NCBI GenBank assembly: GCA_002162075.1
Contig: CP021423.1
Coordinates: 372,001 to 436,000 of the forward strand
Length of the DNA stretch: 64,000 nucleotides
From: Armatimonadetes bacterium Uphvl-Ar1
GTDB lineage: Bacteria; Armatimonadota; Fimbriimonadia; Fimbriimonadales; Fimbriimonadaceae
Direction: 5' to 3'
Made by a program: the position numbers and the translations under genes. Numbering within the stretch: the first letter of the stretch is position 1; each line of letters starts with the position of its first letter. A model generated the notes under the pieces. It made no database searches, was not told the origin of the DNA, and saw only the letters and a list, made by a program, of their open reading frames with translations. This document shows, one piece after another, positions 1 through 64,000 of this stretch.

Positions 1-508
1 GGAACTCTCTTTCGGCGGGTGATCCGACGACGGGTTCGAGTTGCCAGATATCGCCAAAAGCGACGATGGGGACACCGCCGAAGGGGTATTCGGATTGGCG
101 GTTTTTGCGGAGGGAGATGCTGATAGCGTCGAGGAGGTCGGCCCTGACCATCGAGATTTCATCGAGGTAGATGAGTTGGAGGGCGTTGATCAGGCGGGAT
201 TTGGGGTGTCCGCCACGGAAGAGAGGGATTTCGGCGGTTTCGGGATCCATAGGACCGAGGGGAAAATTGAAGAAGCTATGAATGGTTTGCCCCCCGGCAT
301 TGAGGGCGGCGATTCCGGTGGGGGCGACGGTGACACTTTTGAGTTCGAGAGTATTGCGGAGGTGACGCAGGAGGGTGGATTTTCCGGTTCCGGCGCGTCC
401 GGTGACGAAAATGAGTCGGCCCCCGAAGGTTGATTCTTGGATTTGTTGGAGGGCGGCTTGTTGTTCGTGGCTGAGGGTGGGTTCTCCGGGAAGGATTGAA
501 GTTGACAT
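1..508 (-). CDS. PIF1-like DNA helicase, N-terminal part (cut by window edge)
   Basis: The reading frame opens at ATG 506-508 behind a good ribosome site (GGGAGGAA) and runs off the left edge of the window. Visible motifs are a Walker A GRAGTGKST near residues 37-45, the PIF1-type 'PTGIAALN' motif near 61, a Walker B LDEIS near 113-117 and the 'GDIWQLEPV' motif near 150-158, which matches the GDxxQLxPV signature of PIF1/RecD2-type superfamily 1B helicases. The family unwinds DNA 5'->3' and acts on stalled forks and G-quadruplexes. About 169 residues are visible; the C-terminal helicase motifs lie outside the window. Confidence 0.85.
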   Translation of the reverse strand, partial: MSTSILPGEPTLSHEQQAALQQIQESTFGGRLIFVTGRAGTGKSTLLRHLRNTLELKSVTVAPTGIAALNAGGQTIHSFFNFPLGPMDPETAEIPLFRGGHPKSRLINALQLIYLDEISMVRADLLDAISISLRKNRQSEYPFGGVPIVAFGDIWQLEPVVGSPAEREF

Positions 509-535
509 TGATTTGAAATTCCTCCCTTGACGATT

Positions 536-611
536 TGGCCCGGCTGAGAGGATTCGAACCTCCGACTTCTTCCTCCGGAGGGAAGCGCTCTATCCACTGA
601 GCTACAGCCGG
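536..611 (-). tRNA. tRNA-Arg (anticodon CCG)
   Basis: The reverse strand folds as a full cloverleaf: acceptor CCGGCTG pairs with CAGCCGG, D arm GCTC/GAGC, anticodon stem CTTCC/GGAAG around loop CTCCGGA (anticodon CCG), T arm GGAGG/CCTCT with TTCGAAT loop, and an encoded 3' CCA at 536-538. It lies between the helicase and the TetR gene, both on the same strand. Confidence 0.95.
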
Positions 612-621
612 GTGCGGTTTG

Positions 622-1188
622 CTATTTTAGCTGATCGGTCATGAAGAGTGGTGCTTTGGCGATTTGTTCGAACGGTACGGGGTGGGAAAGGAGGCCGTTG
701 ATGCGGAGGGTAGCGATTCCGTGAATGAGCGCCCAGGCGTGGAGGGCACGGGGGTCGTTTGGGTTATGGGTGTTGAAGTGTTTGAGAAGGGTCTTGTAGG
801 CAGCGGTTGAGGCTTGCTCGAGTTCGGAACTTTCGCAGTTGGTGGCGAGGATGGGGGAGAACATGAGTTGGTAGAGATGGGGGTTGTGGACGGCAAATGT
901 GATGTATGTTTCGCACCCGGCGGAGAGGTTTTTTGCGGGAGCGAGGAGCATTTCTAGTTGTTGAAAGCCTTTGGAGGCGAGGGCGGCGAGGAAGTCTTCT
1001 TTTGTGGGGAAGTGTTTGTAGGGGGCGTTTGGGCTGACGTTGACAGTTCGGGCAACTTCTCGGAGGGAGATTTTGTCGGGGCCATGGGATTCGAGGATGG
1101 GGAGTGCGGCTGTGATGAGGGTATCGCGGAGGTTGCCGTGGTGGTATTTCTTGGGGCTTTCGGGATGTGATGTTGACATTGTCACCAT
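622..1188 (-). CDS. TetR/AcrR-family transcriptional regulator
   Basis: A 188-aa protein with the standard TetR N-terminal helix-turn-helix: 'ISLREVARTVNVSPNAPYKHFPTKEDFLAAL' region at residues about 40-70, followed by a helical ligand-binding domain of the TetR_C_33/WHG type ('AWALIHGIATLRINGLL' near the C-terminus). The start could be ATG 1188 or ATG 1179; neither has a strong ribosome site. It is divergent from a flavodoxin-fold oxidoreductase, and an inverted repeat overlaps its start codon, so autoregulation and control of the neighbour is the likely arrangement. The inducer cannot be read from sequence. Confidence 0.88.
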   Translation of the reverse strand: MVTMSTSHPESPKKYHHGNLRDTLITAALPILESHGPDKISLREVARTVNVSPNAPYKHFPTKEDFLAALASKGFQQLEMLLAPAKNLSAGCETYITFAVHNPHLYQLMFSPILATNCESSELEQASTAAYKTLLKHFNTHNPNDPRALHAWALIHGIATLRINGLLSHPVPFEQIAKAPLFMTDQLK

Positions 1189-1214
1189 TCACTGTTTATG
1201 ATGTTGACAGTGAA
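1188..1214. promoter_or_regulatory. Candidate TetR operator (inverted repeat)
   Basis: Perfect 8-bp arms TTCACTGT (1188-1195) and ACAGTGAA (1207-1214) separated by 11 bp lie in the divergent intergenic region. The left arm overlaps the regulator start codon and GTTGACA, a -35-like hexamer for the oxidoreductase, overlaps the right arm. Position and symmetry fit a TetR dimer site repressing both genes; binding is inferred. Confidence 0.6.
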
Positions 1215-1256
1215 CACTTTTGATTTTGGTTGATCGAAGGGTTCGGAGTCAAGGAA

Positions 1257-1826
1257 ATGAAGAAGATTTTGGTTTTGGATTGCCACCCGAGGGCGGGGAG
1301 TTTGGGTTCGGCTTTGGCCGATGCTTATGCGGAGGGAGCAAAAGGGGTGGACGTTCGGAGGCTGGCATTGCGCGATTTGAAGATTGATTGGGGTCGTGAT
1401 CCGGGAAAGAAGCCGCCAGTTGAGCTTGATATAGCGACGGCTCAGGCAGCGATTGGTGAGGCAGATCATTTGGTTTTTGTGTTTCCGGTTTATTGGGGGA
1501 CATTTCCGGCGCAGCTGAAAGGATTTTTGGATTTGGTTTTCACGAGTGGGTTTGCGTTTGAGTACCAGGAGAATGGAATTCCGAGGGGGTTGCTTGCGGG
1601 AAAGTCGGCGCGCCTAATTTATACGAGTGACACTCCGGGATTTTTGTGGCGATGGGTGATTGGGATGCCGGCGGAGAAGACTTTGCGGATGGCGGTTTTG
1701 TGGCTTTGTGGGATTCGGAAGGTTAAGCGGACGATGTTTGGTCCGGTGGTGAAGAGTGCAGCGGATCAGCGGGCGGGGTGGTTGGAGCGAGTGCGGGGGT
1801 TTGGTGAGAGGGATAGTCGCAAGTAA
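1257..1826 (+). CDS. Flavodoxin-fold NAD(P)H oxidoreductase (flavodoxin_2/MdaB-like)
   Basis: The protein begins MKKILVLDCHPRAGSLG, the FMN/FAD-phosphate loop of NAD(P)H:quinone oxidoreductases, and carries the 'VFVFPVYWGTFPAQLKGFLD' flavin-binding segment near residue 80. Length (about 189 aa) is usual for the family, which reduces quinones or nitro/azo compounds in the cytoplasm. ATG 1257 is chosen because GGAG ends eight bases upstream; an in-frame TTG at 1230 is the alternative. Divergent TetR control suggests induction by a toxic electrophile, which is inference. Confidence 0.85.
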   Translation: MKKILVLDCHPRAGSLGSALADAYAEGAKGVDVRRLALRDLKIDWGRDPGKKPPVELDIATAQAAIGEADHLVFVFPVYWGTFPAQLKGFLDLVFTSGFAFEYQENGIPRGLLAGKSARLIYTSDTPGFLWRWVIGMPAEKTLRMAVLWLCGIRKVKRTMFGPVVKSAADQRAGWLERVRGFGERDSRK

Positions 1827-1893
1827 CTTCTTTCACTTTGTTCTTAACTTTGCGAATTGATTTCATGGGATGCGCGTGGGGAATACTGTAGCT

Positions 1894-3872
1894 ATGCGCA
1901 GATTTGTGGTGGTTGTTGTTGGTTTGAGTTTTATGGGATTGGCTCAGGCGACAATTGGGTTGGACGTTCGCGATGTGGTCGCGGCTCAGGGGCGGGGAGT
2001 GAGGGCTCAGCGCGGCTTGATTCAATTGCGACTGCAACGAAAATTGTGAATTGGCGGGCGGATGGCAAGATTACTTTTCAGATTCAAACAGTTGCGCGGG
2101 ATGGCAGGGTCGGGATGAAGTTGAACATTTGGGGATTTGGGACACCTGATCGGGAAGCTGGGGCACCGGGTTCGAGACCAGAGGCACCGAAGAGTTCTTT
2201 GACAAAAGTTGGGCGTTTGGTTGCGAGTATCCCAGTGTCAACGGCTCCAGCGAGTGGTTTTGAAGTCAAGCTGAAAGATTTTATGCCTTGGCCGACGAAG
2301 TTGGTGACGTTGGGCGGCGGGAGTTCTGCGGCACCGGGGATTTCTGCTTCGGTTCATTCTCAGAATTTGAAGGACGCTTTGGCTGAGATTGAGAAGTCCG
2401 GCACATTGAATTACACGGCTCAGTTGGTGGCGGATGATGGGGGGGCGAGTAACTGGGTAGTTTTTCAATATGGCGAGCCCAAACCTTCTGGGGCGGCTCC
2501 TGGAATTGAGATTGAGACACAGGCAGGTACGCCTGAGTTTCCGGCGACATGGGGGAAGGAGAGAACATTTAGTGATTCTAGTTTGCCGATGAATTTTCGG
2601 TTCACGGGGTTGCCGAGCGGGTCGAAGGTTTGGTTGCAGATTGCTCGTGATTCGTTTCATCCGGCGTGGTCATTTTTTGGGAACATCAAAAACGAGGTGG
2701 TTTGGCGTGAGGTGACAGGGGGAAAAATTGCGGTCACGGCAAAGGATTTGGTTGCCCAAAAATATCCGGCGGTTTTTGTGGCTCGGGTGGTGTGTTTGAC
2801 TCCGCAGGGAGATTTGGCAGCGATGCCTTCGGGGCAGATTAAGTTGACCAAGCAAGCGGTGCAGGTAGTTCAGCCAAGCAATTCTGGTCCGGAGAAAAAG
2901 TTGAGCTATACGGTCGAGCTGATCGGATGGGAGCCAGCTTATTTGGGGGATGCCTTTGATCAGTACCGGTTCGTCGTGGGGAGAAAGCTGGACGCAAAGA
3001 TTGAAGGAAATGTAACTGAGATCATTGGGAAAGCTCCGGCAGTTGGGGATAAGGTGTTTCTACCGCCGAGTGAGCCGAAGAAGGATGACCCTTGGTATAA
3101 AAAGGTGTTTAAGGCTGTTGCGACGGTGTTAGATTTTATTAAAATTGGTCTCCAGCAACTTTTCACTGGTCCGCAGAAAGGTGCTCAGATTCTTCTCTAC
3201 AATTTGTATAGGGCCTCTGCGCAAGGTCTTGGAATATCTAATGATCAAGCGGTCAAAACTTGGAACAAGGCGACGGATGTGTATTTAGCTCCGGGTCAGG
3301 CGGTTGATTACTTGCCCAGATATGTATCGAAGGGCAAAGACTATGTTGCGGCTAAGATTCTCGACGACTTGAATGTGAAAGATCCTAAGACTCGATCAGC
3401 CCTGTCAGGTCAATTGCGTGGAGTGATCGAATCTGAGATTTCAAAGCAGTCTTACCTTTCGGAAAGTTCGAGTCAGTTAATGGGATTGGCACCTGACCCC
3501 GATTTCGCCGTTCGACCGGGTTTGGCTTATGTTCGGGTGAAGGCGAGTCAGGTGGCGGGGTTGCCAGCAGATTATCGTCAGGCGGGTCCAGTGATTGATC
3601 TCAAGGTGGGCTGTATTTGGCAGAATGCGTCGTTGTTGGGGACGAGTCCTCAGTATGCAGATTTGTTCCAGCGGTCGTTTGCAGGGCCAACAATGGCTTC
3701 GGGTGAGACCATTATTTTGGCTATTCCTTTGGATTGGCATTGGAGTTACAAGAGTAATAAGGATAGTTGGAGGAACTCCTATGCTTATGCCCAGAAAGCG
3801 CGGTATATGCTGGACGGTAAGGAGGTCAAGGGTGATCTTGTTGGGAAAGCCTGGGGGACAACGCTTAAGTGA
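1894..3872 (+). pseudogene. Large exported protein of unknown function, frame broken near 1989-1997
   Basis: ATG 1894 starts a clean Sec signal peptide (MRRFVVVVVGLSFMGLAQA), but this frame stops at about 2047. The next frame stays open from there to 3872 for more than 600 residues. Adding one G in the run GGGGCGGGG (1989-1997) joins them into one protein continuing AQGAGSEGSARLDSIATATK. The body has no family I recognise: an N-terminal Ser/Pro/Gly-rich part, then 'YTVELIGWEPAYLGDAFDQYRF' and a lysine-rich amphipathic segment near residue 400. An exported protein is clear from the leader; its function is not. The break may be a sequencing error. Confidence 0.6.
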
Positions 3873-3927
3873 CTCTGGTGAATTGAGTCTGCTTGAAGGG
3901 ATGTTGTTGCAGTCATAATTACTGGTG

Positions 3928-4404
3928 ATGACCGATCGGCCGAGTTGGGACACCTACTTCATGGATATTGCTCATCTGGTGAAGACGCGGGCGACTTGTC
4001 CTCGTCGCCAGGTGGGGGCAGTGGTTGTTCGGGATCGGCGAATTGTTGCGACGGGCTATAACGGGGCACCGAAGGGGTTGAAACACTGTCCGGAGGAGGG
4101 TCCGAGTCATGATTGGCCGACGGGTTGCATGCGGGCGGGGCATTGTATTCGGAGTTTGCATGCGGAGCAGAATGCGCTATTGCAGGCGGCGATGATCGGA
4201 GTTCCTTGTGAGGGGGCGGTAATGTATGTGACTTGTCAGCCGTGCAATATGTGCGCGAAGATGATCATCAATGCGGGGATTTCGCAGGTGATTTATGAGG
4301 GGGATTACCCGGATGATTTTTCGATGGAGCTGTTTGAGGAGTCGGGGCTTGAGGTTTATCGGTATATGGCGGGTGAGCGGGAGCGGGTGGAGTTCGCTCG
4401 GTGA
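3928..4404 (+). CDS. dCMP/deoxycytidylate deaminase family protein
   Basis: A 158-aa zinc deaminase. The HAE motif ('SLHAEQNAL') supplies the zinc ligand His and catalytic Glu, and 'TCQPCNMCAKMI' supplies the two zinc-binding Cys. 'TCPRRQVGAVVVRDRRIVATGYNG' is typical of dCMP deaminases and ComEB. The family converts dCMP to dUMP for dTTP synthesis. ATG 3928 directly follows an in-frame GTG 3925, and neither has a strong ribosome site. The stop overlaps the GTG start of the WecA-like gene by four bases (GTGA), so they are translationally coupled. Confidence 0.9.
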   Translation: MTDRPSWDTYFMDIAHLVKTRATCPRRQVGAVVVRDRRIVATGYNGAPKGLKHCPEEGPSHDWPTGCMRAGHCIRSLHAEQNALLQAAMIGVPCEGAVMYVTCQPCNMCAKMIINAGISQVIYEGDYPDDFSMELFEESGLEVYRYMAGERERVEFAR

Positions 4405-5423
4405 GTTTTCTTTTTGAACTGTTGGGAGATTTTGGCTATTCGGGCTTTTTCCCGGGTTTTCGAGCGGCTTTGTTAACAGGTTTGATCTCGATGGTTGTTG
4501 TTTTGATTACGACACCTTTTGCGATGAAACTTGCCCACAAATACGGTGCGGTGGATGATCCCACTCGGGATGAGCGGCGGGTTCATACGAAGATTACGCC
4601 GAGGTGGGGCGGGCTCTCGGTTTGGCTTGGAGTGGTGGTAGCGGTTGGAGTGATTTTGCCATTTGCTTATCCTGAGGTGCCCTACGCGAACTATGTGGTT
4701 GGAATTTTTTTGGCGAGTATTTTGGTGCTGATTTTGGGGTTGGTGGATGATGTTGTGCAGCTTTCGGCGAAGTGGCAGATGTTGGTGATGTTGGTGGCGG
4801 GGGTGGGGGTTCAGTTTTTGTACAGTGATGTGGGGCGGGTTCAGATTCAGGGGGTGAATTTGGCGGGGAATTGGATAGATTTTGGGATATGGGCGGTGCC
4901 GCTCACGGCTATTTATATATTTGTTGTGACGAAGACGATGGATACTATTGATGGAATTGACGGATTGAGCAGTGGGATTGCGGCGATCAGTGCGGGGACG
5001 ATTGCGGTGATTGCAAGCATCGAAGGTCAGCCGAGAGTGGCTTTGATTGCAATGGCGATCGCGGGGGCTTGCTTGGGATTTTTGCGATATAACTACAATC
5101 CGGCGAAGATATTTTTGGGGGGTGGTGCGCCATTGATTGGGTTCTTGCTGGCGAGTTTGAGCGTAGTGGGAGCGATGAAAACGGCGACGACGTTTGCGGT
5201 TTTGGTGCCGCTGTTTTTGTTTGGGATTCCGCTCTTTGATGCAGGGTTTGTGGTGATTCGGCGGGTGTTGAGTGGGAGTCCGATTACGAGCCCGGATAAA
5301 CGCCATGTGCACCATACGCTTTTGAAATATGGGTTTACTCAGAAGCAGACGGTTTGGATCCTTTACTTGGTGGCGATTGCGCTGAGTGGAGCGATCCTGT
5401 TTATGGTGAGACAGAATGGCTAA
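4401..5423 (+). CDS. wecA: UDP-GlcNAc:undecaprenyl-phosphate GlcNAc-1-phosphate transferase (WecA/TagO-like)
   Basis: A 340-aa polytopic membrane protein of the MraY/WecA/TagO family. It has the cytoplasmic loop 'DDPTRDERRVHTKITPRWGG', the magnesium-binding 'LGLVDDVVQL' and 'DTIDGIDGLSSG' motifs, and the C-terminal histidine loop 'HVHHTLLKYG' that separates WecA/TagO from MraY. It attaches GlcNAc-1-P to undecaprenyl phosphate, the first step of surface polysaccharide or teichoic-type polymer synthesis. It starts with GTG overlapping the deaminase stop and overlaps the next gene by eight bases, consistent with one operon. Confidence 0.9.
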   Translation: MSFLFELLGDFGYSGFFPGFRAALLTGLISMVVVLITTPFAMKLAHKYGAVDDPTRDERRVHTKITPRWGGLSVWLGVVVAVGVILPFAYPEVPYANYVVGIFLASILVLILGLVDDVVQLSAKWQMLVMLVAGVGVQFLYSDVGRVQIQGVNLAGNWIDFGIWAVPLTAIYIFVVTKTMDTIDGIDGLSSGIAAISAGTIAVIASIEGQPRVALIAMAIAGACLGFLRYNYNPAKIFLGGGAPLIGFLLASLSVVGAMKTATTFAVLVPLFLFGIPLFDAGFVVIRRVLSGSPITSPDKRHVHHTLLKYGFTQKQTVWILYLVAIALSGAILFMVRQNG

Positions 5424-6552
5424 GCCGAAGGTGATGTTTGTGGTGGGGACGCGACCGGACGCGATCAAGACGGCTCCCGTGGTTCGTGAATTTCGTCAGT
5501 TTCCGGAGCTAGTAGATACTGTTTTGGTGAGTACGGGGCAGCATCGAGAGATGCTTTGGCAGGCGTTGGAGGCGTTTGATTTGAAGGCGGATTATGACTT
5601 GGAAGTCATGACGCATGGTCAGACATTGGCGGGGGTGACTCAGAAAATTTTGGGGGGATTGGATGGTTTGTTAGAGGAGCATCGGCCGGATATGGTTTTT
5701 GCTCAGGGGGATACGACGACGACGTTTGTTGCAGGTTTGGCGAGTTTTTATAGACAAATTCCATATGGGCATATTGAAGCGGGGTTAAGGACGCCAGATA
5801 TTTTCAACCCTTTTCCGGAGGAGTTTAATCGAAGGGCAGTTGGGTTATTTGCGGCGTTGCATTTTCCGCCGACGAAGTGGAGTGAGCAGAATTTGCTGCG
5901 GGAGGGGGTTGATCCGGCGCGGGTTTTTGTGACCGGGAATACGGGGATCGATGCGGTTTTGCATACATCGAAGGCGAACGACATGCGGTGGTATTCGGAT
6001 TGGCCGGGTCGGGTGGTTTTGTTGACTACGCATCGGCGAGAAAATTGGGGGGCTCCTCAAGAGCAGATTGCTCGGGCGGCGCGCCAGTTAGTGGATGAAT
6101 TTGAGGATGTGAAGCTTGTGGTGGCGATGCACAAGAATCCGGCGGTGCGGGAGACATTGCGAGGGATTTTGGATGGGCATCGGCGCATTGACTTGATTGA
6201 GCCGCCGGATTATGCGGACTTTGTGAAGTTGATGCAGCGGGCGCACTTGATTCTGACGGATTCGGGAGGAGTTCAGGAAGAGGCTCCGAGTTTTGGGATT
6301 CCGGTCTTGGTTCTGCGGACGACGACGGAGCGACCGGAGGGGGTTGATGCGGGGACAGCGAAGCTGATCGGGACGGAAGAGGAAGTGGTTTTTGCCGAAG
6401 GGCGGCGGCTATTGGCGGACGATGCGGCGTATGGTGCAATGGCGAATTCGACTTCGCCTTATGGGGATGGGAAGGCTTCGGCGAGGATTCGTTTTGCAAC
6501 GCTCCGGCATTTGGGGATCGTGAGTCCTGAGAGGGCGATGTGGGTTTATTAG
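5416..6552 (+). CDS. wecB: UDP-N-acetylglucosamine 2-epimerase (non-hydrolysing)
   Basis: A 378-aa protein of the WecB/MnaA family: N-terminal 'MFVVGTRPDAIKTAPVVREF', central 'HIEAGLRTPDIFNPFPEEFNRR' and C-terminal 'DSGGVQEEAPSFGIPVLVLRTTTERPEG', the UDP-binding signature. It interconverts UDP-GlcNAc and UDP-ManNAc in the cytoplasm, feeding surface polymer synthesis. It overlaps wecA upstream and uppP downstream, so the three genes are probably co-transcribed and linked by the undecaprenyl carrier pathway. Confidence 0.93.
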   Translation: MAKPKVMFVVGTRPDAIKTAPVVREFRQFPELVDTVLVSTGQHREMLWQALEAFDLKADYDLEVMTHGQTLAGVTQKILGGLDGLLEEHRPDMVFAQGDTTTTFVAGLASFYRQIPYGHIEAGLRTPDIFNPFPEEFNRRAVGLFAALHFPPTKWSEQNLLREGVDPARVFVTGNTGIDAVLHTSKANDMRWYSDWPGRVVLLTTHRRENWGAPQEQIARAARQLVDEFEDVKLVVAMHKNPAVRETLRGILDGHRRIDLIEPPDYADFVKLMQRAHLILTDSGGVQEEAPSFGIPVLVLRTTTERPEGVDAGTAKLIGTEEEVVFAEGRRLLADDAAYGAMANSTSPYGDGKASARIRFATLRHLGIVSPERAMWVY

Positions 6553-7361
6553 AAGCAATTATCCTTGGATTAGTGCAGGGATTGACGGAATTCTTGCCGA
6601 TAAGTTCGAGCGGTCACGTTTTGCTGGTGCCGGCGCTGTTTGGTTGGGATGATGCGGGGAGTGGCTTTACGGCGGTCATTCAGCTGGGGACACTGCTGGC
6701 GGTATTGATTTACTTTTGGGGAGATATTGTCCAGACACTGCGGGGTTGGACGGCGGGTTTTCGTGACCCGACAAAACGGACGGGGGTGGATTGGAATTTG
6801 GGTTGGGGGGTTGTTGCGGGAACGATTCCAATTGCGGTGGTGGGTTTGCTTTTTGAGGAGCAGATTGACACGACCTTGCGGAGTCCGCTGATTGTGGCGG
6901 GGGCACTTGCCGGTTTTGGTTTGCTGATGGGGGTCGCTGATCGAGTGGGGGTGAAGCAACGCAGTTTCGCGGAGTTGACGATTAAGGACTGCGTGGTGAT
7001 GGGATTGTGGCAGTGCCTGGCTTTGATTCCGGGGAGTAGTCGGAGTGGTTCGACAATGACGGGAGGTTTGTTTGGGGGATTTGACCGAGCGACGGCGGCG
7101 CGGGTTTCGTTCTTGCTTTCTATTCCGAGTGTGGCGGCAAGTGGTTTGTATAAGTTGTATAAGGAAAGAAGCGACTTATTGGGTGAGGGGGCAATGCCGA
7201 CGGTTGTGGCGACGGTGGTGGCGTTTTTGAGTGGTTGGATGGCGATTGCTTTTTTGATGAAGTTCTTGCAATCGAAGTCATTGATGGTCTTTGTGGTTTA
7301 TCGAGTGATATTGGCGGCGGTTGTTGCGGGGTTGGTTTATCAGGGATTTTTTGTGAGGTAG
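6540..7361 (+). CDS. uppP: Undecaprenyl-diphosphatase UppP/BacA
   Basis: A 273-aa polytopic membrane phosphatase. The N-terminal motif 'GLVQGLTEFLPISSSGHVLL' holds the (E/Q)xxxE and SSSGH residues, and 'LIPGSSRSGSTMTGGL' is the second phosphate-binding motif. It recycles undecaprenyl pyrophosphate to the monophosphate carrier and gives low-level bacitracin resistance in other bacteria. The start is GTG 6540, inside the wecB end. Its place after wecA/wecB fits carrier supply for surface polymers. Confidence 0.93.
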   Translation: MGLLEAIILGLVQGLTEFLPISSSGHVLLVPALFGWDDAGSGFTAVIQLGTLLAVLIYFWGDIVQTLRGWTAGFRDPTKRTGVDWNLGWGVVAGTIPIAVVGLLFEEQIDTTLRSPLIVAGALAGFGLLMGVADRVGVKQRSFAELTIKDCVVMGLWQCLALIPGSSRSGSTMTGGLFGGFDRATAARVSFLLSIPSVAASGLYKLYKERSDLLGEGAMPTVVATVVAFLSGWMAIAFLMKFLQSKSLMVFVVYRVILAAVVAGLVYQGFFVR

Positions 7362-7364
7362 GGC

Positions 7365-7954
7365 ATGGGGTTTTTCAAGAAATCTGGTCCGAAGGTTTAT
7401 CCGAAGAAGATGATTGTGGGGCTGGGGAACCCCGGTTCGCAATATGTGCGGACTCGGCACAACGTGGGTTTTGATGTGATTGATTTGCTGGCGGAGAGGC
7501 ACAAAGTGAAGGTGAACGTTAGCCGGAAGCAGGCTTTGATTGCCGAGCTCGAACTTTTTGGGGTGGGGGTGGCCTTGGTGAAACCGCTGACCTTTATGAA
7601 CTTGAGTGGTCGGGCGGTGAAGGAACTAGCATCGGGGTATGGGATCCGACCAGAGGATATTTTGGTTGTGACGGATGATCTTGATTTGACGACAGGGGTG
7701 GTGAAGATGAAACCGAAGGGATCGAGCGGGGACACAACGGGCACAAGTCGATTATTGCGAGCCTGGGGAGCGAGGAGTATCCTCGGATCAAGATCGGGAT
7801 TGGGAAGGCAGGGAAGACGATTGACCATGTATTGGGGCGATTTGACCCGGACGACCGGGCATTGGTTGACCGGTGTATTGAGCGGTCGGCGGATGGGGCG
7901 GAGCGGTGGGTGACGGATGGGACAGAGCGGGCAATGAACTTTGTCAACGGGTGA
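7365..7954 (+). pseudogene. pth: Peptidyl-tRNA hydrolase, frame broken at 7728-7731
   Basis: The first 120 residues carry Pth landmarks: 'GLGNPGSQYVRTRHNVGF' (active-site His), 'KPLTFMNLSG' and 'VTDDLDL'. After 'KPKGSSG' the frame is wrong; reading one base over gives 'GHNGHKSIIASLGSEEYPRIKIGIG' and a normal Pth C-terminus ending at 7954. One extra G in the G4 run at 7728-7731 restores a full-length protein. Pth releases stalled peptidyl-tRNA and is generally essential, so a real knock-out is unlikely and a one-base sequence error is the better explanation. It follows uppP by three bases. Confidence 0.88.
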
Positions 7955-7987
7955 AACGCGGCGGATTGAGGGTGCGTAGAGAGGCGT

Positions 7988-8358
7988 ATGAATTGTCCGA
8001 GGAATTGTGGTGCGGCGATGGTGACGACGGAAAAGCAGGGGATCATGATTGACTACTGCCCGAAGTGCCACGGGATTTGGCTAGACAATGGTGAGTTGGA
8101 GAAGTTTATTGAGCTTTCGGATATTGGGGGAAGGAAGCAGTTTATTCACCGCCGCCGGTGGGTGGGGTTTTGAATCCGGGGACACCTCAGTCTCCCCAGG
8201 CGCCGTATGCTCCTCCGGGGGCGGTTGATCCGAGAGCGGCTTATTACCAGCAGAAGTATGGTCACAAGCATGCTAAATATGGTTACAAGTACGGCCCGCA
8301 TGGGAAGTACGGGGGGAAGATGGGAAAGATGCGGAGTTTCTTCGACATTTTTGATTGA
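7988..8358 (+). pseudogene. zf-TFIIB zinc-ribbon protein, frame broken near 8150
   Basis: The N-terminus 'MNCPRNCGAAM...YCPKCHGIWLDNGELEKF' is a zf-TFIIB zinc ribbon, a family of small bacterial proteins of unsettled role. The frame ends at 8173, but the next frame supplies a tail 'VGGVLNPGTPQSPQAPYAPPGA...' rich in Tyr, His, Lys and Gly and ending SFFDIFD at 8358. Adding one C near 8148-8157 merges both into one protein of about 123 aa. Such proteins commonly have a charged, low-complexity tail. The break is probably a sequence error. Confidence 0.65.
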
Positions 8359-8365
8359 GGGTTAG

Positions 8366-9229
8366 AGAAGCAAAGAGCCCCTTGGCGGCGATAAGGATCG
8401 GGGTGGGGTTAAGACGACGTTTCATGCTGGGTTGAAGAATGATGATGTTCAGACTTCCGCTTTGCAAGTGATTGGGGCGGCGAAGGTGTTTGATGCTTTT
8501 GGGAATGACCTTTCTTCGACGGGGGCTTTGGAAGAGTCAGTTTGGTCATGCCGGGAAGTTTGGCTACCAGCAGGACGCAGATTCTGGGCTGAAACTTCTT
8601 GGGCATCGGTATTACGATTCGAGTACGGGGCGGTTTTGACTCGTGATCCGAGAAAGGATGGGCGGAATTGGTATTCATATTGTGAGAATAATCCGATTTC
8701 ACAAATTGATCCAAACGGACTAGATTCGTATGTTTGGGCTGGATTTTCGGGAGGAACTGTCGCCCAGGGACAAGTAGTCGTTACTATTGGTATGGACTCT
8801 AATGGAGATATCATTCTCGGCTTTGATATCGGTAGCGGTTGGTTTGCCGGAGTGGGTGGCAGCATCGGAGGAATGGGGTGTAGAGATGACATGGAGCCAG
8901 GCTCGACCCATGAAGACGCTCACGGTGGTTCGGTAAACGGTCAAATTGGCCCTATAGGTGCCGAATTTCCAATAACAGATAAGAAAGGACTAGATATTGG
9001 AAAAGGACGATATGGAACTGGCAATGGACTTGGATTTGGGTTAAACTAAGGACGATCTTGGCGTTGGAACATTTCTGCATACCTCAGGAAAGTTCAAAGA
9101 GGAATTCGAGATATGTTGGACTATGGTCGAGGGATTTTGGATGAAGTAGTAAAAGGAATTACTAGTGATATTGGTAAGCCCGTAGACTGGTCACCACTCA
9201 GGGGAGTTCCAAATGGGAGGCCATTTTAG
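8366..9229 (+). pseudogene. Orphan Rhs C-terminal (toxin tip) fragment, decayed
   Basis: There is no start, but the frames encode the end of an Rhs core: 'VFDAFGNDLSSTGALEE', then in another frame 'QFGHAGKFGYQQDADSGLKLLGHRYYDSSTGRF', then 'LTRDPRKDGRNWYSYCENNPISQIDPNG', the RHS repeat-associated core boundary. A Gly-rich tip follows. Changes in frame occur near 8536 and at the T4 run near 8634 (T5 expected). A TAA at 9047-9049 interrupts the tip, but the same frame continues 'GRSWRWNISAYLRKVQRGIRDMLDYG' to a TAG at 9227-9229. It looks like a displaced, non-expressed toxin cassette. Confidence 0.6.
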
Positions 9230-9603
9230 TGGCGGGACTCATTGTTTTGGCTGTAGTTTGTTTTGTCTCGAGCATTGTTTCTCATCTTTACTTACGAAGG
9301 ATGTGGATTTTTTGGATGTCGTTCTTTACTGGCTCGACCGAGGCTAAAACCTTCGATGAAGAGTGGAAAGAGTCAGGGCAGATCGGAGAATGGAGTGCCC
9401 CGATTCTCTTTTCTGGTTTTTTATTCATGCAAGGCTATTTTCTATCGATGAATTCTGGTTCAAATGAGAAGTTATCCATAATCATTATTTGTTCTACCTA
9501 TTTATTGAGTGTCATCGGCGTATTTGTATTGATTGCCCGAAGTCGAGCGGAAAGTAGGAGAGAAGAAGTTGGTAGTCCTGAACGATCAAATCCTAAGTCA
9601 TGA
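9229..9603 (+). CDS. Small three-helix membrane protein, possible Rhs immunity protein
   Basis: A 124-aa protein with three predicted membrane spans (residues about 3-20, 55-72 and 82-101) and a charged tail. Its GTG start overlaps the TAG stop of the Rhs tip by one base (TAGTG), the same junction found at the main Rhs tip in the island (18924-18928). Position directly behind a toxin tip is the classic place for a cognate immunity gene. No family is recognised and the immunity role is inferred. Confidence 0.5.
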   Translation: MAGLIVLAVVCFVSSIVSHLYLRRMWIFWMSFFTGSTEAKTFDEEWKESGQIGEWSAPILFSGFLFMQGYFLSMNSGSNEKLSIIIICSTYLLSVIGVFVLIARSRAESRREEVGSPERSNPKS

Positions 9604-9639
9604 CCTGCTTGGATGGTACCGATGATGATTCCAAGTTAA

Positions 9640-9945
9640 ATGCTGGCCGGGCCAATTTTGTTGGCAATCATATTGTTCCGAGAAGATTTAGCGGTTTCAA
9701 TGCGAGAAGTTGGCAAGCGATTTAGTGCCAATAGAGATTATGATAAGCCAATCACTGAGTCTGAACTTTTTCTTATCCGGGTGATGTGTCGGTATACGGT
9801 TCCAAGTTTTGGACTTTCGTTTCTTGCACTAGTATGGGCAAGTGAAAGGTATTCTGATGCCCTTCGCATTGCCACAATTGCTGGAGCGACATTCATAGTC
9901 ACTTTGTTAATATGTTGGATGATCTACCGTAAGCGTCCCTTGTAA
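9640..9945 (+). CDS. Small membrane protein of unknown function
   Basis: A 101-aa protein with an N-terminal hydrophobic segment 'MLAGPILLAIILF' and two further spans ('YTVPSFGLSFLALVWA', 'IATIAGATFIVTLLICWMIY'). The ribosome site is weak. It may be a second immunity-like gene left from an Rhs cassette, or the 3' remnant of a larger membrane protein. No family recognised. Confidence 0.35.
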   Translation: MLAGPILLAIILFREDLAVSMREVGKRFSANRDYDKPITESELFLIRVMCRYTVPSFGLSFLALVWASERYSDALRIATIAGATFIVTLLICWMIYRKRPL

Positions 9946-10349
9946 TCTGCCCGGGTCTATCCCATGACCCATGGTAATCAACAAACGGCAACCGGCTGAA
10001 ACGGCTCCGCCAACCCCGCACCGGGCAACCCACATCTTCCTTGATGAACCAAGGCCGACCATGCTGGAGCTACCGTTCTTCATGGCGAGTATGTACGAGG
10101 AACTAACGCGAATATCGAGACCGTCTAGCCACAAGTCTCGTGAGTGCGTTTCTGATGAAGCTCAATCACTTACATACTGTATCGGAAGATGATTGAACTC
10201 CGCAACCGAAGAGTCGGAACATAGATTCCGGTTACGTCATAAGAATGTCAGAGAAGGTATTCAGCCAATCCTTGGTTTTGAGCAGTTTACACACTCAATA
10301 TCACACTGGATCAATTTTTGGCAATGTAAAACCCCCTCTTTGGGACAGA
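9946..10349. other. Intergenic stretch left of the island, no gene recognised
   Basis: About 400 bp without a convincing gene. Short open frames on both strands lack ribosome sites and family resemblance. Base composition is more even than in the core genes on the left, so it may be debris of earlier insertions next to the attachment site. Confidence 0.4.
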
Positions 10350-10411
10350 TTTAGGTTCAAAATCGTGGCTGCCGCTGTAGGATTCGAACCTACGACCCGC
10401 TGATTAACAGT
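10350..10411 (-). repeat. Left attachment site (attL): 62-bp copy of the tRNA-Asn 3' part
   Basis: Identical over 62 bp to 49,746-49,807. It contains the 3' part of tRNA-Asn from the anticodon loop through the encoded CCA plus 16 bases beyond. The match ends inside the anticodon loop, where the next base differs. Only the right copy belongs to a complete tRNA, so this copy is the element-derived or displaced half. Tyrosine recombinases commonly cross over in tRNA anticodon or T loops. Confidence 0.93.
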
Positions 10412-10424
10412 TTAGTCTTTTGGG

Positions 10425-10558
10425 CGTCCACGGATGACCAAGATCGTCCACTGGAGTCTAGAAAATGAACCTAAACAGTCCACTGAGGGCCATCATATAC
10501 TACGGTTGACCATCACATAAACGGCGCATAAACGGCGGATATCACCGTCGTAAACGGC
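10425..10558. promoter_or_regulatory. Candidate integrase arm-site repeats, left end
   Basis: Between attL and the integrase lie GTCCAC(T/G)G-type repeats (about 10425, 10445, 10477) and three copies of (C/G)(A/G)TAAACGGC (10516-10525, 10527-10536, 10549-10558). The same two motifs recur just inside the right end at 49661-49699. Repeats shared by both ends of an integrative element and flanking the core site are the usual form of integrase arm-binding sites. Binding is inferred. Confidence 0.6.
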
Positions 10559-10580
10559 AAATAATGCGGTACTCTGACCA

Positions 10581-11726
10581 TTGATAACAGTGGCAAAGCA
10601 AAGAAGGCGTGAAAAGGGATCAGGCAGCATTTACAAGCGCGGATCAGTCTATGTGGCTCAAGTGCAGGATGGCTGGAAGGAGAACGGAAAACCCAGATAT
10701 CGCCAAGTGAGATGCAAATCTCAAGCCGAGGCCGTTCAAGCCCTTAGGGAATTCACTTCCTTGCTTGTACAAGGGAAAACCATTCCCAATCGACAAGGCC
10801 ACACCGTTTCTTCTTGGCTTGATTTATGGCTTGAAGAACATATCAAGGTCAATCGAGAGGTAAAGACATTTGAGTTCTATCGACTCATGGTTGAGAAACG
10901 CATAAAGCCTTACCTCGGGCGAATGGAGCTCCAGCGAGTTACTCCGATGGACGTAACAAGGCTCTTTAAGGCTATCGAGCAGGACGGAGCAACTGCAAAT
11001 ACTATCCACGCAGTCCGCCGCACTCTCCGAGCGGCATATGGCGTTGCAATAAAGTACGGCGAAGCACATGAGAACCCAGTGTCCAAAACATTTGCTCCCA
11101 AGGTTCGTCGCGAGAAAAAAGTATTTTTCACTGCCGAGCAAGTGCAACAACTCCTGCTTGCGCTTGAGGGGTCTCCTGTCGAGAGCCTCGTAAGATTTAC
11201 ATTAGCAACAGGGCTTCGCATTGGAGAGGTGACTGGACTGACCTGGGATAGTGTTGACCTCAATCAGAAGTCGATCTTAGTCCATTCTCAGTTACAGCGA
11301 GTTGGAACAAAGTTGATTCTGAAACCTCTCAAAACTGAAAAAAGCATCAGAACTATGCCACTTGTCGGACATTCTCTTGAAGCAGTATTGAAGGAGCGGA
11401 ATAGACTTGAAGTCGAACGGTATGAGAACGACCTTAATCTTGTCTTTCTTAATCCTTGGGGCAGACCATTCGATCCAAAATATGTGAACGATCGGCTTCA
11501 TGAAGCACTTGAAAGAGCCCAACTTCCTCGAACCGGGATGCACTCACTTCGACACTCCGCCGCAACATTCATGCTGATGGCAGGGTTGAATCTCCACCAA
11601 GTGAGCCGCTTTCTGGGTCACTCTCAAATTGCTCTCACTTCAAACCTCTACGGTCACGTTCTTGATAGCGCGATGCGGGAATCTGCCGAAAAGCTTCAAG
11701 AATCATATGGTGTCGTGACGATATGA
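10581..11726 (+). CDS. Tyrosine recombinase / phage-type integrase
   Basis: A 381-aa integrase with an N-terminal arm-binding region (residues 12-60), a core-binding SAM-like domain (about 75-160) and a catalytic domain. The catalytic residues are visible: Arg213 in 'TGLRIGE', a Lys near 251-254, His321 and Arg324 in 'HSLRHSAAT', His347 in 'GHSQ' and Tyr357 in 'SNLYGHV'. The start is TTG 10581 or GTG 10590. It sits 170 bp inside attL and reads inward. It would catalyse insertion into and excision from tRNA-Asn. Confidence 0.95.
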   Translation: MITVAKQRRREKGSGSIYKRGSVYVAQVQDGWKENGKPRYRQVRCKSQAEAVQALREFTSLLVQGKTIPNRQGHTVSSWLDLWLEEHIKVNREVKTFEFYRLMVEKRIKPYLGRMELQRVTPMDVTRLFKAIEQDGATANTIHAVRRTLRAAYGVAIKYGEAHENPVSKTFAPKVRREKKVFFTAEQVQQLLLALEGSPVESLVRFTLATGLRIGEVTGLTWDSVDLNQKSILVHSQLQRVGTKLILKPLKTEKSIRTMPLVGHSLEAVLKERNRLEVERYENDLNLVFLNPWGRPFDPKYVNDRLHEALERAQLPRTGMHSLRHSAATFMLMAGLNLHQVSRFLGHSQIALTSNLYGHVLDSAMRESAEKLQESYGVVTI

Positions 11727-12238
11727 CAACTGCTTCTTTGCGTTGAATATTTTAGGCTCATAGATTCAAACTAAAGTCCCTGCTTGAGCCTGAGTGTCCA
11801 GCGACATCCACCGCGCAGGAGAGACTAAGTCGTTTCTTTTCTCAAGCGGTACGTGCCCCTGCTTTTGTGTTTGTATCGCAAAGACAATGCGTTCTCGTTG
11901 TTTCCAGAGACCTGAACCCTCAATAACATGTCAAATGACAGCACAGAATGAATTGGAAGGGATCGCGGCTAGTATCTGTTTTTACTCCTTAAAGGAGCGG
12001 ATTTTGAGGCACCAGCGCCCGGTTCAACGTCCTAGCCCAATTATGAGCAAGAACCCATGGGGAGCGCAATTTTGATGTGTGCGCCCGACTCGTCCTTAAC
12101 GCCATGTTAATGATAATGTTATCACAAATTTAGAAAGTAATAAAAATTGCGGAAAAAGCCGCAATTTCATACACACTACGAAGTTCAGGTAACAGACAAT
12201 GACCAAAGCTTGATACTCTTATTGCAACCGCAATAGCG
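11727..12238. other. Intergenic stretch with one hairpin, no gene recognised
   Basis: About 510 bp between the integrase and the Rhs locus. One open frame (11794-12075, +) has many Cys and Ser residues, no ribosome site and no family resemblance, and is judged non-coding. A hairpin with 9-bp stem AAATTGCGG/CCGCAATTT lies at 12144-12167 and may act as a terminator or mRNA 5' structure for the following gene. Confidence 0.45.
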
Positions 12239-12253
12239 ATGTCAGGGCAGTCA

Positions 12254-13855
12254 ATGAGCGTCATCAGGAACCAAAGTACAAAGGGCATTTCGCAGTCCCA
12301 TTCCAATTTGAGAGGCACCTTGAGGAAGGCTGTTACTGGTGCCTTGATTCTTCTGTCAGTTGCTGCAAATTGTCAGCCGGTAGTTTCGGCAGACTCGGAT
12401 TATCTTAAAATTCGACTTGTACGGGCAAAAGAGATTCAAGCGGCAACATTCTGGAGCGCAAGTGGTACCGCTCAAGCACCTTACTTGACATCTCAAACAG
12501 CTCATGTTGTAGCCTATACCTACCGCCACATGATCGGCAACGATCTAAATGGCGACGCATCAAATGGAACTGGTGGAGGGGGTGGCGGTGGCATTAATCC
12601 TGAAGCTCCTCAATCCCTTGTCGAAGAAGAAGGTGGTATCGGTGATCCAGGTGGCGGAGGGCCAGGGGGTGGTGGGGGTGGCTCAACGATTGAGAACTAT
12701 TGGATTTCAATTCCAGGCACGAATAGTAATGGCGATCTCCAAGGGTTCATCGCCGATCCAAGTTTGACTTTTCAGGCATACACATACATTTCACTTCAGA
12801 ACATTCCAAACAACTTGCTTCTCGCATTGTCAACTTGGTGGTCTAGCACATCTTCAATCAAATCGGCTGGAGTCAGAGTTAAGTTATTGCCCGGGCAGGA
12901 AGTAACAGTTTGCTATGCAAGGCCCGCTCTCCCAATTTTGCCGAGCGGCGTTGGTCAGGTTATGGTAACCAAGGCGACCTTGGTTACAACTCCCGCAATT
13001 CCTCCGCAAACAGGATCGACTTCGGTTATGTCAGTTGGTCAACAAGAAGTTTGGTATTCGCTCAATCGAAAGAGCGGGATTGAAGATACGGCGGTCGATT
13101 CACGGAAAGGTTACGGGCAACCCAATCGAGAGGGCCAGTTCCCCGCTGATCCAAACGCCGAGCTTAGAAATATCAACTTTGGGGATTGGATTTTCAAAGG
13201 TGGGATGTTTGTCGGCAATATGCCCCAGAGTACAGGTGATCGAAGCGGAACAGCAAGGTTCCAATTGTGGGAACCAACGATTGAAACCCAAGTTCCTCGG
13301 ATGACCATCTTTACGGTCTATCAATACGGCAAGCCGTCTCATGTGAATGGTGCTATGACCATTGGACTTTACGGTCCCTTGCCAGGGCCAGATGTCTATA
13401 TTGGCGAAGCCGGCACAACATGGGCCAACAAGTGGGACATCACTCCCCGTGCGGCTATTCCAAGCGGTGGCAGCTTTGAGCAGAACAAGGATCCGTACAA
13501 GAAGTTCGTACTTGATGGTCTCACGGGAGCAGGTCTCATCTCTACAAACATTACAAAGGTCTATGACAAAATGCACCCCTCGCCAGGTAACCCGACATTA
13601 ATGTTCCCCAAAACGACTTGGGAGACAATCAACTATCCGGGTCTTTGTCTTGCACTCCACGACGAGCAAACGCTTGTAGATCAAGGATGGAGTGGCTGGC
13701 GATACTTTGTTGACAAAGAATTTCAGCCACTTGTTCAAGATGTAATTCCGACCGCGTTTCGTGACCTTGCTCCGAGACTGTGGCGATTCTACGTGACAGA
13801 CAGTAAAGAAGCCGGTGATTCAGCTTCATGGTTGCCAGGAGAATGGGTACCGTGA
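12254..13855 (+). CDS. Exported protein of unknown function, first gene of the Rhs locus
   Basis: Start ATG 12254 has AGGG eight bases upstream; ATG 12239 is an alternative. The N-terminus is a signal sequence after a basic stretch ('LRKAVTGALILLSVAANCQPVVSA'). Residues about 105-145 are Gly-rich with two runs of glycine, probably a flexible linker between two folded parts. The C-terminal 350 residues are of mixed composition and match no family I recognise. It overlaps the next gene by four bases and is separated from Rhs only by the peptidase gene, so it probably serves export, processing or display of the Rhs protein. That role is inferred. Confidence 0.6.
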   Translation: MSVIRNQSTKGISQSHSNLRGTLRKAVTGALILLSVAANCQPVVSADSDYLKIRLVRAKEIQAATFWSASGTAQAPYLTSQTAHVVAYTYRHMIGNDLNGDASNGTGGGGGGGINPEAPQSLVEEEGGIGDPGGGGPGGGGGGSTIENYWISIPGTNSNGDLQGFIADPSLTFQAYTYISLQNIPNNLLLALSTWWSSTSSIKSAGVRVKLLPGQEVTVCYARPALPILPSGVGQVMVTKATLVTTPAIPPQTGSTSVMSVGQQEVWYSLNRKSGIEDTAVDSRKGYGQPNREGQFPADPNAELRNINFGDWIFKGGMFVGNMPQSTGDRSGTARFQLWEPTIETQVPRMTIFTVYQYGKPSHVNGAMTIGLYGPLPGPDVYIGEAGTTWANKWDITPRAAIPSGGSFEQNKDPYKKFVLDGLTGAGLISTNITKVYDKMHPSPGNPTLMFPKTTWETINYPGLCLALHDEQTLVDQGWSGWRYFVDKEFQPLVQDVIPTAFRDLAPRLWRFYVTDSKEAGDSASWLPGEWVP

Positions 13856-14808
13856 GAACGCCCCTTTCTTCAATCGCTTTAGGGGTTGGGATTGTTGGAT
13901 TTTCCGGTCTGTGCGTCTATGCCTGGAAATTGCGACAAGATCAAGAGGCATCAACAAAGCTCATTCCTGTTCAGCAACTAGCCCAAGCGGAAACGCTCCC
14001 TGCCGACCACAAGAGAGAATTTTTCGGATCGTTTATCGAGAAGAACTCTCAGTCGGCAGATGAGAAGATTCAAGATGCCGTCACCTCGGCTCGAATGAGA
14101 CTTGCATATATGGACGCAAAGGAAAAGCCGAACGAAGCTCGAGAGCTCTTCCTTGAAGCCGAACAAAAGCACTCGGGTTCGGACGCCATGGATCCGAGCT
14201 TTGGCGCAATGCCTGATCAAGCCCGCTACCAAGCGATCAACTGCTTGATGATTGATGGGAAAACCGAGCAAGCGAGAAAAGAGTACTTGGCATTTCTCAA
14301 AGAGCGTCCCCTATCGCCTCTAGTGTTCGGGGTTCATAAACGACTTCTGAAGCTAAGAGCTGAGAGAGAATCTCGAGACGAGATTGATCGGCTTCTCCAA
14401 ATTGCGGTTGATAAGCAAGATGAGCACGGCAAACGAGAAATGGCACTCTGTGGCCCGCGGTGCATCGAAAAACTTGTTGAATTGAGCGGGGGAGAGCAGG
14501 TTCAACTGAGTGAAATCGAAAAGCAAGCGGGCACAACCCTCGATGGGACATCCATGAGCGGGATGGTCAAAGCACTTGGTGTTGCGGGGTTTCAAGCTGA
14601 AGGGCTGCTTGTTAACCACGCAGATTTCCAAACTCAAAAGCTGCCGTTTATCTGGCTTGACAAGGGCCACTACCTGCTCATCCACTCTCGCAAGAACAAT
14701 AAGTTCGTCGCCTATGACCCATTTATTCGGAATGATCGTGAGATCAAGATTCCGGAAGCAAACGCACAATTCAGTGCCACGATTTTGAAAATTTCAAACA
14801 AAAGATAA
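13852..14808 (+). CDS. Membrane-anchored C39-type (papain-like) peptidase
   Basis: GTG 13852 overlaps the upstream stop (GTGA) and has AGGAGA nine bases before it; in-frame ATGs at 13828 and 13843 are less well placed. An N-terminal membrane anchor ('SIALGVGIVGFSGLCVYAW') is followed by a helical TPR-like region and a C-terminal C39 domain. There 'MALCGPRCIEKL' holds the catalytic Cys, and 'GHYLLIHSRKNNKFVAYDP' holds the catalytic His and Asp. C39 enzymes cleave leaders, often at double-glycine sites, during export. Placed between an exported partner and Rhs, it may process one of them. Confidence 0.75.
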   Translation: MRTPLSSIALGVGIVGFSGLCVYAWKLRQDQEASTKLIPVQQLAQAETLPADHKREFFGSFIEKNSQSADEKIQDAVTSARMRLAYMDAKEKPNEARELFLEAEQKHSGSDAMDPSFGAMPDQARYQAINCLMIDGKTEQARKEYLAFLKERPLSPLVFGVHKRLLKLRAERESRDEIDRLLQIAVDKQDEHGKREMALCGPRCIEKLVELSGGEQVQLSEIEKQAGTTLDGTSMSGMVKALGVAGFQAEGLLVNHADFQTQKLPFIWLDKGHYLLIHSRKNNKFVAYDPFIRNDREIKIPEANAQFSATILKISNKR

Positions 14809-14823
14809 CTCAAGGAAACCAAG

Positions 14824-17800
14824 ATGATCGTTCAATTCGCAAACTCAAAGCTCCGACGACCGCTCTGCAATTTTTCTGCGGCGTTGATGCTGACCCTTGG
14901 GTTACCCATGAATCTATTTGCCCATGATCCGACTAAGCCCGTCGAAGTAAAGAAGGAGACTGCCAAGAAAGTCGAGACCCGCAAACTCAGCGACAAGGAA
15001 ATGGAAACACTTTCGGGTCGGTACTCCGGAAATCCTTACTATGCCGGGCAAGCAAAGTTTGATGTTGTTTACAAAGGCGTGAACCTACGGACAGGGAATT
15101 ATTCAACTTCGGCAACTGACCTGAGCTTTGAGGGAGGCTACGGCATTCCAGTGAATATCACCCGTTCGTATTCAGCGAACAACATTGATGAGGGTCCATT
15201 CGGTGTCGGCTGGACTCTCAGTGCGGATTTGCGGTCTACCGCCGGTGGACTTCTCAAAAGCAGTAAAGCCCCCGTGCGCTCGGTTCCGGTTGGAATGAAG
15301 CGACGGCCCTCTTCAGAAACCGATCCGAACATCCCCACCCAGCCGGTCGAAGCGGTAGTAGTCACGGATAGTGATGGGAAAGAAACCACGATTCAGCGCG
15401 ATGTGGATGGAATCCTTACCTCCCCGCCGTGGGATAAGAATGAGTATGAAACGGAGTACGAATACGTTAATGACGGGGCCGGGAATCTCTATTGGATTCT
15501 GAAGTCGAACAAGACGATGACCCCTGATGGAACGGTCTACCAGTACGAAAAGAAGGGGCACTACCCCAACGGTTCAAAGCCTTGGAATGATTCCAATGCG
15601 GTAGCCGAGCCGAACAACGTTTTGAAGCCGGTTTGGGTGCAAGATCGCCATGGGAACCAGACTAATTATGTCTATGGGACAACCGATGTGCAGTTCCAAA
15701 AGTCGAACGGGTTGGTCTACGAAAAGCCGCTCGTTGGCGTTACTATGCCGAACGGTCGGAATATGGAATTCACTTGGTCAGGAAACCGGGTGACCCAGAT
15801 TCGAGCGTTTTCAACTGGTGAAGAGCGGAAGGTCGTTTATGGTTACACTGGAGGTCAGATTTCGAGTGTTCAGCAAGTTCGTACTTTTACGGGTCAATCC
15901 CCGCAACCGGGCCGGATTACTCGATACGGATATTCGGGCGGACTGCTTTCATCCATGACTGATCCTCGGGGTTTAACTTCCTCGATTAACTACTACTATG
16001 CGCCAAACCAAGATGCGATGCGAGTCAAATACATATCTGAGCCAGGAGATAAACGTGCTTATTTCGGTGGAATTGAGTTTCCTGATGGGCCGGGCTATGT
16101 CTATAGCCAAGTGACCCAATACTATACTGCGCCATTTCCTGGACAATATTCTGTACCTGGAGATCATCCAACTCACATGTATTTCCTGAGTGGACAAGGA
16201 ATCGTAGAAGTTGCTACGGAAATGTTCATCCCGTCGGAGGACAGTATATATTCTGAATATCGGAAGTATCGCGAAGGCACAATGGATTTGATCGAAGTTA
16301 AGACCTTCGTCGATCCGCCTGCATACTCTTATCAGTCAACGTCTTACGATACATCGGATCACTACGGAACCATTACACAAACCGAATACAACTTTTTCGG
16401 TAATCCTCTCAGAGAAGTTCGAAAAGAGTACGACATTGAGAATTCTTCATGGATTCTAAAGCGAGAGTCCAAGACGGCAACCGCATATTGGGGTGAGAAC
16501 AAATACTTCCAACAAAAAGCGGTCAAGGTCACGGCCGGTAACGTCGAAAGAACTTCTTACACCGACTACTACGACAGCTCAGCTGCCCAAGGATCAAAGG
16601 GGCAAACATACCGAGTTTATGACACCAAGCACGCACAATTCACAAATGTAGGCGTAGCTCCTCCCCATGCAAGCGAAGACCCGCAGAACAACTATGCCTG
16701 GAAGTACACGATTGTTCCCTCCGATCTCAACAAGTATTCAGCGCAATTCCAATACGATTCCAAGGGCCGTCCAACCCAAGTTTGGAAGCTCCAAAAAGTT
16801 GTGGGCGGAGTTCATCAGTACGTCCGGACTCTGAGCGGATATGGAGCCGACGGTGCGCCTGCATATGGCAACGCCACGCAGGTCACCGAGGATTACATGG
16901 GTTCTAGCCCGAGAACGACTGAAACACTCGCGTTTGACCTGATGGGCAAAGCGATCCAAACCCGGGACGGGATGGGTCGGACGTATTCCACATCTTACGA
17001 TACAGATGGAAACGTCTTGAGCGTTGATCAAGGAGCGCAGAATGTTGTGAGTTACACTTACGGCACGACTGATGGCACCGCAGAAAACGGTCAACCGCTC
17101 AGCATCACCGATGGACTTAGTGGAGTCGAGCAAACAATTTCGTATATCCAATCCGGTGGAACGAAGGGCCTCCCCTTGTCAGTCTCAGAAGGGACGGGCG
17201 GCACTCCTTATTCCACCACAGAGTATGGCTATAACTCGGTTGGTGAGCGTTTAACTTCTACAATCACGACTCCAAATGGAACTACCAAGTATCGTTATGG
17301 AGGGTATTTGCAGGTCGGATTTGGTTACTCGCCACAACGGGTCTTTACGTTGATCAATAAGCAGAAACAGGTGGGAGGAATTTGGGAAGACAGCACCGAA
17401 GAGGTTCGCTATAAATTTGAAGTAACAGGTCGGCTAAAGCGTGTCGATTTTGCCCCAACTCCTCAAGATGGGCAAACCAATTACAATCTTCCGGCGAAGA
17501 GTTTTGCCTCGGCAATTTATGATTACGATGCAGGCGGACGAACTCTCTCCGTCAAGCACTATTGGAACCAGCTCAATACGACAAACGGAACTTACAATGT
17601 CGAAGCAATCAAAGGCGCGACGGCGGCGTTTGGACATCCGCTTGGTCTCAAAACGAGCACAACTTTCCTTTCGAAACTCTCGTCTGGCTCTCCTAGTTGG
17701 TCGGTGGATCGGACTGAAACCTACGCCTACGATGCAGACTTTGATTATCTGACGAGTGTAGATTACAACGATGGCCTGGCGAATGAGGTTCAGAGCTGGG

Positions 17801-18926
17801 GTTATGATGCGGCGGGTAACCGGGTGAGTGATTCGGCAAAGCCGGGGACATGGATATATGACAATTTGAACCGGATGGGTCAGTCTCCTATGGCGAGTTA
17901 CACTCATGATGCGGTTGGGAATCGCTTGACCAAAGTCTCGGGTGGGAACACGACGAGTTACGGTTGGGACGCGGTGAACCGGATGATTGAATCTGGTCCG
18001 CTAACGGGATCGCGTCACCACTACACCTACCGGGCGGATGGGATGCGGGTTCGGAAGGAGATTCCGGGTTTGGTTGAAAAGGTTTACTATGATGGTCAGA
18101 TGCCGGTTGAGACGTTTGAGGACTTCTCTACGGGTAGTGACAAGTTGACTCGGAATTTTGTGGGTGCGCGGGGATTGAGATGATGGAAACAACCACCGGA
18201 GGCAGTACAACTCAGGCGTATCCGTTGTATGATACACATGGGAATATGGTTGCGACTCTGAGCAAGAACACTGCTGGGACATCGTGGTCGCTCGGTAATG
18301 AGCGGAGCTATGATGTTTGGGGTTCGGTGCGTTCGGGAGCTGCTACGGGCGGGCCGAAGGGTCGTTATGTTGCGAATCTGGGTCATGTTCAGGATGATGA
18401 GAGCGGCTTGATTTATATGCGGGCGAGATATTACGAGCCGGAGACAGGGCGGTTTGTGAGTGAGGATAGAGTAATGGACGGTTCTAATTGGTATGTGTAT
18501 TGCAAAAATGCGCCAACTTTATTTGTAGACGAAAGTGGAAACAGTCCGACCGTTTACATTAACATGATACTCTTCACAGCCGGGTTCATTATTGGGCATA
18601 TTGTTGGAGTTACTATTGCTGTTCTCCTTCTGATGAGAAACAATCCTGATTATGTTGTCCAGAACACTGTTGTCAGGAACTTGTTCTTCATTGGTTTGGA
18701 GATACTAACCTTTCTTTCAGCCCTAACAATTCCAGGTGCTAAGGGAGAATTTGGATTCGCAGATAAAAGTTTAAAAGAGATAACAAAGACAATAGTAAAC
18801 TCAGTTCGACAAACTGGTTGGGGTCGACACGGTCTTGCCGCCGGTCTCGGATTCATGTTCGGAGTTATGTTTGGTGTCCTCAATGCGATGTATGATGCAT
18901 TCTTGTGGGAGATGGAGAACGAATAG
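14824..18926 (+). pseudogene. Rhs/YD-repeat polymorphic toxin, frame broken at 18170-18173
   Basis: ATG 14824 follows AAGGAAA. A Sec-type signal ('FSAALMLTLGLPMNLFA') leads into 'DVVYKGVNLRTGNYSTSATDLSFEGGYGIPVNITRSYSAN', a DUF6531-like entry, then about 1000 residues of YD repeats that form the Rhs cocoon. The frame stops at 18183 after 'NFVGARGLR'; one base over it continues 'EMMETTTGG...' to the core end 'RYYEPETGRFVSEDRVMDGSNWYVYCKN' and a hydrophobic tip ending at 18926. The duplicate at 19285-20237 has GGGGG where this copy has GGGG, so one missing G is shown directly. The tip has three hydrophobic segments and may act on membranes (inferred). Confidence 0.85.
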
Positions 18927-19183
18927 TGGAAATGGATACATTTTCCCAATTGCTTGTGCCGACCCTCATAGCTGCGACTGCTACAGCTCACTTGTTTATA
19001 AGAGGCAGCAGGCTCCGTTCAAATCCAGTCATCGCTCTATCGCTATTAATGAGTGCCATCCTGTGTGCTCTTGGAATCTACACGAATAGTCAATTATGTC
19101 TTGTCGGCTCTGTTGCTGTTTTGTACGCATCATTTTTACTGTTGCTCAGTAAGGCATCATTTATATCAGAGCGTGAACTATGA
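18926..19183 (+). CDS. Small three-helix membrane protein, candidate immunity protein for the Rhs tip
   Basis: GTG 18926 overlaps the Rhs TAG by one base (TAGTG), giving an 85-aa protein beginning MEMDTFSQ. It has three predicted spans (about residues 7-22, 30-48 and 52-70). The tight coupling to a polymorphic toxin tip and the small size are typical of immunity genes. The sequence has no recognised family, as is usual for these. Function is inferred from position. Confidence 0.6.
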   Translation: MEMDTFSQLLVPTLIAATATAHLFIRGSRLRSNPVIALSLLMSAILCALGIYTNSQLCLVGSVAVLYASFLLLLSKASFISEREL

Positions 19184-19284
19184 GCACTGTCCAAATTATT
19201 AGACTAAGATTATACAAGTGAGAAGAGGAAAGTTGTTGTGAAAGCCGTAGCATGTGGCTATTGTGTTGCAACACTAAATCACTG

Positions 19285-20237
19285 ACCGGGCGGATGGGAT
19301 GCGTGTTTCGAAGCGGGACAAGACTTGGCTTGCTTCTGCTGGCACTTTGGGGATGAGTTTTACAGGTGTGACAAAGGAGCGGACATATTACGATGGTCAG
19401 ATGCCTGTTGAGGAGACAGTTCACTTGGATTCGACCTTGCAGAAGCTCACTCGGAATTTTGTGGGTGCTCGGGGGATTGAGATGATGGAAACGACTCAGA
19501 ATTCTGCTACAACTCAGGCGTATCCGTTGTATGATACTCATGGGAATATGGTTGCGACTCTGAGCAAGAACTCGGCGGGGACATCGTGGTCGCTTGGTAA
19601 TGAGCGGAGCTATGATGTTTGGGGTTCGGTTCGTTCGGGAGCGGCTGTGGGCGGGCCGAAGGGACGTTACGTTGCGAACCTTGGTCATGTTCAGGATGAT
19701 GAGAGTGGTTTGATTTATATGCGGGCGAGGTACTACGAGCCGGAGAGCGGTCGGTTTGTGAGCGAGGATCCTGCGAGAGACAAAGGAAACTGGTACATGT
19801 ATTCGAGCAATGACCCAGTAAACAAGTTTGACTACTCGGGTAAGTCCGAAGTAACCGGACGGGATATTGCACAATTATTTGCGTTTATGTTCAGTGCGGG
19901 TGGTTTGCTTGCCCTTGGAGCTTTTGTGTTTGAGGCAGGTCTAGCAGCTAAGCTGCTTGCAGTTGTAATTGTATCAGCAATTGCATTCGCATATAAGTAT
20001 ATCTCGGATAGCCCAAGTGCTGCTCTGGACACGCTTTCTGGATTTGGCATTATTGGCGATGGGTATTTTGCATATTTGGCTTTGAAGGATGATTTGGCTA
20101 TGAAAGCACTCGCAAATGGCGCACAGAACAGCCAAAATCCAAGCAAGGCGATGAGCATTTCCAGAAATGCCATGTATTTCTATACCGGGTATGCAATGCT
20201 TTTGCTCGGCATTATGTTCGCAGATGCCGCAAGCTAA
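19285..20237 (+). pseudogene. Displaced Rhs C-terminal cassette with an alternative toxin tip
   Basis: From about 19285 the DNA repeats the 3' part of the main rhs gene starting at 18031 ('CCGGGCGGATGGGATGCG'), with near-identical stretches through 'RYYEPESGRFVSEDP'. The tip then diverges: 'NWYMYSSNDPVNKFDYSGKSEVTGRD' leads into about 130 residues with several hydrophobic helices. It has no signal peptide or own promoter; an internal ATG at 19299 exists without a clear ribosome site. This is the standard form of an orphan Rhs-CT module that can replace the expressed tip by recombination across the shared core. Confidence 0.75.
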
Positions 20238-20250
20238 ATGGAGAGATGAA

Positions 20251-20472
20251 ATGGAGATTTTAAAGATCATTTTAGTGGCAACGGGATTTGTATTTCTTGT
20301 CGGCTCATTACTCCGAACAGATAGCTTGCGTTCCCGTTTTGCGTTGCCATTTTTCATGTGCTTTGGACTCATGATCTTGTCACCAGTCGGCACTAGCGTT
20401 CCTCTTGACATTGTGTTCCTGGTAGCAACACTCTGCGCAATCATATGTGGTGCAGTTTGGAGAATAAAATGA
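20251..20472 (+). CDS. Small three-helix membrane protein, candidate immunity protein for the displaced tip
   Basis: ATG 20251 follows GGAGAG and gives a 73-aa protein 'MEILKIILVATGFVFLVGS...' with three hydrophobic segments. It starts 13 bases after the stop of the displaced Rhs tip. Size and topology match the small proteins behind the other two tips (9229 and 18926), although the sequences differ. Role inferred from that pattern. Confidence 0.55.
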   Translation: MEILKIILVATGFVFLVGSLLRTDSLRSRFALPFFMCFGLMILSPVGTSVPLDIVFLVATLCAIICGAVWRIK

Positions 20473-20629
20473 GTCTCGAGCCCTTTGTTTGCGAGATAAG
20501 TTAATGGAATTGATTAGAGATAAAAGGGCCTCTTGGATTGTTGAATTGTATCCACAGAACTGGGCTGAAGTTAAACCCGACTCGCATTCGGCTCATTGTG
20601 CTTGCGGTGGGATCTTCGATATGCTCACG

Positions 20630-20712
20630 ACCTCGAGTAAGAACTTGGTGGAGCAACTGTGGTCGCTTGGTAATGAGCGGAGTTTTGATGTTTGTTTGTC
20701 GCGGTGCTTATA
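20630..20712 (+). pseudogene. Third, short Rhs core remnant
   Basis: This stretch still encodes 'SSKNLVEQLWSLGNERSFDV', corresponding to 'LSKNSAGTSWSLGNERSYDV' of the two longer copies, with high DNA similarity to 19562-19620. It then runs into unrelated sequence. It marks a further, mostly deleted cassette downstream of the array. Confidence 0.65.
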
Positions 20713-20752
20713 CTGAGGATGGGAGAGCTTAGCCCAAGTTTGGATCATCCCG

Positions 20753-21694
20753 TTAAAGGGCTTGCAGTTTTTTGGTGCTTTGAACAAGTTCGGCCCGGGA
20801 GAAACCGAGGCAGTTACGCAGTGAGTTGCGGAATGAAAAAGCACTGTTGAACCCGGTTTGCTCCATGATCTCTCTTGTTGAGAGCCCTGAGTTGCAGAGG
20901 AGGTTTGCGGCGTGGCGGATGCGGCATTCGGTGACAAATTCCCGGAATCCCATTTGGAATTCTGACCGGAACAGCCGGGAGAAATGGAACTGGGAGTAGT
21001 GGGCGGTGCGGGCGCACTCTACCAGGTTCCAGTCTTGCCTGGGGTTTTGCCGGATATCTTGGAGGAGGCCATGGAATTGCCGGAGGGTGGGCGGGATTTT
21101 GGGAGCGAATGTGGCTTGGGTTGATGCGGCGGGTGAAGTTGCCGTCAGCATATTGAGGAGAAATGCATTCTTCTGAGGGGCGGTCTGATCATTTTTGAAG
21201 TTGATCTGGGGTTGGTGATGGCTTGGACTTGGGACTTCGGAGCAGAGGACAAGTTTGGCTTGACCTGGGAGGAGATTGATCAGCCGAGAGTGGGCGAGGC
21301 TGGTGAGTTCGCTACTCAGAGTTGTGGCGATGAGGAATTGAAACGGTTGCGTGCTGATAGCGAGTTTTAGGTTTTGCCGACCTGAGAAGATCACCGCGCA
21401 ATCCCTCTCGAGGAACTTTGTCGATTTGTGGCAATGAACCAGACCAGTTCCGGTGACAGGAATGATCACGACGTGGAGATCATTGGGGAGAGTCCGGGTG
21501 AGTTCCCAAACGGCTTTGAATTGTCCTCGAACCGAGATGATGTTGTTGAGAGCCGTCGTCAGGAGGTGGCTTTCGAGTTCGTCTTGGTTACGGATTTGAA
21601 TCGGCGGCAGGGATATGTTTGACCTTGCCCATCCAAGGATTGGGTCAATTGCCTTTTGGTTGGGAATCTCCGAATTTCGAGGAACTGGAGTCAT
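20753..21694 (-). CDS. AraC-family transcriptional regulator
   Basis: The C-terminal 100 residues form two helix-turn-helix motifs of the AraC/XylS type: 'NLVECARTAHYSQFHFSRLFRSEFQMGFREFVTECRIRHAANLL' and 'STREIMEQTGFNSAFSFRNSLRNCLGFSRAEL'. The N-terminal 200 residues would be the sensing domain and match nothing I recognise. ATG 21694 is preferred because it lies four bases after the stop of the exported protein upstream, so the two are probably one transcript. An in-frame start at 21754 would overlap that gene. Confidence 0.8.
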   Translation of the reverse strand: MTPVPRNSEIPNQKAIDPILGWARSNISLPPIQIRNQDELESHLLTTALNNIISVRGQFKAVWELTRTLPNDLHVVIIPVTGTGLVHCHKSTKFLERDCAVIFSGRQNLKLAISTQPFQFLIATTLSSELTSLAHSRLINLLPGQAKLVLCSEVPSPSHHQPQINFKNDQTAPQKNAFLLNMLTATSPAASTQATFAPKIPPTLRQFHGLLQDIRQNPRQDWNLVECARTAHYSQFHFSRLFRSEFQMGFREFVTECRIRHAANLLCNSGLSTREIMEQTGFNSAFSFRNSLRNCLGFSRAELVQSTKKLQAL

Positions 21695-21698
21695 GGAA

Positions 21699-22115
21699 TT
21701 AGCCCGGTTCAGTGGAGTTTTTGGTGGGTATAGATGCCGGAGATTGGTTGGCAAAGGTTGCTTCGATGATCAAAGCAATTGCAATGTCGAGTTCGTACTG
21801 AGTGTCGAACTCAATCACTTCACCGTCGGGCCATCCGACTGAACCTCCTGATAGCATTGCGCCGGGGGCTGACTTGCTTGATACTGGGTTGACTGTCCAA
21901 GTGATTGTTCCGGAAGCAACATCGGCACTCAGCCTGCTGAGTGCAATTGAACTTGCAAAGGAGCTATGTGTTTCTATGTAGTCAAGACACTCGATCCAGG
22001 AAGAGAGCCTTGTCGGTTCAATTTGGGTGGTCAGTACCTGAGGGTTGAAACTTGCCGGGCAAAGATTGGGAACTGCGATTGCAAAAGCAAGCGTAAAGAG
22101 GATCGAAGCTTTCAT
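21699..22115 (-). CDS. Small exported protein of unknown function
   Basis: A 138-aa protein with a clear signal peptide (MKASILFTLAFAIAVPNLCPA, the Cys may allow lipidation). The mature part is Ser- and Ile-rich with no family match. It is translated just before the AraC gene and divergent from the 969-aa regulator. Confidence 0.5.
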   Translation of the reverse strand: MKASILFTLAFAIAVPNLCPASFNPQVLTTQIEPTRLSSWIECLDYIETHSSFASSIALSRLSADVASGTITWTVNPVSSKSAPGAMLSGGSVGWPDGEVIEFDTQYELDIAIALIIEATFANQSPASIPTKNSTEPG

Positions 22116-22207
22116 CGAAGCTCAGTATCAATCCGGGCGTATTGCACTTAGATTGCACTTATGGCTCCACTTCAGACTTCAAGAATTGAACATAATAGAC
22201 AGTAGAT

Positions 22208-25117
22208 ATGGGTGATTCTCTTAACCAATGGAGACTACAGTTGTTTTCCGGATTTCGGCTCCGGGAGCCACATGGAAATGAAGTCAAAACAAGAAGCCGC
22301 CGGCTTATTGATCTGTTGATCATTCTTGCTCTTCAGAAGGACTTTTCATATAGCCGTCATGGGCTCGCCAAACAGATTTTTTGGGATACCGACGAGGGTC
22401 AGGAAGAGCGCCTTACCGTGTTGCTATCAAGAGCCACAACGAAACTCAACTCGTATGGCAAATCGTTCTTGGGAATTACCGGCGACACTGTTTGGCTGGA
22501 TACTTCCCTAATTGAAATTGATCTGTCGACTGCTACTCAACTCATTGAAAGAATTGCGGATGAGGCGGATGCGGGTCGTCCTGTTAAACGCCTCTTTGAA
22601 TCGCTTGGTGCGATGATTTCCCCTCTTGAATTATCGCCAGGGAATATTTTTGTGGACGAGGCATTAAGTGCTCAAAAGCATCGTCTTCGCCATTTGATTC
22701 AGTGCAAGTTGGTTCCGGCAACGGGAACACAGTATGCAACTTCGATTGGTTCGTTGATCGATGTACTTGGCTTGGAGGATCCTGCATCAGCATCTAGCTG
22801 TAACCAGCTCATGCTAACTTTTGCTGGAATTGGGGATACGGGAGCGGTGCACAGGGTTTTTGCTCGCCACGAAGACGCGATGAATGACGAGTTTGGGGCG
22901 GTTGTCTCTCACACAACTCACGAAATCTACTCGTTAGCACTCTCGACATCGCCTTTTGATGGGACTGCCCTTCGTTATGACTCCAGTCCCGCAGTTCCAG
23001 AGAACTCGTTTGGCATTGAACCAATTGTAGTTAAGTTGGAGAACTTGGTTCAATCTGCCAGGAAGGGTGATGTAATCGAGCTGATTGGTCCTCCTGGCTC
23101 GGGAAAAACCCACCTACTATCAGTTCTCCATTCGCGTCTGAGTCCTTCCAACTCTGCCCTCTTCTTTGATCTCAATCACATTGAACACGAAGTTGATGTG
23201 GAGGAAGGAATCCACTCAACCAGTCGCGTCATTCTGGTTGATAATTATGCCGACCGATCATGGCCGCAGTTGAACTCAATTTTGAATTCAACTTCAGCAG
23301 AGATTGCGATTTTAGCTTCTGAACATGCCAGCCAAATTTCGGGAAGTATTCGTATTGTGTTATCGCCGCTGGACGCAGGTTCTAGCCTAAACTTCGGTCC
23401 AGCTGCTCAGCTAATTCTCTCGAACCTTGAACCAAGTCATCTCCATTCTCTGCCAAATGACAAAGCCGCACAGTTTAGGGCATTCAATGAACTCGTCCAA
23501 CTGACTGGCGGTAACCCTGGCACTCTCCTCAAGTCATTGAGCATTATCAAGGCACTTGGATTCAAAGGTGGAATCGAGTTTATTCGTTCGGAGTTGCTTT
23601 CATTTGGTCCGATTACATTTGCGCAGAGCGAACACTCTTTTCGCAAAGAGATTCTCAAGCGATTCGAGTCCCTGGACTCTGAGCATTTGCGATGTTGTCG
23701 TTTGCTTTCTAAATTGAAGCTTCCGATGTCTGTTCAAGCGCTTATCGAGGCAGGCTCATTTAGTCCTGCAATCATTCAGGAGATCAACGCCGCCGGGGTG
23801 GTGAAAATGGGGTTAGATCACACAGTTCAACTTACAGAACCGGTTCAAGTTGTCTTCAATTCATCAGACTTCAGCAGTATCGAGCCAGACGAATGGTCAA
23901 GCTTTTGCAGCTCAGTGTACTTTTGGCTGAAGCGCAAAGCAGAGAACTTTGCAGAGCATTTGGAGCTTGCTTCTTCGATGAGGGCATTAGAGTTGATTTG
24001 CAGTTCTCTTTTGGACAGACATGATACATTGGACGGGCTCTTTTTCTATGAATCACTTTCCATGTGGTTCCCAAGCACTAGTTGTTCACCAGAAGTTACT
24101 CTCCGAGCAGAAGCATCTCTCTTTGTTGCTGACGAACTAACGCCTGAAGAGTGGGTAAAAATTGTCGCTGCCGTTGGGAAGGGTCAGTTCTATAGCGGGC
24201 AGTCTGAGAAGCTACTTCGAACCATTCAGTGGGCTCGAAATTCGTCCAAATTTGAACTGCTGAGTCAGGTCGGAAAGTATCGCATCTTGAACTTGCATGG
24301 ACTTGCTTATCGCAGTATTGAAGACTTAGAGTCAGCGGAGCGTTGCTACTTAGAGGCACTTGAGGTTGCTCCTACTGCAGATGCCAAAGTCACTCTCAAC
24401 TACAATCTTGGATGCGTTGCCGAGCGAAAAGGAGATAAGCACCAAGCTCTTGAGTTCTATGAACAAGCTGCCCTCGTTTTTACTCCGAATACAGATCGCA
24501 GACTAATGTCTCAAAGCACGCTCGATATCTTGAGACTCAGATCCGAACTTTTTCCTAATGAGACGGGAATTGTAAGAAGCTTAACTGCACTCTTTCAAGA
24601 GAGTACCCTTGCGGGAGATCGTCGGGCCCAGGCAATTCTTCTAACGGATATCGGAGAATCAAAATACCGTGACGGTCAGACTGGACCTGCGACGCATTAC
24701 ATGATCATTGGTGTATTCCTGTGCTTTCAGATGGGATTTTCTAAGAACTCAGTCAGGCTGTGCAGTTCCACTCTTCAGGTCTTGATCCCTTGCCTAAGAA
24801 GTCTAAATGTTGGAAATGTTGCCGAGCAGCTTGAGGTTCTGTCAATTGCATTCAATTCCCTAGAGCAGAATTGGGAAGCAGTTTCAGAACAGCGAAATCT
24901 GCCATTGGTTCTCAATGACATTCTCATGCGCGGACTTCATCAGCTTTCAGAGAAAGGGGTGCCGGTTCCGGATGAGCTCCATTCTTTCTTCAAAGAGTGT
25001 GACGAGATTCACGCGCGGACTTTCACGAATGTTTCCACGGTATCTACACTCGAGACATTGTCGCTGAGAATGCAGAGATCAAGGGATAGTGAGAAATTTG
25101 TTGATGTGGAAAAATGA
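22208..25117 (+). CDS. Large transcriptional regulator: winged helix, AAA/NTPase and TPR-like repeats
   Basis: A 969-aa protein starting at ATG 22208. Residues 1-100 resemble an OmpR/SARP-like winged helix ('LQLFSGFRLREPHGNEVKTRSRRLIDLLIILALQ...'), followed by a BTAD-like helical region (100-245). A P-loop GPPGSGKTH lies at residues 294-302, with a Walker B-like 'VILVDNY' about 45 residues later. The last 300 residues hold TPR-like repeats ('AKVTLNYNLGCVAERKGDKHQALEFYEQAA'). Such STAND-type regulators bind DNA after ligand-driven ATP switching. Target unknown; nothing next to it is obviously its regulon. Confidence 0.75.
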   Translation: MGDSLNQWRLQLFSGFRLREPHGNEVKTRSRRLIDLLIILALQKDFSYSRHGLAKQIFWDTDEGQEERLTVLLSRATTKLNSYGKSFLGITGDTVWLDTSLIEIDLSTATQLIERIADEADAGRPVKRLFESLGAMISPLELSPGNIFVDEALSAQKHRLRHLIQCKLVPATGTQYATSIGSLIDVLGLEDPASASSCNQLMLTFAGIGDTGAVHRVFARHEDAMNDEFGAVVSHTTHEIYSLALSTSPFDGTALRYDSSPAVPENSFGIEPIVVKLENLVQSARKGDVIELIGPPGSGKTHLLSVLHSRLSPSNSALFFDLNHIEHEVDVEEGIHSTSRVILVDNYADRSWPQLNSILNSTSAEIAILASEHASQISGSIRIVLSPLDAGSSLNFGPAAQLILSNLEPSHLHSLPNDKAAQFRAFNELVQLTGGNPGTLLKSLSIIKALGFKGGIEFIRSELLSFGPITFAQSEHSFRKEILKRFESLDSEHLRCCRLLSKLKLPMSVQALIEAGSFSPAIIQEINAAGVVKMGLDHTVQLTEPVQVVFNSSDFSSIEPDEWSSFCSSVYFWLKRKAENFAEHLELASSMRALELICSSLLDRHDTLDGLFFYESLSMWFPSTSCSPEVTLRAEASLFVADELTPEEWVKIVAAVGKGQFYSGQSEKLLRTIQWARNSSKFELLSQVGKYRILNLHGLAYRSIEDLESAERCYLEALEVAPTADAKVTLNYNLGCVAERKGDKHQALEFYEQAALVFTPNTDRRLMSQSTLDILRLRSELFPNETGIVRSLTALFQESTLAGDRRAQAILLTDIGESKYRDGQTGPATHYMIIGVFLCFQMGFSKNSVRLCSSTLQVLIPCLRSLNVGNVAEQLEVLSIAFNSLEQNWEAVSEQRNLPLVLNDILMRGLHQLSEKGVPVPDELHSFFKECDEIHARTFTNVSTVSTLETLSLRMQRSRDSEKFVDVEK

Positions 25118-25967
25118 CTCTGGCTGAGTAGAGGTAATGACATTGTTCTTTTGATAGATGTGTCCAGTAAAATATGAGTTTATAATTAGTGCATATGAGC
25201 ATCTGATTGCAGAATAGAATCGTACTCACAATTGAATTACAAACTCGCCTGGCGATTTATTCGAGATATGAGATGGTCTTTTTATGGGTAGCGAGAGAGT
25301 CTTTACGAAAAGTATTGCGGCTTAAGAAACCTGAGCTATAGCATGATGCTTGATCTCGCTATGCAAACCGAAAAGATTGCTGACGTGCGTTTCCTCAAAA
25401 AGCGCTTCGATCCCGACCGAGTTGACATCGGTGAAAGGAGATGAATAAGGGAGTCTAGGTTCTAAGTATCCGTGTTCTGTTAAATGATCAATGGTACGGA
25501 TTCAATTTGATTTGGACTTAGAATTTCTAGGTTCACCGAAATTGAAAGTTGGTTTGCATATGTACCTGAACGACGGCAGTTTTCTGCTGGGGTGAAGAGA
25601 CTAGTTTTGAACTGTGAAATCAAAATATAATCGATCAAGCAATTCATTTTCTGGCTATCTTCCTGGCTTTTGGCTGGGTTTACCGAAGTGGACGCACTTA
25701 TAACTTTTCTGACGCGCACGCGAAAACCGTGCTCGGCGCCCAATGTGTTCTGCTGAGCTCCACCCAGGTTAGATAACTCGATGAGATGAGTTATGCTCGC
25801 ACTTCTATGTTCCATTCTATCTGGTTGAGTCAAACACTCCTTTCAATTCACTCGTTCCCAGGCACTGTGCGGGAATATTGGAAAAGTAATAGTGTGTCAT
25901 GGTCGCTGAGGCCGCAAGTTCATGTAAACTAGATGAGTCTCTGTAAGCGGTTAAATTCTAGCTTAAA
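25118..25967. other. Long stretch without a convincing gene
   Basis: About 850 bp with stops in all frames apart from a 117-aa open frame on the minus strand (25480-25833) that has no ribosome site or recognisable domain. AT content is higher than in the core genome. It may be decayed sequence; I see no repeat, tRNA or clear terminator in it. Confidence 0.4.
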
Positions 25968-26426
25968 TTGATATTGAACCATACGGAACATACTTGGGCA
26001 TCTGGCGCGATTGAGCTTCTTCGTCACGCAGATTCTCATATCCACATTGACACCGCTTTTGATCGTCGAATTGCATTCATCAGCATCGACAACTCAATTG
26101 AGACTTCGATCCCAACGTTTCTAGCACTTCCTTCCAGCAAATCCGGCATCAAAGTCTCGCGAAAGGAAGTAAATGATGTCGAGAACAGTTTCCCTGAATT
26201 GCTTGCTCTCCTCTGGAAACATGCCAGCTCACGACTTACTGGCATTGACGAGGCGGACATCGAGCATTACCATCGAATTCGTAACAAACTCTACCACGAT
26301 GGAACTGGTTTGAGCGTGGACGAGCAATATATACTCGCTTACCGCGAAATTGCCGTAATCCTACTCAAGAACCATTTCAGTGTCGCATTGGGCGATCCCA
26401 AGCCGCACCTACGCTTGAGCGACTAA
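25968..26426 (+). CDS. HEPN-like domain protein (first of a pair)
   Basis: A 152-aa mostly helical protein with 'IEHYHRIRNKLYHDGTGLS' near residue 110, which matches the Rx4-6H motif (RNKLYH) of HEPN ribonucleases and their relatives. The start is uncertain: TTG 25968 or TTG 25974, with no ATG. HEPN proteins are frequent toxins or effectors in toxin-antitoxin, abortive-infection and CRISPR systems. It is followed after two bases by a second protein with the same kind of motif. Confidence 0.6.
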   Translation: MILNHTEHTWASGAIELLRHADSHIHIDTAFDRRIAFISIDNSIETSIPTFLALPSSKSGIKVSRKEVNDVENSFPELLALLWKHASSRLTGIDEADIEHYHRIRNKLYHDGTGLSVDEQYILAYREIAVILLKNHFSVALGDPKPHLRLSD

Positions 26427-26428
26427 TC

Positions 26429-26671
26429 ATGCTTTGGAATAGAATCGAAGAGTCGCTAACACAAGGGCTTAAAGTGGCCGGAACAGATCGTGGACATACT
26501 TACTGGCCGGAAGTGGCTATCCAGTCAGGAGTTCTCAGTCGGGAAGAAATTACCAATATCACCGAACTGCGAATGATCCGTAATAAGAGCGTACATTCCT
26601 CGACAATTGACCACAAACAGGTCGAGCATGCAGTAAATCTTGCCGAACAAGTCCTTTCCAAGCTCAAATGA
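26429..26671 (+). CDS. Small HEPN-like protein (second of a pair)
   Basis: An 80-aa protein with 'ITELRMIRNKSVHSSTID', again an R(N)x4H-type motif on the expected helix. It starts two bases after the first HEPN-like gene, so they are translationally coupled. A small second HEPN protein could be a partner in a heterodimer or a regulator of the first. Neither is paired with a MNT nucleotidyltransferase, the usual antitoxin, in this window. Confidence 0.55.
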   Translation: MLWNRIEESLTQGLKVAGTDRGHTYWPEVAIQSGVLSREEITNITELRMIRNKSVHSSTIDHKQVEHAVNLAEQVLSKLK

Positions 26672-26856
26672 AATCACGTGACAGTTTGGTGAAGCGAAAC
26701 CGGCAGACCATCTTAATTTGATTTGATTGGGTTCCAACATCGGACTGGTGAATTTGGTTGTTCGAACCCCGTCTTGCTGGTTCAGACTTTGAACCTAAAG
26801 AGGTGTGGTACACCGAAGTGCACGCGATAAGAACTGCCATAGCCTAGTAAAATCAA

Positions 26857-27120
26857 TCAAGAAATGAGTTTGTTAATCTGATCCGCCGCGAGTTTTTCTT
26901 CCCTTGGGGGCTTCTTTCCGTTCGCCAGATGCTTCACTGTCCAATCATTATAGCGATCTGAGACTTCGTCTTTATTTTTGCCATGAATCACAGCTCGGTT
27001 CGTACAAATGCAAAGCAAATCACGGTAGAAATCTTCAAAAGAAAACGTAACCTGTAGTTGGTTCGTCGAGACTTTACTAACTTTCAAATGATCGGGACTT
27101 GAGTTCAGGATCACACTCAA
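26857..27120 (-). CDS. Hypothetical protein, 87 aa
   Basis: An open frame with plausible composition ('TNQLQVTFSFEDFYRDLLCICTNRAVIHGKNKDEVSDRYNDW') but no recognised domain. It is convergent with the HEPN-like pair. The alternation of charged and aromatic residues looks like a real small globular protein, or the C-terminal part of one. Confidence 0.4.
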   Translation of the reverse strand: MSVILNSSPDHLKVSKVSTNQLQVTFSFEDFYRDLLCICTNRAVIHGKNKDEVSDRYNDWTVKHLANGKKPPREEKLAADQINKLIS

Positions 27121-27270
27121 GACACATACTTTCTCAACTCACTGCAAATCGGTCATTACTAGAGCGGGTGGTTCATCACCATGTATCAGTCCGTGTCTCC
27201 AAATCTGTCAGATGTTGTGAGAGGTATGCGTATACAGTAATTTACGCTTTGCAAGTTAATTATTGAAGAA

Positions 27271-27483
27271 CTAAGACAGCCGTTGAGAAATGCCACTCGT
27301 ACAGTATCCCAACAGATAGAATAGTGACTCTGCGATTGGAAATAACGTCCTCGCAATTGCCCAGAAGGGCGTTCTGTGATTCTTTATTGAGTTTGACAAG
27401 ATAATCCCAACGTCATTCCTCAATCGATCTGCCACTTTCTTCATCACCTCATTATTGTTGGTGGCCAATTTGATCGGATTCAT
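27271..27483 (-). CDS. Hypothetical small protein, 70 aa
   Basis: Begins 'MNPIKLATNNNEVMKKVADRLRNDVGIIL' (amphipathic helix), then a hydrophobic helix 'FWAIARTLFPIAESLFYLLGY'. It follows the broken plasmid-type gene on the same strand. No family recognised; it may be a small membrane-associated protein or a spurious frame. Confidence 0.35.
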   Translation of the reverse strand: MNPIKLATNNNEVMKKVADRLRNDVGIILSNSIKNHRTPFWAIARTLFPIAESLFYLLGYCTSGISQRLS

Positions 27484-27500
27484 ACATCAACTTTACTACC

Positions 27501-27827
27501 TCAATCCAGGAAAGTCAAAAAACAGCCTTCCCATTGTAAGGCTGCTTGAAATTTGTAGTCCTCGGGCAAGAGAACGGTCGTGACCGAGCGATCCCACTCG
27601 GTGATGATTCAAAACGTCGTTCCTAGCGATGAAGAGTACTCTAACATGAGCCGAGAGTCATGAATCAGAGCTACTTCGTTCGACTCTCGATCTTCCTCGC
27701 AAACCTCACCCCAGTCGCCATTCGCGTGACGTTGGAGCGCGGAATAGACTTCGTCAGGTGGAACCGTGGAAATGAGATTCGTGGTCGCAACCAGGCGACC
27801 GAGCGGAAATTTGGATTGAGTAATCAA
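27501..27827 (-). pseudogene. Conserved 'plasmid-related' small protein with an in-frame TGA
   Basis: Reading through TGA 27609-27611 gives about 108 residues with the features of a widespread small family often labelled plasmid-related: 'LGRLVATTNLIS', 'LQRHANGDWGEVCEEDRESNEVAL', then 'GTTF*IITEWDRSVTTVLLPEDY'. The conserved text at the stop is (L/F)WIITE, so the Trp codon TGG appears to have become TGA. The frame downstream is intact to a TGA at 27501-27503. This is a nonsense-mutated copy, or a single-base error. Family function is unknown. Confidence 0.65.
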
Positions 27828-28036
27828 TGTGGCACCTCTCAGGGCCCGCGTCGCGCCCCTGAGTTTTAGTCAGGGAGGCCGTTGAGCAGCAGGCCCAATC
27901 TAAGTACCACATAAACTCCATACAAAAATGCAGTACCAAGCCACAAATTTGATCTCGCCGATGCAACTTCTTTAGCCGAGACTGCATTCTGAGCAATTCC
28001 TCGCAAATTTCAAAAGCATCAAGTTACTATGGAAGC

Positions 28037-28255
28037 ATGAGCCAAATGCGTCGAGAAAAGCTCGCATATACGGTCGAGGAAACAGCTGAGCTCCTTTCTC
28101 TTAGTCGAGCTCACATTTACCGTCTTCTCGATCAAAAGGAACTCAACTCCATCCAGATTGGTCGGAGTCGCAGAATAACGCATTCTCAGCTACAAGAATT
28201 CTTCAGATCACTTGAGCAAAACGACAAACCATTTCCCCGATACTTTCTACAATAG
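28037..28255 (+). CDS. Excisionase-family helix-turn-helix protein
   Basis: A 72-aa DNA-binding protein of the excisionase/MerR-like HTH_17 type: 'LAYTVEETAELLSLSRAHIYRLLDQKELNSIQIGRSRRITHSQLQEFF'. It closely resembles the protein at 49465-49659, including the 'IGRSRRI' wing. It is convergent with the helicase gene. It may be an internal second excisionase or a small regulator. Confidence 0.75.
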   Translation: MSQMRREKLAYTVEETAELLSLSRAHIYRLLDQKELNSIQIGRSRRITHSQLQEFFRSLEQNDKPFPRYFLQ

Positions 28256-28266
28256 ATATTCTTGAT

Positions 28267-30366
28267 CTAATTTTGAGTCAAGTCTGATAGAAACTCAGAC
28301 GGCTCGCCTGAACTTGTCACAAGCAAATGCTCTCTAGCCCTTGTACATGCCACGTAAAGCAAATGCCTTTCAGTGTTATAGACCTCATCCAGGTCTGATT
28401 CATCAGAAACCTGCTGAATCCTACTTTGAAGCGGTAACACATCATCATTAACACACATTACAACAACTGACCTAAATTCAAGGCCTTTAGCATTGTGCAT
28501 AGTACAAACTGATATTGAGTTTGCCTTTGGCTCTGTACGCCCATCTAGCTGCTCACAAGCAATTTCCAACTGGTCACAAACTTCTCTCGCCCTTTCTATC
28601 TCAGATTGAGTACGAACCATAATGCAAATATCTTGGGCTCTTACCTCATCTAATTGAGACCGAATCCATTTCGCAACATAATCGATTTCATCTTCAACAC
28701 TCGATGCTACATAGAAGTCGGGATTGGGACCGTTAAAAACTGAAAATGTTCCTTGACGTTCTTCTACGAAACCATCAACATCGGTTATTGATTTCCCTAA
28801 AAGCAGGTCGGCCTGATTTCGAATTTGGTGAGACGTTCGATAGTTGATCCTCAGTGACCTTGACCGACCACGAATATCAACGCAGTGAGCCAGCCACGAA
28901 AATGGATACTGGAAAATTCGTTGACCCGAGTCTCCTGCAAAGAACAACCTATTAGATCGATCGGCTCCCGTCGAAGCCAGGAACCTCAACTGAGGGATCG
29001 ACAAATCCTGACATTCATCAACGACGATGAAATCGAAGAGTGGATGGGCTCTTGATTCCATGGTGGTCGCAACAGCTGCATAGGCTCCGGCCAGAGTAAC
29101 CAAATTCCGTTCTGCCAAGGCACTGGAGACTCGCTCAAATATCGACCAGGCAACTTTCCGTAGAGGCTCAGGCAATCGCGTCTTTCTACCCAAACGCTTG
29201 ACATCTCGATACTCTTCCCAGCTCTTGATTTGCCATGCGTCCACGATTTCTAACCACTCCGTAGAGAGGAATTTGACACTAAATTTATGGTCATTTGCAT
29301 TCTCAGACTCTTTACGTATGAGTTCAAGAAGCGAATCCTGATCAATAATTTCTCCTGATCCCGAAATCCGTTTGAATAGTCGAGCCACCACCGAATCAAG
29401 GTCTGCAACTTCTATCCGCTCTCCAACTCGGGGTTCAGACGCTAGAAGCCTTCTAACCTTGGTCTGGAGCAGTTTGGCCAAAATCGGCGATATCGTCGTC
29501 AGCAGAGTTTGAGAGTCAGGATTATGTTTCGCAAGAAATACAGCCCGGTGAATCGCTACGACCGTTTTGCCAGTTCCAGCTGTTCCCGCTACTCTTGCCG
29601 CACCGCTATAGTCACGTTCAACAAGCTCTCTCTGGGCAGGATGCAAGAATACAGCCCATTTCTCCAGTGGATAATCTAGAGCCTCTGCTAATTCTTCAGC
29701 ATTCTCAACGGTTCTAAATCGGCGCAACGCATCTGGATGTGCAAATGGATCAGTCCCGATATCGGCAACCAAAGGAACAACCGGCTTTCCGCCTGTCGCA
29801 AGTTCTAAGAGGGCCTCACCAGCTTCAGCAGGCAGATGATCGGCAAGATCAAACAAGCTATTTTCAGTCGCTACACGAACCTCGCTTAGCCACTCGACAG
29901 GAACACCGTAGGAAAGCAACTCTTCATCAGTCACCTTGGCAAACAGAAGTTGCTGTTCAGAGCGTGGACGTTGATCCGCAGGAGCAGCAACCGCTTCGTC
30001 CGGTAAGACGAATTGCTGAATCTCTACTTCACGGACAATTTCGCGAATCTCAACAATCTGTGCCGCTCCAGTGCGCGGGTGAGTTTCGAGTTTTCTTCTC
30101 TCGGCCCATCTGTAGGCGTCATCATGGTGATCAACGTAGCATAGCAAAAGGCTTGATTCCGAACGGTGAACGATTAACCGAATATCACGCCCAACTCGTA
30201 CAGACCAGAAACTCGAGTCCTTTGCGCGGTCCAGTTTATGAAACTGATGTCCCGGATTTGCCGGATTCATTTGCAAATCAAAAGCTGTGGTCTTGCTCAG
30301 TTTCTGATCTTCAGCCGTTAACTTGGAAAGACTTGTGGTGAATGAGTCCGCAATACGAAATTCCAT
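28267..30366 (-). CDS. RelE/ParE-like domain fused to UvrD-family helicase
   Basis: Starting at ATG 30366, four bases after the upstream stop, the protein is 699 aa. Residues 1-90 resemble the RelE/ParE fold ('FRIADSFTTSLSKLTAEDQKL...HKLDRAKDSSFWSVRVGRDIRLIVHRSESSLLLCYVDHHDDAYRWAERR'). The rest is a superfamily 1A helicase: Walker A GTAGTGKTV near 261-269, 'FIVVDECQDLS', 'FFAGDSGQRIFQ', 'LRINYRTS' and C-terminal 'TMHNAKGLEFRSVVVM' and 'LLYVACTRAREHL'. RelE-UvrD fusions occur in defence islands. It ends a five-gene operon with type III restriction-modification. Confidence 0.82.
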   Translation of the reverse strand: MEFRIADSFTTSLSKLTAEDQKLSKTTAFDLQMNPANPGHQFHKLDRAKDSSFWSVRVGRDIRLIVHRSESSLLLCYVDHHDDAYRWAERRKLETHPRTGAAQIVEIREIVREVEIQQFVLPDEAVAAPADQRPRSEQQLLFAKVTDEELLSYGVPVEWLSEVRVATENSLFDLADHLPAEAGEALLELATGGKPVVPLVADIGTDPFAHPDALRRFRTVENAEELAEALDYPLEKWAVFLHPAQRELVERDYSGAARVAGTAGTGKTVVAIHRAVFLAKHNPDSQTLLTTISPILAKLLQTKVRRLLASEPRVGERIEVADLDSVVARLFKRISGSGEIIDQDSLLELIRKESENANDHKFSVKFLSTEWLEIVDAWQIKSWEEYRDVKRLGRKTRLPEPLRKVAWSIFERVSSALAERNLVTLAGAYAAVATTMESRAHPLFDFIVVDECQDLSIPQLRFLASTGADRSNRLFFAGDSGQRIFQYPFSWLAHCVDIRGRSRSLRINYRTSHQIRNQADLLLGKSITDVDGFVEERQGTFSVFNGPNPDFYVASSVEDEIDYVAKWIRSQLDEVRAQDICIMVRTQSEIERAREVCDQLEIACEQLDGRTEPKANSISVCTMHNAKGLEFRSVVVMCVNDDVLPLQSRIQQVSDESDLDEVYNTERHLLYVACTRAREHLLVTSSGEPSEFLSDLTQN

Positions 30367-30370
30367 AATG

Positions 30371-31009
30371 TCAGTCTTTAGCGGGTTCGGGCTCACGCGG
30401 GAAATAGAATGATCCACAAATGATATAGTCAAGGACTGTTCTGAAAAGCGCAAATACTAATATCACAACGTGCATTCCAGTTGGCACTTTTCCAGCGGCA
30501 AATAGTATCCCATTAACAGCAAGATAGCAGGTTCCAAGACCAACTGCGAAAAAGTTGAGCAGGGCCCATTTCAATGTTGCGTTGAAAGATTTTTTGCCCT
30601 CCGAACCGAAATATGTGATGAAGCCCCAAATCACATCAATTGTGAGAATCGTAAGCAAAACATGTGCGAAATCAATCGGCAATTTCAAAAGCACGGACAA
30701 AACGACAAAACCAAGCGCGTGCAGGAATAGTAAACAAAAATCTACGATGAGAATGCCGCGTTTATCAACACTTATAGGATTCTCGAAATATGCATCGTCA
30801 AGATGTCGTAGGGCTCCGTGATAGAAAGGGAAAAGTGTGGCCAGATAGGCAAGGAAAAGTTTTATGGCAGAAACAGATATGCTAGATAATCCCGCTTTTG
30901 GGTCAATTAGGCCAGCAATGCCAAACGTCAAACTTACGCCAATAATTACGGTGTAAAGGCTAACAAGACTTCTTGCAGAGTGTTGCCGTAGGACATTCTT
31001 ATCGGACAT
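30371..31009 (-). CDS. Multi-span membrane protein of unknown function
   Basis: A 212-aa protein with five to six predicted membrane helices (about residues 15-35, 45-62, 85-105, 110-130, 145-165 and 175-195). No family recognised. It overlaps the upstream deoxyribosyltransferase-like gene by 11 bases and is followed after four bases by the helicase, so it is embedded in the restriction-modification operon. Membrane proteins in such places often act as effectors that damage the cell membrane, which is inference here. Confidence 0.6.
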   Translation of the reverse strand: MSDKNVLRQHSARSLVSLYTVIIGVSLTFGIAGLIDPKAGLSSISVSAIKLFLAYLATLFPFYHGALRHLDDAYFENPISVDKRGILIVDFCLLFLHALGFVVLSVLLKLPIDFAHVLLTILTIDVIWGFITYFGSEGKKSFNATLKWALLNFFAVGLGTCYLAVNGILFAAGKVPTGMHVVILVFALFRTVLDYIICGSFYFPREPEPAKD

Positions 31010-31388
31010 TTGCCCAGCCCTTCGCCACCCAGGAGTATAGCGAATCTACGTCATAGAAAACAGGCTTTCCGAGTCGATTGAATGTCTCAACCTCACCATC
31101 TGCTCCAGAAGACTCTTCTTGGATGTATTTGTATTCAGAGAGCTCCGCATTCAATCGCAGACAAGCATCATAGAGTGGAAGCATTGCCTGGTCATATTCA
31201 ATCCAGTCTTTGTAGGCACGAGGAAAAACTGTATGCTGAAAATGACTCCAAAGCGGTGCTATGGGCCAAACTTTGCCATCGGATAACAACCGATCGAAGA
31301 TTTTGCATTGGAAATGCGTATTCATCGCTACATCACCACGAGTGTAAGGAGATGCGATGTATACATAGGGTCGTTTGGTCGATGTCAT
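30999..31388 (-). CDS. DUF1937 / nucleoside 2-deoxyribosyltransferase-like protein
   Basis: A 129-aa protein beginning with 'YVYIASPYTRGD' and containing 'DWIEYDQAMLPLYDACLRL', 'SSGADGEVETF' and 'GKPVFYDVD', the pattern of DUF1937 and related nucleoside 2-deoxyribosyltransferases; the Glu in SxGxxxEv is the catalytic residue in that fold. The superfamily cleaves or transfers N-glycosidic bonds of nucleosides and is related to effectors acting on NAD or nucleotides. ATG overlaps the stop of the methyltransferase (ATGA), so it is coupled to it. Confidence 0.65.
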   Translation of the reverse strand: MTSTKRPYVYIASPYTRGDVAMNTHFQCKIFDRLLSDGKVWPIAPLWSHFQHTVFPRAYKDWIEYDQAMLPLYDACLRLNAELSEYKYIQEESSGADGEVETFNRLGKPVFYDVDSLYSWVAKGWANVR

Positions 31389-34159
31389 AGCACCTCGAAC
31401 ACTTTCATCACCTCGTCACCAAGGTGATTGATCACCTTAACTGCGATGCGTCCAGAAGTGGGCTTATTGAATGGACGGGATTCGTCGCTGTTGAGCGTCT
31501 CCCATGCTTCGGCGTCGATCTCCGCCTTCAATGTGGTCTTCAGCGACTTGTACGGGTCGTTGGCTCCCAAGAAGTAAGCGTGGCGGACAAAGAAGCTCTC
31601 TCCATTATAGTCAGTGTCAATGAACCAGCAAGCGATCCCGTCCGCATTATCGCTCCGCACTTCACCCGTCGTCGGATCAAACACGTCCACTCCGTTGATT
31701 TTGACCTGGATTTGTCCTGATTCGTGCATGATGTCAATGTCCGGCTCACCAAATATCACGAACAAGTTGCCTTTGCCGGTGTTCTTCAGTTCACTTCCCA
31801 TGTGCAGGTCGGCGTTCATGCGAGCTTTTAGAATTGGGATGCGACCCAACTTGTCGAACTCACTGCTTGGAGCATCGTAATTGAACGCACATGAAATCAA
31901 GACGTCAAAATCAGCGTCTCCGGCTTCACGTGCGGCTTCGACCAAATCTTGCCTCGAAACGGTTCCAAACTCGGGGCCAATGAAAATCCCGGCGCGTTTT
32001 TGGTGTTCGCCCTCCCGGTAATGAGCTTCGCCACAGATGTACCGACCGGGCCAAGGGATCACGCTGTCAAAGCCAATCTTGTCTTCCTTGTGCGCTTGCT
32101 GAACTCCGGCGGATTTCAGGTTGTCCAAAATCATCGTCGCAAAATTATCGCGCTCATTCTTTGTGGCGGGGTCTGCGGTTGCGGCGTCAACCAGCTCGTC
32201 GTTTTCGTCAACCACCAAGGTTCGGAATGGGGAAAGGCTTTCCACGGTGAACGGACCGGCAACCCGGACTTTCTTTTTGTCTTCAAACGGCTTGTCGTAA
32301 AGAAATTCACTGTCCGCTTTCGAGGCAATGCTCGCGTCGATTTCTTTTTGTCGGGCAATTCGCAGTTCCCACCATTCAGCATGAACTTGTTTGATCTCGT
32401 CATTCCAATCTGGATGCGGATCGCGTGGAATCTCCCATTCCTCCCACGATTGGGCGAGAAGTTCGTTCAACTTCTCACGGAGAGGTTCGAGCCGGGTTTG
32501 GAAATCCTCCCAGATCACGTCGATTTCTGTGTTGTTGGCGATACTCTTCAGAGTGATGTGAGGAACACGGTCGTAAACAAAACCATGCCGGATGTTTCCA
32601 AACGTCTCTTTGATTGAAGGCTCACTTAAAGCGATCTGGGCTTCCTTTTGCTGACCCTCGGGCGAATCAGTCAGCAGATAGTATGGGTATCGCGCACCCA
32701 TGATTCGAGAGCGTGCCAGTGCTAGTGCGACCCGGCTCGTGTCAATCGTAATCCATCGACGTCCCCATTGCTCGGCAACATATGCCATAGTTCCGGAGCC
32801 ACAGGTAGGGTCGAGAACTAGGTCACCTGGGTCGGAAGCCATTAAAATACATCTTTGGATAACCTTTGCGCCTGTTTGCACAACGTAATATCGCTCATCC
32901 GAAAACCCAGTTGAGAGTACGTCATCCCATTGATTGGTAATAGAGAAAACGGCAAAGTCTGAGAAGTACCTCCGATACATAAGACTCTTACCGATTCCCT
33001 TTAACCTGTCTGCTTTGCGTGCTCGGAGCATTCCGACCGCGTTTGTCTTCCATCCGCCTTTACCATAATGAAATTCTGCGCCATCAAGCTCTACAAGGAA
33101 CTGCGTGCTCGCGCCTCCAGACTGACCTTTCATGTCTGAAGCTGCAAAAACTCGCATATTATCTTCAGGAGTCTTTCCGGCTATGCGGATGTCCGTTAAG
33201 TTTTTAGTGCGAGCCCAAACATATTGACTTGTTCCGCTTCCGCCTAACTCTTTTTGTTGAAAAGGTTGCCTATACTTAAGGTGATTCTTGGAGCGGGAAA
33301 ACCAAAGAATAATGTCAGCGGTGGTAGGTAAGAATGCCGAAGTTGCACTTGTAGTCTTAATAAATGATATCTGACTAACAAAATTATCTTCGCCAAAAAC
33401 CTCATCCATTAGTGCCCGAACTCGGTGCACATTTTCATCTCCAATTTGCACAAATATTGAGCCAGATTCCGCCAGTAAGTCACGAGAAACAATGAGCCTA
33501 TCGCGCAAATATGTTAAGTAGGTATGAATACCGTCGCGCCATGTGTCTCGAAACGCTTTAACCATTTCTGGCTCGCGTGTGATATGCTCACGCTTTCCAT
33601 CCTTTACTTCTCGACTCGTCGTGCTCCATTGGAAATTACTATTGAATTTGATCCCATAAGGCGGATCAAGATAAATACATTGCACCTGTCCCCGCAATCC
33701 TTCTCGCTCAGCAAGGCTCGCCATCACCTGGAGCGAGTCACCTAAAATCATCCGATTCGACCAGTTCGAATCATGGACATAAAAGTCAGTCTTGTCCGCG
33801 TCCTTCGGAATACCATTAAAATCTGAGAAGAAATCAAGCTGCACCGGCTTTGCCGGTTCATGTGCCTGCGTCTCCTTCATCAAATCCTTGATCAGAGCCT
33901 GGGGATGGACTTTTTCTTGAATGTAGAGCGGTGGAGCGTGGACGACCAGGTCTGACCAATCCTGCTCGTCTTTGCCACGCCAAACAAGTTGTGGGTCAAG
34001 GTCACGATTTCTCCGTTCGTAAGCAATGCGGATCGCTTCCTGATCTTCTTTGTTCATCACTGACTGGTATTCAGCTGTCGGGATGTTCTTGCGAGAAGCG
34101 TCATAGTGCTTGATCGACTCAACGACCTTCATCGGTTTTGGTTGTTTTGATTTGCTCAT
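31385..34159 (-). CDS. Type III restriction-modification system, DNA methyltransferase (Mod)
   Basis: A 924-aa beta-class N6-adenine/N4-cytosine methyltransferase: DPPY at residues 165-168 precedes the SAM-binding 'DPTCGSG' at 450-456. The long region between and after them holds target recognition and a C-terminal extension typical of large Mod proteins. It methylates the asymmetric recognition site and directs the Res subunit. Its start overlaps the res stop (TAATG), and its stop overlaps the deoxyribosyltransferase-like gene. The target sequence cannot be read from the protein. Confidence 0.92.
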   Translation of the reverse strand: MSKSKQPKPMKVVESIKHYDASRKNIPTAEYQSVMNKEDQEAIRIAYERRNRDLDPQLVWRGKDEQDWSDLVVHAPPLYIQEKVHPQALIKDLMKETQAHEPAKPVQLDFFSDFNGIPKDADKTDFYVHDSNWSNRMILGDSLQVMASLAEREGLRGQVQCIYLDPPYGIKFNSNFQWSTTSREVKDGKREHITREPEMVKAFRDTWRDGIHTYLTYLRDRLIVSRDLLAESGSIFVQIGDENVHRVRALMDEVFGEDNFVSQISFIKTTSATSAFLPTTADIILWFSRSKNHLKYRQPFQQKELGGSGTSQYVWARTKNLTDIRIAGKTPEDNMRVFAASDMKGQSGGASTQFLVELDGAEFHYGKGGWKTNAVGMLRARKADRLKGIGKSLMYRRYFSDFAVFSITNQWDDVLSTGFSDERYYVVQTGAKVIQRCILMASDPGDLVLDPTCGSGTMAYVAEQWGRRWITIDTSRVALALARSRIMGARYPYYLLTDSPEGQQKEAQIALSEPSIKETFGNIRHGFVYDRVPHITLKSIANNTEIDVIWEDFQTRLEPLREKLNELLAQSWEEWEIPRDPHPDWNDEIKQVHAEWWELRIARQKEIDASIASKADSEFLYDKPFEDKKKVRVAGPFTVESLSPFRTLVVDENDELVDAATADPATKNERDNFATMILDNLKSAGVQQAHKEDKIGFDSVIPWPGRYICGEAHYREGEHQKRAGIFIGPEFGTVSRQDLVEAAREAGDADFDVLISCAFNYDAPSSEFDKLGRIPILKARMNADLHMGSELKNTGKGNLFVIFGEPDIDIMHESGQIQVKINGVDVFDPTTGEVRSDNADGIACWFIDTDYNGESFFVRHAYFLGANDPYKSLKTTLKAEIDAEAWETLNSDESRPFNKPTSGRIAVKVINHLGDEVMKVFEVL

Positions 34160-37100
34160 TACGCCTCCTCTCCGGAAATGATTTCACCGGTAAATTGGAT
34201 CAATTCTTCGAATCCAGCCTCCACTTTCGCGGCAAAGTCAGATTCCATACCCCACACGTTTGTGAACTCGACAAAAGCCCACCGTCCAAATTCTCCAAGA
34301 TTGTTGACGCCCGGAACCCAGTAGGTTTCCATCGTCTCTTTCTTGATCTTGGCATCCTCACCTCGATAGCCTTTGATCTCGACCACTAGATTAAGGAGGT
34401 CATCTTCGCCGCGACCATCATCAATCTTGAGGATGTAGTCGGGGATGTACTTTCGATGCTCGGAGCCCATCACGTATGGAACCTCAAACCCCATGTTGTG
34501 GTTTTTGACGTAGGCTTTCACTTTTGGATGCCGCTCGGCAATGCGACAGAATTCGCCTTCCCAATTACTATCTAGAATCGCCCAATTGATGTGACTACTC
34601 TTCGGGGAAGTTTCCCATCGCTCGGACTTGGAAGTGCTGAAGTTCACGTGCATCGTTGAACCTTCAGGGTTATAGGAGTCGAGAACTGCCTGAATCGGTC
34701 GCTCGTCCATGTGTGCCCGAGTTATTCCGGAACTGATTTTGTCGCAAGCCATGTCGGCGATTTCTTGGTACATCAACTGAGCCGGGAAGGTGCCACCTTG
34801 GCACTCCAGGTAGTTGTCGAGCCAATGGTTGGTGATGCGTTTGAGCTGTCCAAAAAGATGGAGTTTCGGCTCTTCGCCTGCGTCACGCCATTTTGTGTAG
34901 AGCAGCCGCTTGGTGAGATGCATAAGTAGAGTTGACCGGCGCAAGTCACCCGTATGAATGAGATTGAGGTTGACGCCCTCGCCGATGATCCCTTGGTTTT
35001 GCGTGATCGATGGACCAATCATGGCGGGAGTCACAATCAGTTTCGAGTCGGGATTGAACTGTGCTTGAATTCGCTCCTCTGGAAGTTCAACCCGATAGCC
35101 CATGACGCGCGGGAACCGGATTTCGAGGTGGTCTCTTTCGGGCTTGATTGCTTTGACCTGTACGGTTTCACGCGGTTTGACCGGCTTTGCGATGACGGGT
35201 TTGGCGGTGAAATCAAACGGGATTCCAAGAATGTCCGCGTATTCAACATTGAAGAGCTCCTCTTCGTTGAGATCATATGATTGTCGTCGGAGAGCTCGAC
35301 CGATAACTTGCTCGCAAAGTAACTGAGTGCCGAAGGCTCGGACTCCAAGAATGTGCGTTACGGTATTGGCGTCCCAGCCTTCTGTCAACATGGAGACGGA
35401 GACGACACAACGAACTGATTCACCTAGTCGGCCGGACTTGCCGACTGTGTTCATGACTTCACGAAGAAGGTCTTGATCTGAGATATTTTCGCCTGATCGA
35501 GGATCTCCTGTTCGCTCGATGATCTCTCGACGGAACCGTTCGATTTCATCGGATGCAATTGCACGAAACTTGTCGTCAATCGCCTCACCGGATTCAAGCT
35601 GCTCGCTGTCAACTAAGATCGTCCGTGGTCGGGCATAGGGATTGCCATGCTCGTCATAGTTGCGGAAGAGCTCAAGGCGACCATTTTCGAGTGTCGATGA
35701 ACCGTCTTGGTTTTCGCGGAAGAATCCTGAAATGTAGTCGTAAACAAGCTTAGACGTTGCCGTGTTGTTGCAGACAACAATAAAGCAAGGCGGAATCTTG
35801 AGCCCTTCATTCTGCCAGAGTTCAAATGTTTCGTTGTAGTGTCCGTAAAGAGCCTCTAGAGCCGTTTGCAGCTCCACCGGGATACTGAGCGGGTCGAGTT
35901 CTTTTCCGGCACTGCGGCCCTTTTTTGGCATTTTCTTGCCAATGTGCTCCCATAGATTTCGGAACTTTGGAATCTCTGCGTCCGGTATGTTGTCCGCAAC
36001 GGGAACGCGGGGAAGTTTAACGATGCCGCATTCGATAGCGTCCATCAACGAGAAGTCACACATGGTCCAAGGGAAAAGCGTTCCTTCGGCATAGCCCGAA
36101 CCTCGAAGGAAAAATGGGGTCGCCGACAAATCCATGACTCGGGCCACGCCTAGTTTTCGATTGACTGATTCAAGCCCGGTAATCCAAAGACGCGCTGCTT
36201 CATTGTTCTTCTTCGCTTCTTCTTTATCTTCCGTTGCAAGAGTTTCCAGATTTGCGGTTTCCGGCTTTTCTCGGTAACAGTGATGGGCTTCGTCATTGAG
36301 CACCATGATGTTTTTGAGCCCCATCAATTCGGGCATAACCCGCTGGATCATCTGGCCCTCTGTCTCAAGTGTTTGGATGTCCTCGCCGTGACCTTTTAGG
36401 AGCGCGCGTCCACCTTTTGAAATATCGATCCGCTCTCGAAGTTTGAAAGCGTGGTAATTCGTAATGACAATCTTTGCTTTCTGCAAATCATCGAGCATGT
36501 CGCTCGGAACAATTTCCCGGCTTGTGTAATAGCTGTCTGGATCATTTGGTTGAAGCACTCTGAGGCGGTCTTTGATCGTGATACCCGGTGCGACGATCAA
36601 GAAGCCCCGAGTGAATGTCTTGGAGTTTGGCCTTCGCACGGCGTTGAGGGTCTGCCACGCAATGATCATCGCCATGACCGTTGTTTTGCCCGCTCCAGTT
36701 GCGAGCTTCAGAGCCAACCTCATGAGATCAGGATTTGCTTCTTTGTTCGCTCTGTTGAGCTGGTCGATGACCTCTTTGCCCGTCTTCGTGTGCGGCGCGA
36801 CTTCTGTGAGCCAGATAGCTGTTTCAACGGCCTCGACTTGGCAAAAAAATGGGCGGACTCCTTGGAATGGATGGTTTCTCCAGTAATCAAGCAGTCGAGC
36901 TGTCTCGGGGTAACTCCCCAATGAGACTGATCCCGGATCATCCGCCATTGATCTACCTGAGAGCGCACTGAGTTGATCAGCTGCGCTTGGGCGTATTCTT
37001 GTTTTTCCGTTGAGAGGCCATGGCCCTCGTCAAAGATGATGGATTTCTGACTTGCCGCACCCTTTTTGAGCTTCGGCTTGGGAATCGGAGTGATAAAGTC

Positions 37101-37223
37101 AGCCTGCCGTCGTGATTCAATGATCTGCTGGGTTGGTTGGCCACTTTCATCAAGTTGCCAGTGCCGTTTTGGGTAGGCATATGGCGAATTGAGGATGGGT
37201 CGATCAAAGAATTGCTCACTCAT
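34159..37223 (-). pseudogene. Type III restriction endonuclease (Res), frame broken at 36907-36910
   Basis: The N-terminus 'MSEQFFDRPILNSPYAYPKRHWQLDESGQPTQ' (ATG 37223) and the main helicase part lie in different frames. Adding one base in the G4 run 36907-36910 (+ strand) joins '...SHWGVTP' to 'ETARLLDYWRNHPFQGVRPFFCQVEAVETAIWL', as in homologues. Motifs: Walker A 'LATGAGKTT', DEAH in 'LNDEAHHCY', helicase-C 'LTEGWDANTV...EQVIGRALRR', and a C-terminal PD-(D/E)xK nuclease ('IPDYIL...VVEIKGYRG'). About 1020 aa when joined. It cuts unmodified DNA after ATP-driven movement. Confidence 0.88.
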
Positions 37224-37398
37224 GATATTTTTTTAGTTTGCAGTCGCTGTGTCGGCGAACCGAGTTCTCTCGATCTAAGGTAGCAGGTAGGCGAGAAGAT
37301 GTACACTGAAAACGACATAAATGAGTGATCCACCAACTTTGAGTTGCATAAGTCATTCTGAATTTGCGCACATTTCATTTTTCTTTCATCTTTTTTAG

Positions 37399-37704
37399 AT
37401 GCCTAACTGTTATTTATGTGGATACAAACTCCCTTTGTCCAATCGAATCCACCGGCGTCGAGTTCGAACCGGGGATCGTGTCATTGTCCATGGTCGTTCT
37501 TCTCGAACCTCAGCCCGGAATCTTACCTTTGGCATGCGACTGGTATGTACTTCGTGCGCTCGAAGAATGGATCGCAAGCGTGATGCGGATCAGCTCATTC
37601 GGAATCTTGGTGCAATCGGCCTTTTGATCTTCCTTGGCTTCAATAAAAAAGACCCCGCTTGTTGCTTTGTCAGGAATCAGGAGTACGCGACTCCTCGAAT
37701 GTAA
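37399..37704 (+). CDS. Small zinc-ribbon protein
   Basis: A 101-aa protein with two CxxC pairs, 'CYLCGYKL' and 'CTSCARRMD', separated by a basic region that ends 'FGMRLVC'. The pairs suggest one zinc ribbon. A short hydrophobic stretch follows. It is divergent from the res promoter region and its 3' end runs into the tail of the broken antirestriction gene on the other strand. No function known. Confidence 0.5.
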   Translation: MPNCYLCGYKLPLSNRIHRRRVRTGDRVIVHGRSSRTSARNLTFGMRLVCTSCARRMDRKRDADQLIRNLGAIGLLIFLGFNKKDPACCFVRNQEYATPRM

Positions 37705-38528
37705 TCGGCGGCTTTTTGGGCCTGAGCTGCGGCAACGACGACCGCCTTGGGGTCACTCTTGAGAACCTTCAGCTATCCGTTGATGTAGCTAGCGGCGTTG
37801 TCCAAGAGAGAATTGTCCAACCCTACGGTAGCGCAACATAATGCGGAAGTGAGTTCGGCCACGAGCTCCTCTTTCCTTTAGTCGCATGAACCAAATTGAA
37901 TGTCTCCGGTAACTTCCTTCCTATTGAGCCTGGACTCGTGGCCTGTGGCATGCCCGAGTTCATGGGTAAGGGTCGAGTAGTACGCTTCAGCCGACTCAAA
38001 CGACCTCAACGGTGGCATTTGAACATGGTCGTCGCTCGGTCTATACCAAGCCGACTTTCCGCCTACTGCAATCGAAGGAGGGTTGGGCATCGATTGCACC
38101 AAGAGTTCAGCCCGTTCGATCCATTGGAGCTCATTGAGCGGTTGGGGACGATATAACTCCGGTACGTCCAGTCCTTCACACTGCTCAACGTTGAACACGT
38201 GGAAGTAGCGGAGAACCGGAATTCTCTTCTTAGCTTCGTCTGACTCCGAGGGCCGTTCCCAGTGCTTCCAAAACACCACCATCGTTGATTTCTCTCCCTT
38301 CTTGACCTGACCTCCTCGTTCTTGCACTTGCTTGAACGTAAGCCAGCGATGATCAGAGTAAGGAGTGATTCCAAGGAGGAACGAATTGATGCCACGATAC
38401 GGTTTACCTGTGGCAAGGCTAGTCGGGAGCGCGGCGTCGGTATGCCATGGCTTTCGCCATGGGACGACTCCGGCTTTGAGGGACTCGAAGATTGTCAAAG
38501 TGACGGTTTCGTAGATCGTGAGTTTCAT
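37677..38528 (-). pseudogene. ArdC-like antirestriction protein with two in-frame stops
   Basis: ATG 38528 opens an ArdC/DUF1738 protein: N-terminal ssDNA-binding domain ('IFESLKAGVVPWRKPWHTDAALPTS...RGINSFLL...WLTFKQVQERGGQVKKGEKST') and metallopeptidase motif 'HELGHATGHESRL'. TAA 37878-37880 interrupts it, yet the same frame continues 'RKEELVAELTSALCC...DNAASYING*LKVLKSDPKAVVVAAAQAQKAADYIRG', with a second stop TAG 37773-37775 where homologues have Trp, and ends at 37677. ArdC protects incoming plasmid DNA from host restriction. The gene has decayed by point nonsense mutations without frame change. Confidence 0.8.
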
Positions 38529-38656
38529 AGTGATCTCGGCGGTATGCAGCCCAAATCCACGATCTAATAAGCTGCGTTAAAACGAAATTTCTGCTAAGCT
38601 GGCGCAAAGGTCAGATTCACACTAGCTGGGTCAAATAGTAAACTCATGCAACTACA

Positions 38657-40087
38657 GTGATCACCAAAACCGACTTCTTAATATACGATCAGCATCCCTG
38701 TTGGCTATGGCTGTCCAAAAATCAACCTGACCTGTTACCACCGGATGACGAAAACCTGGCTCAAACGTTTGAAGATGGAAACGATCTGGAAGCATTCGCG
38801 GCTCAACGATTCGAGAACGTAGCATTGGGTGAGCTGTCAGTCGTACCTGGCTCCGTAGCGATGCAGTGCGTATTTGCATGGGGAAACTTCGAGTGTCGAT
38901 CTGGCTTACTCATCCGGGAGCCGGATGGTTCAATTCACCTTGTCGAAATCAAGTCATCAACTAGAGTGAAGCCAGAGCACCTGCTCGATCTTGCCTTCCA
39001 GAAGCAAGTCCTCGAAGCGAACGACCAAGTAATGAGCAGAGTTAGTGTCATGCACGTTAACAACTCTTATGTGCGATCAGGTGAGATTGATCCGAATCAG
39101 TTGCTCACCATGACAGATGTCACAGCTGAGGTTTCTGCGCTTTCAAGCGAGATAGCAACCCAGATGCGCACAGCGGAGTCCACAGCACTATCAGTCGATA
39201 TGCCTGATCCATCACCTCGGTATTGCCACAAAGATTTCAAAAAAGATTGGCTCCGAATTGCTCGGAACCTGACAAAGCTTCCTGAGGGTTGCGTATACTA
39301 AAGGTCGTATCTCAGCCTTGAGGCCGCCGCCGGATTGGAAGATCAAGGCATTCTGAGCATTGCGGATATCCCGGATTCGGCTCTAAAGCGCGCAGATCAA
39401 CGAGCACTCAAATCAACTCTTTGCCTTTCAGAGCCAGTAATCGACCGGGCTGTGATTCGCGAATCTTTGGACTCACTGATTTTTCCGCTCTTTTTCATTG
39501 ACTATGAATCAGTATCGCTGCCCGTACCTCCCCATAACGGAACCAAACCGTATCAGCAAGTCGTCTTCCGGTACTCGCTCCATATTCTTGAAGACCCTTT
39601 TGCAGACGTTCGCCACGAAGAGTACTTGCATACTGACTCTGACCTCCCGACACGATCGTTAGTCAACTCGATGCGCGAGCATGTTGGAAACAAAGGTTCT
39701 GTCATTGTTTGGAACGCAACGTTTGAAAAGACCCGCAACAAAGAAATGGGCGAAGCTATTCCCGACGCAAAGGAATTCTTTGATGACATGAACTCGCGTC
39801 TCTATGATCTCATGCTCTTCTTCAAGCCGGATGCTTCATTTCGTGATTCGAGATTCAAAGGAAGTGCTTCAATCAAGAAGGTGCTGCCGGTGGTCGTGCC
39901 GGATTTGAAGTACACCGACCTCGAAGTCCAGGAGGGTCAGTCTGCTTCAAGAATCTGGCGCAACATCTTTCTTGATGGCAGCAACATGGGCGGGAGATCT
40001 GGTGAACTTGTCGCCTCCCTTCGAGAGTATTGCAAGCTAGATACGTTGGCTATGGTTGAGATCTATCGCTCACTATACAGTCTTTAA
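38657..40087 (+). pseudogene. DUF2779-type PD-(D/E)xK nuclease-like protein with an in-frame TAA
   Basis: GTG 38657 starts a protein whose first 215 residues contain a nuclease-like core ('GLLIREPDGSIHLVEIKSST', Glu97 and Lys99). TAA 39299-39301 stops it, but the same frame continues 'RSYLSLEAAAGLEDQGILSIADIP' and then a DUF2779 domain ('LFFIDYESVSLPVPPHNGTKPYQQVVFRYSLHIL...VIVWNATFEK...YDLMLFFKP') to 40087. The total of 476 codons matches a single protein. The family is common in defence islands, function unknown. The stop could derive from CAA by one transition. Confidence 0.7.
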
Positions 40088-40213
40088 AGAAGTCTAATTT
40101 CACCAGAGACACTCACAGTGTGCGGAGATGACGAAAGACTTTGCATATCTGAAACAGCCAACAGATTGAGAAGGTCGTCTACTAGAGCCCGCCAAAGTGA
40201 ACAAAACAAAAAA

Positions 40214-40240
40214 GAACGTCCTAAATTGGACGTTCATTTT
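40214..40240. terminator. Bidirectional intrinsic terminator
   Basis: An 8-bp perfect stem GAACGTCC/GGACGTTC with a 6-base loop is followed by a T-rich tract on the + strand and preceded by an A-rich tract, so it can end transcription from both the DUF2779 gene (+) and the KTSC operon (-). Confidence 0.75.
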
Positions 40241-40291
40241 TAATTGTCATTCGTTACGGGGCAGAATTAATCCGCTTCTTTGGCTTGCTCA

Positions 40292-40507
40292 CTAGGATAT
40301 TTGATTATAGTGGTAGCCGCCTTGTTTTACATGCGTATTGAGATATGTTCCTTTTGATGCAGCGGACATCAGCCCCGCATAAGTGCTTTCTGGGACACCA
40401 TGGTAATCATAAACTGATCCATTCTTGAACCTGATCCTGAGAGTTCTGGATTCCTTGTCATAGCCTATTGCGTCAATATTCGATGATGAGACTGGTGTTA
40501 GATTCAT
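40292..40507 (-). CDS. KTSC domain protein
   Basis: A 71-aa protein that is a single KTSC domain: 'SSNIDAIGYDKESRTLRIRFKNGSVYDYHGVPESTYAGLMSAASKGTYLNTHVKQ'. The domain is found alone or fused to nucleases and RNA-binding proteins and is of unknown activity. ATG overlaps the OLD gene stop (ATGA) and it is the last gene before the terminator, so it is the third member of the DUF2130-OLD operon. Confidence 0.85.
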   Translation of the reverse strand: MNLTPVSSSNIDAIGYDKESRTLRIRFKNGSVYDYHGVPESTYAGLMSAASKGTYLNTHVKQGGYHYNQIS

Positions 40508-42444
40508 GTGTTACTCCCCGCAAAGGCAATTATCGTCTTGCAGATACTATCTAGTGTAGCAGAGGTCACACCTTCTTCTTTTAGTTTGGAAAGTAGGTGG
40601 CCTATATAAAGCGGATTCTTTTTTAAATCACCCGCAAAGCCGAGCTGTTCACTTGCATGGTCACGTGCCTTTCGTAAGGCGTCTTCTTCAAAGTCGGCCG
40701 TTATGACTGTGCCAATGTCGCACTTGGCAGCAAAGCAATTCTCTGCAAGTAGGTCGTCGTCCAGGAAGCCGTCTATGGTAGATATTCCCAGAAGATTGAA
40801 GATGCCCTTGTTGTCTTTAGAGTGCAGGTTTCTCTTGCCAACATCTGTTTCACCCGAATCTGTGTCAAAGACGACGAACGCCTTACATCCCAATTCTTGA
40901 GCGATGGCCATGGGGCGGGGCAAGTGTCCTTTGCCGTTAACTGGAAGAATTGTGATTCCAAGTCTGCGGAACTCTTCCCAGTGACCATTCAAGACAGCAT
41001 GAGAAGTAAGGTAGGACAAGTCTTCTTGACCTTCAACTAGTACGAGACACCTTGAAAAGAACATCTCATTGAGACCTGCGTATAGCTCAGGCTGGAGCTT
41101 TGCCATCAAGCCTTCGGCTGATAAAGGTTTGCCCACTCCGGCATCATCGAGCCTTTTCTGAATATTTTTTAGATTACAACCGACTACCTTTGTATCCCGT
41201 CCCACATTGTCCCTGGAAGCATGGCGTATCGAACTCAGTTTTTCGGCTGATACGAAATACGGACTGTGTGTTGTGATGAGAACCTGGTCTTCTTTTTCAG
41301 TTAGCTGCTCTAGGACACCGGCAAGATGCCTCGCTTGTGGAGGATGCTGATAGAGCTCAGGCTCTTCAATTCCGAGTAAAAGAGTTGGTCCGTCGGGAGT
41401 TTCTGTGTCGGCAAGTTCTTGCAAAAGCGCCAGAAGGTAGGAACGCTGAACACCATGACCGCATCTAGAGATAGAGTGTGATATGGCCTTGAACTCATTG
41501 ACATCGGCGGAAGCCATAGGGGGCCTAACGCTCACTGCCTCATTTCCACCCTCGCGCCATGACAGGGTTAGTTCAATCTCCGGATGAGACAAGGTCTGAA
41601 TGCGTTCACTTAGCTTCTTGGAAAGTTCTGTTAGGCTGGCCTTTTCCTTTTCAAGCATTTCGTCATAACTTTCGCGTGCCTGATCCTTGATAAGTGACAT
41701 TTGTACACTGAAGTCAACTTTGTTGCGTATCGCCCTGGTTACAAGCTTCTCAAGCGCAGTATTCTTGTTTCCTGACTGTTCAATAGCTGCATCTTTTACT
41801 GCTGGTACATAGACCCACTGTATAAAGGGGGTCAGTTTGCCGACGCCCTCGACGCCGTAGAACTGATCGCTGCTTGATACTTCTTCAAGTAGACCAGGGT
41901 GCTTTTGTTCAAACTGGGAAAGTGCCAAAATTTGTTTAGGTACAGTGTTTTCTTCAGTCAGTCCTGGATAAGTCTTCCTGATTTCTGCGTACTTAGCCTT
42001 TTTCTGGTCGGCCGTTGCTCCCTTCTGGCCATTCAAATCCCTATACTCGACGAACGCTGGTATTGACATGGTCTTGCCTCGCTGGTCTAGCCTTGCTCTT
42101 TCAGATTTTGGGTCGAACGTCAGTACGGTACTAACTGTCAGCCTGTCGTCCTGAACATAGTGACTGAGCTCTTCGCGTGCTTTGTCGCTGATCACTTCGA
42201 AATAGAGGGTGATCTCGATTGGTTCATCCACGTTTCCCATATGGAAGTCTTCGGCGGAAACATCAGTTCGCGGGTTGATTCCTCCAAAAGATTCCCCGAA
42301 AAAGACGTTGAGCGCGGAGAGAATTGTTGACTTTCCGCTACCGTTTGATCCCACTATCGCGGTGTAATCATCAATGAGTATCCGTTCGTTTTTGATGCTA
42401 CGGAAGTTCCTTATTTCGATTTCCTTTAGTTTTAGGTGGCTCAT
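40504..42444 (-). CDS. OLD-family ATP-dependent endonuclease (AAA15 ATPase plus TOPRIM)
   Basis: A 646-aa protein. 'IRNFRSIKNERILIDDYTAIVGSNGSGKSTIL' gives the N-terminal ABC-type ATPase with Walker A at residues 32-40; 'GIEEPELYQHPPQARHLA' is the signature/Walker B region and 'LITTHSPYFVS' the switch histidine. The C-terminal TOPRIM nuclease shows 'CLVLVEGQEDLSYL' and 'FVVFDTDSGE'. OLD nucleases include GajA of the Gabija system. Its ATG overlaps the DUF2130 stop by four bases and its stop overlaps KTSC, so all three are co-translated. Confidence 0.9.
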   Translation of the reverse strand: MSHLKLKEIEIRNFRSIKNERILIDDYTAIVGSNGSGKSTILSALNVFFGESFGGINPRTDVSAEDFHMGNVDEPIEITLYFEVISDKAREELSHYVQDDRLTVSTVLTFDPKSERARLDQRGKTMSIPAFVEYRDLNGQKGATADQKKAKYAEIRKTYPGLTEENTVPKQILALSQFEQKHPGLLEEVSSSDQFYGVEGVGKLTPFIQWVYVPAVKDAAIEQSGNKNTALEKLVTRAIRNKVDFSVQMSLIKDQARESYDEMLEKEKASLTELSKKLSERIQTLSHPEIELTLSWREGGNEAVSVRPPMASADVNEFKAISHSISRCGHGVQRSYLLALLQELADTETPDGPTLLLGIEEPELYQHPPQARHLAGVLEQLTEKEDQVLITTHSPYFVSAEKLSSIRHASRDNVGRDTKVVGCNLKNIQKRLDDAGVGKPLSAEGLMAKLQPELYAGLNEMFFSRCLVLVEGQEDLSYLTSHAVLNGHWEEFRRLGITILPVNGKGHLPRPMAIAQELGCKAFVVFDTDSGETDVGKRNLHSKDNKGIFNLLGISTIDGFLDDDLLAENCFAAKCDIGTVITADFEEDALRKARDHASEQLGFAGDLKKNPLYIGHLLSKLKEEGVTSATLDSICKTIIAFAGSNT

Positions 42445-43691
42445 TCGATTTCCTCCTCAGAGTCATTGTCTGAAAAAGCGGGAAGCTCAGGCACTTCCTT
42501 GCCCCCAATCCCTTGTAAATCTCCTGACAGCGAGCTAGCCGACATTAGGACGCGTTCAATTTGCTTTTCTCGTTTGTTCCAACGGTTCATCGTTGCACGC
42601 TTTTCTGAATCTAAGTCCTTTTGCATCTGAACGAACGGTTCGACAATCCCTTGTAATCGAGCGCGAAATTCTGGCCCAGTCATATAGTCGTAAAGCAATT
42701 CGGATTTGTCCTGCTTTCCGGCAGCCATCCTTCTTGCATTTGCGACCTGATCCATTTGCTGTCTGAGGGCGTGAGCAACTGCCACCGCAAATGCTGGTCG
42801 GCAAGTCCATACCCCTTCGAAAAAGCCGAATGTCTCGATACCCTTCGGCATGGCATCGCTGACGATGATTACGAGCTCGGCCTTGGCTTTGAGTGCGTCT
42901 TGCTTTGCTTTTGAGGGCCAATCTCCACCCCAGGCTTGCGTTCGCTTAATCTCCCACATCACCGTTCCCGCGTGGAGTCCCGGACCGCTCATTACCTTCT
43001 GAATAAGATCGCCACCCCTTTGCCCTGTCTTTATTGGCTCGATGTCGTCCCATGGAAACGTTTGTCTCAGCGTCTCTTCAAGATCGATCTCCATGATCTC
43101 GCCTTGCATCTGCTGAGATCCTTGTTCGGCCTTTCGTTTTGCTTCGTCAAGCTGGGATAAGAGATTTTTGATCGTCTTATTCTGTTCTGCGAACTTGAGT
43201 TTGTTCGCTTCGTCGGCTTCTTTAACTGCCTGCTCCCGCAACGTAGCGATTTCCGCCTGCGCTTCTTTTTTTGCTTCTAGCTTCGCAGCCTGCAAGTCGA
43301 GTTCGGCCCTCTGCTTTGCCTTGAGCACTTCCTCAATCTCTTCCTGACTCTTTTTCAGTCGATCAGCAATTTCTTTTGAACGATCCTCGCTCCCTTTGAT
43401 CTTTGCTTCAAGCTCTTCTTCGATCTGTGCTCGCTGACGTTTTTCTGATTCAGCTAGCTTTGCGTTCAGCTTCTTCGTAACCTCATCATCTATGGCTTCC
43501 TTTGCTTTTGAAATGGTCTCACGCTCTTCCTTTAACTTGGTCTCAGCATCCTTCTTAAGCTCAAGGGCCTCGCGAAGCTTGCTTTCATTCTCTTGTTTAA
43601 TCTGAGCAATAAGTGGAGCGGCTATGGTCTCAGTGAGTGGAATATCTGTCCCACATTCGGGGCATTTTATTGTTGGGCTCGGAATATCCAT
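42441..43691 (-). CDS. DUF2130 protein: coiled coil plus PD-(D/E)xK-like nuclease
   Basis: A 416-aa protein. Residues 8-18 hold a CPECG zinc-ribbon half; residues about 35-205 are a long charged coiled coil; and the C-terminal DUF2130 domain shows 'RGGDLIQKV', 'GTVMWEIKRTQAWGGDWPSKAKQD' and 'LVIIVSDAMPKGIETF', matching a restriction-nuclease-like D...ExK core. The family is annotated as unknown function. It leads the three-gene overlapping operon with an OLD ATPase-nuclease and KTSC protein. Confidence 0.85.
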   Translation of the reverse strand: MDIPSPTIKCPECGTDIPLTETIAAPLIAQIKQENESKLREALELKKDAETKLKEERETISKAKEAIDDEVTKKLNAKLAESEKRQRAQIEEELEAKIKGSEDRSKEIADRLKKSQEEIEEVLKAKQRAELDLQAAKLEAKKEAQAEIATLREQAVKEADEANKLKFAEQNKTIKNLLSQLDEAKRKAEQGSQQMQGEIMEIDLEETLRQTFPWDDIEPIKTGQRGGDLIQKVMSGPGLHAGTVMWEIKRTQAWGGDWPSKAKQDALKAKAELVIIVSDAMPKGIETFGFFEGVWTCRPAFAVAVAHALRQQMDQVANARRMAAGKQDKSELLYDYMTGPEFRARLQGIVEPFVQMQKDLDSEKRATMNRWNKREKQIERVLMSASSLSGDLQGIGGKEVPELPAFSDNDSEEEIE

Positions 43692-44084
43692 GGTTGTTAT
43701 CGAGTTAATTTGGTGAAATTAAACCCTGACCCTGGTGTGCTTGTCACGCATTTTCTTCTTAGCAAAATTGAATTTCGTCTTGGCTCGCTACTCTCCCCGT
43801 GCGGGGAAGGGCAGAGAAGAGGAAGTCTGAGCCTCTTAGCTGAGCATTGTGTATCCACTTATCAAGATCCTCAGCAAGCTTTGGATGAGCAGGGATGTCT
43901 CTTTGCACTCCGCCTTTCACTTGGAGCCTTAGCACTTGAGTGAAATCATTGGCGCAGAGATCGAGGGCAGCAAAAGTCAGTTCTGGATATTGTCGATTTC
44001 GCAAGATCTGACCCGATCAAGTTTGGATTCATTGAGGTTATTGTTTTGGACTGGCTGGCGATTTTTTGGATTCAGTTACTTGAG
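43692..44084. other. Intergenic stretch with a possible recombinase remnant
   Basis: On the minus strand 43759-44004 encodes 'FTQVLRLQVKGGVQRDIPAHPKLAEDLDKWI...FLFSALPRTGR', which resembles the beta-sheet and helix before the catalytic His-Arg of tyrosine recombinases but lacks all catalytic residues. The + strand has a CTCTCCCC...GGGGAAGGG inverted pattern near 43791-43806, a dispersed repeat type. No intact gene is seen. Confidence 0.35.
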
Positions 44085-44810
44085 TTAGCTGATGACCCCT
44101 CGTAATTGATCCGGAAAGAAAACCAGCGTTTTTTCGTCATTCCAAGAGATATTTCCCGTTGGAATTCCCGTAACAGGACGGTAGTTTTGAAAAGCACCAA
44201 TTAAAGCCCCATAGGGCCTAAATCGGCTGACCTCAACCTCTTCTCCCGAGAAGGCAAGGAGAAGAAAGTTCCGGTTGTCGGTTGTGAGGAGTCCGATAAC
44301 GAGTTCAGACTCATAAGCCGAAATGACAATTGAGTCAAGCGGCGGCGTAGACATGTTTTGGAACAAGAGAACGGTGCCATGGGGAAAAAGAGGTGCCAAT
44401 TTATTACCATTAATGATGATAGCTCGATAGTCAGATGTGCCTGAACTGAGAGCTATCGGGCAGCGCCAGTGCGCCAGTTGTTCGGATTTCGGTTGACTCT
44501 CAAAGAATCCTTCGCAGTTAAAAGGTTCGAGCTTGAGGTAGGGCGCATTATTCACTTGTGAGAACGACGGAAGCTGTGTTGGGGAGTTCTCTTCTAGAAA
44601 ATACGGCATGGTGGCTTCGCTCCAGTGAGCTTTCGCCCAATCGGCGTACTCGTTCACCCACTTGGCGGATCGTTCTTCTTCAATATCGCGAATCACTGTA
44701 GCAGTAATTTCTGCATTCAGCGAGTTGGATAGATACTCAGCCAATTTGAGCCTTGACACTTTGGGCTTTTGGTTCATTCTCCAATTTTTTAGTACCTGAC
44801 CGTTTACCAT
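44085..44810 (-). CDS. Phage-type repressor: HTH plus degenerate S24/LexA-like domain
   Basis: A 241-aa protein, divergent from the primase gene. The N-terminal 60 residues look like an XRE-type HTH ('SRLKLAEYLSNSLNAEITATVIRDIEE'). The C-terminal part follows the S24 layout ('YRAIIINGNKLAPLFPHGTVLLFQ'), but the catalytic Ser of the usual GDSMxP is replaced in GNKLAP, and no Lys is present where the general base should be ('NRNFLLLAF'). It probably represses the divergent replication gene but should not self-cleave in the SOS response. Confidence 0.65.
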   Translation of the reverse strand: MVNGQVLKNWRMNQKPKVSRLKLAEYLSNSLNAEITATVIRDIEEERSAKWVNEYADWAKAHWSEATMPYFLEENSPTQLPSFSQVNNAPYLKLEPFNCEGFFESQPKSEQLAHWRCPIALSSGTSDYRAIIINGNKLAPLFPHGTVLLFQNMSTPPLDSIVISAYESELVIGLLTTDNRNFLLLAFSGEEVEVSRFRPYGALIGAFQNYRPVTGIPTGNISWNDEKTLVFFPDQLRGVIS

Positions 44811-44840
44811 ATGGAGATTGTACCTTCACATTGATGTGGA

Positions 44841-44852
44841 AAAAACGTTTTT
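44841..44852. promoter_or_regulatory. Candidate repressor operator (12-bp palindrome)
   Basis: A perfect palindrome AAAAACGTTTTT lies midway between the divergent repressor and primase genes, a few bases before a TTGACG hexamer. Its position suits control of the primase promoter by the repressor. Only one copy is seen, so the assignment is tentative. Confidence 0.35.
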
Positions 44853-44883
44853 CATATTGACGCAAAAGTGGTATTACGAAATT

Positions 44884-47325
44884 GTGGACACGTTTCAACG
44901 GGTTTGTGGGGCCTTAGGGGTGGAGGCGAAGGGTCGGGAAGTTCGGTGTAACTGTCCGGCGCACGGCGGGGATTCGCAGAGTTTGAGTGTGCGGGAGTTG
45001 CCGGACGGGAAGGTGCAGATCACTTGCTTTAGCCAGCGGTGCGAGCGGGATGCGATTCTGGCGGCGGTGGGCCTGACGTGGCAGGATTTACTCCCGGACA
45101 ACACAATCCACCGGCACGGGGTGAAGCGGCGGGCGAGTAAACCGACCGACAAGTGGACCCAGGAGCGGATCGGGGGTGAAGATGTATTTGTGAAGTGGGA
45201 GTTGGTATGTGCTTACTTGTATCTCGATGAGCAGGGGAATTTGCTTTATGAAAAGCTCAGGTACCGGCCGGGGGAGAAGTACCGGAACGCGCCGGAGATG
45301 GCGAAGAAGCAGAAGAGCTTTGCGTTTTCGCGGAAGGCGGCGAACGGGAATGTGATTTGGGGGATGGATGGGGGGTGGCACGAGTTCAACCCTAAGCGGC
45401 GGCGGTGGGAGTACCTGAGAAACGAGTCGCAGCATCGGGTGGATGAGAAGCCGGTGGATGGGGCGGAGTGGTTTGATGCGCCGAGGCGCGTGCTTTATGA
45501 CTTGCCGATGCTCGTGGCGGATTTGCAGAGCGGGGTGAAAGAGGTTTGGGTCTGTGAGGGGGAACCGGATGCGGGGGTGCTCCGGCGATCGCTGGGGATG
45601 GCGGCGACGACGGCGGATTCGGGAGCGGGGACATGGCGGCGGGAGTATACGCAGTTCCTGGCGAAGTTTGAGGTGGTCGTGATTGTGGCGGATCGGGATT
45701 TACCGGGGCTGAAAGGGGCGATCCAGAAGCGGGATGCCATTTTGGCGGTGGATCCGGCCCCGGTGGTGCGGGTGGTGCTTCCGGGAGAAGGAAACGACGC
45801 GGAGGAGTTTGTGCTCAAAGGGGGCGTGCGGGAGGGATTTGTTGAGATTGATCCGGAGGCGGAAGTCGCGAAGCTGACTGAATCCTCTCCCCCGAACCCC
45901 CCTCTCCCGGTTGACGAGAATGGGTCGTCAGGGTTTGCACGGGAATCATTTTGGTTCAACGATGTGGAATTGGCGGAGGCGTTTGTGGATGCGCATGGGG
46001 ATCGGCTTCGGTTTTGCGCGAAGTTTGGCTTTTGGCTTCGGTGGACGGGGGCGTATTGGGCGGAGGATCAGAACGCGGGGGAGGGGTTTCTTGATGAGTG
46101 GCGCAAGTATGCACGGGTCCAGGAGCGCGTGGGGCATAAGATGATCGAGAGCGAGAAGTACGGGGAGAAGTTTTGCAAAAAAATTGATGGGCAGATTAAG
46201 CGGAATTTGAGTTCGACCGGGGTGTCTTCGGTTGAGGGGTTGGTGAAGCGGATTCACCCGGTGCCAGTGAGTCCGGATCAGTTGGACCAGGAGCTTGATT
46301 ACTTGCCGGTGGCGAACGGGACGATCGATTTGCGGCGGGGGGTTTTGGTGCCAGCGGATCCGGCGCACCTTTTTACGGGATGCGTGAATTTGATTTACGA
46401 CGAGAATGCGGATTGTCCGGAGTGGATCAAGTTTCTCGACGAGTCGCTGGGGAGTCCGCAGATGACCGAGTATATGCGGATGGTGGTCGGCTACTTGTTG
46501 ACGGGGCGAACGAGCGAGCAAAAGTTTTGGTTTTTCTATGGTCCGCCGAGGAGCGGGAAGGGGACGTGCATTCGGATATTGCAGAAGTTGATGGGGAATT
46601 TGTCGGTGGTTTTGCAGAAGCAATTTATTATGAAGTCGAATTTTCCGGTGACGATTGCGGAACATTGGGCGAGGGCGAAAGGGAAACGGCTCATGGTGAT
46701 CAACGAGGTGGATTCTCGCGACCGGTGGGATGAAGCGAAGTTGAAAGAAGTCACCGGCGAGGATATGATCAATGCGCGGAAGCTGAATGAGAACTCTTAT
46801 GATTTCTTTCCGACGTTTAAGATGCTGGCGGTGGGGAATGAGAAGCCGAGGGTTCGGGGTGAGGATGATGCGTTTTGGACGCGGGTGTTGCCGGTCGAGT
46901 TTCCAAATTCGAGGGTGGGGAAGTTTCAGGATCAGAAGCTCGGGGAGACGTTGGAGCGTGAGTTACCGGGGATTTTGCTTTGGGCGGTGAGTGGGGCGAA
47001 GGATTGGTATGAGAAGGGCCTGCCAACTCCGGAAGAAGTTCAAGCACATTTAGACGAATATAAACGATCAAGTGATACGATTCGTAAATTTTTGGTGGCG
47101 TGTACGGATTATAAAACAGGCTTCACGATTGGCGGACAAGAGTTGTTTGAAGCGTACGAGAAATACAATAGGAAAATCGGTAATAAATTTTATTTGAATA
47201 AGAATGACTTTGGTCTGAAAGTAAAACTTAGGACGGATGTTAAGTATAAAAAAGTTGAGAAGGGAATGAAGTTGATCGACCATGCTCTTAAATTTGAAGA
47301 GGAGTGGGATTATGATGCGGAGTAG
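44884..47325 (+). CDS. Phage/plasmid primase-helicase (P4 alpha/D5 type)
   Basis: About 813 aa. An N-terminal zinc-binding primase motif ('CNCPAHGG...CFSQRCERDAILAAVGLTWQDLL') is followed by a TOPRIM-like part ('VWVCEGEPDAGVLRRSLG...VVIVADRD'), then a D5/P4-type superfamily 3 helicase with Walker A 'GPPRSGKGT' and Walker B 'LMVINEVDSRDRWD' before 'PTFKMLAVGNEKPRV'. GTG 44884 fits the family N-terminus; TTG 44818 would overlap the regulatory region. It would drive autonomous replication of the element. Its G-rich codon use is like the host flanks, unlike the island genes to its left. Confidence 0.88.
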   Translation: MDTFQRVCGALGVEAKGREVRCNCPAHGGDSQSLSVRELPDGKVQITCFSQRCERDAILAAVGLTWQDLLPDNTIHRHGVKRRASKPTDKWTQERIGGEDVFVKWELVCAYLYLDEQGNLLYEKLRYRPGEKYRNAPEMAKKQKSFAFSRKAANGNVIWGMDGGWHEFNPKRRRWEYLRNESQHRVDEKPVDGAEWFDAPRRVLYDLPMLVADLQSGVKEVWVCEGEPDAGVLRRSLGMAATTADSGAGTWRREYTQFLAKFEVVVIVADRDLPGLKGAIQKRDAILAVDPAPVVRVVLPGEGNDAEEFVLKGGVREGFVEIDPEAEVAKLTESSPPNPPLPVDENGSSGFARESFWFNDVELAEAFVDAHGDRLRFCAKFGFWLRWTGAYWAEDQNAGEGFLDEWRKYARVQERVGHKMIESEKYGEKFCKKIDGQIKRNLSSTGVSSVEGLVKRIHPVPVSPDQLDQELDYLPVANGTIDLRRGVLVPADPAHLFTGCVNLIYDENADCPEWIKFLDESLGSPQMTEYMRMVVGYLLTGRTSEQKFWFFYGPPRSGKGTCIRILQKLMGNLSVVLQKQFIMKSNFPVTIAEHWARAKGKRLMVINEVDSRDRWDEAKLKEVTGEDMINARKLNENSYDFFPTFKMLAVGNEKPRVRGEDDAFWTRVLPVEFPNSRVGKFQDQKLGETLERELPGILLWAVSGAKDWYEKGLPTPEEVQAHLDEYKRSSDTIRKFLVACTDYKTGFTIGGQELFEAYEKYNRKIGNKFYLNKNDFGLKVKLRTDVKYKKVEKGMKLIDHALKFEEEWDYDAE

Positions 47326-47333
47326 CGATGTGC

Positions 47334-47605
47334 CTGCAGACGTTCTGCAGACCTACGAGACCTTCGCCATGCATGCTTTCTGCAGACCTGGATTTTGGAT
47401 TTTAGGTTTGGATGCAGGCCCTGCAGACCTTTTGGGGGATCTTACGGGGGTGCGGGGGCGTGCGCGCGCGTGCTTGCGTGTACACACGCTTGCGCGTGTG
47501 CGCAAAAAACTCATTCTAGGTCTGCAGGGTCTGCAGGTTCGGTTCATTTTGGGCATTTCGAGGTCTGCAGGAAGTCTGCAGCATAGGTTCAATCTTGGTC
47601 TGCAG
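47334..47605. repeat. Mirror-image iteron array around a hairpin: candidate replication origin
   Basis: Four CTGCAGAC(C/G) sites (47334, 47345, 47380, 47421) lie left of a 20-bp imperfect hairpin of alternating G/C and T/G (arms 47461-47480 and 47485-47504, loop TACA, followed by A6). Five (G/A)GTCTGCAG sites in the opposite orientation (47519, 47528, 47562, 47573, 47597) lie on the right. The block follows a primase-helicase, as origins do in P4-like elements. An open frame through it is ascribed to the repeats. Confidence 0.65.
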
Positions 47606-47640
47606 GGAGGTTGCAGGATGGTTTTGGATGAGGTAGCTTT

Positions 47641-47901
47641 ATGAATGCGTGGGATCGCAATGAGTTGGCTCGGTCTCTAGTGGTGAAGCTGAAAGAGTTT
47701 GATGCGGATTTGATTCGGGTGGGGGTTGGGCTTGAGTTTTGGCTTCGGGGGGAGTTGTGGCGTCGCGAGCTTGCGGAGGCGACGCGGAAGGTTTTGGTCG
47801 AGGCGGGTTATTTGCCGCTTCGCCGAGTTGATGATGTGTTGATGGGTGATGCTTTGAGGGCGACGGTGAAGGAGATGTTCCCATGCAAAGAATCAGAATA
47901 G
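47641..47901 (+). CDS. Hypothetical phage-type protein, 86 aa
   Basis: ATG 47641 follows GAGG at a good distance. Sequence 'MNAWDRNELARSLVVKLKEFDADLIRVGVGLEFWLRGELWRRELAEATRKVLVEAGYLPLRR' is helical and acidic/basic, with no family I recognise. Its end overlaps the next gene. G-rich codon use matches the primase, so it belongs to the same phage-like block. Confidence 0.55.
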   Translation: MNAWDRNELARSLVVKLKEFDADLIRVGVGLEFWLRGELWRRELAEATRKVLVEAGYLPLRRVDDVLMGDALRATVKEMFPCKESE

Positions 47902-48386
47902 GCAAAGATGACGTTGATCGGTACTTGGAAGATTGGGGCGCGGTGGTCGCGTTCCGGCGTGACGGTGGTAAGGGGTATCCATCAAGTGAGGGACGCAGGC
48001 GGACGAATTCGATGGCGGGCAGTAGTTTGCCGGCGATTGGCGAGCGGTACATGCATATCGAGCGGTTGCTTGCTTTTGAGTCACCGATGGTACAGAAGGT
48101 GGCGGATGGGCTGTTTGTGCGGGGGATTCTGACGGTCGAGGAGTATGCGCGGCAGGTATGCGGGAAGGACAAGGCTTGGGCGATGGGCCTGGCGTGGCTG
48201 GCGGGGGAGATGTGGCGTGATTTTCGGGGGAAGGTGCGGGAGTCGCTGGCCGAGGATGTGGCTTGGGTGGAGATGAAGCCGGTTCGGTCGACGGTGGCGA
48301 AGCCGGTGGCGTTGGATTTGCCGGGTTATGGGCAGATGACGGAAGCGGATCGGCGGGCGGCGATGGCGGCGGGGTGGCGTCCGTGA
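47883..48386 (+). CDS. Hypothetical phage-type protein, 167 aa
   Basis: ATG 47883 has AAGGAGA seven bases upstream. The protein contains 'LLAFESPMVQKVADGLFVRGILTVEEYARQVCGKDKAWAMGLAWLAGEMWRDF', a helical segment. No domain recognised. It could be a packaging- or replication-associated protein of a prophage, by position. It overlaps the 86-aa gene by 19 bases. Confidence 0.55.
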   Translation: MQRIRIGKDDVDRYLEDWGAVVAFRRDGGKGYPSSEGRRRTNSMAGSSLPAIGERYMHIERLLAFESPMVQKVADGLFVRGILTVEEYARQVCGKDKAWAMGLAWLAGEMWRDFRGKVRESLAEDVAWVEMKPVRSTVAKPVALDLPGYGQMTEADRRAAMAAGWRP

Positions 48387-48429
48387 GGATGCAAAATAGG
48401 TCTTTTTTGCAAAAAATTGCAGAGGGGGT

Positions 48430-48540
48430 TGACAGGGAGTAGGTGGAGGTTGCATTATAGTAGTACATTTCGGTTTCGAGTCAATGATTCAGCCGAACGG
48501 AAGAAGCCGGTGAGCCAGTTGGTTCTCCGGCTTTTTTATT
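48430..48540 (+). ncRNA. Candidate small RNA with promoter and intrinsic terminator
   Basis: A TTGACA hexamer (48430-48435) and a CATTAT/TATAGT -10-like box near 48451-48459 precede about 70 bases without an open frame, ending in a strong hairpin (AAGCCGGTGAGCC pairing with GGTTCTCCGGCTT) and a T6 run. The block lies between a 167-aa phage-type gene and an amidase fragment. It may alternatively be only a terminator followed by leader sequence. Confidence 0.4.
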
Positions 48541-48631
48541 GAAGCCAGGTGCATGAGAGCGTGGGCCGATTCCTATGGTGAGTAGGGTCGGCCCGAACCT
48601 TTTTAAGCCAGGCGGTTCCGAGAGGAGCGAG

Positions 48632-48862
48632 ATGCCGTTTGATCCAATTTGCCTGGATGCCGGGCACGGAATGAGTAACAGGACGCCGGGCGTGTTTGAT
48701 CCGGGGGCGGTTGCCGGAGGTGTGCGCGAGGCGGATCGGCGGGAGGCGATGAACTGGTTTGGGGTGCGGGCGAGGCGGATCGCGTTGGCGCTAGATGATC
48801 ATACGGACAGGACGGAAATGGTGCGGCGAGTCGACCGGGCGAAGGCGACGGGATGCATGTAA
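48632..48862 (+). pseudogene. Truncated N-acetylmuramoyl-L-alanine amidase (Amidase_3)
   Basis: ATG 48632 follows AGAGGAGCGAG. The sequence 'ICLDAGHGMSNRTPGVFDPGAVAGGVREAD' is the zinc-binding N-terminus of Amidase_3 lysins (DAGHG...DPGA). The protein ends after 76 aa at 'AKATGCM', exactly where the family continues with its second zinc histidine. It is a broken endolysin, evidence for a prophage origin of this part of the island. Confidence 0.7.
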
Positions 48863-48907
48863 TTTTTTAATTTTGAATCAAGTTTAGTGTTGGAAAAGCA
48901 CGGATTA

Positions 48908-48940
48908 AATCCATCGATTAGCTCTCAAATTCGATGGATT
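48908..48940. promoter_or_regulatory. Perfect inverted repeat, candidate operator or RNA hairpin
   Basis: Arms AATCCATCGA (48908-48917) and TCGATGGATT (48931-48940) match over 10 bp with a 13-base spacer. It lies 95 bp upstream of the excisionase-type operon and lacks a T run, so it is more likely an operator for that operon than a terminator. Confidence 0.4.
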
Positions 48941-49035
48941 CACTAGTTGTTTGAAATGGCTTCCAAATGGGATGGGCAGGAACGCCATAACCAAGTTCAT
49001 CGGGCCCAGTGAACTCATTGAAAGGAAAGCAACAA

Positions 49036-49281
49036 ATGAAAAACGACAAGGATGACAAACAGATCAAAGACAATCTACCGCAACCAATTGGTACGGACGC
49101 TCAGGGAGCTCGCAGATACTTGGGCTGCTCAGAATCAACTTTCAAGGACTTGAGGAGACGTGGCTATCTCTCCGAACTTCGAAAGAACTGGTTTCTGTTC
49201 AATGACCTGAATCGTGATATTGAGCGACTGAGACAAGAAAGGGAGGAGCACTTGAGACAAATAAGAAGGGAGCTGAAGTGA
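49036..49281 (+). CDS. Small HTH protein of the excisionase type
   Basis: ATG 49036 has AAAGGAAA seven bases upstream, giving an 81-aa protein. 'GTDAQGARRYLGCSESTFKDLRRRGYLSELRKNWFLFNDLNRDIERL' is an excisionase-like winged helix-turn-helix with a highly charged tail. It is the first of three coupled small genes ending next to attR. Roles in excision direction or control of the integrase are likely by position. Confidence 0.65.
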   Translation: MKNDKDDKQIKDNLPQPIGTDAQGARRYLGCSESTFKDLRRRGYLSELRKNWFLFNDLNRDIERLRQEREEHLRQIRRELK

Positions 49282-49282
49282 A

Positions 49283-49468
49283 ATGAACACGACCAATGAA
49301 CAAGGAACATTGTTGAGTGATCGGAATACCCGGTTGAAGCCGAGGAAAAAATGGGAAGAAGAGAGCTTAGAACAAGGTCCTTGTAGCTGCCTTGTTCAGT
49401 GGGTACGTCAGCGAATTCACTTCATCTCGGTTCCTCGAATAGTCAGCATGAAGAGGTTGTGCTCGTGA
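49283..49468 (+). CDS. Small protein, 61 aa, coupled to excisionase
   Basis: ATG 49283 lies one base after the upstream stop and its TGA overlaps the GTG of the next gene (GTGA). This double coupling is the main reason to believe it is translated. The sequence is basic in the N-terminal half and hydrophobic near the end; no family recognised. Confidence 0.45.
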   Translation: MNTTNEQGTLLSDRNTRLKPRKKWEEESLEQGPCSCLVQWVRQRIHFISVPRIVSMKRLCS

Positions 49469-49659
49469 AAATTGATACTGGAGATAAGCTTGCGTACAGT
49501 GTAAGACAAGCCGCTGAATTATTGTCAATTTCGAGGAGTCAGATGTACGAGATGATCAATGCCGGAAAAATCGGCTCAATAAAAATTGGTCGGTCAAGAC
49601 GAATTACATCAAGGCAGCTAAACGAGTACCTTGCTGACCGGGAAAAGGAAGATGCCTAA
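49465..49659 (+). CDS. Excisionase (HTH_17/MerR-like)
   Basis: GTG 49465 overlaps the preceding stop and follows AAGAGG. The 64-aa protein 'KLAYSVRQAAELLSISRSQMYEMINAGKIGSIKIGRSRRITSRQLNEYLADREKE' is a canonical excisionase-family DNA-binding domain. Its place 100 bp inside attR, next to arm-site repeats shared with the integrase end, makes it the best candidate for the element's Xis. Confidence 0.82.
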   Translation: MKIDTGDKLAYSVRQAAELLSISRSQMYEMINAGKIGSIKIGRSRRITSRQLNEYLADREKEDA

Positions 49660-49660
49660 A

Positions 49661-49699
49661 GTCCATTACTGTCCACTGCGTAAACGGCACATAAACGGC
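49661..49699. promoter_or_regulatory. Candidate integrase/excisionase arm sites, right end
   Basis: GTCCATTACT and GTCCACTGCG (49661, 49671) are followed by CGTAAACGGC (49679-49688) and CATAAACGGC (49690-49699). The same motifs stand in several copies inside the left end at 10425-10558. Presence of both motifs at both ends, outside genes, supports arm-binding sites. Confidence 0.6.
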
Positions 49700-49702
49700 A
49701 AA

Positions 49703-49748
49703 AAAGAAAACCACCTTCTGAACTCAGATGGTGGTTTTCTTTCTTTTT
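49703..49748. terminator. Strong intrinsic terminator inside attR
   Basis: A 13-bp stem (49703-49715 with 49730-49742) and an inner 5-bp stem TCTGA/TCAGA form a long hairpin followed by CTTTTT. It ends the excisionase operon and can also act on the other strand because of the matching A tract. Confidence 0.8.
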
Positions 49749-49807
49749 AGGTTCAAAATCGTGGCTGCCGCTGTAGGATTCGAACCTACGACCCGCTGAT
49801 TAACAGT
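49746..49807 (-). repeat. Right attachment site (62-bp direct repeat within tRNA-Asn)
   Basis: Identical to 10350-10411. It spans the 3' part of the intact tRNA-Asn gene from the anticodon loop through CCA and 16 bases beyond. Together the copies delimit an element of about 39.4 kb that leaves a complete tRNA at its right side. Confidence 0.93.
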
Positions 49808-49836
49808 CAGCTGCTCTACCACTGAGCTAAGCGGCA
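49762..49836 (-). tRNA. tRNA-Asn (anticodon GTT)
   Basis: Complete cloverleaf on the minus strand: acceptor TGCCGCT/AGCGGCA, D arm GCTC/GAGC, anticodon stem GCTGA/TCAGC with loop CTGTTAA (anticodon GTT), T arm GTAGG/CCTAC, encoded CCA at 49762-49764. The integration site of the island. Confidence 0.96.
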
Positions 49837-49931
49837 ACTTGGAAAGGAGATAATACCCAAGATTATTTCGGTGGTGGCAAGGGCGAATTTTAGGGTTGGG
49901 GCCTTTGGTTTTGCGGCCCCGTTGATGGCGC

Positions 49932-50771
49932 CTAGCTATCGTAGGCCATTGACCGGGTGATGGTTTCGTTTCGGTCGAAGTCCGATTTCAGTTGGGTGAG
50001 TTTGTCATTAGCTCTGATCCATGCATCTTCGCCAAGGAGGAGGCGGAGCGGGGGATTTTCTTCGAGGGCGACGTTGATCATTGCGGCGCAGGCTTTTTCG
50101 GGGTCGCCTTCCTGCTGCCCAGTGATGTCTTTGATCCACTGAAATGTGTCGTCGATCATCGGTTTGTAGTCGGCGATAGTGTTTTCGGATGTTCGCAGGC
50201 TGGCTTGGTCGGCGAAGCGGGTGCGGAAGGCTCCTGGTTCGATCAGGATTGACCGGACGCCAAAGTCTTTGACTGAAGCGTGAAGACCTTCGGAGATTGC
50301 TTCGACGGCGTGTTTGGAAGCGCAGTAAATAGGGAAGGTTGCTCCGGAGGTGAGTCCGGCGATGCTGGAGATATTGAGGATGGTTCCGGATCGTCGTTCG
50401 CGCATGTGGGCGAGGATCGGGCGAGTGACGTTGAGAAGGCCGAAAACATTGACTTCAAATTGGTCGCGGACTTCTTGGTCAGAGACTTCTTCGATGACTC
50501 CAACGTGTCCGTATCCGGCGTTGTTGATGAGGACGTCTATGTGGTTGAAGGAGTTGAGGGTTTGGTTAATGGCCCCTCGGATTGAGTCGTTGTCGGTGAC
50601 GTCGAGGCGTGGGGTGATGATTTGGCCGGGATATTTTTCGGCGAGGTCGCTGAGGGTTTCGGGTTTTCGAGCCGTTGCGCTGACGCGGTGTCCGGCGGCG
50701 AGGAGTTGTTCGGTGAGGATTCGTCCGAATCCGGCGGAGGCACCGGTGATGAACCAGGTTTTGCTACTCAT
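49932..50771 (-). CDS. Short-chain dehydrogenase/reductase (SDR)
   Basis: A 279-aa classical SDR: 'WFITGASAGFGRILTEQLL' (TGxxxGxG cofactor motif), 'DVLINNAGYGHVG' (NNAG), catalytic Ser in 'ILNISSIAG' and YxxxK in 'YCASKHAVEA'. Substrate cannot be told; the closest style is the 'oxidoreductase with Rossmann fold, SDR family' of retinol/estradiol-type enzymes. Single gene, right after the tRNA on the chromosome side. Confidence 0.9.
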   Translation of the reverse strand: MSSKTWFITGASAGFGRILTEQLLAAGHRVSATARKPETLSDLAEKYPGQIITPRLDVTDNDSIRGAINQTLNSFNHIDVLINNAGYGHVGVIEEVSDQEVRDQFEVNVFGLLNVTRPILAHMRERRSGTILNISSIAGLTSGATFPIYCASKHAVEAISEGLHASVKDFGVRSILIEPGAFRTRFADQASLRTSENTIADYKPMIDDTFQWIKDITGQQEGDPEKACAAMINVALEENPPLRLLLGEDAWIRANDKLTQLKSDFDRNETITRSMAYDS

Positions 50772-51139
50772 ATACTACTTAAGTTTACGGCGAAACCAGT
50801 GTTGATATCCTCGCCTGAATTGCGAGGGGGACTAATGCGCCTCTGCGTTGATTTGATAGGTTGGACATTGACCTTTTTGAGGGACAGGATGATATTTGGT
50901 GAGAAAGTCGGGGCGATGGTTTGGAAGAATACAATTGGGCTCGGCTCAATTAAAATTTCCACCTTTTAAGCAGGATTAAAAAAACTACCATTACATAGAA
51001 AAAGTTTTTTTTGAACCTAATGTAATGCTTTTAGCCGTCAAATTAGGTGACTGTGCGAGTTGTTCCATTTGACAGGGGCGGAATGCACTGATATACTGGT
51101 TTTGGACTCTTGGTTGCAAGGTGTTCACATGGAGAAGAA
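50772..51139. other. Intergenic region between divergent genes
   Basis: About 370 bp between the SDR (-) and PEP-CTERM gene (+). It must carry both promoters. Runs of A and T (50980-51015) stand out against the G-rich flanks, but no clear repeat, RNA gene or operator is recognised. Confidence 0.4.
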
Positions 51140-51843
51140 ATGAATTCAACATACAGATTGACGAGCTTGTTTTTGGGGGGTGTTTTTGCGACATCACTCT
51201 CTTTTGGTCAGATTGCGTTTCAGAACGGAACCGGAACGTTCAGCCAGAATTTTACAGGGGTTTGGAACGCATCGGAATTGATTGATGGCGACTTTTCAGC
51301 CAATAACGGTTGGGCCATCTTTGACAATGGCGTAACTTCGGCTCAAACGGCGGTTTTTGAGACGGTTACTGATCAGACACTTCCTGGCTTAAAGATCACG
51401 ATGGTACAGAACCACGGAAACCCTGGTCATTTGATTGGTCGATTTCGGTGGTCAGTGACTTCGGACGATCGGAGTTTGTTTGCCGATGGTTTGCAGAATG
51501 GTGGCGATGTCACGGCGAATTGGACAGTTCTCACCCGGTGAGTGTCACGGCACCCGCTCCCTTGTCTTCGACGATTTTGGGCGATGGAAGCATTCTCATG
51601 GCAACATCCGGTTCGCTGACAACGGCGACTTACGAGATCACTTTTGCTGAGGCCCTGACTTCGGTTACAGGATTTCGGTTGGAAGCGATGGAAGATGCCT
51701 CGTTGCCGACGGGTGGACCGGGATTGTTTCCAAATGGAAATTTCGTTATCAACGAGATAACGGCAGAGGCTGTTCCTGAGCCGTTTACTCTTTTAGCGGT
51801 TGGTGCGGGCATGGCTTTCGTCGCTCGCCGACGGAAAAATTAA
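51140..51843 (+). pseudogene. PEP-CTERM sorted exported protein, frame broken at 51534-51536
   Basis: ATG 51140 with GGAGAAG upstream gives a signal peptide ('YRLTSLFLGGVFATSLSFG'), then an Asn/Gly-rich beta-type domain. The frame stops after 'NWTVLTR'; one C added in CCC at 51534-51536 gives 'NWTVLTPVSVTAPAPLSSTILGDGS...' continuing to the C-terminal sorting signal 'VPEPFTLLAVGAGMAFVARRRKN' (PEP motif, hydrophobic helix, basic end). PEP-CTERM proteins are processed by exosortase and delivered to the surface or matrix. The break is probably a sequence error. Confidence 0.8.
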
Positions 51844-51856
51844 TTAAATTGGTTGA

Positions 51857-51881
51857 AAGGGGCAAGTTCGTCTTGCCCCTT
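51857..51881. terminator. Bidirectional terminator between convergent genes
   Basis: A 10-bp perfect stem AAGGGGCAAG/CTTGCCCCTT with a 5-base loop stands between the stop of the PEP-CTERM gene (+) and the stop of the SDR gene (-). Confidence 0.75.
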
Positions 51882-51886
51882 GATCT

Positions 51887-52615
51887 TTACCAGGGTAAGG
51901 GCTGGCCCATGTGGAAGATTCCTGCGGTGGGGCCGTCTTCGGGGAGGGTGGCGAGTTGGACGGAGGTTTTGGCACCATCGGTGATTTCCATGAGGGCGCC
52001 TTCGCCGCCCATATCAGTTTTGACCCAACCCGGGTGGGCGGAGTTGACTTTTATGTTTGTATCGCGAAGTGCGTAGGCGAGGTGAACCGTGTATGCATTG
52101 AGGGCGGTTTTGCTGGCGTCGTAGGCGGCCCATTTGAAGTCGTAAGTCGGCGATCCCGGTTGTGCGTGGTAGGTGAGGGAACTGAGGATGCTGCTGAGGT
52201 TGACGACTCGAGCGGCGGGAGCTTTTTTGAGAAGAGGGATTAGAGCTTGAGTGAGTTCTATGAGGCCGAAGAAGTTAGTGTCAAAAGTATCTCGGTATCG
52301 TTGGACGGGGATATTTTCGATGGCGTCTTCGGTGGTGTCGAGGTTGATTCCGGCGTTGTTGATGAGGACGTCCAGGTGAGAGAAATTTTCGGAAAGAGAC
52401 TTGGCGGCAGATTGGATTGATTCTGAACTTGCCATGTCGAGGAGGAGGAATTCGGCGTTGATTCCCTCAGCTTTCAGACCGGTTATGGCTTGTTCGCCCT
52501 TGGCCTGATCGCGGGCGGAGAGGATGACGTGGAAATCGAGTTGGGCGAGTTGTCGAACGGTTTCGAGTCCGATGCCTTTGTTGGCACCAGTGACGAGGGC
52601 GATTTTCTGTGTCAT
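51887..52615 (-). CDS. Short-chain dehydrogenase/reductase (carbonyl reductase-like)
   Basis: ATG 52615 gives 242 aa: 'IALVTGANKGIGLETVRQLAQ' (TGANKGIG), 'DVLINNAGINLD', Ser in 'RVVNLSSILSSL' and 'YDASKTALNAYT' (YxxxK). The sequence 'NKGIGLE' and 'HPGWVKTDMGGEGALM' are typical of carbonyl reductase-like SDRs. A longer upstream extension in frame has no SDR features and is left out. Confidence 0.88.
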   Translation of the reverse strand: MTQKIALVTGANKGIGLETVRQLAQLDFHVILSARDQAKGEQAITGLKAEGINAEFLLLDMASSESIQSAAKSLSENFSHLDVLINNAGINLDTTEDAIENIPVQRYRDTFDTNFFGLIELTQALIPLLKKAPAARVVNLSSILSSLTYHAQPGSPTYDFKWAAYDASKTALNAYTVHLAYALRDTNIKVNSAHPGWVKTDMGGEGALMEITDGAKTSVQLATLPEDGPTAGIFHMGQPLPW

Positions 52616-52713
52616 TTGATTTGGTTTTACGACACGGATGGTTTTAGAAATGGGTGGGCGGACTATTTGAGTTTGCTTTAATGTTGAATGAGTTCTGTGG
52701 GTAAGATTTGGGA

Positions 52714-53613
52714 ATGGCACATTGGAGTGGGGTTTTTCCGGCGATGACGACTCAGTTTCACAAAGACGGAGCGTTGGATTTGGATGCAACGGGCCGGCAT
52801 ATTGAGGTGATGCTGGCAAGTGGGGTTCAGGGGTTGGTGATGCTGGGGAGTTTGGGGGAGAACAACACACTTTCGCGGCAGGAAAAATTGGATGTTTTGC
52901 GGTGCGCGGTTGAAGTGAGTGAGGGACGCGTTCCGGTCGTGAGTGGGGTCAGCGAGCTGTCCACAGAGTTTGCTTGTGAATTCGTCCGGGATGCTCAGCG
53001 AGCAGGTGCAGATGGATTTATGGTGTTGCCCGCGATGGTTTACCATTCGGACTCGCGGGAGACTTTGGCACATTTTCAGGCGGTTGCGCATGCGAGCGAG
53101 CGACCGATTATTATTTACAACAACCCGATTGCGTACAAGGTGGACATTACTCCGGTGATGTTGGAGGAAATGGCGCGGGAGGAGAAATTTGTTGCGATTA
53201 AGGAGTCGAGTGGAGATACTCGGAGGATAACAGATGTGTTCAACCAGGTGGGGGATCGTTTTGCGATTTTTGCGGGGGTAGATGACTTGGTGTTGGAATG
53301 TGCACTACTGGGTGCGACGGGATGGATTGCGGGAATTGGGCTTGCGATTCCGGCGGAAAATCAGAAATTGTGGGATTTGATGATGTCTGGGCGTTGGGAT
53401 GAAGCGCGGGAGCTTTATCGGTGGTTCACGCCGCTGGCGCATTTGGATGTCGGGAATAAATTTGTTCAGTGCATCAAGTTGGCGATCCAGGAGGCGGGGC
53501 TAGGTTCGGAGTGGGTTCGGGGCCCACGATTGGAACTTGAGGGGACGGAACGAGAGCGAGTCTTGCGAATTATTCAGCAGGGGTTGGAAAATCGTCCACA
53601 ATTGAGCCAGTGA
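52714..53613 (+). CDS. DapA-family lyase/deaminase, likely pyrroline-4-hydroxy-2-carboxylate deaminase
   Basis: A 299-aa dihydrodipicolinate synthase-family protein: 'GVFPAMTTQFHKDGALDLDA', 'GLVMLGSLGENNTLSRQEK', the Tyr motif 'IIIYNNPIAYKVD' and Schiff-base Lys in 'FVAIKESSGDTRRI'. DapA relatives share the fold for many substrates. Here the next genes are a hydroxyproline epimerase, a D-amino-acid oxidoreductase and a ketoglutarate semialdehyde dehydrogenase, so the expected reaction is deamination of 1-pyrroline-4-hydroxy-2-carboxylate to 2-ketoglutarate semialdehyde. Specificity rests on context. Stop overlaps the next start (TGATG). Confidence 0.82.
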   Translation: MAHWSGVFPAMTTQFHKDGALDLDATGRHIEVMLASGVQGLVMLGSLGENNTLSRQEKLDVLRCAVEVSEGRVPVVSGVSELSTEFACEFVRDAQRAGADGFMVLPAMVYHSDSRETLAHFQAVAHASERPIIIYNNPIAYKVDITPVMLEEMAREEKFVAIKESSGDTRRITDVFNQVGDRFAIFAGVDDLVLECALLGATGWIAGIGLAIPAENQKLWDLMMSGRWDEARELYRWFTPLAHLDVGNKFVQCIKLAIQEAGLGSEWVRGPRLELEGTERERVLRIIQQGLENRPQLSQ

Positions 53614-54518
53614 TGCAACGATTCCGGGCGATTGATTCTCATACGGGAGGGGAGCCGACCCGGGTGGTTTTTGGGGAATCATTAGGATTGCAAGGTGGTT
53701 CGATGGCGGAATTGCGAGCTGACTTTGGGGAGCGGTTCGACGATTTACGATCGGCTTTTGCATGTGAACCTCGGGGGAGTGACATTTTGGTAGGGGCTTT
53801 GCTGGTGCCGGGATTTCGGCATGAATGGGGAGTGATTTTTTTTAACAATGTGGGGATGCTCAACATGTGTGGCCACGGAACGATTGGGGTCGCGGAGACG
53901 CTTCGGTTTTTGGGGAGGTGGGGGGTGGGTGAGCACTCGTTGGAGACTCCGGTCGGCAAAGTACAGGTTCAGGTTAATGCTGACCATTCGGTGGAGTTTG
54001 CCAATGTGCCGAGTTATCGAAAGGAGTCTGCGGTTCGGGTTGAGCTGAATGATCGGGTTGTTACGGGAGATGTGGCTTGGGGGGGGAATTGGTTCTACTT
54101 GTGTGATGATCACGGATGTGAAATATCGATGGGGAATCTGCCGGAGTTGATGAGTTTGAGCGAAGAAATTCGTCGGAATTTGGGTCGCGAGGATGTGGAT
54201 CATATTGAGTTGGTTTCGCCGATGGAGGGAGGGGCAAAGAATTTTGTGCTGTGTCCGGGTTTGGCTTATGACCGGAGCCCTTGTGGAACGGGGACGAGTG
54301 CGAAATTGGCTTGCCTCTATGCCGACGGCAAGTTGGAGCCAGGTCAGGTTTGGCGGCAGGAGAGCGTCACGGGAAGTGTTTTTGAAGGGTGGGTTGAGAT
54401 TGTTGACGGTCAGTGCGTGCCGCATGTACGGGGCCGGGCGTATGTTACGATGGAGTCGGAACTCATTCTTGATCCGGATGATCCGCTGAAGTTTGGGTTC
54501 ACGGGGGTGAAATTGTGA
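53613..54518 (+). CDS. 4-hydroxyproline 2-epimerase (proline racemase family)
   Basis: A 301-aa member of the proline racemase family with both catalytic Cys: Cys86 in 'NMCGHGTIG' and Cys224 in 'DRSPCGTGTSA'. Two Cys indicate a racemase/epimerase rather than the Cys/Thr dehydratases. It converts trans-4-hydroxy-L-proline to cis-4-hydroxy-D-proline. The start overlaps the deaminase stop (TGATG), and its stop overlaps the next gene (GTGA), so it is in one operon with the rest of the pathway. Confidence 0.88.
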   Translation: MQRFRAIDSHTGGEPTRVVFGESLGLQGGSMAELRADFGERFDDLRSAFACEPRGSDILVGALLVPGFRHEWGVIFFNNVGMLNMCGHGTIGVAETLRFLGRWGVGEHSLETPVGKVQVQVNADHSVEFANVPSYRKESAVRVELNDRVVTGDVAWGGNWFYLCDDHGCEISMGNLPELMSLSEEIRRNLGREDVDHIELVSPMEGGAKNFVLCPGLAYDRSPCGTGTSAKLACLYADGKLEPGQVWRQESVTGSVFEGWVEIVDGQCVPHVRGRAYVTMESELILDPDDPLKFGFTGVKL

Positions 54519-55760
54519 GTGGTCGAGTGGTGATTGTTGGCGGTGGGATTATGGGGCTTTGTTCGGCGTTTTATCTGAGCGAATGGGGTTGGGAGGTGAC
54601 AATTTTGGAGCGGGGGAAGATGGGGATCATGGGGCAAGTTGGGGCAATTCCGGTTATATTGTTCCGAGTCACTTTGTGCCTTTGGCAAGTCCAGGGGTTT
54701 TGCGGTTGGGGTTCAAGCTGATGTGGAATCCAAGTGGTCCGCTGGGGATGAAATGGAGCGGGGATTTGTTGCGTTGGAATCTGCAGTTCATGAAATTTGC
54801 GACGGCAGACCATGTTCGACGGGTATCGCCGTTGATTCGGGATTTGAATTTGGAGAGCAAGCGGCTTTATCGCGTGATGGGGAGTGATTTGGGATGGGAG
54901 GATATGCCCGTTCGTCGGGGGATGTTGATGGTGGCATCCAAGCGGGAAACCCTCGAGGAGTTGCACCATATGGTAGAAGTTGGTCGGGAATTGGGCTTAG
55001 AGGCGGAGGTGCTCGATGAATTGGGCATTGCGCAGAAAGCATCTGGGGTGAAGGTGAAATCACCGGGAGGATGTTTTTTTGCGGACGATGCACATTTGAA
55101 TCCAGGGATTGTGATGGATCGGTTGGGGCGGTTTTTGGAGGCGAAGGGGGTGGAAATTATTGAAGATTGCGAAGTAGATCGTTTTGTGAGGGGGGCAGGG
55201 GGATTGAGAAAGTGGTTGCAGGGGATCGGGAATTTGTTGCGGATGAGTTTGTGGTCACGGCGGGGGTTTGGAGTCGAAAGCTGGTTGAAGATTTGCGGAT
55301 TGAGATACCGATGGTTCCGGGGAAGGGTCAGCACATGATGGTTGAGAAGTCGCCGGTGCGGCTGGATGTGCCGATGATTTTGGAGGACGCAAGGGTGGCA
55401 GTAACTCCGATGGGCGACTCGGTTCGATTTGGCGGGACGATGGAGTTGGGTGCTTGGTCGAGCAAAGTGAATCAGGCGCGGTTGGGGGGAATGAAGCGGT
55501 CGATTCGGAAAATATTGCCGCAGTTTGCAGGTTCGCTGGAGAACGTGAAGACTTGGACAGGTTTGCGGCCCTGCACACCGGACGGACTGCCTGTGGTGGG
55601 GAGACCGGAGGGGTATTCGAACCTGTTTTTGGCAACGGGTCATGCTATGATGGGGATGAGTTTGGGGCCGGTAACGGGCCTTTGCGTGGCTGAGAGTTTG
55701 AGTGGAGCGAAATTGACGGTGCCGATTCACGCGCTGTCACCGGGACGATTTAAGAAATGA
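54515..55760 (+). pseudogene. FAD-dependent D-amino-acid (D-hydroxyproline) dehydrogenase, frame broken twice
   Basis: Three frames together encode one DAO/DadA-type protein: 'VVIVGGGIMGLCSAFYLSEWGWEVTILERGKM' (GxGxxG FAD site), then 'GDHGASWGNSGYIVPSHFVPLASPG' after one G is added at 54622-54625, then 'GIEKVVAGDREFVADEFVVTAGVWS...GLRPCTPDGLPVVGRPEGYSNLFLATGHAMMGMSLGP' after one G is added at 55198-55202. Both breaks are in G runs. The family oxidises D-amino acids at the membrane or in the cytoplasm; here cis-4-hydroxy-D-proline, the epimerase product. Probably intact in the organism. Confidence 0.82.
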
Positions 55761-57334
55761 TGAATTTGCCGCTATTTGGATCACAGTTGATTGGATTTAA
55801 GACCTCTCGGGACAATGAGGAGTTTATTTATGGAGTCGACCCGACGACGGGGAAGGAGTTACAACCGGGTTTTGCGATTGCGAGTCATGGGGAAGTTGAC
55901 CGAGCGGTTCTGAGGGCGGAAGGAGCTTTTCCGGTTTACTCGAGGATGAGTGGGGCGATGCGGGGGCGGTTCCTGCGGCGTATTGCTGAGGAATTGGAGG
56001 CACTTGGGGATCAGCTGATTGCAAGAGTGATGCAGGAGACAGGGTTGCCCGAGGCGCGAATTTTGGGAGAGCGCGGGAGGACTTGTTCACAGCTGAGGAT
56101 GTTTGCGGAGGTTGCTGAGGACGGGAGTTGGGTGGATGCTCGGATTGATTTGGCTCAGCCAGATCGGTTGCCTTTGCCAAAACCAGATATTCGGCGAATG
56201 CTGGTGGCTTTGGGGCCGGTCGCGGTTTTTGGGGCGAGTAATTTTCCCCTTGCTTTTTCAGTGGCGGGGGGAGATACGGCGAGTGCCTTGGCGGCAGGTT
56301 GCCCGGTGGTGGTGAAGGCTCACCCGAGTCACCCGGGAACAAGTGAACTGGTTGGTCGGGCGATTGTGAAAGCGGCGGTCGGTGAGGGGATGCCGGACGG
56401 GGTGTTTTCGTTGGTTCATGGTGGCGCGGACGTTGGGGAATGGTTGGTTTCTCACCGGGGTGCGAAGGCGGTTGGTTTCACGGGAAGTTTGAAAGCGGGG
56501 CGTGCGTTGGCGGATTTGGCCGCGCAGAGGGCGGAACCGATTCCGGTTTTTTCGGAAATGGGCAGTGTGAATCCGGTGGTGGTTTTGCCGGGGGCGATGG
56601 GGGATTTGGAGGCGTTGGCGTCGGGATATTCGGCATCGCTTTTGATGGGAGTTGGTCAGTTTTGTACGAATCCAGGAGTTTTAATTGGGGTGGAGTCGGA
56701 AGCATTTGACCAATTGGTGGGGAAGATTGCAGAGAGGGTGGCGGCGGCCGAGCCGGGGATCATGCTCAACCAGGGGATTTGTAATGGCTATTTGCAAGGG
56801 GTTTCGGAGCGAGGGAAGCACGAGGCGGTTGACGTCATGGGGATGGCGGCAGCGGCTCCGGGGATGGCGAGCGGGGTGGTTTTTTCGACAAGTGGTCAAG
56901 ATTTTATGGTGGATTCGAGTTTGCAGGCAGAGTTGTTTGGTCCGGCAGCTTTGGTTGTGCGGTGTAGTTCGGCTGAGGAGTTGGTGGAGGTTGTTCGGGA
57001 TTTGGAAGGACAACTCACGGGGACGATTTTGATGGGGGATGGGGATGAGGAGTTGGCGGGAACGGTGACTTCGGCTATGCGGGATCGGGTGGGTCGGGTG
57101 ATTATTAATGGCTATCCGACAGGGGTTGAGGTGTGTGATGCGATGCAGCATGGGGGGCCTTATCCGGCGACGACGGATTCTCGGTTTACGAGTGTTGGTC
57201 GGGCGGCGATTTTGCGTTGGGCGCGTCCGGTGGCTTGGCAGGGGGCTCCGGATTGGGCGTTACCGGAGGAGTTGCGGGATGGGAACCCTCGTGGGATTTG
57301 GCGTCGGGTGGATTCGGTTTTAGGTCGGGAGTAA
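55757..57334 (+). CDS. 2-ketoglutarate semialdehyde (2,5-dioxovalerate) dehydrogenase
   Basis: A 525-aa aldehyde dehydrogenase: 'VFGASNFPLAFSVAGGDTASALAAGCPVVVKAHPSHPGTSE' (the NADP-type KGSADH signature), 'VGFTGSLKAGRAL', general base Glu in 'PVFSEMGSVNPV' and nucleophile Cys in 'GVGQFCTNPGV'. The family oxidises 2-ketoglutarate semialdehyde to 2-ketoglutarate, the final step of hydroxyproline breakdown. ATG overlaps the dehydrogenase stop (ATGA). Confidence 0.92.
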   Translation: MMNLPLFGSQLIGFKTSRDNEEFIYGVDPTTGKELQPGFAIASHGEVDRAVLRAEGAFPVYSRMSGAMRGRFLRRIAEELEALGDQLIARVMQETGLPEARILGERGRTCSQLRMFAEVAEDGSWVDARIDLAQPDRLPLPKPDIRRMLVALGPVAVFGASNFPLAFSVAGGDTASALAAGCPVVVKAHPSHPGTSELVGRAIVKAAVGEGMPDGVFSLVHGGADVGEWLVSHRGAKAVGFTGSLKAGRALADLAAQRAEPIPVFSEMGSVNPVVVLPGAMGDLEALASGYSASLLMGVGQFCTNPGVLIGVESEAFDQLVGKIAERVAAAEPGIMLNQGICNGYLQGVSERGKHEAVDVMGMAAAAPGMASGVVFSTSGQDFMVDSSLQAELFGPAALVVRCSSAEELVEVVRDLEGQLTGTILMGDGDEELAGTVTSAMRDRVGRVIINGYPTGVEVCDAMQHGGPYPATTDSRFTSVGRAAILRWARPVAWQGAPDWALPEELRDGNPRGIWRRVDSVLGRE

Positions 57335-57336
57335 TT

Positions 57337-57878
57337 TTGGACGAAACGCGCGACTTGATCGAGATATTTTTCAATGACGAAGAGAGTAGTGTCGTACGGA
57401 ATCAAGCTCTGCACCGACTTCAGCTAATCGGTGACGAATCCATTGGTTTGGAACTTCTTGAGAGGGCAGAGGGGTTTGCCGATTGCGATAAAGACATTGT
57501 CGTTTTTAGCTTGCGCCAATGCGGCAATGAAGAGTGTTCGGACAAGCTCCTAGAATGGTTGGAGAAGTCGACCGATACTGAATTGACCACTGCGATTTGC
57601 GAGGTGTTAGGTCATATTGGCAAAGTAGAAGCAGTCTTACCTTTGCTGCGCCTATTGGATGATGCCCGAGCTGATGTTGTTTTTGGGCGTCCACTGGCCT
57701 AGAGATGCTCCTGTGGCGATTTCATGATGACAAGATCCGAGAGCGGGGCCCTGACCTCCTTAAGAACGTTGATGCAGACTGGCATGATTGTGTAGTCCGT
57801 CTTTTGAAATCATGCCACTATGATTTTTGTGAAGTTGCTTACGATGATCCTTCTGTTTACGAAAACACAGATGACTAG
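57337..57878 (+). pseudogene. HEAT-like repeat protein, frame broken at 57680-57684
   Basis: From TTG 57337 the sequence shows helical repeats of the HEAT/PBS-lyase type ('NQALHRLQLIGDESIGLELLERA', 'TDTELTTAICEVLGHIGKVEAVLPLLRLLDD'). The frame stops at 57702, but adding one T in the T5 run at 57680-57684 continues as 'FWASTGLEMLLWRFHDDKIRERGPDLLKNVDADWHDCVVRLLKSC' to a stop at 57878. About 180 aa when joined. Such repeats serve protein-protein contacts; the partner is unknown. Confidence 0.55.
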
Positions 57879-57920
57879 AGTAAGTTGACTCCGTTGGGAT
57901 TTGTTAGAAAACAGACTGGA

Positions 57921-57938
57921 TTCCCGCCTGCGCGGGAA
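57921..57938. repeat. REP-like palindrome
   Basis: TTCCCGC/GCGGGAA with a 4-base centre, in the context GATTCCCGCCTGCGCGGGAA, a dispersed palindromic unit common in bacterial intergenic DNA. It lies between the HEAT-like gene and the convergent GT9 gene and may act as a terminator. Confidence 0.6.
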
Positions 57939-57946
57939 AGACGAAA

Positions 57947-58879
57947 CTAGGGGTTAGCGATCATTGCAAGCATTTCGTCAACGTGGGGTTGGAATTCGGC
58001 CCAAGTGAGGCGATCCATTTGGGAGCCAGGGGCGACGATGGTTTTGTGTGGGGGTTCGTGGTGTCCCCAGCGGAGGTGGGGGGTGGGGCCGAAGGCGATG
58101 AGGGCGGGAGTGCCGCAGGCGACGGAGAGGTGGCTGAGCCCGCCATCGGGGGTGATGAGGAGATTGAGGGAGTGGAGAACGCCCGCCATTTCGGAGAGTT
58201 TGAACTTGGCAACGAGGTCTACGACGGGTTCTTTGGCGAGGGGTTTGCAGTAGATCTCATCGCCGGGGCCACCGAGCATGGCGACTCTATATCCTTGTTC
58301 AACCAAGTGGTGGATCGTTCGGCGAAGGGTTTCGGTGGGGATGAGTTTTTGGGGCCAAGTTCCGCCGGGGACGATCCCGATTGTTGCGCCTTGGAGCGCA
58401 GCTTGGGCTTTGGCGATTGAATCAGGCGATGCGGGGAGGGTGGCGGTTTTATCGGTGGTGAGATTGACGAGTTGGGCGAAGGCATCCATGCGCTCGAATT
58501 CTGGCATGTTGGGGGAATAGGGGAGTTTGTGGGTGAGGAGGAATCCTCGGCCTTCGGTGCATTCGCCTACACGCTGGGGGATTTTGGCGAGTTTGGCGAG
58601 GAGGGCGGAGCGGAAGGAAGGGCGGAGGATGAAGCAGGTTTGGAAGTTTTGGGATTGGAGTTCTTTTGCGCGTTTGAGGATTTCGCCGAGGGTTTTGGGG
58701 GCTTGGGGGTCGGTGAATGTGATTTGACCTTCGAGTTCTTGGAAGAGAAATCGGTAGGGTTCTCCGGCGTTGCTGTGAAGGTCGTAGTTGGCGGCGAGGG
58801 TGCGGTGGAGGGGAATGCTCAGGATGGTGTCGCCGAGACGGGCGGGGTGAGTGATGAGCAGGGCCTTGGGTTTGGACAT
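57947..58879 (-). CDS. Glycosyltransferase family 9 (heptosyltransferase-like)
   Basis: A 310-aa GT9 protein: N-terminal 'ALLITHPARLGDTILSIPLHRTLA', 'TIGIVPGGTWPQKLIPTETLRRTIHHL' and the donor-binding 'LNLLITPDGGLSHLSVACGTPALIAFGPT'. The family transfers ADP-heptose or related sugars to the lipopolysaccharide core. The full sugar-binding signature is present. It is a single gene, with no other LPS core genes beside it. Confidence 0.88.
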   Translation of the reverse strand: MSKPKALLITHPARLGDTILSIPLHRTLAANYDLHSNAGEPYRFLFQELEGQITFTDPQAPKTLGEILKRAKELQSQNFQTCFILRPSFRSALLAKLAKIPQRVGECTEGRGFLLTHKLPYSPNMPEFERMDAFAQLVNLTTDKTATLPASPDSIAKAQAALQGATIGIVPGGTWPQKLIPTETLRRTIHHLVEQGYRVAMLGGPGDEIYCKPLAKEPVVDLVAKFKLSEMAGVLHSLNLLITPDGGLSHLSVACGTPALIAFGPTPHLRWGHHEPPHKTIVAPGSQMDRLTWAEFQPHVDEMLAMIANP

Positions 58880-58944
58880 GGGCGGGAATTGAGAATAGAT
58901 AATTTACCTGGGTCTTGGACAGTGTTTTGGAAAACCTCACCCGA

Positions 58945-58972
58945 CCCCCTCTCCACTTACGCGGAGAGGGGG
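58945..58972. repeat. GC-rich hairpin repeat (CTCTCC type)
   Basis: A 10-bp stem CCCCCTCTCC/GGAGAGGGGG with loop ACTTACGC, followed by a second small inverted pair CTCTGC/GCAGAG. Its text belongs to the widespread CCCTCTCC dispersed family, also glimpsed inside the primase gene (45884-45911) and near 43791. It stands between the GT9 start and prpC end. Confidence 0.55.
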
Positions 58973-59008
58973 AACTCTGCTCACGCAGAGAAGGGATTTT
59001 TCGGGAGG

Positions 59009-60157
59009 TTAGCCGCGAGTTTCGATTGCGGGGTATTCGAGACCGAGTTCGCCGGTGTAGATGCAGCTGGGTCGGATGAGTCGGTTGTCATCGAGTTGTT
59101 CGATGGCGTGGGCTGACCAGCCGGTGACGCGGGCGATGACGAAGATTGGGGTGTAGAGTTCGATGGGGATACCGAGGAGGTAGAAGGCGTAAGCGGCCGG
59201 GAAGTCTACGTTGGGGTAGATGTTTTTTTCCTCGCGCATGATCTTCTCCATGATGTCGGCGATGTCGCCCCAGTTGGTGTTGCCCTTTCGGCGACCGATT
59301 TCCTTGGCAACTTCCGTGAGATAAATTGCGCGTCCGTCACCGACTTTGTATTCGCGGTGTCCGAAGCCCATAATTTTCTTTTTGGTTGCGAGGGCATCGC
59401 GGAGCCACGCTTCGGCTTTATCGGGGGAACCGATTTCCATGAGCATGGCCATGGCTTCTTCGTTGGCACCACCGTGGAGGGGGCCTTTGAGGGTTCCGAT
59501 TCCGGTGACGATTCCGCTGTAGAGATCGCTCAGGGTTGCGACGCAGACTCGGCAGGCAAATGTGGAAGCGTTGTAGGTGTGCTCAGCGTATAGGGTGAGC
59601 GCGGCATCCATGACGAGAACGGTGTATTCGTCTTGCTCTTCGCCGTGGAGCATGTAGAGGAAATTGGCGGCGGTTTTGAGTCCGGCTTTGGGAGCAATCG
59701 GGTCTTTTCCGTTGGCAATGCGGTAGGCAGCGGTTGCGATGGTTGCGGCTTTGGCAGTGATGCGGATCGCTTTTCGGACGTTGGCCTCGTGATCGGTGGG
59801 GTCTTCTTGGTTGTAGTCGGGGTCGAATCCGGAGAGGACGCTGTAGCCAACTTTGAGCATGTCCATTTGATGGGTGCCGGGGGCACATGCGCGGAGGGCA
59901 TCGATTACCTGGCTCGGAACGGCTCGCTCAGCGTCGAGTTGGGCGTTGAATTCGTCGAGTTCGGATTGGGTGGGTAGCTTGCCTTTGATGAGCAGGTAGG
60001 CGGTTTCTTCGAAGGATCCTTTGGACGCGAGATCGTGGACGTTGTAGCCACGGTATTCGAGCCGTGATTCTTCGACGGTGATCTTGGAGACGGAGGTGAG
60101 GCCGCCGATGACGCCTTGTAGGCCGGGGCTGTAGTCGGGGTAGGTGGTTGCGCTCAT
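59009..60157 (-). CDS. prpC: 2-methylcitrate synthase / citrate synthase
   Basis: A 382-aa citrate synthase-family protein: 'LKGPLHGGANEEAMAMLMEIG' (catalytic His), 'MGFGHREYKVGDGRA' (second His) and 'VIARVTGWSAHAIEQ' with the Asp region later. Length and the 'PGLQGVIGGLTSVSKI' N-terminus are of the short type shared by PrpC and some citrate synthases. A PrpB gene follows upstream on the same strand, which favours the methylcitrate cycle: condensing propionyl-CoA and oxaloacetate. Dual use as citrate synthase is possible. Confidence 0.85.
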   Translation of the reverse strand: MSATTYPDYSPGLQGVIGGLTSVSKITVEESRLEYRGYNVHDLASKGSFEETAYLLIKGKLPTQSELDEFNAQLDAERAVPSQVIDALRACAPGTHQMDMLKVGYSVLSGFDPDYNQEDPTDHEANVRKAIRITAKAATIATAAYRIANGKDPIAPKAGLKTAANFLYMLHGEEQDEYTVLVMDAALTLYAEHTYNASTFACRVCVATLSDLYSGIVTGIGTLKGPLHGGANEEAMAMLMEIGSPDKAEAWLRDALATKKKIMGFGHREYKVGDGRAIYLTEVAKEIGRRKGNTNWGDIADIMEKIMREEKNIYPNVDFPAAYAFYLLGIPIELYTPIFVIARVTGWSAHAIEQLDDNRLIRPSCIYTGELGLEYPAIETRG

Positions 60158-60320
60158 AGTGCTGTCTTAAATTCTCTTGTGTCTACGGGGACGGGAGTTG
60201 CGCCTTCGGCCTTCCTTGACCAGGTTGGGCACCTTTGCCCCTCTTGGGGTTTCACGCCCTTGATTTGTGGGAGTTTACCTATGGTCTTTTTTGGCTTTGG
60301 GGTTGTTCGGGACTGGTCTG

Positions 60321-61205
60321 TTATTGCTTAGAGTAGGCGATGTCTTTGGCGGTGAATTCGGGGTAGTCGATGGTGTCGTAGAGTTCTTGCCGGGTTCGCA
60401 TTTTGTCAATCCAGTCGGCTTGAGTGCCGGTGGAAAGGAGATCGGCATAGAATTCCTCGACCGCTTTGAGCATGACGCGGAGTGCGGTGACCGGGAAGAT
60501 GACCATTTGGTAGCCGAGGTTGTTGAATTGGTCAGCGGTGATGAGGGGGGTTTTGCCGAATTCCGTCATGTTAGCGAGGAGGGGGATTCCGGGGAGGGCG
60601 GCGCGGAATTGTTCGAATTCGGCTTCTGATTGAAGACCTTCGGGGAAAACGGCATCGGCTCCGGCTTGGACATAGGCTTTGGCGCGGTTGATGGCTTCTT
60701 CGATGCCGTGAGTGCTTCGGGCGTCGGTGCGAGCGATGATGAGGAATGATGGGTCAGATTTATGGTCTGTGGCGGCGCGGATTTTGGCTTCCATTTGGGT
60801 GGTTTCGATCACTTCCTTGCCGTCGAGATGGCCGCATCGTTTTGGGGAGACTTGGTCTTCGAGGTGGATTCCGGCGAGGCCAGCGCGTTCCATTTCGATG
60901 ACGGTTCGGGCGACGTTCCAGACGTCTCCGAATCCGGTGTCGGCGTCGCAGATGATGGGGACGGGGGCGACTTGACAGGCGCGGGCAGCGGTGGAGGCCA
61001 TTTCTTCCGGGGTGATGACGGCGATGTCGGGGAGACCGGTGAGGTTATTGGTGATGGCTCCTCCGCTGAGGTAGATCGCTTGGGCGCCTTGTTTGTGAGC
61101 GGCGAGGGCGGTGAGGGCACTGAACGCTCCGGGCATGACGACGATTTGGTTTTGCCAGAGGTCGCGGAGTTGTTTTCCGGGGGACTTGAGGGGAGGGTGG
61201 AGCAT
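60321..61205 (-). CDS. prpB: Methylisocitrate lyase
   Basis: A 294-aa isocitrate lyase/PEP mutase-family enzyme: 'VVMPGAFSALTALAAHKQGAQAIYLSGG', 'PIICDADTGFGD' (Mg site) and the catalytic 'EDQVSPKRCGHLDGKEVI' loop. It splits 2-methylisocitrate into pyruvate and succinate. It is transcribed toward prpC with a 160-bp gap. The dehydratase PrpD is not in the window, so it must be elsewhere or replaced by an aconitase. Confidence 0.92.
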   Translation of the reverse strand: MLHPPLKSPGKQLRDLWQNQIVVMPGAFSALTALAAHKQGAQAIYLSGGAITNNLTGLPDIAVITPEEMASTAARACQVAPVPIICDADTGFGDVWNVARTVIEMERAGLAGIHLEDQVSPKRCGHLDGKEVIETTQMEAKIRAATDHKSDPSFLIIARTDARSTHGIEEAINRAKAYVQAGADAVFPEGLQSEAEFEQFRAALPGIPLLANMTEFGKTPLITADQFNNLGYQMVIFPVTALRVMLKAVEEFYADLLSTGTQADWIDKMRTRQELYDTIDYPEFTAKDIAYSKQ

Positions 61206-61304
61206 GGGTGGGAGGTTACCTGGACGAAGATTCGGATTCTAATACGCCTTCACTGGGGAAAATACGAGTAGCGGAAATGGCGGGCCAGTAGTTATACTAG
61301 ACGT

Positions 61305-62744
61305 GTGGATGCTATTTCGATCTTGGTGGGCGCGGTTGTTGGTTTGATTGTGGGTGCGGTTGGGGTTTGGTTGATGTTGAAGGGGCGGGAAGGAGTGCTG
61401 AATTCTGAGCTTTCATTTGAGCGGGAGAAGGTGATGGGGCTCACGGCGGATCGTTCACGGGCGGAGGCGGAGGCAACGAGTCGCGGGGATCGGGTGGTTG
61501 AACTTGAGGACAAGTTGGCGGGGGTTGAGGGGGATTATCGGAGCTTGCAGGATCGGTTCCATGAGTTGGATGTTCGGTTTGGGAAGATTGTCAGCGAGAC
61601 GGATGAGCGTGACCGGGCACATTTGCGTGAAGTTCAGAAGTTGGAGGAGATGGAAACTAAGCTCAAGGAGACGTTTGAGAACCTGAGCAATAAGGCGCTG
61701 ACGGAGAGCCGCGAGGAGTTTATTAAGCAGTCGAAGCAAGTGTTGGAGCGGTACCGGGAGGCGGACGATGAATTGGCGAAAACCAAGCGGGCGGAAATTG
61801 AGAAGATTTTGATGCCCGTTCAGGGTGAATTGAAAAAGTTGGAGGAGTTCAACCGGGCGATTGAGGATCGGCGGTTGGCGGAGAATGCATCTTTGAAAAA
61901 TCAGCTGGTGGACCTTACCAGAGGGACTGGGAAGTTGATTTCGGCGTTGCAGGGGAGTGGCAGTGCGGGGAAATGGGGCGAAGTTCAGCTGAAGCGGATT
62001 GTAGAACTTGCGGGGATGCAGGACAAAGTGGATTACGATGTGCAGGTTTCGCTTGCCGGCAGTGACGGGGCGCTGAGACCAGATATGCAAGTTTATTTGC
62101 CGGGGGGGCGGACGATGATCATTGACTCGAAGGTGCCGATCCAGGATTTGGATGAGATAGAGGCGGCGGATGAGGACGGTCGGAAGTTTTTGGCGCAGGG
62201 GATTGCGGCGAAGGTGATGGATTACGCGAAGGGGTTGAATCGGCGGGACTATTCGAAATTGGAAAGCGCGCCGGATTTTGTTGTGATGTTCATTGCGAGT
62301 GAATCGGCTTTCCGGATGGCGGTGGAGGGGCGGCCGGGTTTGATTGAGGACGTGATGCACTTGAATGTTGTCGTGGCTTCACCTTCGACACTTTTGCCAA
62401 TGCTCAAGGCGGTGAATTACGGCTGGCGGCAGGAGAATTTGGCGAAAGAGGCGCGGAACATTCAGCAGTGGGGGAAAGATTTGTATGATGCTTTGGTTGT
62501 AATGAAGGGGCATTACGATGACTTGGGGCGGAAGATTAATGCAGTGGGGTCTAGTTACAACAAGTTTGGCGGTTCGCTTGACCGGACGGTTATTCCGAAG
62601 GCGCGAAAGATGGCGGAAGCGGGTTTGCCGGTTAAGGATGGTGAGATTTTGGATACGGCGGTGGTGGAGTTTTCGGAGCGGGAACTTCGGGCGGGGGATT
62701 TTGTGGCGATACCGGAGAGTGGGGAGCAATTGAGTCTGGAGTAA
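61305..62744 (+). CDS. rmuC: DNA recombination protein RmuC
   Basis: A 479-aa protein with an N-terminal membrane helix ('ISILVGAVVGLIVGAVGVWLML'), a coiled coil (about 30-185) and the RmuC nuclease-like domain ('GSGSAGKWGEVQLKRIVELAGM', 'RPDMQVYLPGGRTMIIDSKVPI' with DSK, 'YAKGLNRRDY', 'PDFVVMFIASESAF'). It is thought to limit recombination at inverted repeats. Start GTG 61305. It is divergent from prpB with a 100-bp shared promoter region. Confidence 0.93.
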   Translation: MDAISILVGAVVGLIVGAVGVWLMLKGREGVLNSELSFEREKVMGLTADRSRAEAEATSRGDRVVELEDKLAGVEGDYRSLQDRFHELDVRFGKIVSETDERDRAHLREVQKLEEMETKLKETFENLSNKALTESREEFIKQSKQVLERYREADDELAKTKRAEIEKILMPVQGELKKLEEFNRAIEDRRLAENASLKNQLVDLTRGTGKLISALQGSGSAGKWGEVQLKRIVELAGMQDKVDYDVQVSLAGSDGALRPDMQVYLPGGRTMIIDSKVPIQDLDEIEAADEDGRKFLAQGIAAKVMDYAKGLNRRDYSKLESAPDFVVMFIASESAFRMAVEGRPGLIEDVMHLNVVVASPSTLLPMLKAVNYGWRQENLAKEARNIQQWGKDLYDALVVMKGHYDDLGRKINAVGSSYNKFGGSLDRTVIPKARKMAEAGLPVKDGEILDTAVVEFSERELRAGDFVAIPESGEQLSLE

Positions 62745-62784
62745 TTCTTCATTGCTCCGTGTTCGGTAGTAGACTGGCGGGGCG

Positions 62785-64000
62785 ATGGTGAGTGGTGGAT
62801 ATCGGCCGACGTTCGGTTTCAATTTGGGGATGTCGGCGTATTGGTTCGCGAGTAGTTATAAGTGGTTTATTCTCCTCTTCATTTTGATACCAGACAAGGT
62901 CTCGCAAATTGTTCCAGGCGGAGAGAAGGGGACGACCTGGGGGTTGATTTTGGGGACGGGGGCGGTTTGGGCGTTGTTTGGTCCGGCGATTTTTGGTCGG
63001 ATGTATGAATTGAGCGGGGGGTGGCTCCGGAACCGTGGGCCTTGGATAGGATTGGGCTCGGCACTGACGGCAGTGGCGGTATTTGTGGTTTTTGGGGCGG
63101 AATCGGTATGGATGATTGCGGTCGGTTACTTTTTGCTTCAAGTGAGTGATGATTTGGGGACGGGGCCTTATGCGGGGATGGTGGCGGATACGGTTCCGGC
63201 GGAGCACCGAGGATTTGCAAGTTCAGTTTTGGGAGGATTTAAGCTGTTTGGTCAGATCGCCTCTGCGATAGCGGCGTTGATTTTGGGGCGAGTTGAGTTG
63301 ATTTTTGCGGGGATTGCTTTGGTGAATGTCCTGTGTGCGGCCTGGACGATCTGGACGATTCGGGACTTGCCGAATGCGGAGCGGATAACGGAGACACGCG
63401 GATTTGTAGCTGATTATGTGACTCCATTTAAGAGTTATGATTTCCGGGCAGTTTGGTTCAATCGATTTATCGTTGCATTTGCCTATGGGTGCGTGACGGG
63501 GTATGCGCTTTACTTTTTACAGGATATGCTTTTGGTCTATCGTTTGTTTACGATTGAGTTAGGGGGGCCGAGCATGGCGGCGCAGGTTTTGGCTTTGACA
63601 ATCAGTTTTGCGGGGATTTTGGGGGCGGTAATGAGTGCGCGGGTGGCGGACAAAACCGGTCGGAAGCCACTTTTGATATTGTCAGCGGGGGTTTTGGCGA
63701 CGGCTTTATTTCCGGTGGCGTTTTTGCGCGACTTTACGCCGATCTGGGGATGTGTGTTTTTGTTTGGGATTGGGCTGGGGATTTATCAGAGTAGTGATTG
63801 GGCGGTGGCGAGTGATGTTTTGCCGAATCCAGATCGAGCGGCGACAGAGATGGGGGCTTGGCAGAGTTCGGAGACTTCGGTTCAGATTTTGGTGGGATTG
63901 GTGATGGGTCCGGTGATTGATGGGTTGAACCGGGTGGGTATGGGCTACGGATATATGGCAATGGTGTTTGTGGCGTGTTCGTTGTTTTTGATTTCGATGG
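62785..64000 (+). CDS. MFS transporter (cut by window edge)
   Basis: The frame opens at ATG 62785 (GTG 62788 next) and runs off the right edge without a stop: more than 400 residues with about eleven hydrophobic helices. The loop between helices 2 and 3 reads 'FGRMYELSGGWLRNRGPW' and after helix 6 'ARVADKTGRKPLLILSAG', the MFS motif A pair; 'YAGMVADTVPAEHRGFASSVLGGFKLFGQ' resembles the PAxxRG motif of sugar-type carriers. Substrate unknown. It follows rmuC by 40 bases. Confidence 0.85.
   Translation, partial: MVSGGYRPTFGFNLGMSAYWFASSYKWFILLFILIPDKVSQIVPGGEKGTTWGLILGTGAVWALFGPAIFGRMYELSGGWLRNRGPWIGLGSALTAVAVFVVFGAESVWMIAVGYFLLQVSDDLGTGPYAGMVADTVPAEHRGFASSVLGGFKLFGQIASAIAALILGRVELIFAGIALVNVLCAAWTIWTIRDLPNAERITETRGFVADYVTPFKSYDFRAVWFNRFIVAFAYGCVTGYALYFLQDMLLVYRLFTIELGGPSMAAQVLALTISFAGILGAVMSARVADKTGRKPLLILSAGVLATALFPVAFLRDFTPIWGCVFLFGIGLGIYQSSDWAVASDVLPNPDRAATEMGAWQSSETSVQILVGLVMGPVIDGLNRVGMGYGYMAMVFVACSLFLISM

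What the first reader, a model, noticed from the sequence alone, without database searches (positions are those of the whole stretch)
40292..43691. DUF2130-OLD-KTSC: a tight three-gene operon, candidate undescribed defence system
All junctions overlap by four bases (ATGA), the operon ends at its own terminator, and it stands in a mobile island beside restriction-modification. It combines a coiled-coil nuclease-like protein (ExK core, CPECG head), an OLD ATPase/TOPRIM nuclease and a small KTSC domain. Gabija pairs OLD with a helicase; here the partner is DUF2130 instead.
Basis: partly seen in the sequence, partly recalled or inferred. Interest (0 to 1): 0.72.

Follow-up and report, generated by a model that had tools for sequence, protein, structure and literature searches.

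The report
Swappable nuclease module heads defence operon
Three overlapping genes on a mobile DNA island look like an antiviral operon, and its first gene (an unstudied nuclease-like protein) recurs across bacteria at the head of many different antiviral systems, as if it were a portable front part; none of this has been tested experimentally.

Summary
In detail: DUF2130, OLD and KTSC genes lie in one minus-strand operon (43691-40292). Both junctions are ATGA overlaps, and a hairpin terminator follows. The operon sits in a 39.4-kb integrative element bounded by a 62-bp repeat of tRNA-Asn. The exact order DUF2130-OLD-KTSC was seen only here, but its pieces recur. Among 80 non-redundant DUF2130 loci, 43 have a closely following same-strand gene of at least 150 aa; 23 of those are SIR2 (8), AAA_13 RloC/PrrC-like (8) or AAA_15/OLD-type (7) genes. 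Neither matched upstream neighbours nor distant genes show this. On a DUF2130 tree partners are shuffled like random labels (32 changes against 32.7). The window's nearest DUF2130 (64%) heads SIR2-HerA-KTSC in a related genome, so the window looks like that cassette with OLD in place of SIR2-HerA. The DUF2130 model is a CxxC head, a long coiled coil and a PD-(D/E)XK core with invariant catalytic residues. DUF2130 also precedes OLD+UvrD (Gabija-like) pairs, so it does not stand in for the helicase. Against a purely defensive role: about half the copies have no recognised partner, and phages carry DUF2130 beside DNA polymerase. Defence is inferred from context only.

The parts
42441..43691 (-). 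DUF2130 protein, 416 aa: CxxC head (C10, C13), long coiled coil (about 21-211), PD-(D/E)XK core (about 196-316; D228, E247, K249 and E198/E201/E205 invariant), helical C-terminus
   Evidence: Pfam PF09903 7.9e-59; AlphaFold model pLDDT 81, pTM 0.40; PDB structural matches; conservation
40504..42444 (-). OLD-family protein, 646 aa: ABC ATPase with Walker A GSNGSGKS (32), signature GHGVQRS (329), Walker B LLLGIEEPE (355); TOPRIM with VLVEGQED (468) and VFDTDSGE (525)
   Evidence: Pfam AAA_15 and OLD-like_TOPRIM; PADLOC Old 1.2e-51, GajA 2.9e-29; motif positions
40292..40507 (-). KTSC-domain protein, 71 aa
   Evidence: Pfam PF13619 1.3e-25; similar to the C-terminus of a HerA chain, PDB 8wiv residues 633-694
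40214..40235 (.). bidirectional intrinsic-terminator-like hairpin after KTSC
10350..10411 (.). left att-like repeat (62 bp, copy of the 3' part of tRNA-Asn)
49746..49807 (.). right att-like repeat, overlapping tRNA-Asn (49762-49836, minus)
10581..11726 (+). tyrosine integrase of the island
   Evidence: Pfam Phage_integrase 2.8e-26
44818..47325 (+). P4-family primase/helicase of the island
   Evidence: NCBIfam TIGR01613 1.4e-65
31385..34159 (-). DNA methylase (N6_N4_Mtase) of the neighbouring restriction-modification pair
34159..36948 (-). ResIII-type restriction subunit of the neighbouring restriction-modification pair
49399..49659 (+). small HTH_17 protein (excisionase/AlpA type, inferred) near the right end
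   Evidence: Pfam HTH_17 1.3e-13

Best explanation
This is a modular antiviral operon on an integrative element. SHOWN by sequence: DUF2130 is the first gene of many different effector operons, its partners change freely, and here it heads a class-1-like OLD followed by KTSC, a place that SIR2-HerA holds in the nearest relative. INFERRED: DUF2130 is a coiled-coil PD-(D/E)XK DNA nuclease that multimerises through its coiled coil and CxxC head and acts first, cutting or processing foreign or abnormal DNA. OLD, an ATP-gated TOPRIM nuclease, is the exchangeable second effector; it fires on the resulting DNA ends or intermediates, or when nucleotides fall, and destroys DNA. In sister operons that second step is NAD+ loss (SIR2-HerA) or tRNA cleavage (RloC/PrrC-like AAA_13). 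KTSC is a small DNA-binding or adaptor domain kept from the HerA-type cassette. Confidence is about 0.7 for an antiviral operon with a shared DUF2130 module, and about 0.35 for the order of action given here.
For: Downstream neighbours of DUF2130: 43 operonic genes include SIR2_2 in 8, AAA_13 in 8 and AAA_15 in 7, and PADLOC SIR2 in 8-9 and PDC-S06 in 9. Matched upstream genes (39) show no family of that kind in two or more members; distant genes (43) show no SIR2, AAA_13 or AAA_15 in two or more. Even if one member of each family is allowed upstream, Fisher p = 1e-5. Junctions are tight: 18 of 39 downstream gaps are zero or overlapping. Partner exchange: 32 changes on the tree against 32.7 for shuffled labels; the 7 OLD cases need 7 changes. 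DUF2130 about 90% identical occurs with AAA_13 (L046, L062) and with OLD (L059). The window's sister L135 (64%) heads SIR2-HerA-KTSC. KTSC follows SIR2-HerA with DUF2130 in L056, L057, L064, L074, L084, L089, L092 and L135, and adjoins OLD in L136 and L068. Nuclease fold: Hjc Z 9.3, with Can2, McrC, Bax1 and DdmD nucleases also matched; the catalytic residues are invariant.
Against: No experiment. Thirty-seven of the 80 non-redundant loci have no qualifying downstream gene and about half have no recognised effector. In IMG/VR phage contigs (L160, L169, L170, and one gene further in L168) DUF2130 lies upstream of a family A DNA polymerase, so the nuclease can serve ordinary DNA metabolism. Free partner exchange also fits a loose association without physical contact. 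The exact trio was seen once. The 80 loci are mostly the best matches to the window's own subfamily, largely from metagenome assemblies, and genes were called by simple ORF rules.
Confidence: 0.5

Rival explanations
1. DUF2130 is an independent nuclease (a stand-alone defence or DNA-processing gene) that only shares promoters and islands with effector genes; OLD and DUF2130 work separately and the operon is a matter of co-expression.
For: Partners are shuffled like random labels on the tree. Many copies stand alone. ShdA, another nuclease with an RmuC domain, protects alone and has optional accessory genes (PMC10270631).
Against: The bias is strongly directional and family-specific, with overlapping or near-overlapping junctions and repeated KTSC at the far end of the same cassette.
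Confidence: 0.25
2. DUF2130 and/or KTSC are controllers: they restrain or license the toxic effector (OLD, SIR2-HerA, RloC-like), like an upstream regulator.
For: [quoted passage not shown] the layout here is the same. ShdB negatively affects ShdA in Shield (PMC10270631).
Against: DUF2130 has no Pfam DNA-binding regulator domain, and an invariant nuclease active site over 64 sequences argues for catalysis.
Confidence: 0.12
3. The OLD gene does the work alone as a class 1 OLD; DUF2130 and KTSC are remnants of a broken SIR2-HerA cassette into which OLD was inserted.
For: The OLD's nearest relatives (39-46% identical) have neither DUF2130 nor KTSC beside them. The nearest DUF2130 heads SIR2-HerA-KTSC.
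Against: Both 4-bp overlaps are intact and all three ORFs are complete with intact motifs. DUF2130 in front of OLD was reached separately about seven times.
Confidence: 0.1
4. Not defence: a DNA-repair or replication module of the mobile element.
For: Phage copies of DUF2130 lie by a family A DNA polymerase. OLD-family members can have cell-cycle roles in archaea (PMC12796447).
Against: The recognised partners are overwhelmingly families with known anti-phage members, and the island carries restriction-modification.
Confidence: 0.08

Closest known systems
SIR2-HerA systems (with or without KTSC)
   Same: KTSC at the end of the operon; in eight fetched loci the order is DUF2130-SIR2-HerA-KTSC, and the window's sister DUF2130 heads one. 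A KTSC gene beside HerA was noted in PMC9503650, and PDB 8wiv has KTSC at the end of HerA.
   Different: The window has OLD instead of SIR2 and HerA. No DUF2130 component turned up in the papers searched or in PADLOC.
Gabija (GajA-GajB, class 2 OLD)
   Same: OLD ATPase/TOPRIM protein with a partner gene.
   Different: No UvrD helicase beside the OLD. DUF2130 is not its substitute, since L030 and L075 have DUF2130, OLD and UvrD together.
Class 1 OLD (P2 Old, T. scotoductus OLD)
   Same: Domain layout; the window OLD's nearest relatives have no DUF2130, KTSC or helicase partner.
   Different: Here it sits in an operon with two other genes; class 1 is defined as single genes (PMC10568477).
Shield (ShdA with an RmuC domain)
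   Same: A core DNA nuclease combined with different accessory genes in different subtypes (PMC10270631).
   Different: Different family as far as tested: profile comparison with four RmuC proteins found nothing. ShdA is a membrane protein and the accessories described are not OLD or SIR2-HerA.
BrxR/WYL and CapK/CapS controllers
   Same: A shared gene or pair associated with many different defence operons (PMC9122601, PMC13373217).
   Different: Those are transcription regulators; DUF2130 looks like a nuclease.

Membership tests
DUF2130 (PF09903) | Pfam profile match above the curated cut-off | tested here: met
   199.4 bits against 26.7
PD-(D/E)XK nuclease superfamily | alpha-beta-beta-beta-alpha-beta core | tested here: met
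   Model elements 169-278; Hjc 4tkk Z 9.3, rmsd 2.6 over 101 residues, nearly all listed rows nucleases of this fold. Foldseek E-values were weak, 0.02 and above
PD-(D/E)XK nuclease superfamily | D...ExK catalytic residues | tested here: met
   D228, E247, K249 invariant in 64 sequences, plus E198/E201/E205
PD-(D/E)XK nuclease superfamily | metal-dependent DNA cleavage | not testable with these tools
   needs purified protein
OLD family | N-terminal ABC ATPase and C-terminal TOPRIM with acidic motifs | tested here: met
   AAA_15 and OLD-like_TOPRIM; Walker A and B, signature, VEG and DTD motifs
Gabija | UvrD-type helicase gene adjacent to the OLD gene | tested here: not met
   Neighbours are DUF2130 and KTSC; the UvrD-like gene at 28267-30453 lies 10 kb away beyond the restriction-modification pair
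Gabija | class 2 helical insert in TOPRIM | not tested
   the OLD was not folded
Class 1 OLD | single gene without partner | tested here: not met
   overlaps DUF2130 and KTSC by 4 bp each
SIR2-HerA | SIR2 and HerA genes | tested here: not met
   no such gene between DUF2130 and KTSC in the window
KTSC (PF13619) | Pfam profile match above cut-off | tested here: met
   89.3 bits against 25
RmuC / ShdA | RmuC-domain homology | tested here: inconclusive
   hhalign of the DUF2130 profile with 4 RmuC proteins: probability 0.1%; Pfam RmuC not reported for the window DUF2130

The most novel reading that the evidence does not exclude
DUF2130 is a general front-end nuclease of bacterial immunity: one portable coiled-coil PD-(D/E)XK protein that serves as the first component of SIR2-HerA, RloC/PrrC-like, OLD/Gabija, TrlF-like, YhcG and other systems. 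Many systems catalogued as one- or two-gene units (for example PADLOC PDC-S06) would then really have an unrecognised DUF2130 subunit.
Probability: 0.4. Interest if true: 0.85.

Novelty: new variant of a known kind. Interest (0 to 1): 0.68.

Why it matters
If DUF2130 is a shared component of many immune operons, phage or DNA recognition may be separable from the effector, and partner exchange at one fixed upstream gene would show how defence systems are assembled. It would give a large uncharacterised family a testable function, and would mean that current catalogues draw the borders of several systems too narrowly. It also gives a handle on KTSC, whose role beside HerA is not established in the papers found.

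Tried and rejected
(1) Gabija with a swapped partner: rejected because DUF2130 also precedes complete OLD+UvrD pairs. (2) RmuC relationship: hhalign with only four RmuC sequences found nothing; left open. (3) A fixed, co-evolving trio: rejected by the DUF2130 tree and by the solitary OLD relatives. (4) Weak PADLOC matches of DUF2130 to LmuB and ZorA fall largely in the coiled-coil stretch and were set aside. (5) My own phmmer labels gave 28 downstream against 2 upstream partners, but the reference panel was drawn from downstream genes; the unbiased Pfam and PADLOC tallies of adjacent genes on both sides are used instead. (6) Co-location test in 300 genomes of the order of L057's organism: of six SIR2 genes with E below 1e-40, three lie within 3 kb of DUF2130, but two of these are genomes already found through DUF2130, so only G480 (L209) is independent; not used as a statistic. 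(7) A possible KTSC-like gene beside OLD-DUF2130 in L205 (E 1.9e-4 with my profile) was not recognised by Pfam; not counted. (8) Solved structures by sequence for DUF2130: only coiled coils, zinc fingers and the like.
Full report
1. The observation. The window holds three complete ORFs on the minus strand: DUF2130 (43691-42441, 416 aa), OLD (42444-40504, 646 aa) and KTSC (40507-40292, 71 aa). Both junctions are ATGA overlaps. Pfam assigns DUF2130 7.9e-59, AAA_15 3.6e-41 with OLD-like_TOPRIM 5.1e-13, and KTSC 1.3e-25. A hairpin with a T6 tail on the minus strand follows at 40235-40214; it is bidirectional, and terminator-like sites in the region are not more numerous than in shuffles. The OLD has an intact Walker A, ABC signature, Walker B and TOPRIM acidic motifs.

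2. The island. A perfect 62-bp direct repeat (10350-10411, 49746-49807) contains the 3' part of the tRNA-Asn at 49762-49836. Inside the 39.4 kb lie a tyrosine integrase, a P4-family primase, an HTH_17 protein, a DNA methylase + ResIII pair and an ArdC-like gene. Sister genomes of the genus carry extra copies of the repeat near the same tRNA (G003, G004, G005, G001), so the site looks like a recurrent integration site.

3. What DUF2130 is. An AlphaFold model from 64 sequences (mean pLDDT 81, pTM 0.40, so domain placement is unsure) shows a small CxxC hairpin, about 190 residues of coiled coil, an alpha/beta core and a helical C-terminus. Foldseek matches are weak (E 0.02 and up), but the best after a coiled-coil protein are PD-(D/E)XK nucleases. 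VIA-align gives Hjc Z 9.3, VC1899 Z 9.9, and McrC, Bax1, Can2 and DdmD nucleases, all over residues about 175-320. C10, C13, E198, E201, E205, D228, E247 and K249 are invariant. A nuclease is therefore the likely activity; it is not shown.

4. Where DUF2130 occurs. It is patchy: 18 of 291 genomes of the window's phylum over the cut-off, and 31 of 300 in the order of L057's organism. A scan of 84,980 species genomes returned 80 loci from many phyla. With the loci from relatives and plasmids added and DUF2130 proteins at least 90% identical removed, 80 loci remain. In 43 of them a same-strand gene of at least 150 aa starts within 150 bases of the DUF2130 stop, or after one short ORF. Pfam finds SIR2_2 in 8, AAA_13 in 8 and AAA_15 in 7 of the 43; PADLOC finds SIR2 in 8-9 and PDC-S06 in 9. 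Among 39 same-strand genes immediately upstream, no such family occurs in two or more, and the same holds for 43 genes more than 4 kb away. Allowing one upstream member of each of the three families, Fisher p is 1e-5. Other partners are TrlF-like (L024; named by eye from its sequence, not scanned), YhcG, SMC-like ATPases followed by a methylase, AAA_21+DUF4276, and OLD+UvrD. A second, divergent subfamily has OLD upstream of DUF2130, often with a ResIII gene, and occurs beside AAA_13, HerA and SIR2-HerA as well.

5. Partners are exchanged. On a tree of 96 DUF2130 proteins the partner label needs 32 changes; shuffled labels need 32.7 on average. OLD as partner needs seven changes for seven cases. 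Near-copies of DUF2130 (about 90% identical) have AAA_13 in L046 and L062 but OLD in L059. This is a quick tree with some long branches, but it gives no sign of fixed pairs.

6. The window's own case. The nearest DUF2130 is in G133 (L135), 64% identical, in the order OLD - ArdC-like - DUF2130 - SIR2 - HerA - KTSC (the ArdC-like label is by eye). DUF2130-SIR2-HerA-KTSC recurs in L056, L057, L064, L074, L084, L089 and L092. The window's OLD is 39-46% identical to three OLD proteins that have neither DUF2130 nor KTSC beside them, and only 20-25% identical to the other OLDs that follow DUF2130 of this subfamily. KTSC adjoins OLD without DUF2130 in L136, and OLD-KTSC lies tail to tail with DUF2130 in L068. 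The simplest reading is that a class-1-like OLD took the place of SIR2-HerA between DUF2130 and KTSC. The exact trio was found once.

7. How it may work (inferred). DUF2130 cuts or processes foreign or abnormal DNA; the exchangeable ATPase-effector acts second, here by DNA cleavage through OLD's TOPRIM domain, elsewhere by NAD+ loss (SIR2) or tRNA cleavage (RloC/PrrC type, from general knowledge). KTSC is called DNA-binding in PMC9503650, which also notes its gene beside HerA; it is fused to the end of a HerA chain in PDB 8wiv. Its role with OLD is unknown.

8. Against it. About half of the copies have no recognised partner. DUF2130 lies upstream of a family A DNA polymerase in phage contigs. 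Free exchange is also expected if the genes only share expression. No experiment has been done.

9. Known or new. PADLOC holds no convincing DUF2130 model, NCBIfam names none, and the held papers mention DUF2130 in three works, none of which is presented as a defence study in its title or abstract. The library lacks subscription papers and bioRxiv, so priority cannot be claimed. The idea of a shared gene with many defence operons is known for BrxR and CapK/CapS, and a nuclease core with changing accessories is known for Shield. The window is therefore filed as a new variant of a known kind; the general role of DUF2130 is the novel case.

Noticed in passing
window 10350-10411 and 49746-49807; G003, G004, G005, G001: 62-bp att-like repeat of tRNA-Asn bounds a 39.4-kb integrative element; several genomes of the genus have extra copies of the tRNA end 8-22 kb away, suggesting a recurrent integration site.
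   Followed up: partly
L160, L168, L169, L170 (IMG/VR phage contigs): DUF2130 encoded upstream of a family A DNA polymerase in phage genomes (directly in L160, L169 and L170), suggesting a use in phage DNA metabolism.
   Followed up: partly
window 38657-40087 (+): A RecB-like/DUF2779 gene is split by one in-frame stop codon between 39301 and 39335; a DUF2779 gene with a PD-(D/E)XK neighbour also lies near DUF2130-OLD-UvrD on the Aliarcobacter plasmid NZ_CP104379.
   Followed up: partly
L015, L140, L197, L200, L203, L205: A divergent DUF2130 subfamily (about 470 aa) has OLD directly upstream, often with a ResIII-type helicase in the same cluster.
   Followed up: partly
AAA_13 loci L040, L046, L058, L062, L073, L098, L102, L204: AAA_13 (RloC/PrrC-like) proteins, the kind matched by PADLOC candidate PDC-S06, often have DUF2130 directly upstream; that candidate may lack a subunit.
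   Followed up: partly
window 22208-25117 and 20753-21754; L022: A 969-aa TPR/AAA protein and a 333-aa protein of the island have counterparts in the sister genome G006 contig that carries another DUF2130-OLD pair: a shared island backbone with different cargo.
   Followed up: no
window 44085-44810 (-): 241-aa protein without Pfam match, divergent from the primase gene; by its position perhaps the element's repressor.
   Followed up: no
window 43759-44004 (-): 81-aa ORF that by eye looks like a fragment of a tyrosine recombinase, just upstream of DUF2130.
   Followed up: no
L205 11736-11966 (-): 76-aa KTSC-like protein two genes upstream of DUF2130 next to OLD; weak match with my profile, none with Pfam.
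   Followed up: partly
window 28267-30453 (-): UvrD-like helicase downstream of the restriction-modification pair, 10 kb from the OLD gene.
   Followed up: no

Follow-up and report, generated by a model that had tools for sequence, protein, structure and literature searches.

Mirror-ordered iterons behind a P4-family primase-helicase form a probable replication origin of an integrative element

An array of short inverted repeats lying behind a P4-family primase-helicase gene, at 47334-47616 of the window (the whole 64,000-nucleotide stretch of DNA that was analyzed), is very probably a functional replication origin, as judged from its sequence. In the complete explanation, which we consider likely, this array is the origin of an integrative element and the adjacent primase-helicase is its initiator. 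A sequence-only reading of this DNA had proposed a probable origin of replication, and this is still the best-supported interpretation, since the same layout, built from other units, is found behind related primases, including those of plasmids.

The two sets of units flank a central region in opposite orientation. The left arm (47334-47428, + strand) contains four copies of CTGCAGAC, which a search of the window placed at 47334, 47345, 47380, and 47421, and the right arm (47520-47605, - strand) contains five copies of its reverse complement, GTCTGCAG, at 47520, 47529, 47563, 47574, and 47598, followed by a shorter unit copy, GGTTGCAG, at 47609-47616. These exact positions confirm the earlier description of four units pointing one way and five the other around an alternating core. 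Neither 8-mer has a further copy within the 64 kb, and all 5 exact matches of the 10-mer CTGCAGACCT in the 2.99-Mb genome lie inside this array. The mirror order that had been described stood up in that none of 100 shuffles reached the score of the array, but the spacing of the units is variable, and the array is thus not strictly regular. The motif AGGTTC(AA), sometimes in the form AGGTTC-N4-GAACCT, was also seen at window position 47585, in L029, L030, L032, and L033, and in the arms of the second copy of the array described below; it recurs in the arms of host-family loci regardless of the unit and is possibly a host-factor site.

Between the arms lie three G5 tracts (47434-47457, + strand; G tracts are present in the second copy too), the core (47458-47504), and an A-rich stretch (47505-47519) that is possibly where unwinding starts. 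The core consists of consecutive alternating purine-pyrimidine runs of 16, 15, and 14 nt, which are the three longest in the window. Its GC content is 0.61 compared with 0.50 for the locus, so that the AT-rich center of a SaPI/PICI-type origin is absent here. With its long alternating tract and low predicted B-Z threshold, the core looks by sequence like a Z-DNA-forming stretch; a two-state model with textbook parameters gives an estimated threshold of sigma about -0.035, compared with a background median of -0.062.

The first unit begins 9 bp after the stop codon (47325) of the P4-family primase-helicase gene (44818-47325, + strand), in agreement with the earlier claim that the array directly follows a P4-type primase-helicase; the true start of the gene is probably downstream of the TTG at 44818. 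The protein matches TIGR01613 (primase_Cterm, 221.3 bits, curated cutoff 108.7), D5_N (86.9, cutoff 22.4), DUF5906, and the PHROG annotation "DNA primase." Foldseek, used with an AF2 model, and profile searches led to D5-type primase-helicases, and the profile search also matched PDB 7ola, which we take to be SaPI5 Rep. The AF2 model is confident mainly from residue 360 onward and ends in a winged helix (residues 735-805; 47077-47289, + strand), a block of helices and a beta hairpin with a pLDDT of about 73-89, in which the recognition helix is predicted at about 47200-47226. By analogy with related initiators, it is fairly likely that this C-terminal domain binds the units, and binding through the N terminus of the primase is less likely than binding through the winged helix.

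Recurrence of the arrangement behind related primases, a comparison that the sequence-only reading had pointed to, was assessed at loci gathered from primases of the host phylum and from IMG/VR. Arrays were scored with 8-mers (one mismatch allowed) by comparing their left-forward/right-reverse order with that of dinucleotide shuffles, and a locus passed when at least 5 concordant units lay at 0 to +350 after the primase stop. Mirror arrays passed at 42/108 primase loci (control windows 3/110, 3/110, and 3/107) and at 31 of the 80 loci of a separately gathered, deduplicated set (controls 1/88 and 0/74), with the two viral sets sharing one collection and having overlapping query families. When both sets are taken together, mirror arrays with other units lie behind 73 of 188 P4-family primases, compared with 0-3% for controls. 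The units and cores were delimited automatically, and some contain one odd copy. A single-piece search over -260 to +340 gave 34/109 compared with 8/109 in the control; its power was lower, so the 350-nt window was used. When arrays of at least 6 copies were sought without an imposed order (n = 76), 23 were perfect mirrors, 1 was purely one-directional, and 52 were mixed, many of the latter being mirrors with one odd copy.

At the other 115 of the 188 related primases, no array passed at 0 to +350, and a few of these carry an array within the gene itself, at its 3' end; in L049, L051, L061, and L065, mirror arrays were seen within the 3' coding end, past the winged helix. Among the closest loci, the array passes at G015, G017, G018, and G065 and is weaker at G092 and G072; none was seen at G066. 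The objection foreseen in the sequence-only reading, that homologous elements might keep the primase and lack the repeats, applies in part: the closest relatives mostly keep the array, whereas many distant ones have no detected array. Similarity of the units and similarity of the recognition helices were also compared across loci, and co-evolution of the two was rejected as a candidate. Among the first 32 loci a correlation was seen (partial r 0.205, p 0.005), but helicase windows were correlated with the units too, so that the signal is not specific to the recognition helix, and the correlation was not confirmed in the extended set of 57 loci (r 0.063, p 0.11).

Arrays of the same layout but with other units occur elsewhere in this genome and in the host family and phylum, as well as in prophages from IMG/VR and on circular plasmids. 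On pSINAC02 (circular, 39 kb, encoding ParA/ParB and no other annotated Rep), the array lies right after the primase, and the GC skew of this plasmid shows no turn at the array. Arrays were seen by eye on pPL62-4 and on a Gemmatirosa plasmid; in the latter (L343, the 1.1-Mb plasmid 1 of Gemmatirosa kalamazoonensis), inverted GGGAGG/GGACGG-type units surround CATGCGCGCACGCGCACGCAC behind the primase stop at 3329. No array was found after the primase at phage loci L079 and L080 or on plasmids L076 and L078. From its distribution over plasmids, prophages, and integrative elements in several phyla, the mirror-array origin looks like a general origin type for P4-family primases.

The same genome contains a second module (contig 1944140-1950015; loci L021, L027, and L028) that adjoins a tRNA-Leu (1942451-1942537). 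Its primase is intact and 86% identical to the one in the window, and the stops that the search reported for it fall upstream of its start. Directly behind this primase is an array with the same position and geometry (6+/6- at one mismatch) and a homologous core, in which the units have all changed to GTGACGAC. Between the two primases, 5/255 residues differ in the helicase and adjoining segment (516-770), compared with 11/36 in the winged-helix end (771-806; Fisher p 6.5e-8). Because D5_N (26%) and the linker likewise diverge, and the helicase part also has few synonymous changes, this uneven divergence partly reflects mosaic descent and not selection. Two co-resident copies with the same geometry and different units make a clean pair for origin specificity and compatibility. 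No repeat of the tRNA-Leu end was found up to 2006000, and the far end of the second element was not found in that interval. Several 83-97-bp exact repeats, 1.3-5.8 kb apart, were seen at contig 1951283-1957340, upstream of the second primase.

Cores of the first viral set were AT-richer than their own loci in 18/18 cases (median shift -0.18, p 7.6e-6), and this was so for 25 of the 26 cores of the second set; the exceptions with a GC-rich core are the window, the second copy, and G092 (GC 0.61-0.66). The longest alternating run exceeded expectation (p <= 0.05) in 14/31 first-set and 13/26 second-set cores (27/57 together), compared with 2-3% of control windows (Fisher 2e-13 and 3e-13 for the first and second set, respectively), the idea of an alternating core having been raised by the first set and tested on the second. 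This excess holds independently of base composition, and the recurring tracts are mostly Z-prone. Most cores without an alternating tract are plainly AT-rich, and such a tract therefore cannot be essential to the origin class. A core motif, CATAA[CG]CG, that had been picked by eye and post hoc in the first cores had 1 match in 26 new cores and was dropped.

The sequence-only reading had placed a 20-bp hairpin at the center of the array. The fold is real, but it has 13+5 bp separated by a 2x2 internal loop, with an energy that is unremarkable both for its composition (z -1.46) and for alternating sequence (z -1.45). The same origin might use its core as an extruded cruciform or hairpin, for example as a priming or loading structure, and the folding of the window core, as well as the cores of L086, L087, and L306, which fold better than alternation alone predicts, would be consistent with this. 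We consider such a role unlikely, as the folding energy of the 27 alternating cores equals that of purine/pyrimidine-preserving shuffles (mean z -0.03), the core of the second copy gives a z of +0.30, and CA-rich tracts such as that of L232 barely self-pair. Because the shuffles fold as well as the real cores, it is alternation and not self-complementarity that recurs, and because hairpin strength beyond alternation is not conserved, Z-DNA propensity fits the data better. For the central feature, "Z-prone alternating tract" is accordingly a better description than "hairpin." A terminator was also rejected, since on the + strand the hairpin is followed by A and not by T.

Two further readings assign the region a different role. 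The one to which we give least credence holds that the region encodes a small basic protein whose codons are the repeats. An open frame of 120 codons (47282-47644) crosses the array, and L021, L029, L030, L033, and L070 likewise have one open frame; however, some + frame stays open in 18-22% of shuffles, none of the three + frames is open in L131, L232, L273, and L306, the differences between the cores of the window and the second copy are distributed 11/9/6 over the codon positions with no third-position excess, and no family match was obtained. Conserved coding sequence, which had been named beforehand as grounds for giving up the origin, thus finds no support in the closed frames of several loci or in the codon positions. 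It is also quite improbable that the units are operators of a transcriptional regulator of small downstream genes, with no origin present. Inverted sites suit dimeric regulators, and a small ORF (47641-47901, + strand) directly follows the array; beginning at 47745, the DNA is 88% identical to that of the second element. However, the arrays track P4-family primases across many elements and plasmids while the downstream genes vary, and with 9-12 copies spread over about 280 bp to either side of a core they are laid out like the tested SaPI/PICI origins (PMC6092414).

In the mechanism that we propose for the array as a replication origin, 47334-47616 would be used after excision of the element, with the adjacent P4-family primase-helicase as initiator. 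The C-terminal winged helix would bind the 8-9-bp units. Each of the oppositely oriented arms would collect one hexamer, and the two helicases would then face each other across the core. This arm-wise loading is proposed because the C-terminal domains of SaPI Rep and Cch2 bind iterons downstream of their genes, and loading of a double hexamer is suggested by homology. Under negative supercoiling, the alternating tract of the core might flip to Z-DNA, leaving unpaired B-Z junctions beside A-rich DNA, so that the core would open through this flip rather than through AT-richness. We put forward Z-DNA opening as a tentative mechanism, and it is a similarly speculative proposal that a widespread subclass of P4-family mirror-iteron origins opens by a supercoil-driven B-Z transition and not by an AT-rich element. 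If this were true, initiation would respond to DNA topology, for instance to how supercoiled the excised circle is, and not to base composition, and a functional Z-prone tract would make this a natural origin opened by Z-DNA. A search of mainly open-access literature, which did not extend to the principal SaPI origin papers, turned up no description of a Z-prone core in an origin of the iteron type.

The array is carried by a 39.5-kb element (10350-49807) in a tRNA-Asn, bounded by a 62-bp exact direct repeat of the 3' part of the tRNA that a repeat search placed at the left end (attL, 10350-10411) and in the tRNA-Asn at 49762-49836 (attR, 49746-49807). The element encodes a tyrosine integrase (10581-11726, + strand; PF00589, E 2.8e-26) and, adjoining attR, an excisionase-type HTH protein (49399-49659, + strand; HTH_17, TIGR01764). 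Next to the primase is the gene for a divergent protein (44085-44810, - strand), a probable regulator that had no matches in Pfam, NCBIfam, or PHROG; it has a homologue in the second element, where DNA homologous to its gene lies upstream of the second copy. Between 28267 and 43691, genes for type III-like restriction, an N6/N4 methylase, and a UvrD-type helicase were seen together with ArdC-like, AAA_15/OLD-TOPRIM nuclease-like, and DUF2130 proteins, and this cargo looks like defense/anti-defense. Also within the element, at 13828-18183, a protein with a Peptidase C39 domain precedes one of 1119 aa that has DUF6531/RHS repeats. No packaging gene was identified among the element genes scanned, and only tRNAs reach the gathering level in Rfam. 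PICIs are small phage-inducible islands with a characteristic gene order and phage-dependent transfer. An integrase, an excisionase, and a tRNA site are present in the window element, but with its size of 39.5 kb and its restriction/ArdC/OLD-like cargo it is no typical PICI, and the element as a whole was not filed as one. In the genus relatives G087, G088, G089, and G091, whose genomes are without the window-type primase, parts of the tRNA-Asn end are repeated at a distance of about 8-24 kb from the tRNA, which suggests that other elements occupy this site.

In satellite phage P4, the alpha protein gene is accompanied by ori/crr. The window resembles this organization in having a P4-family primase-helicase (TIGR01613) beside iterons; in the window, a single compact mirror array comes after the gene. 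Iteron plasmids of the RK2, R6K, and P1 type use direct repeats, an AT-rich DUE, and DnaA with loading of the host DnaB. They share with the window short repeated initiator sites beside an opening region, whereas the arms of the window array are inverted and its proposed initiator is a helicase in its own right. SCCmec Cch2 is a helicase of the D5 type. Its C-terminal domain on its own binds repeats located downstream of the gene, and Cch2 requires direct and not inverted repeats (PMC7581432); unlike the window, its putative origin is described with neither a mirror array nor an alternating core.

The layout, which the sequence-only reading did not recognize from a known element, matches that of the SaPI/PICI origins (SaPIbov1, SaPI5, and E. 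coli EcCICFT073), which likewise lie directly 3' of the gene for a self-loading primase-helicase (PMC6092414, PMC7581432). In PICI origins, which lie 3' of rep, two iteron sets flank an AT-rich region (PMC6092414), and SaPI Rep binds downstream iterons via its C-terminal domain (PMC7581432). As in the window, their two sets of short iterons flank a central region that is proposed to melt, and the unit sequence varies between elements. Origins of this type are also characterized by rep plus ori being enough for autonomous replication. The window differs in its GC-rich, alternating core, where theirs is AT-rich, and in its 39.5-kb host element with restriction-type genes, which is no typical PICI. 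Because the location, the inverted iteron sets, and the type of initiator match, and the AT-rich core does not, we conclude that the window origin would work in the same way as a PICI origin, of whose layout it is a variant. The layout itself was already known; what is new is the GC-rich core of the window together with an alternating purine-pyrimidine tract that recurs in nearly half of the cores.
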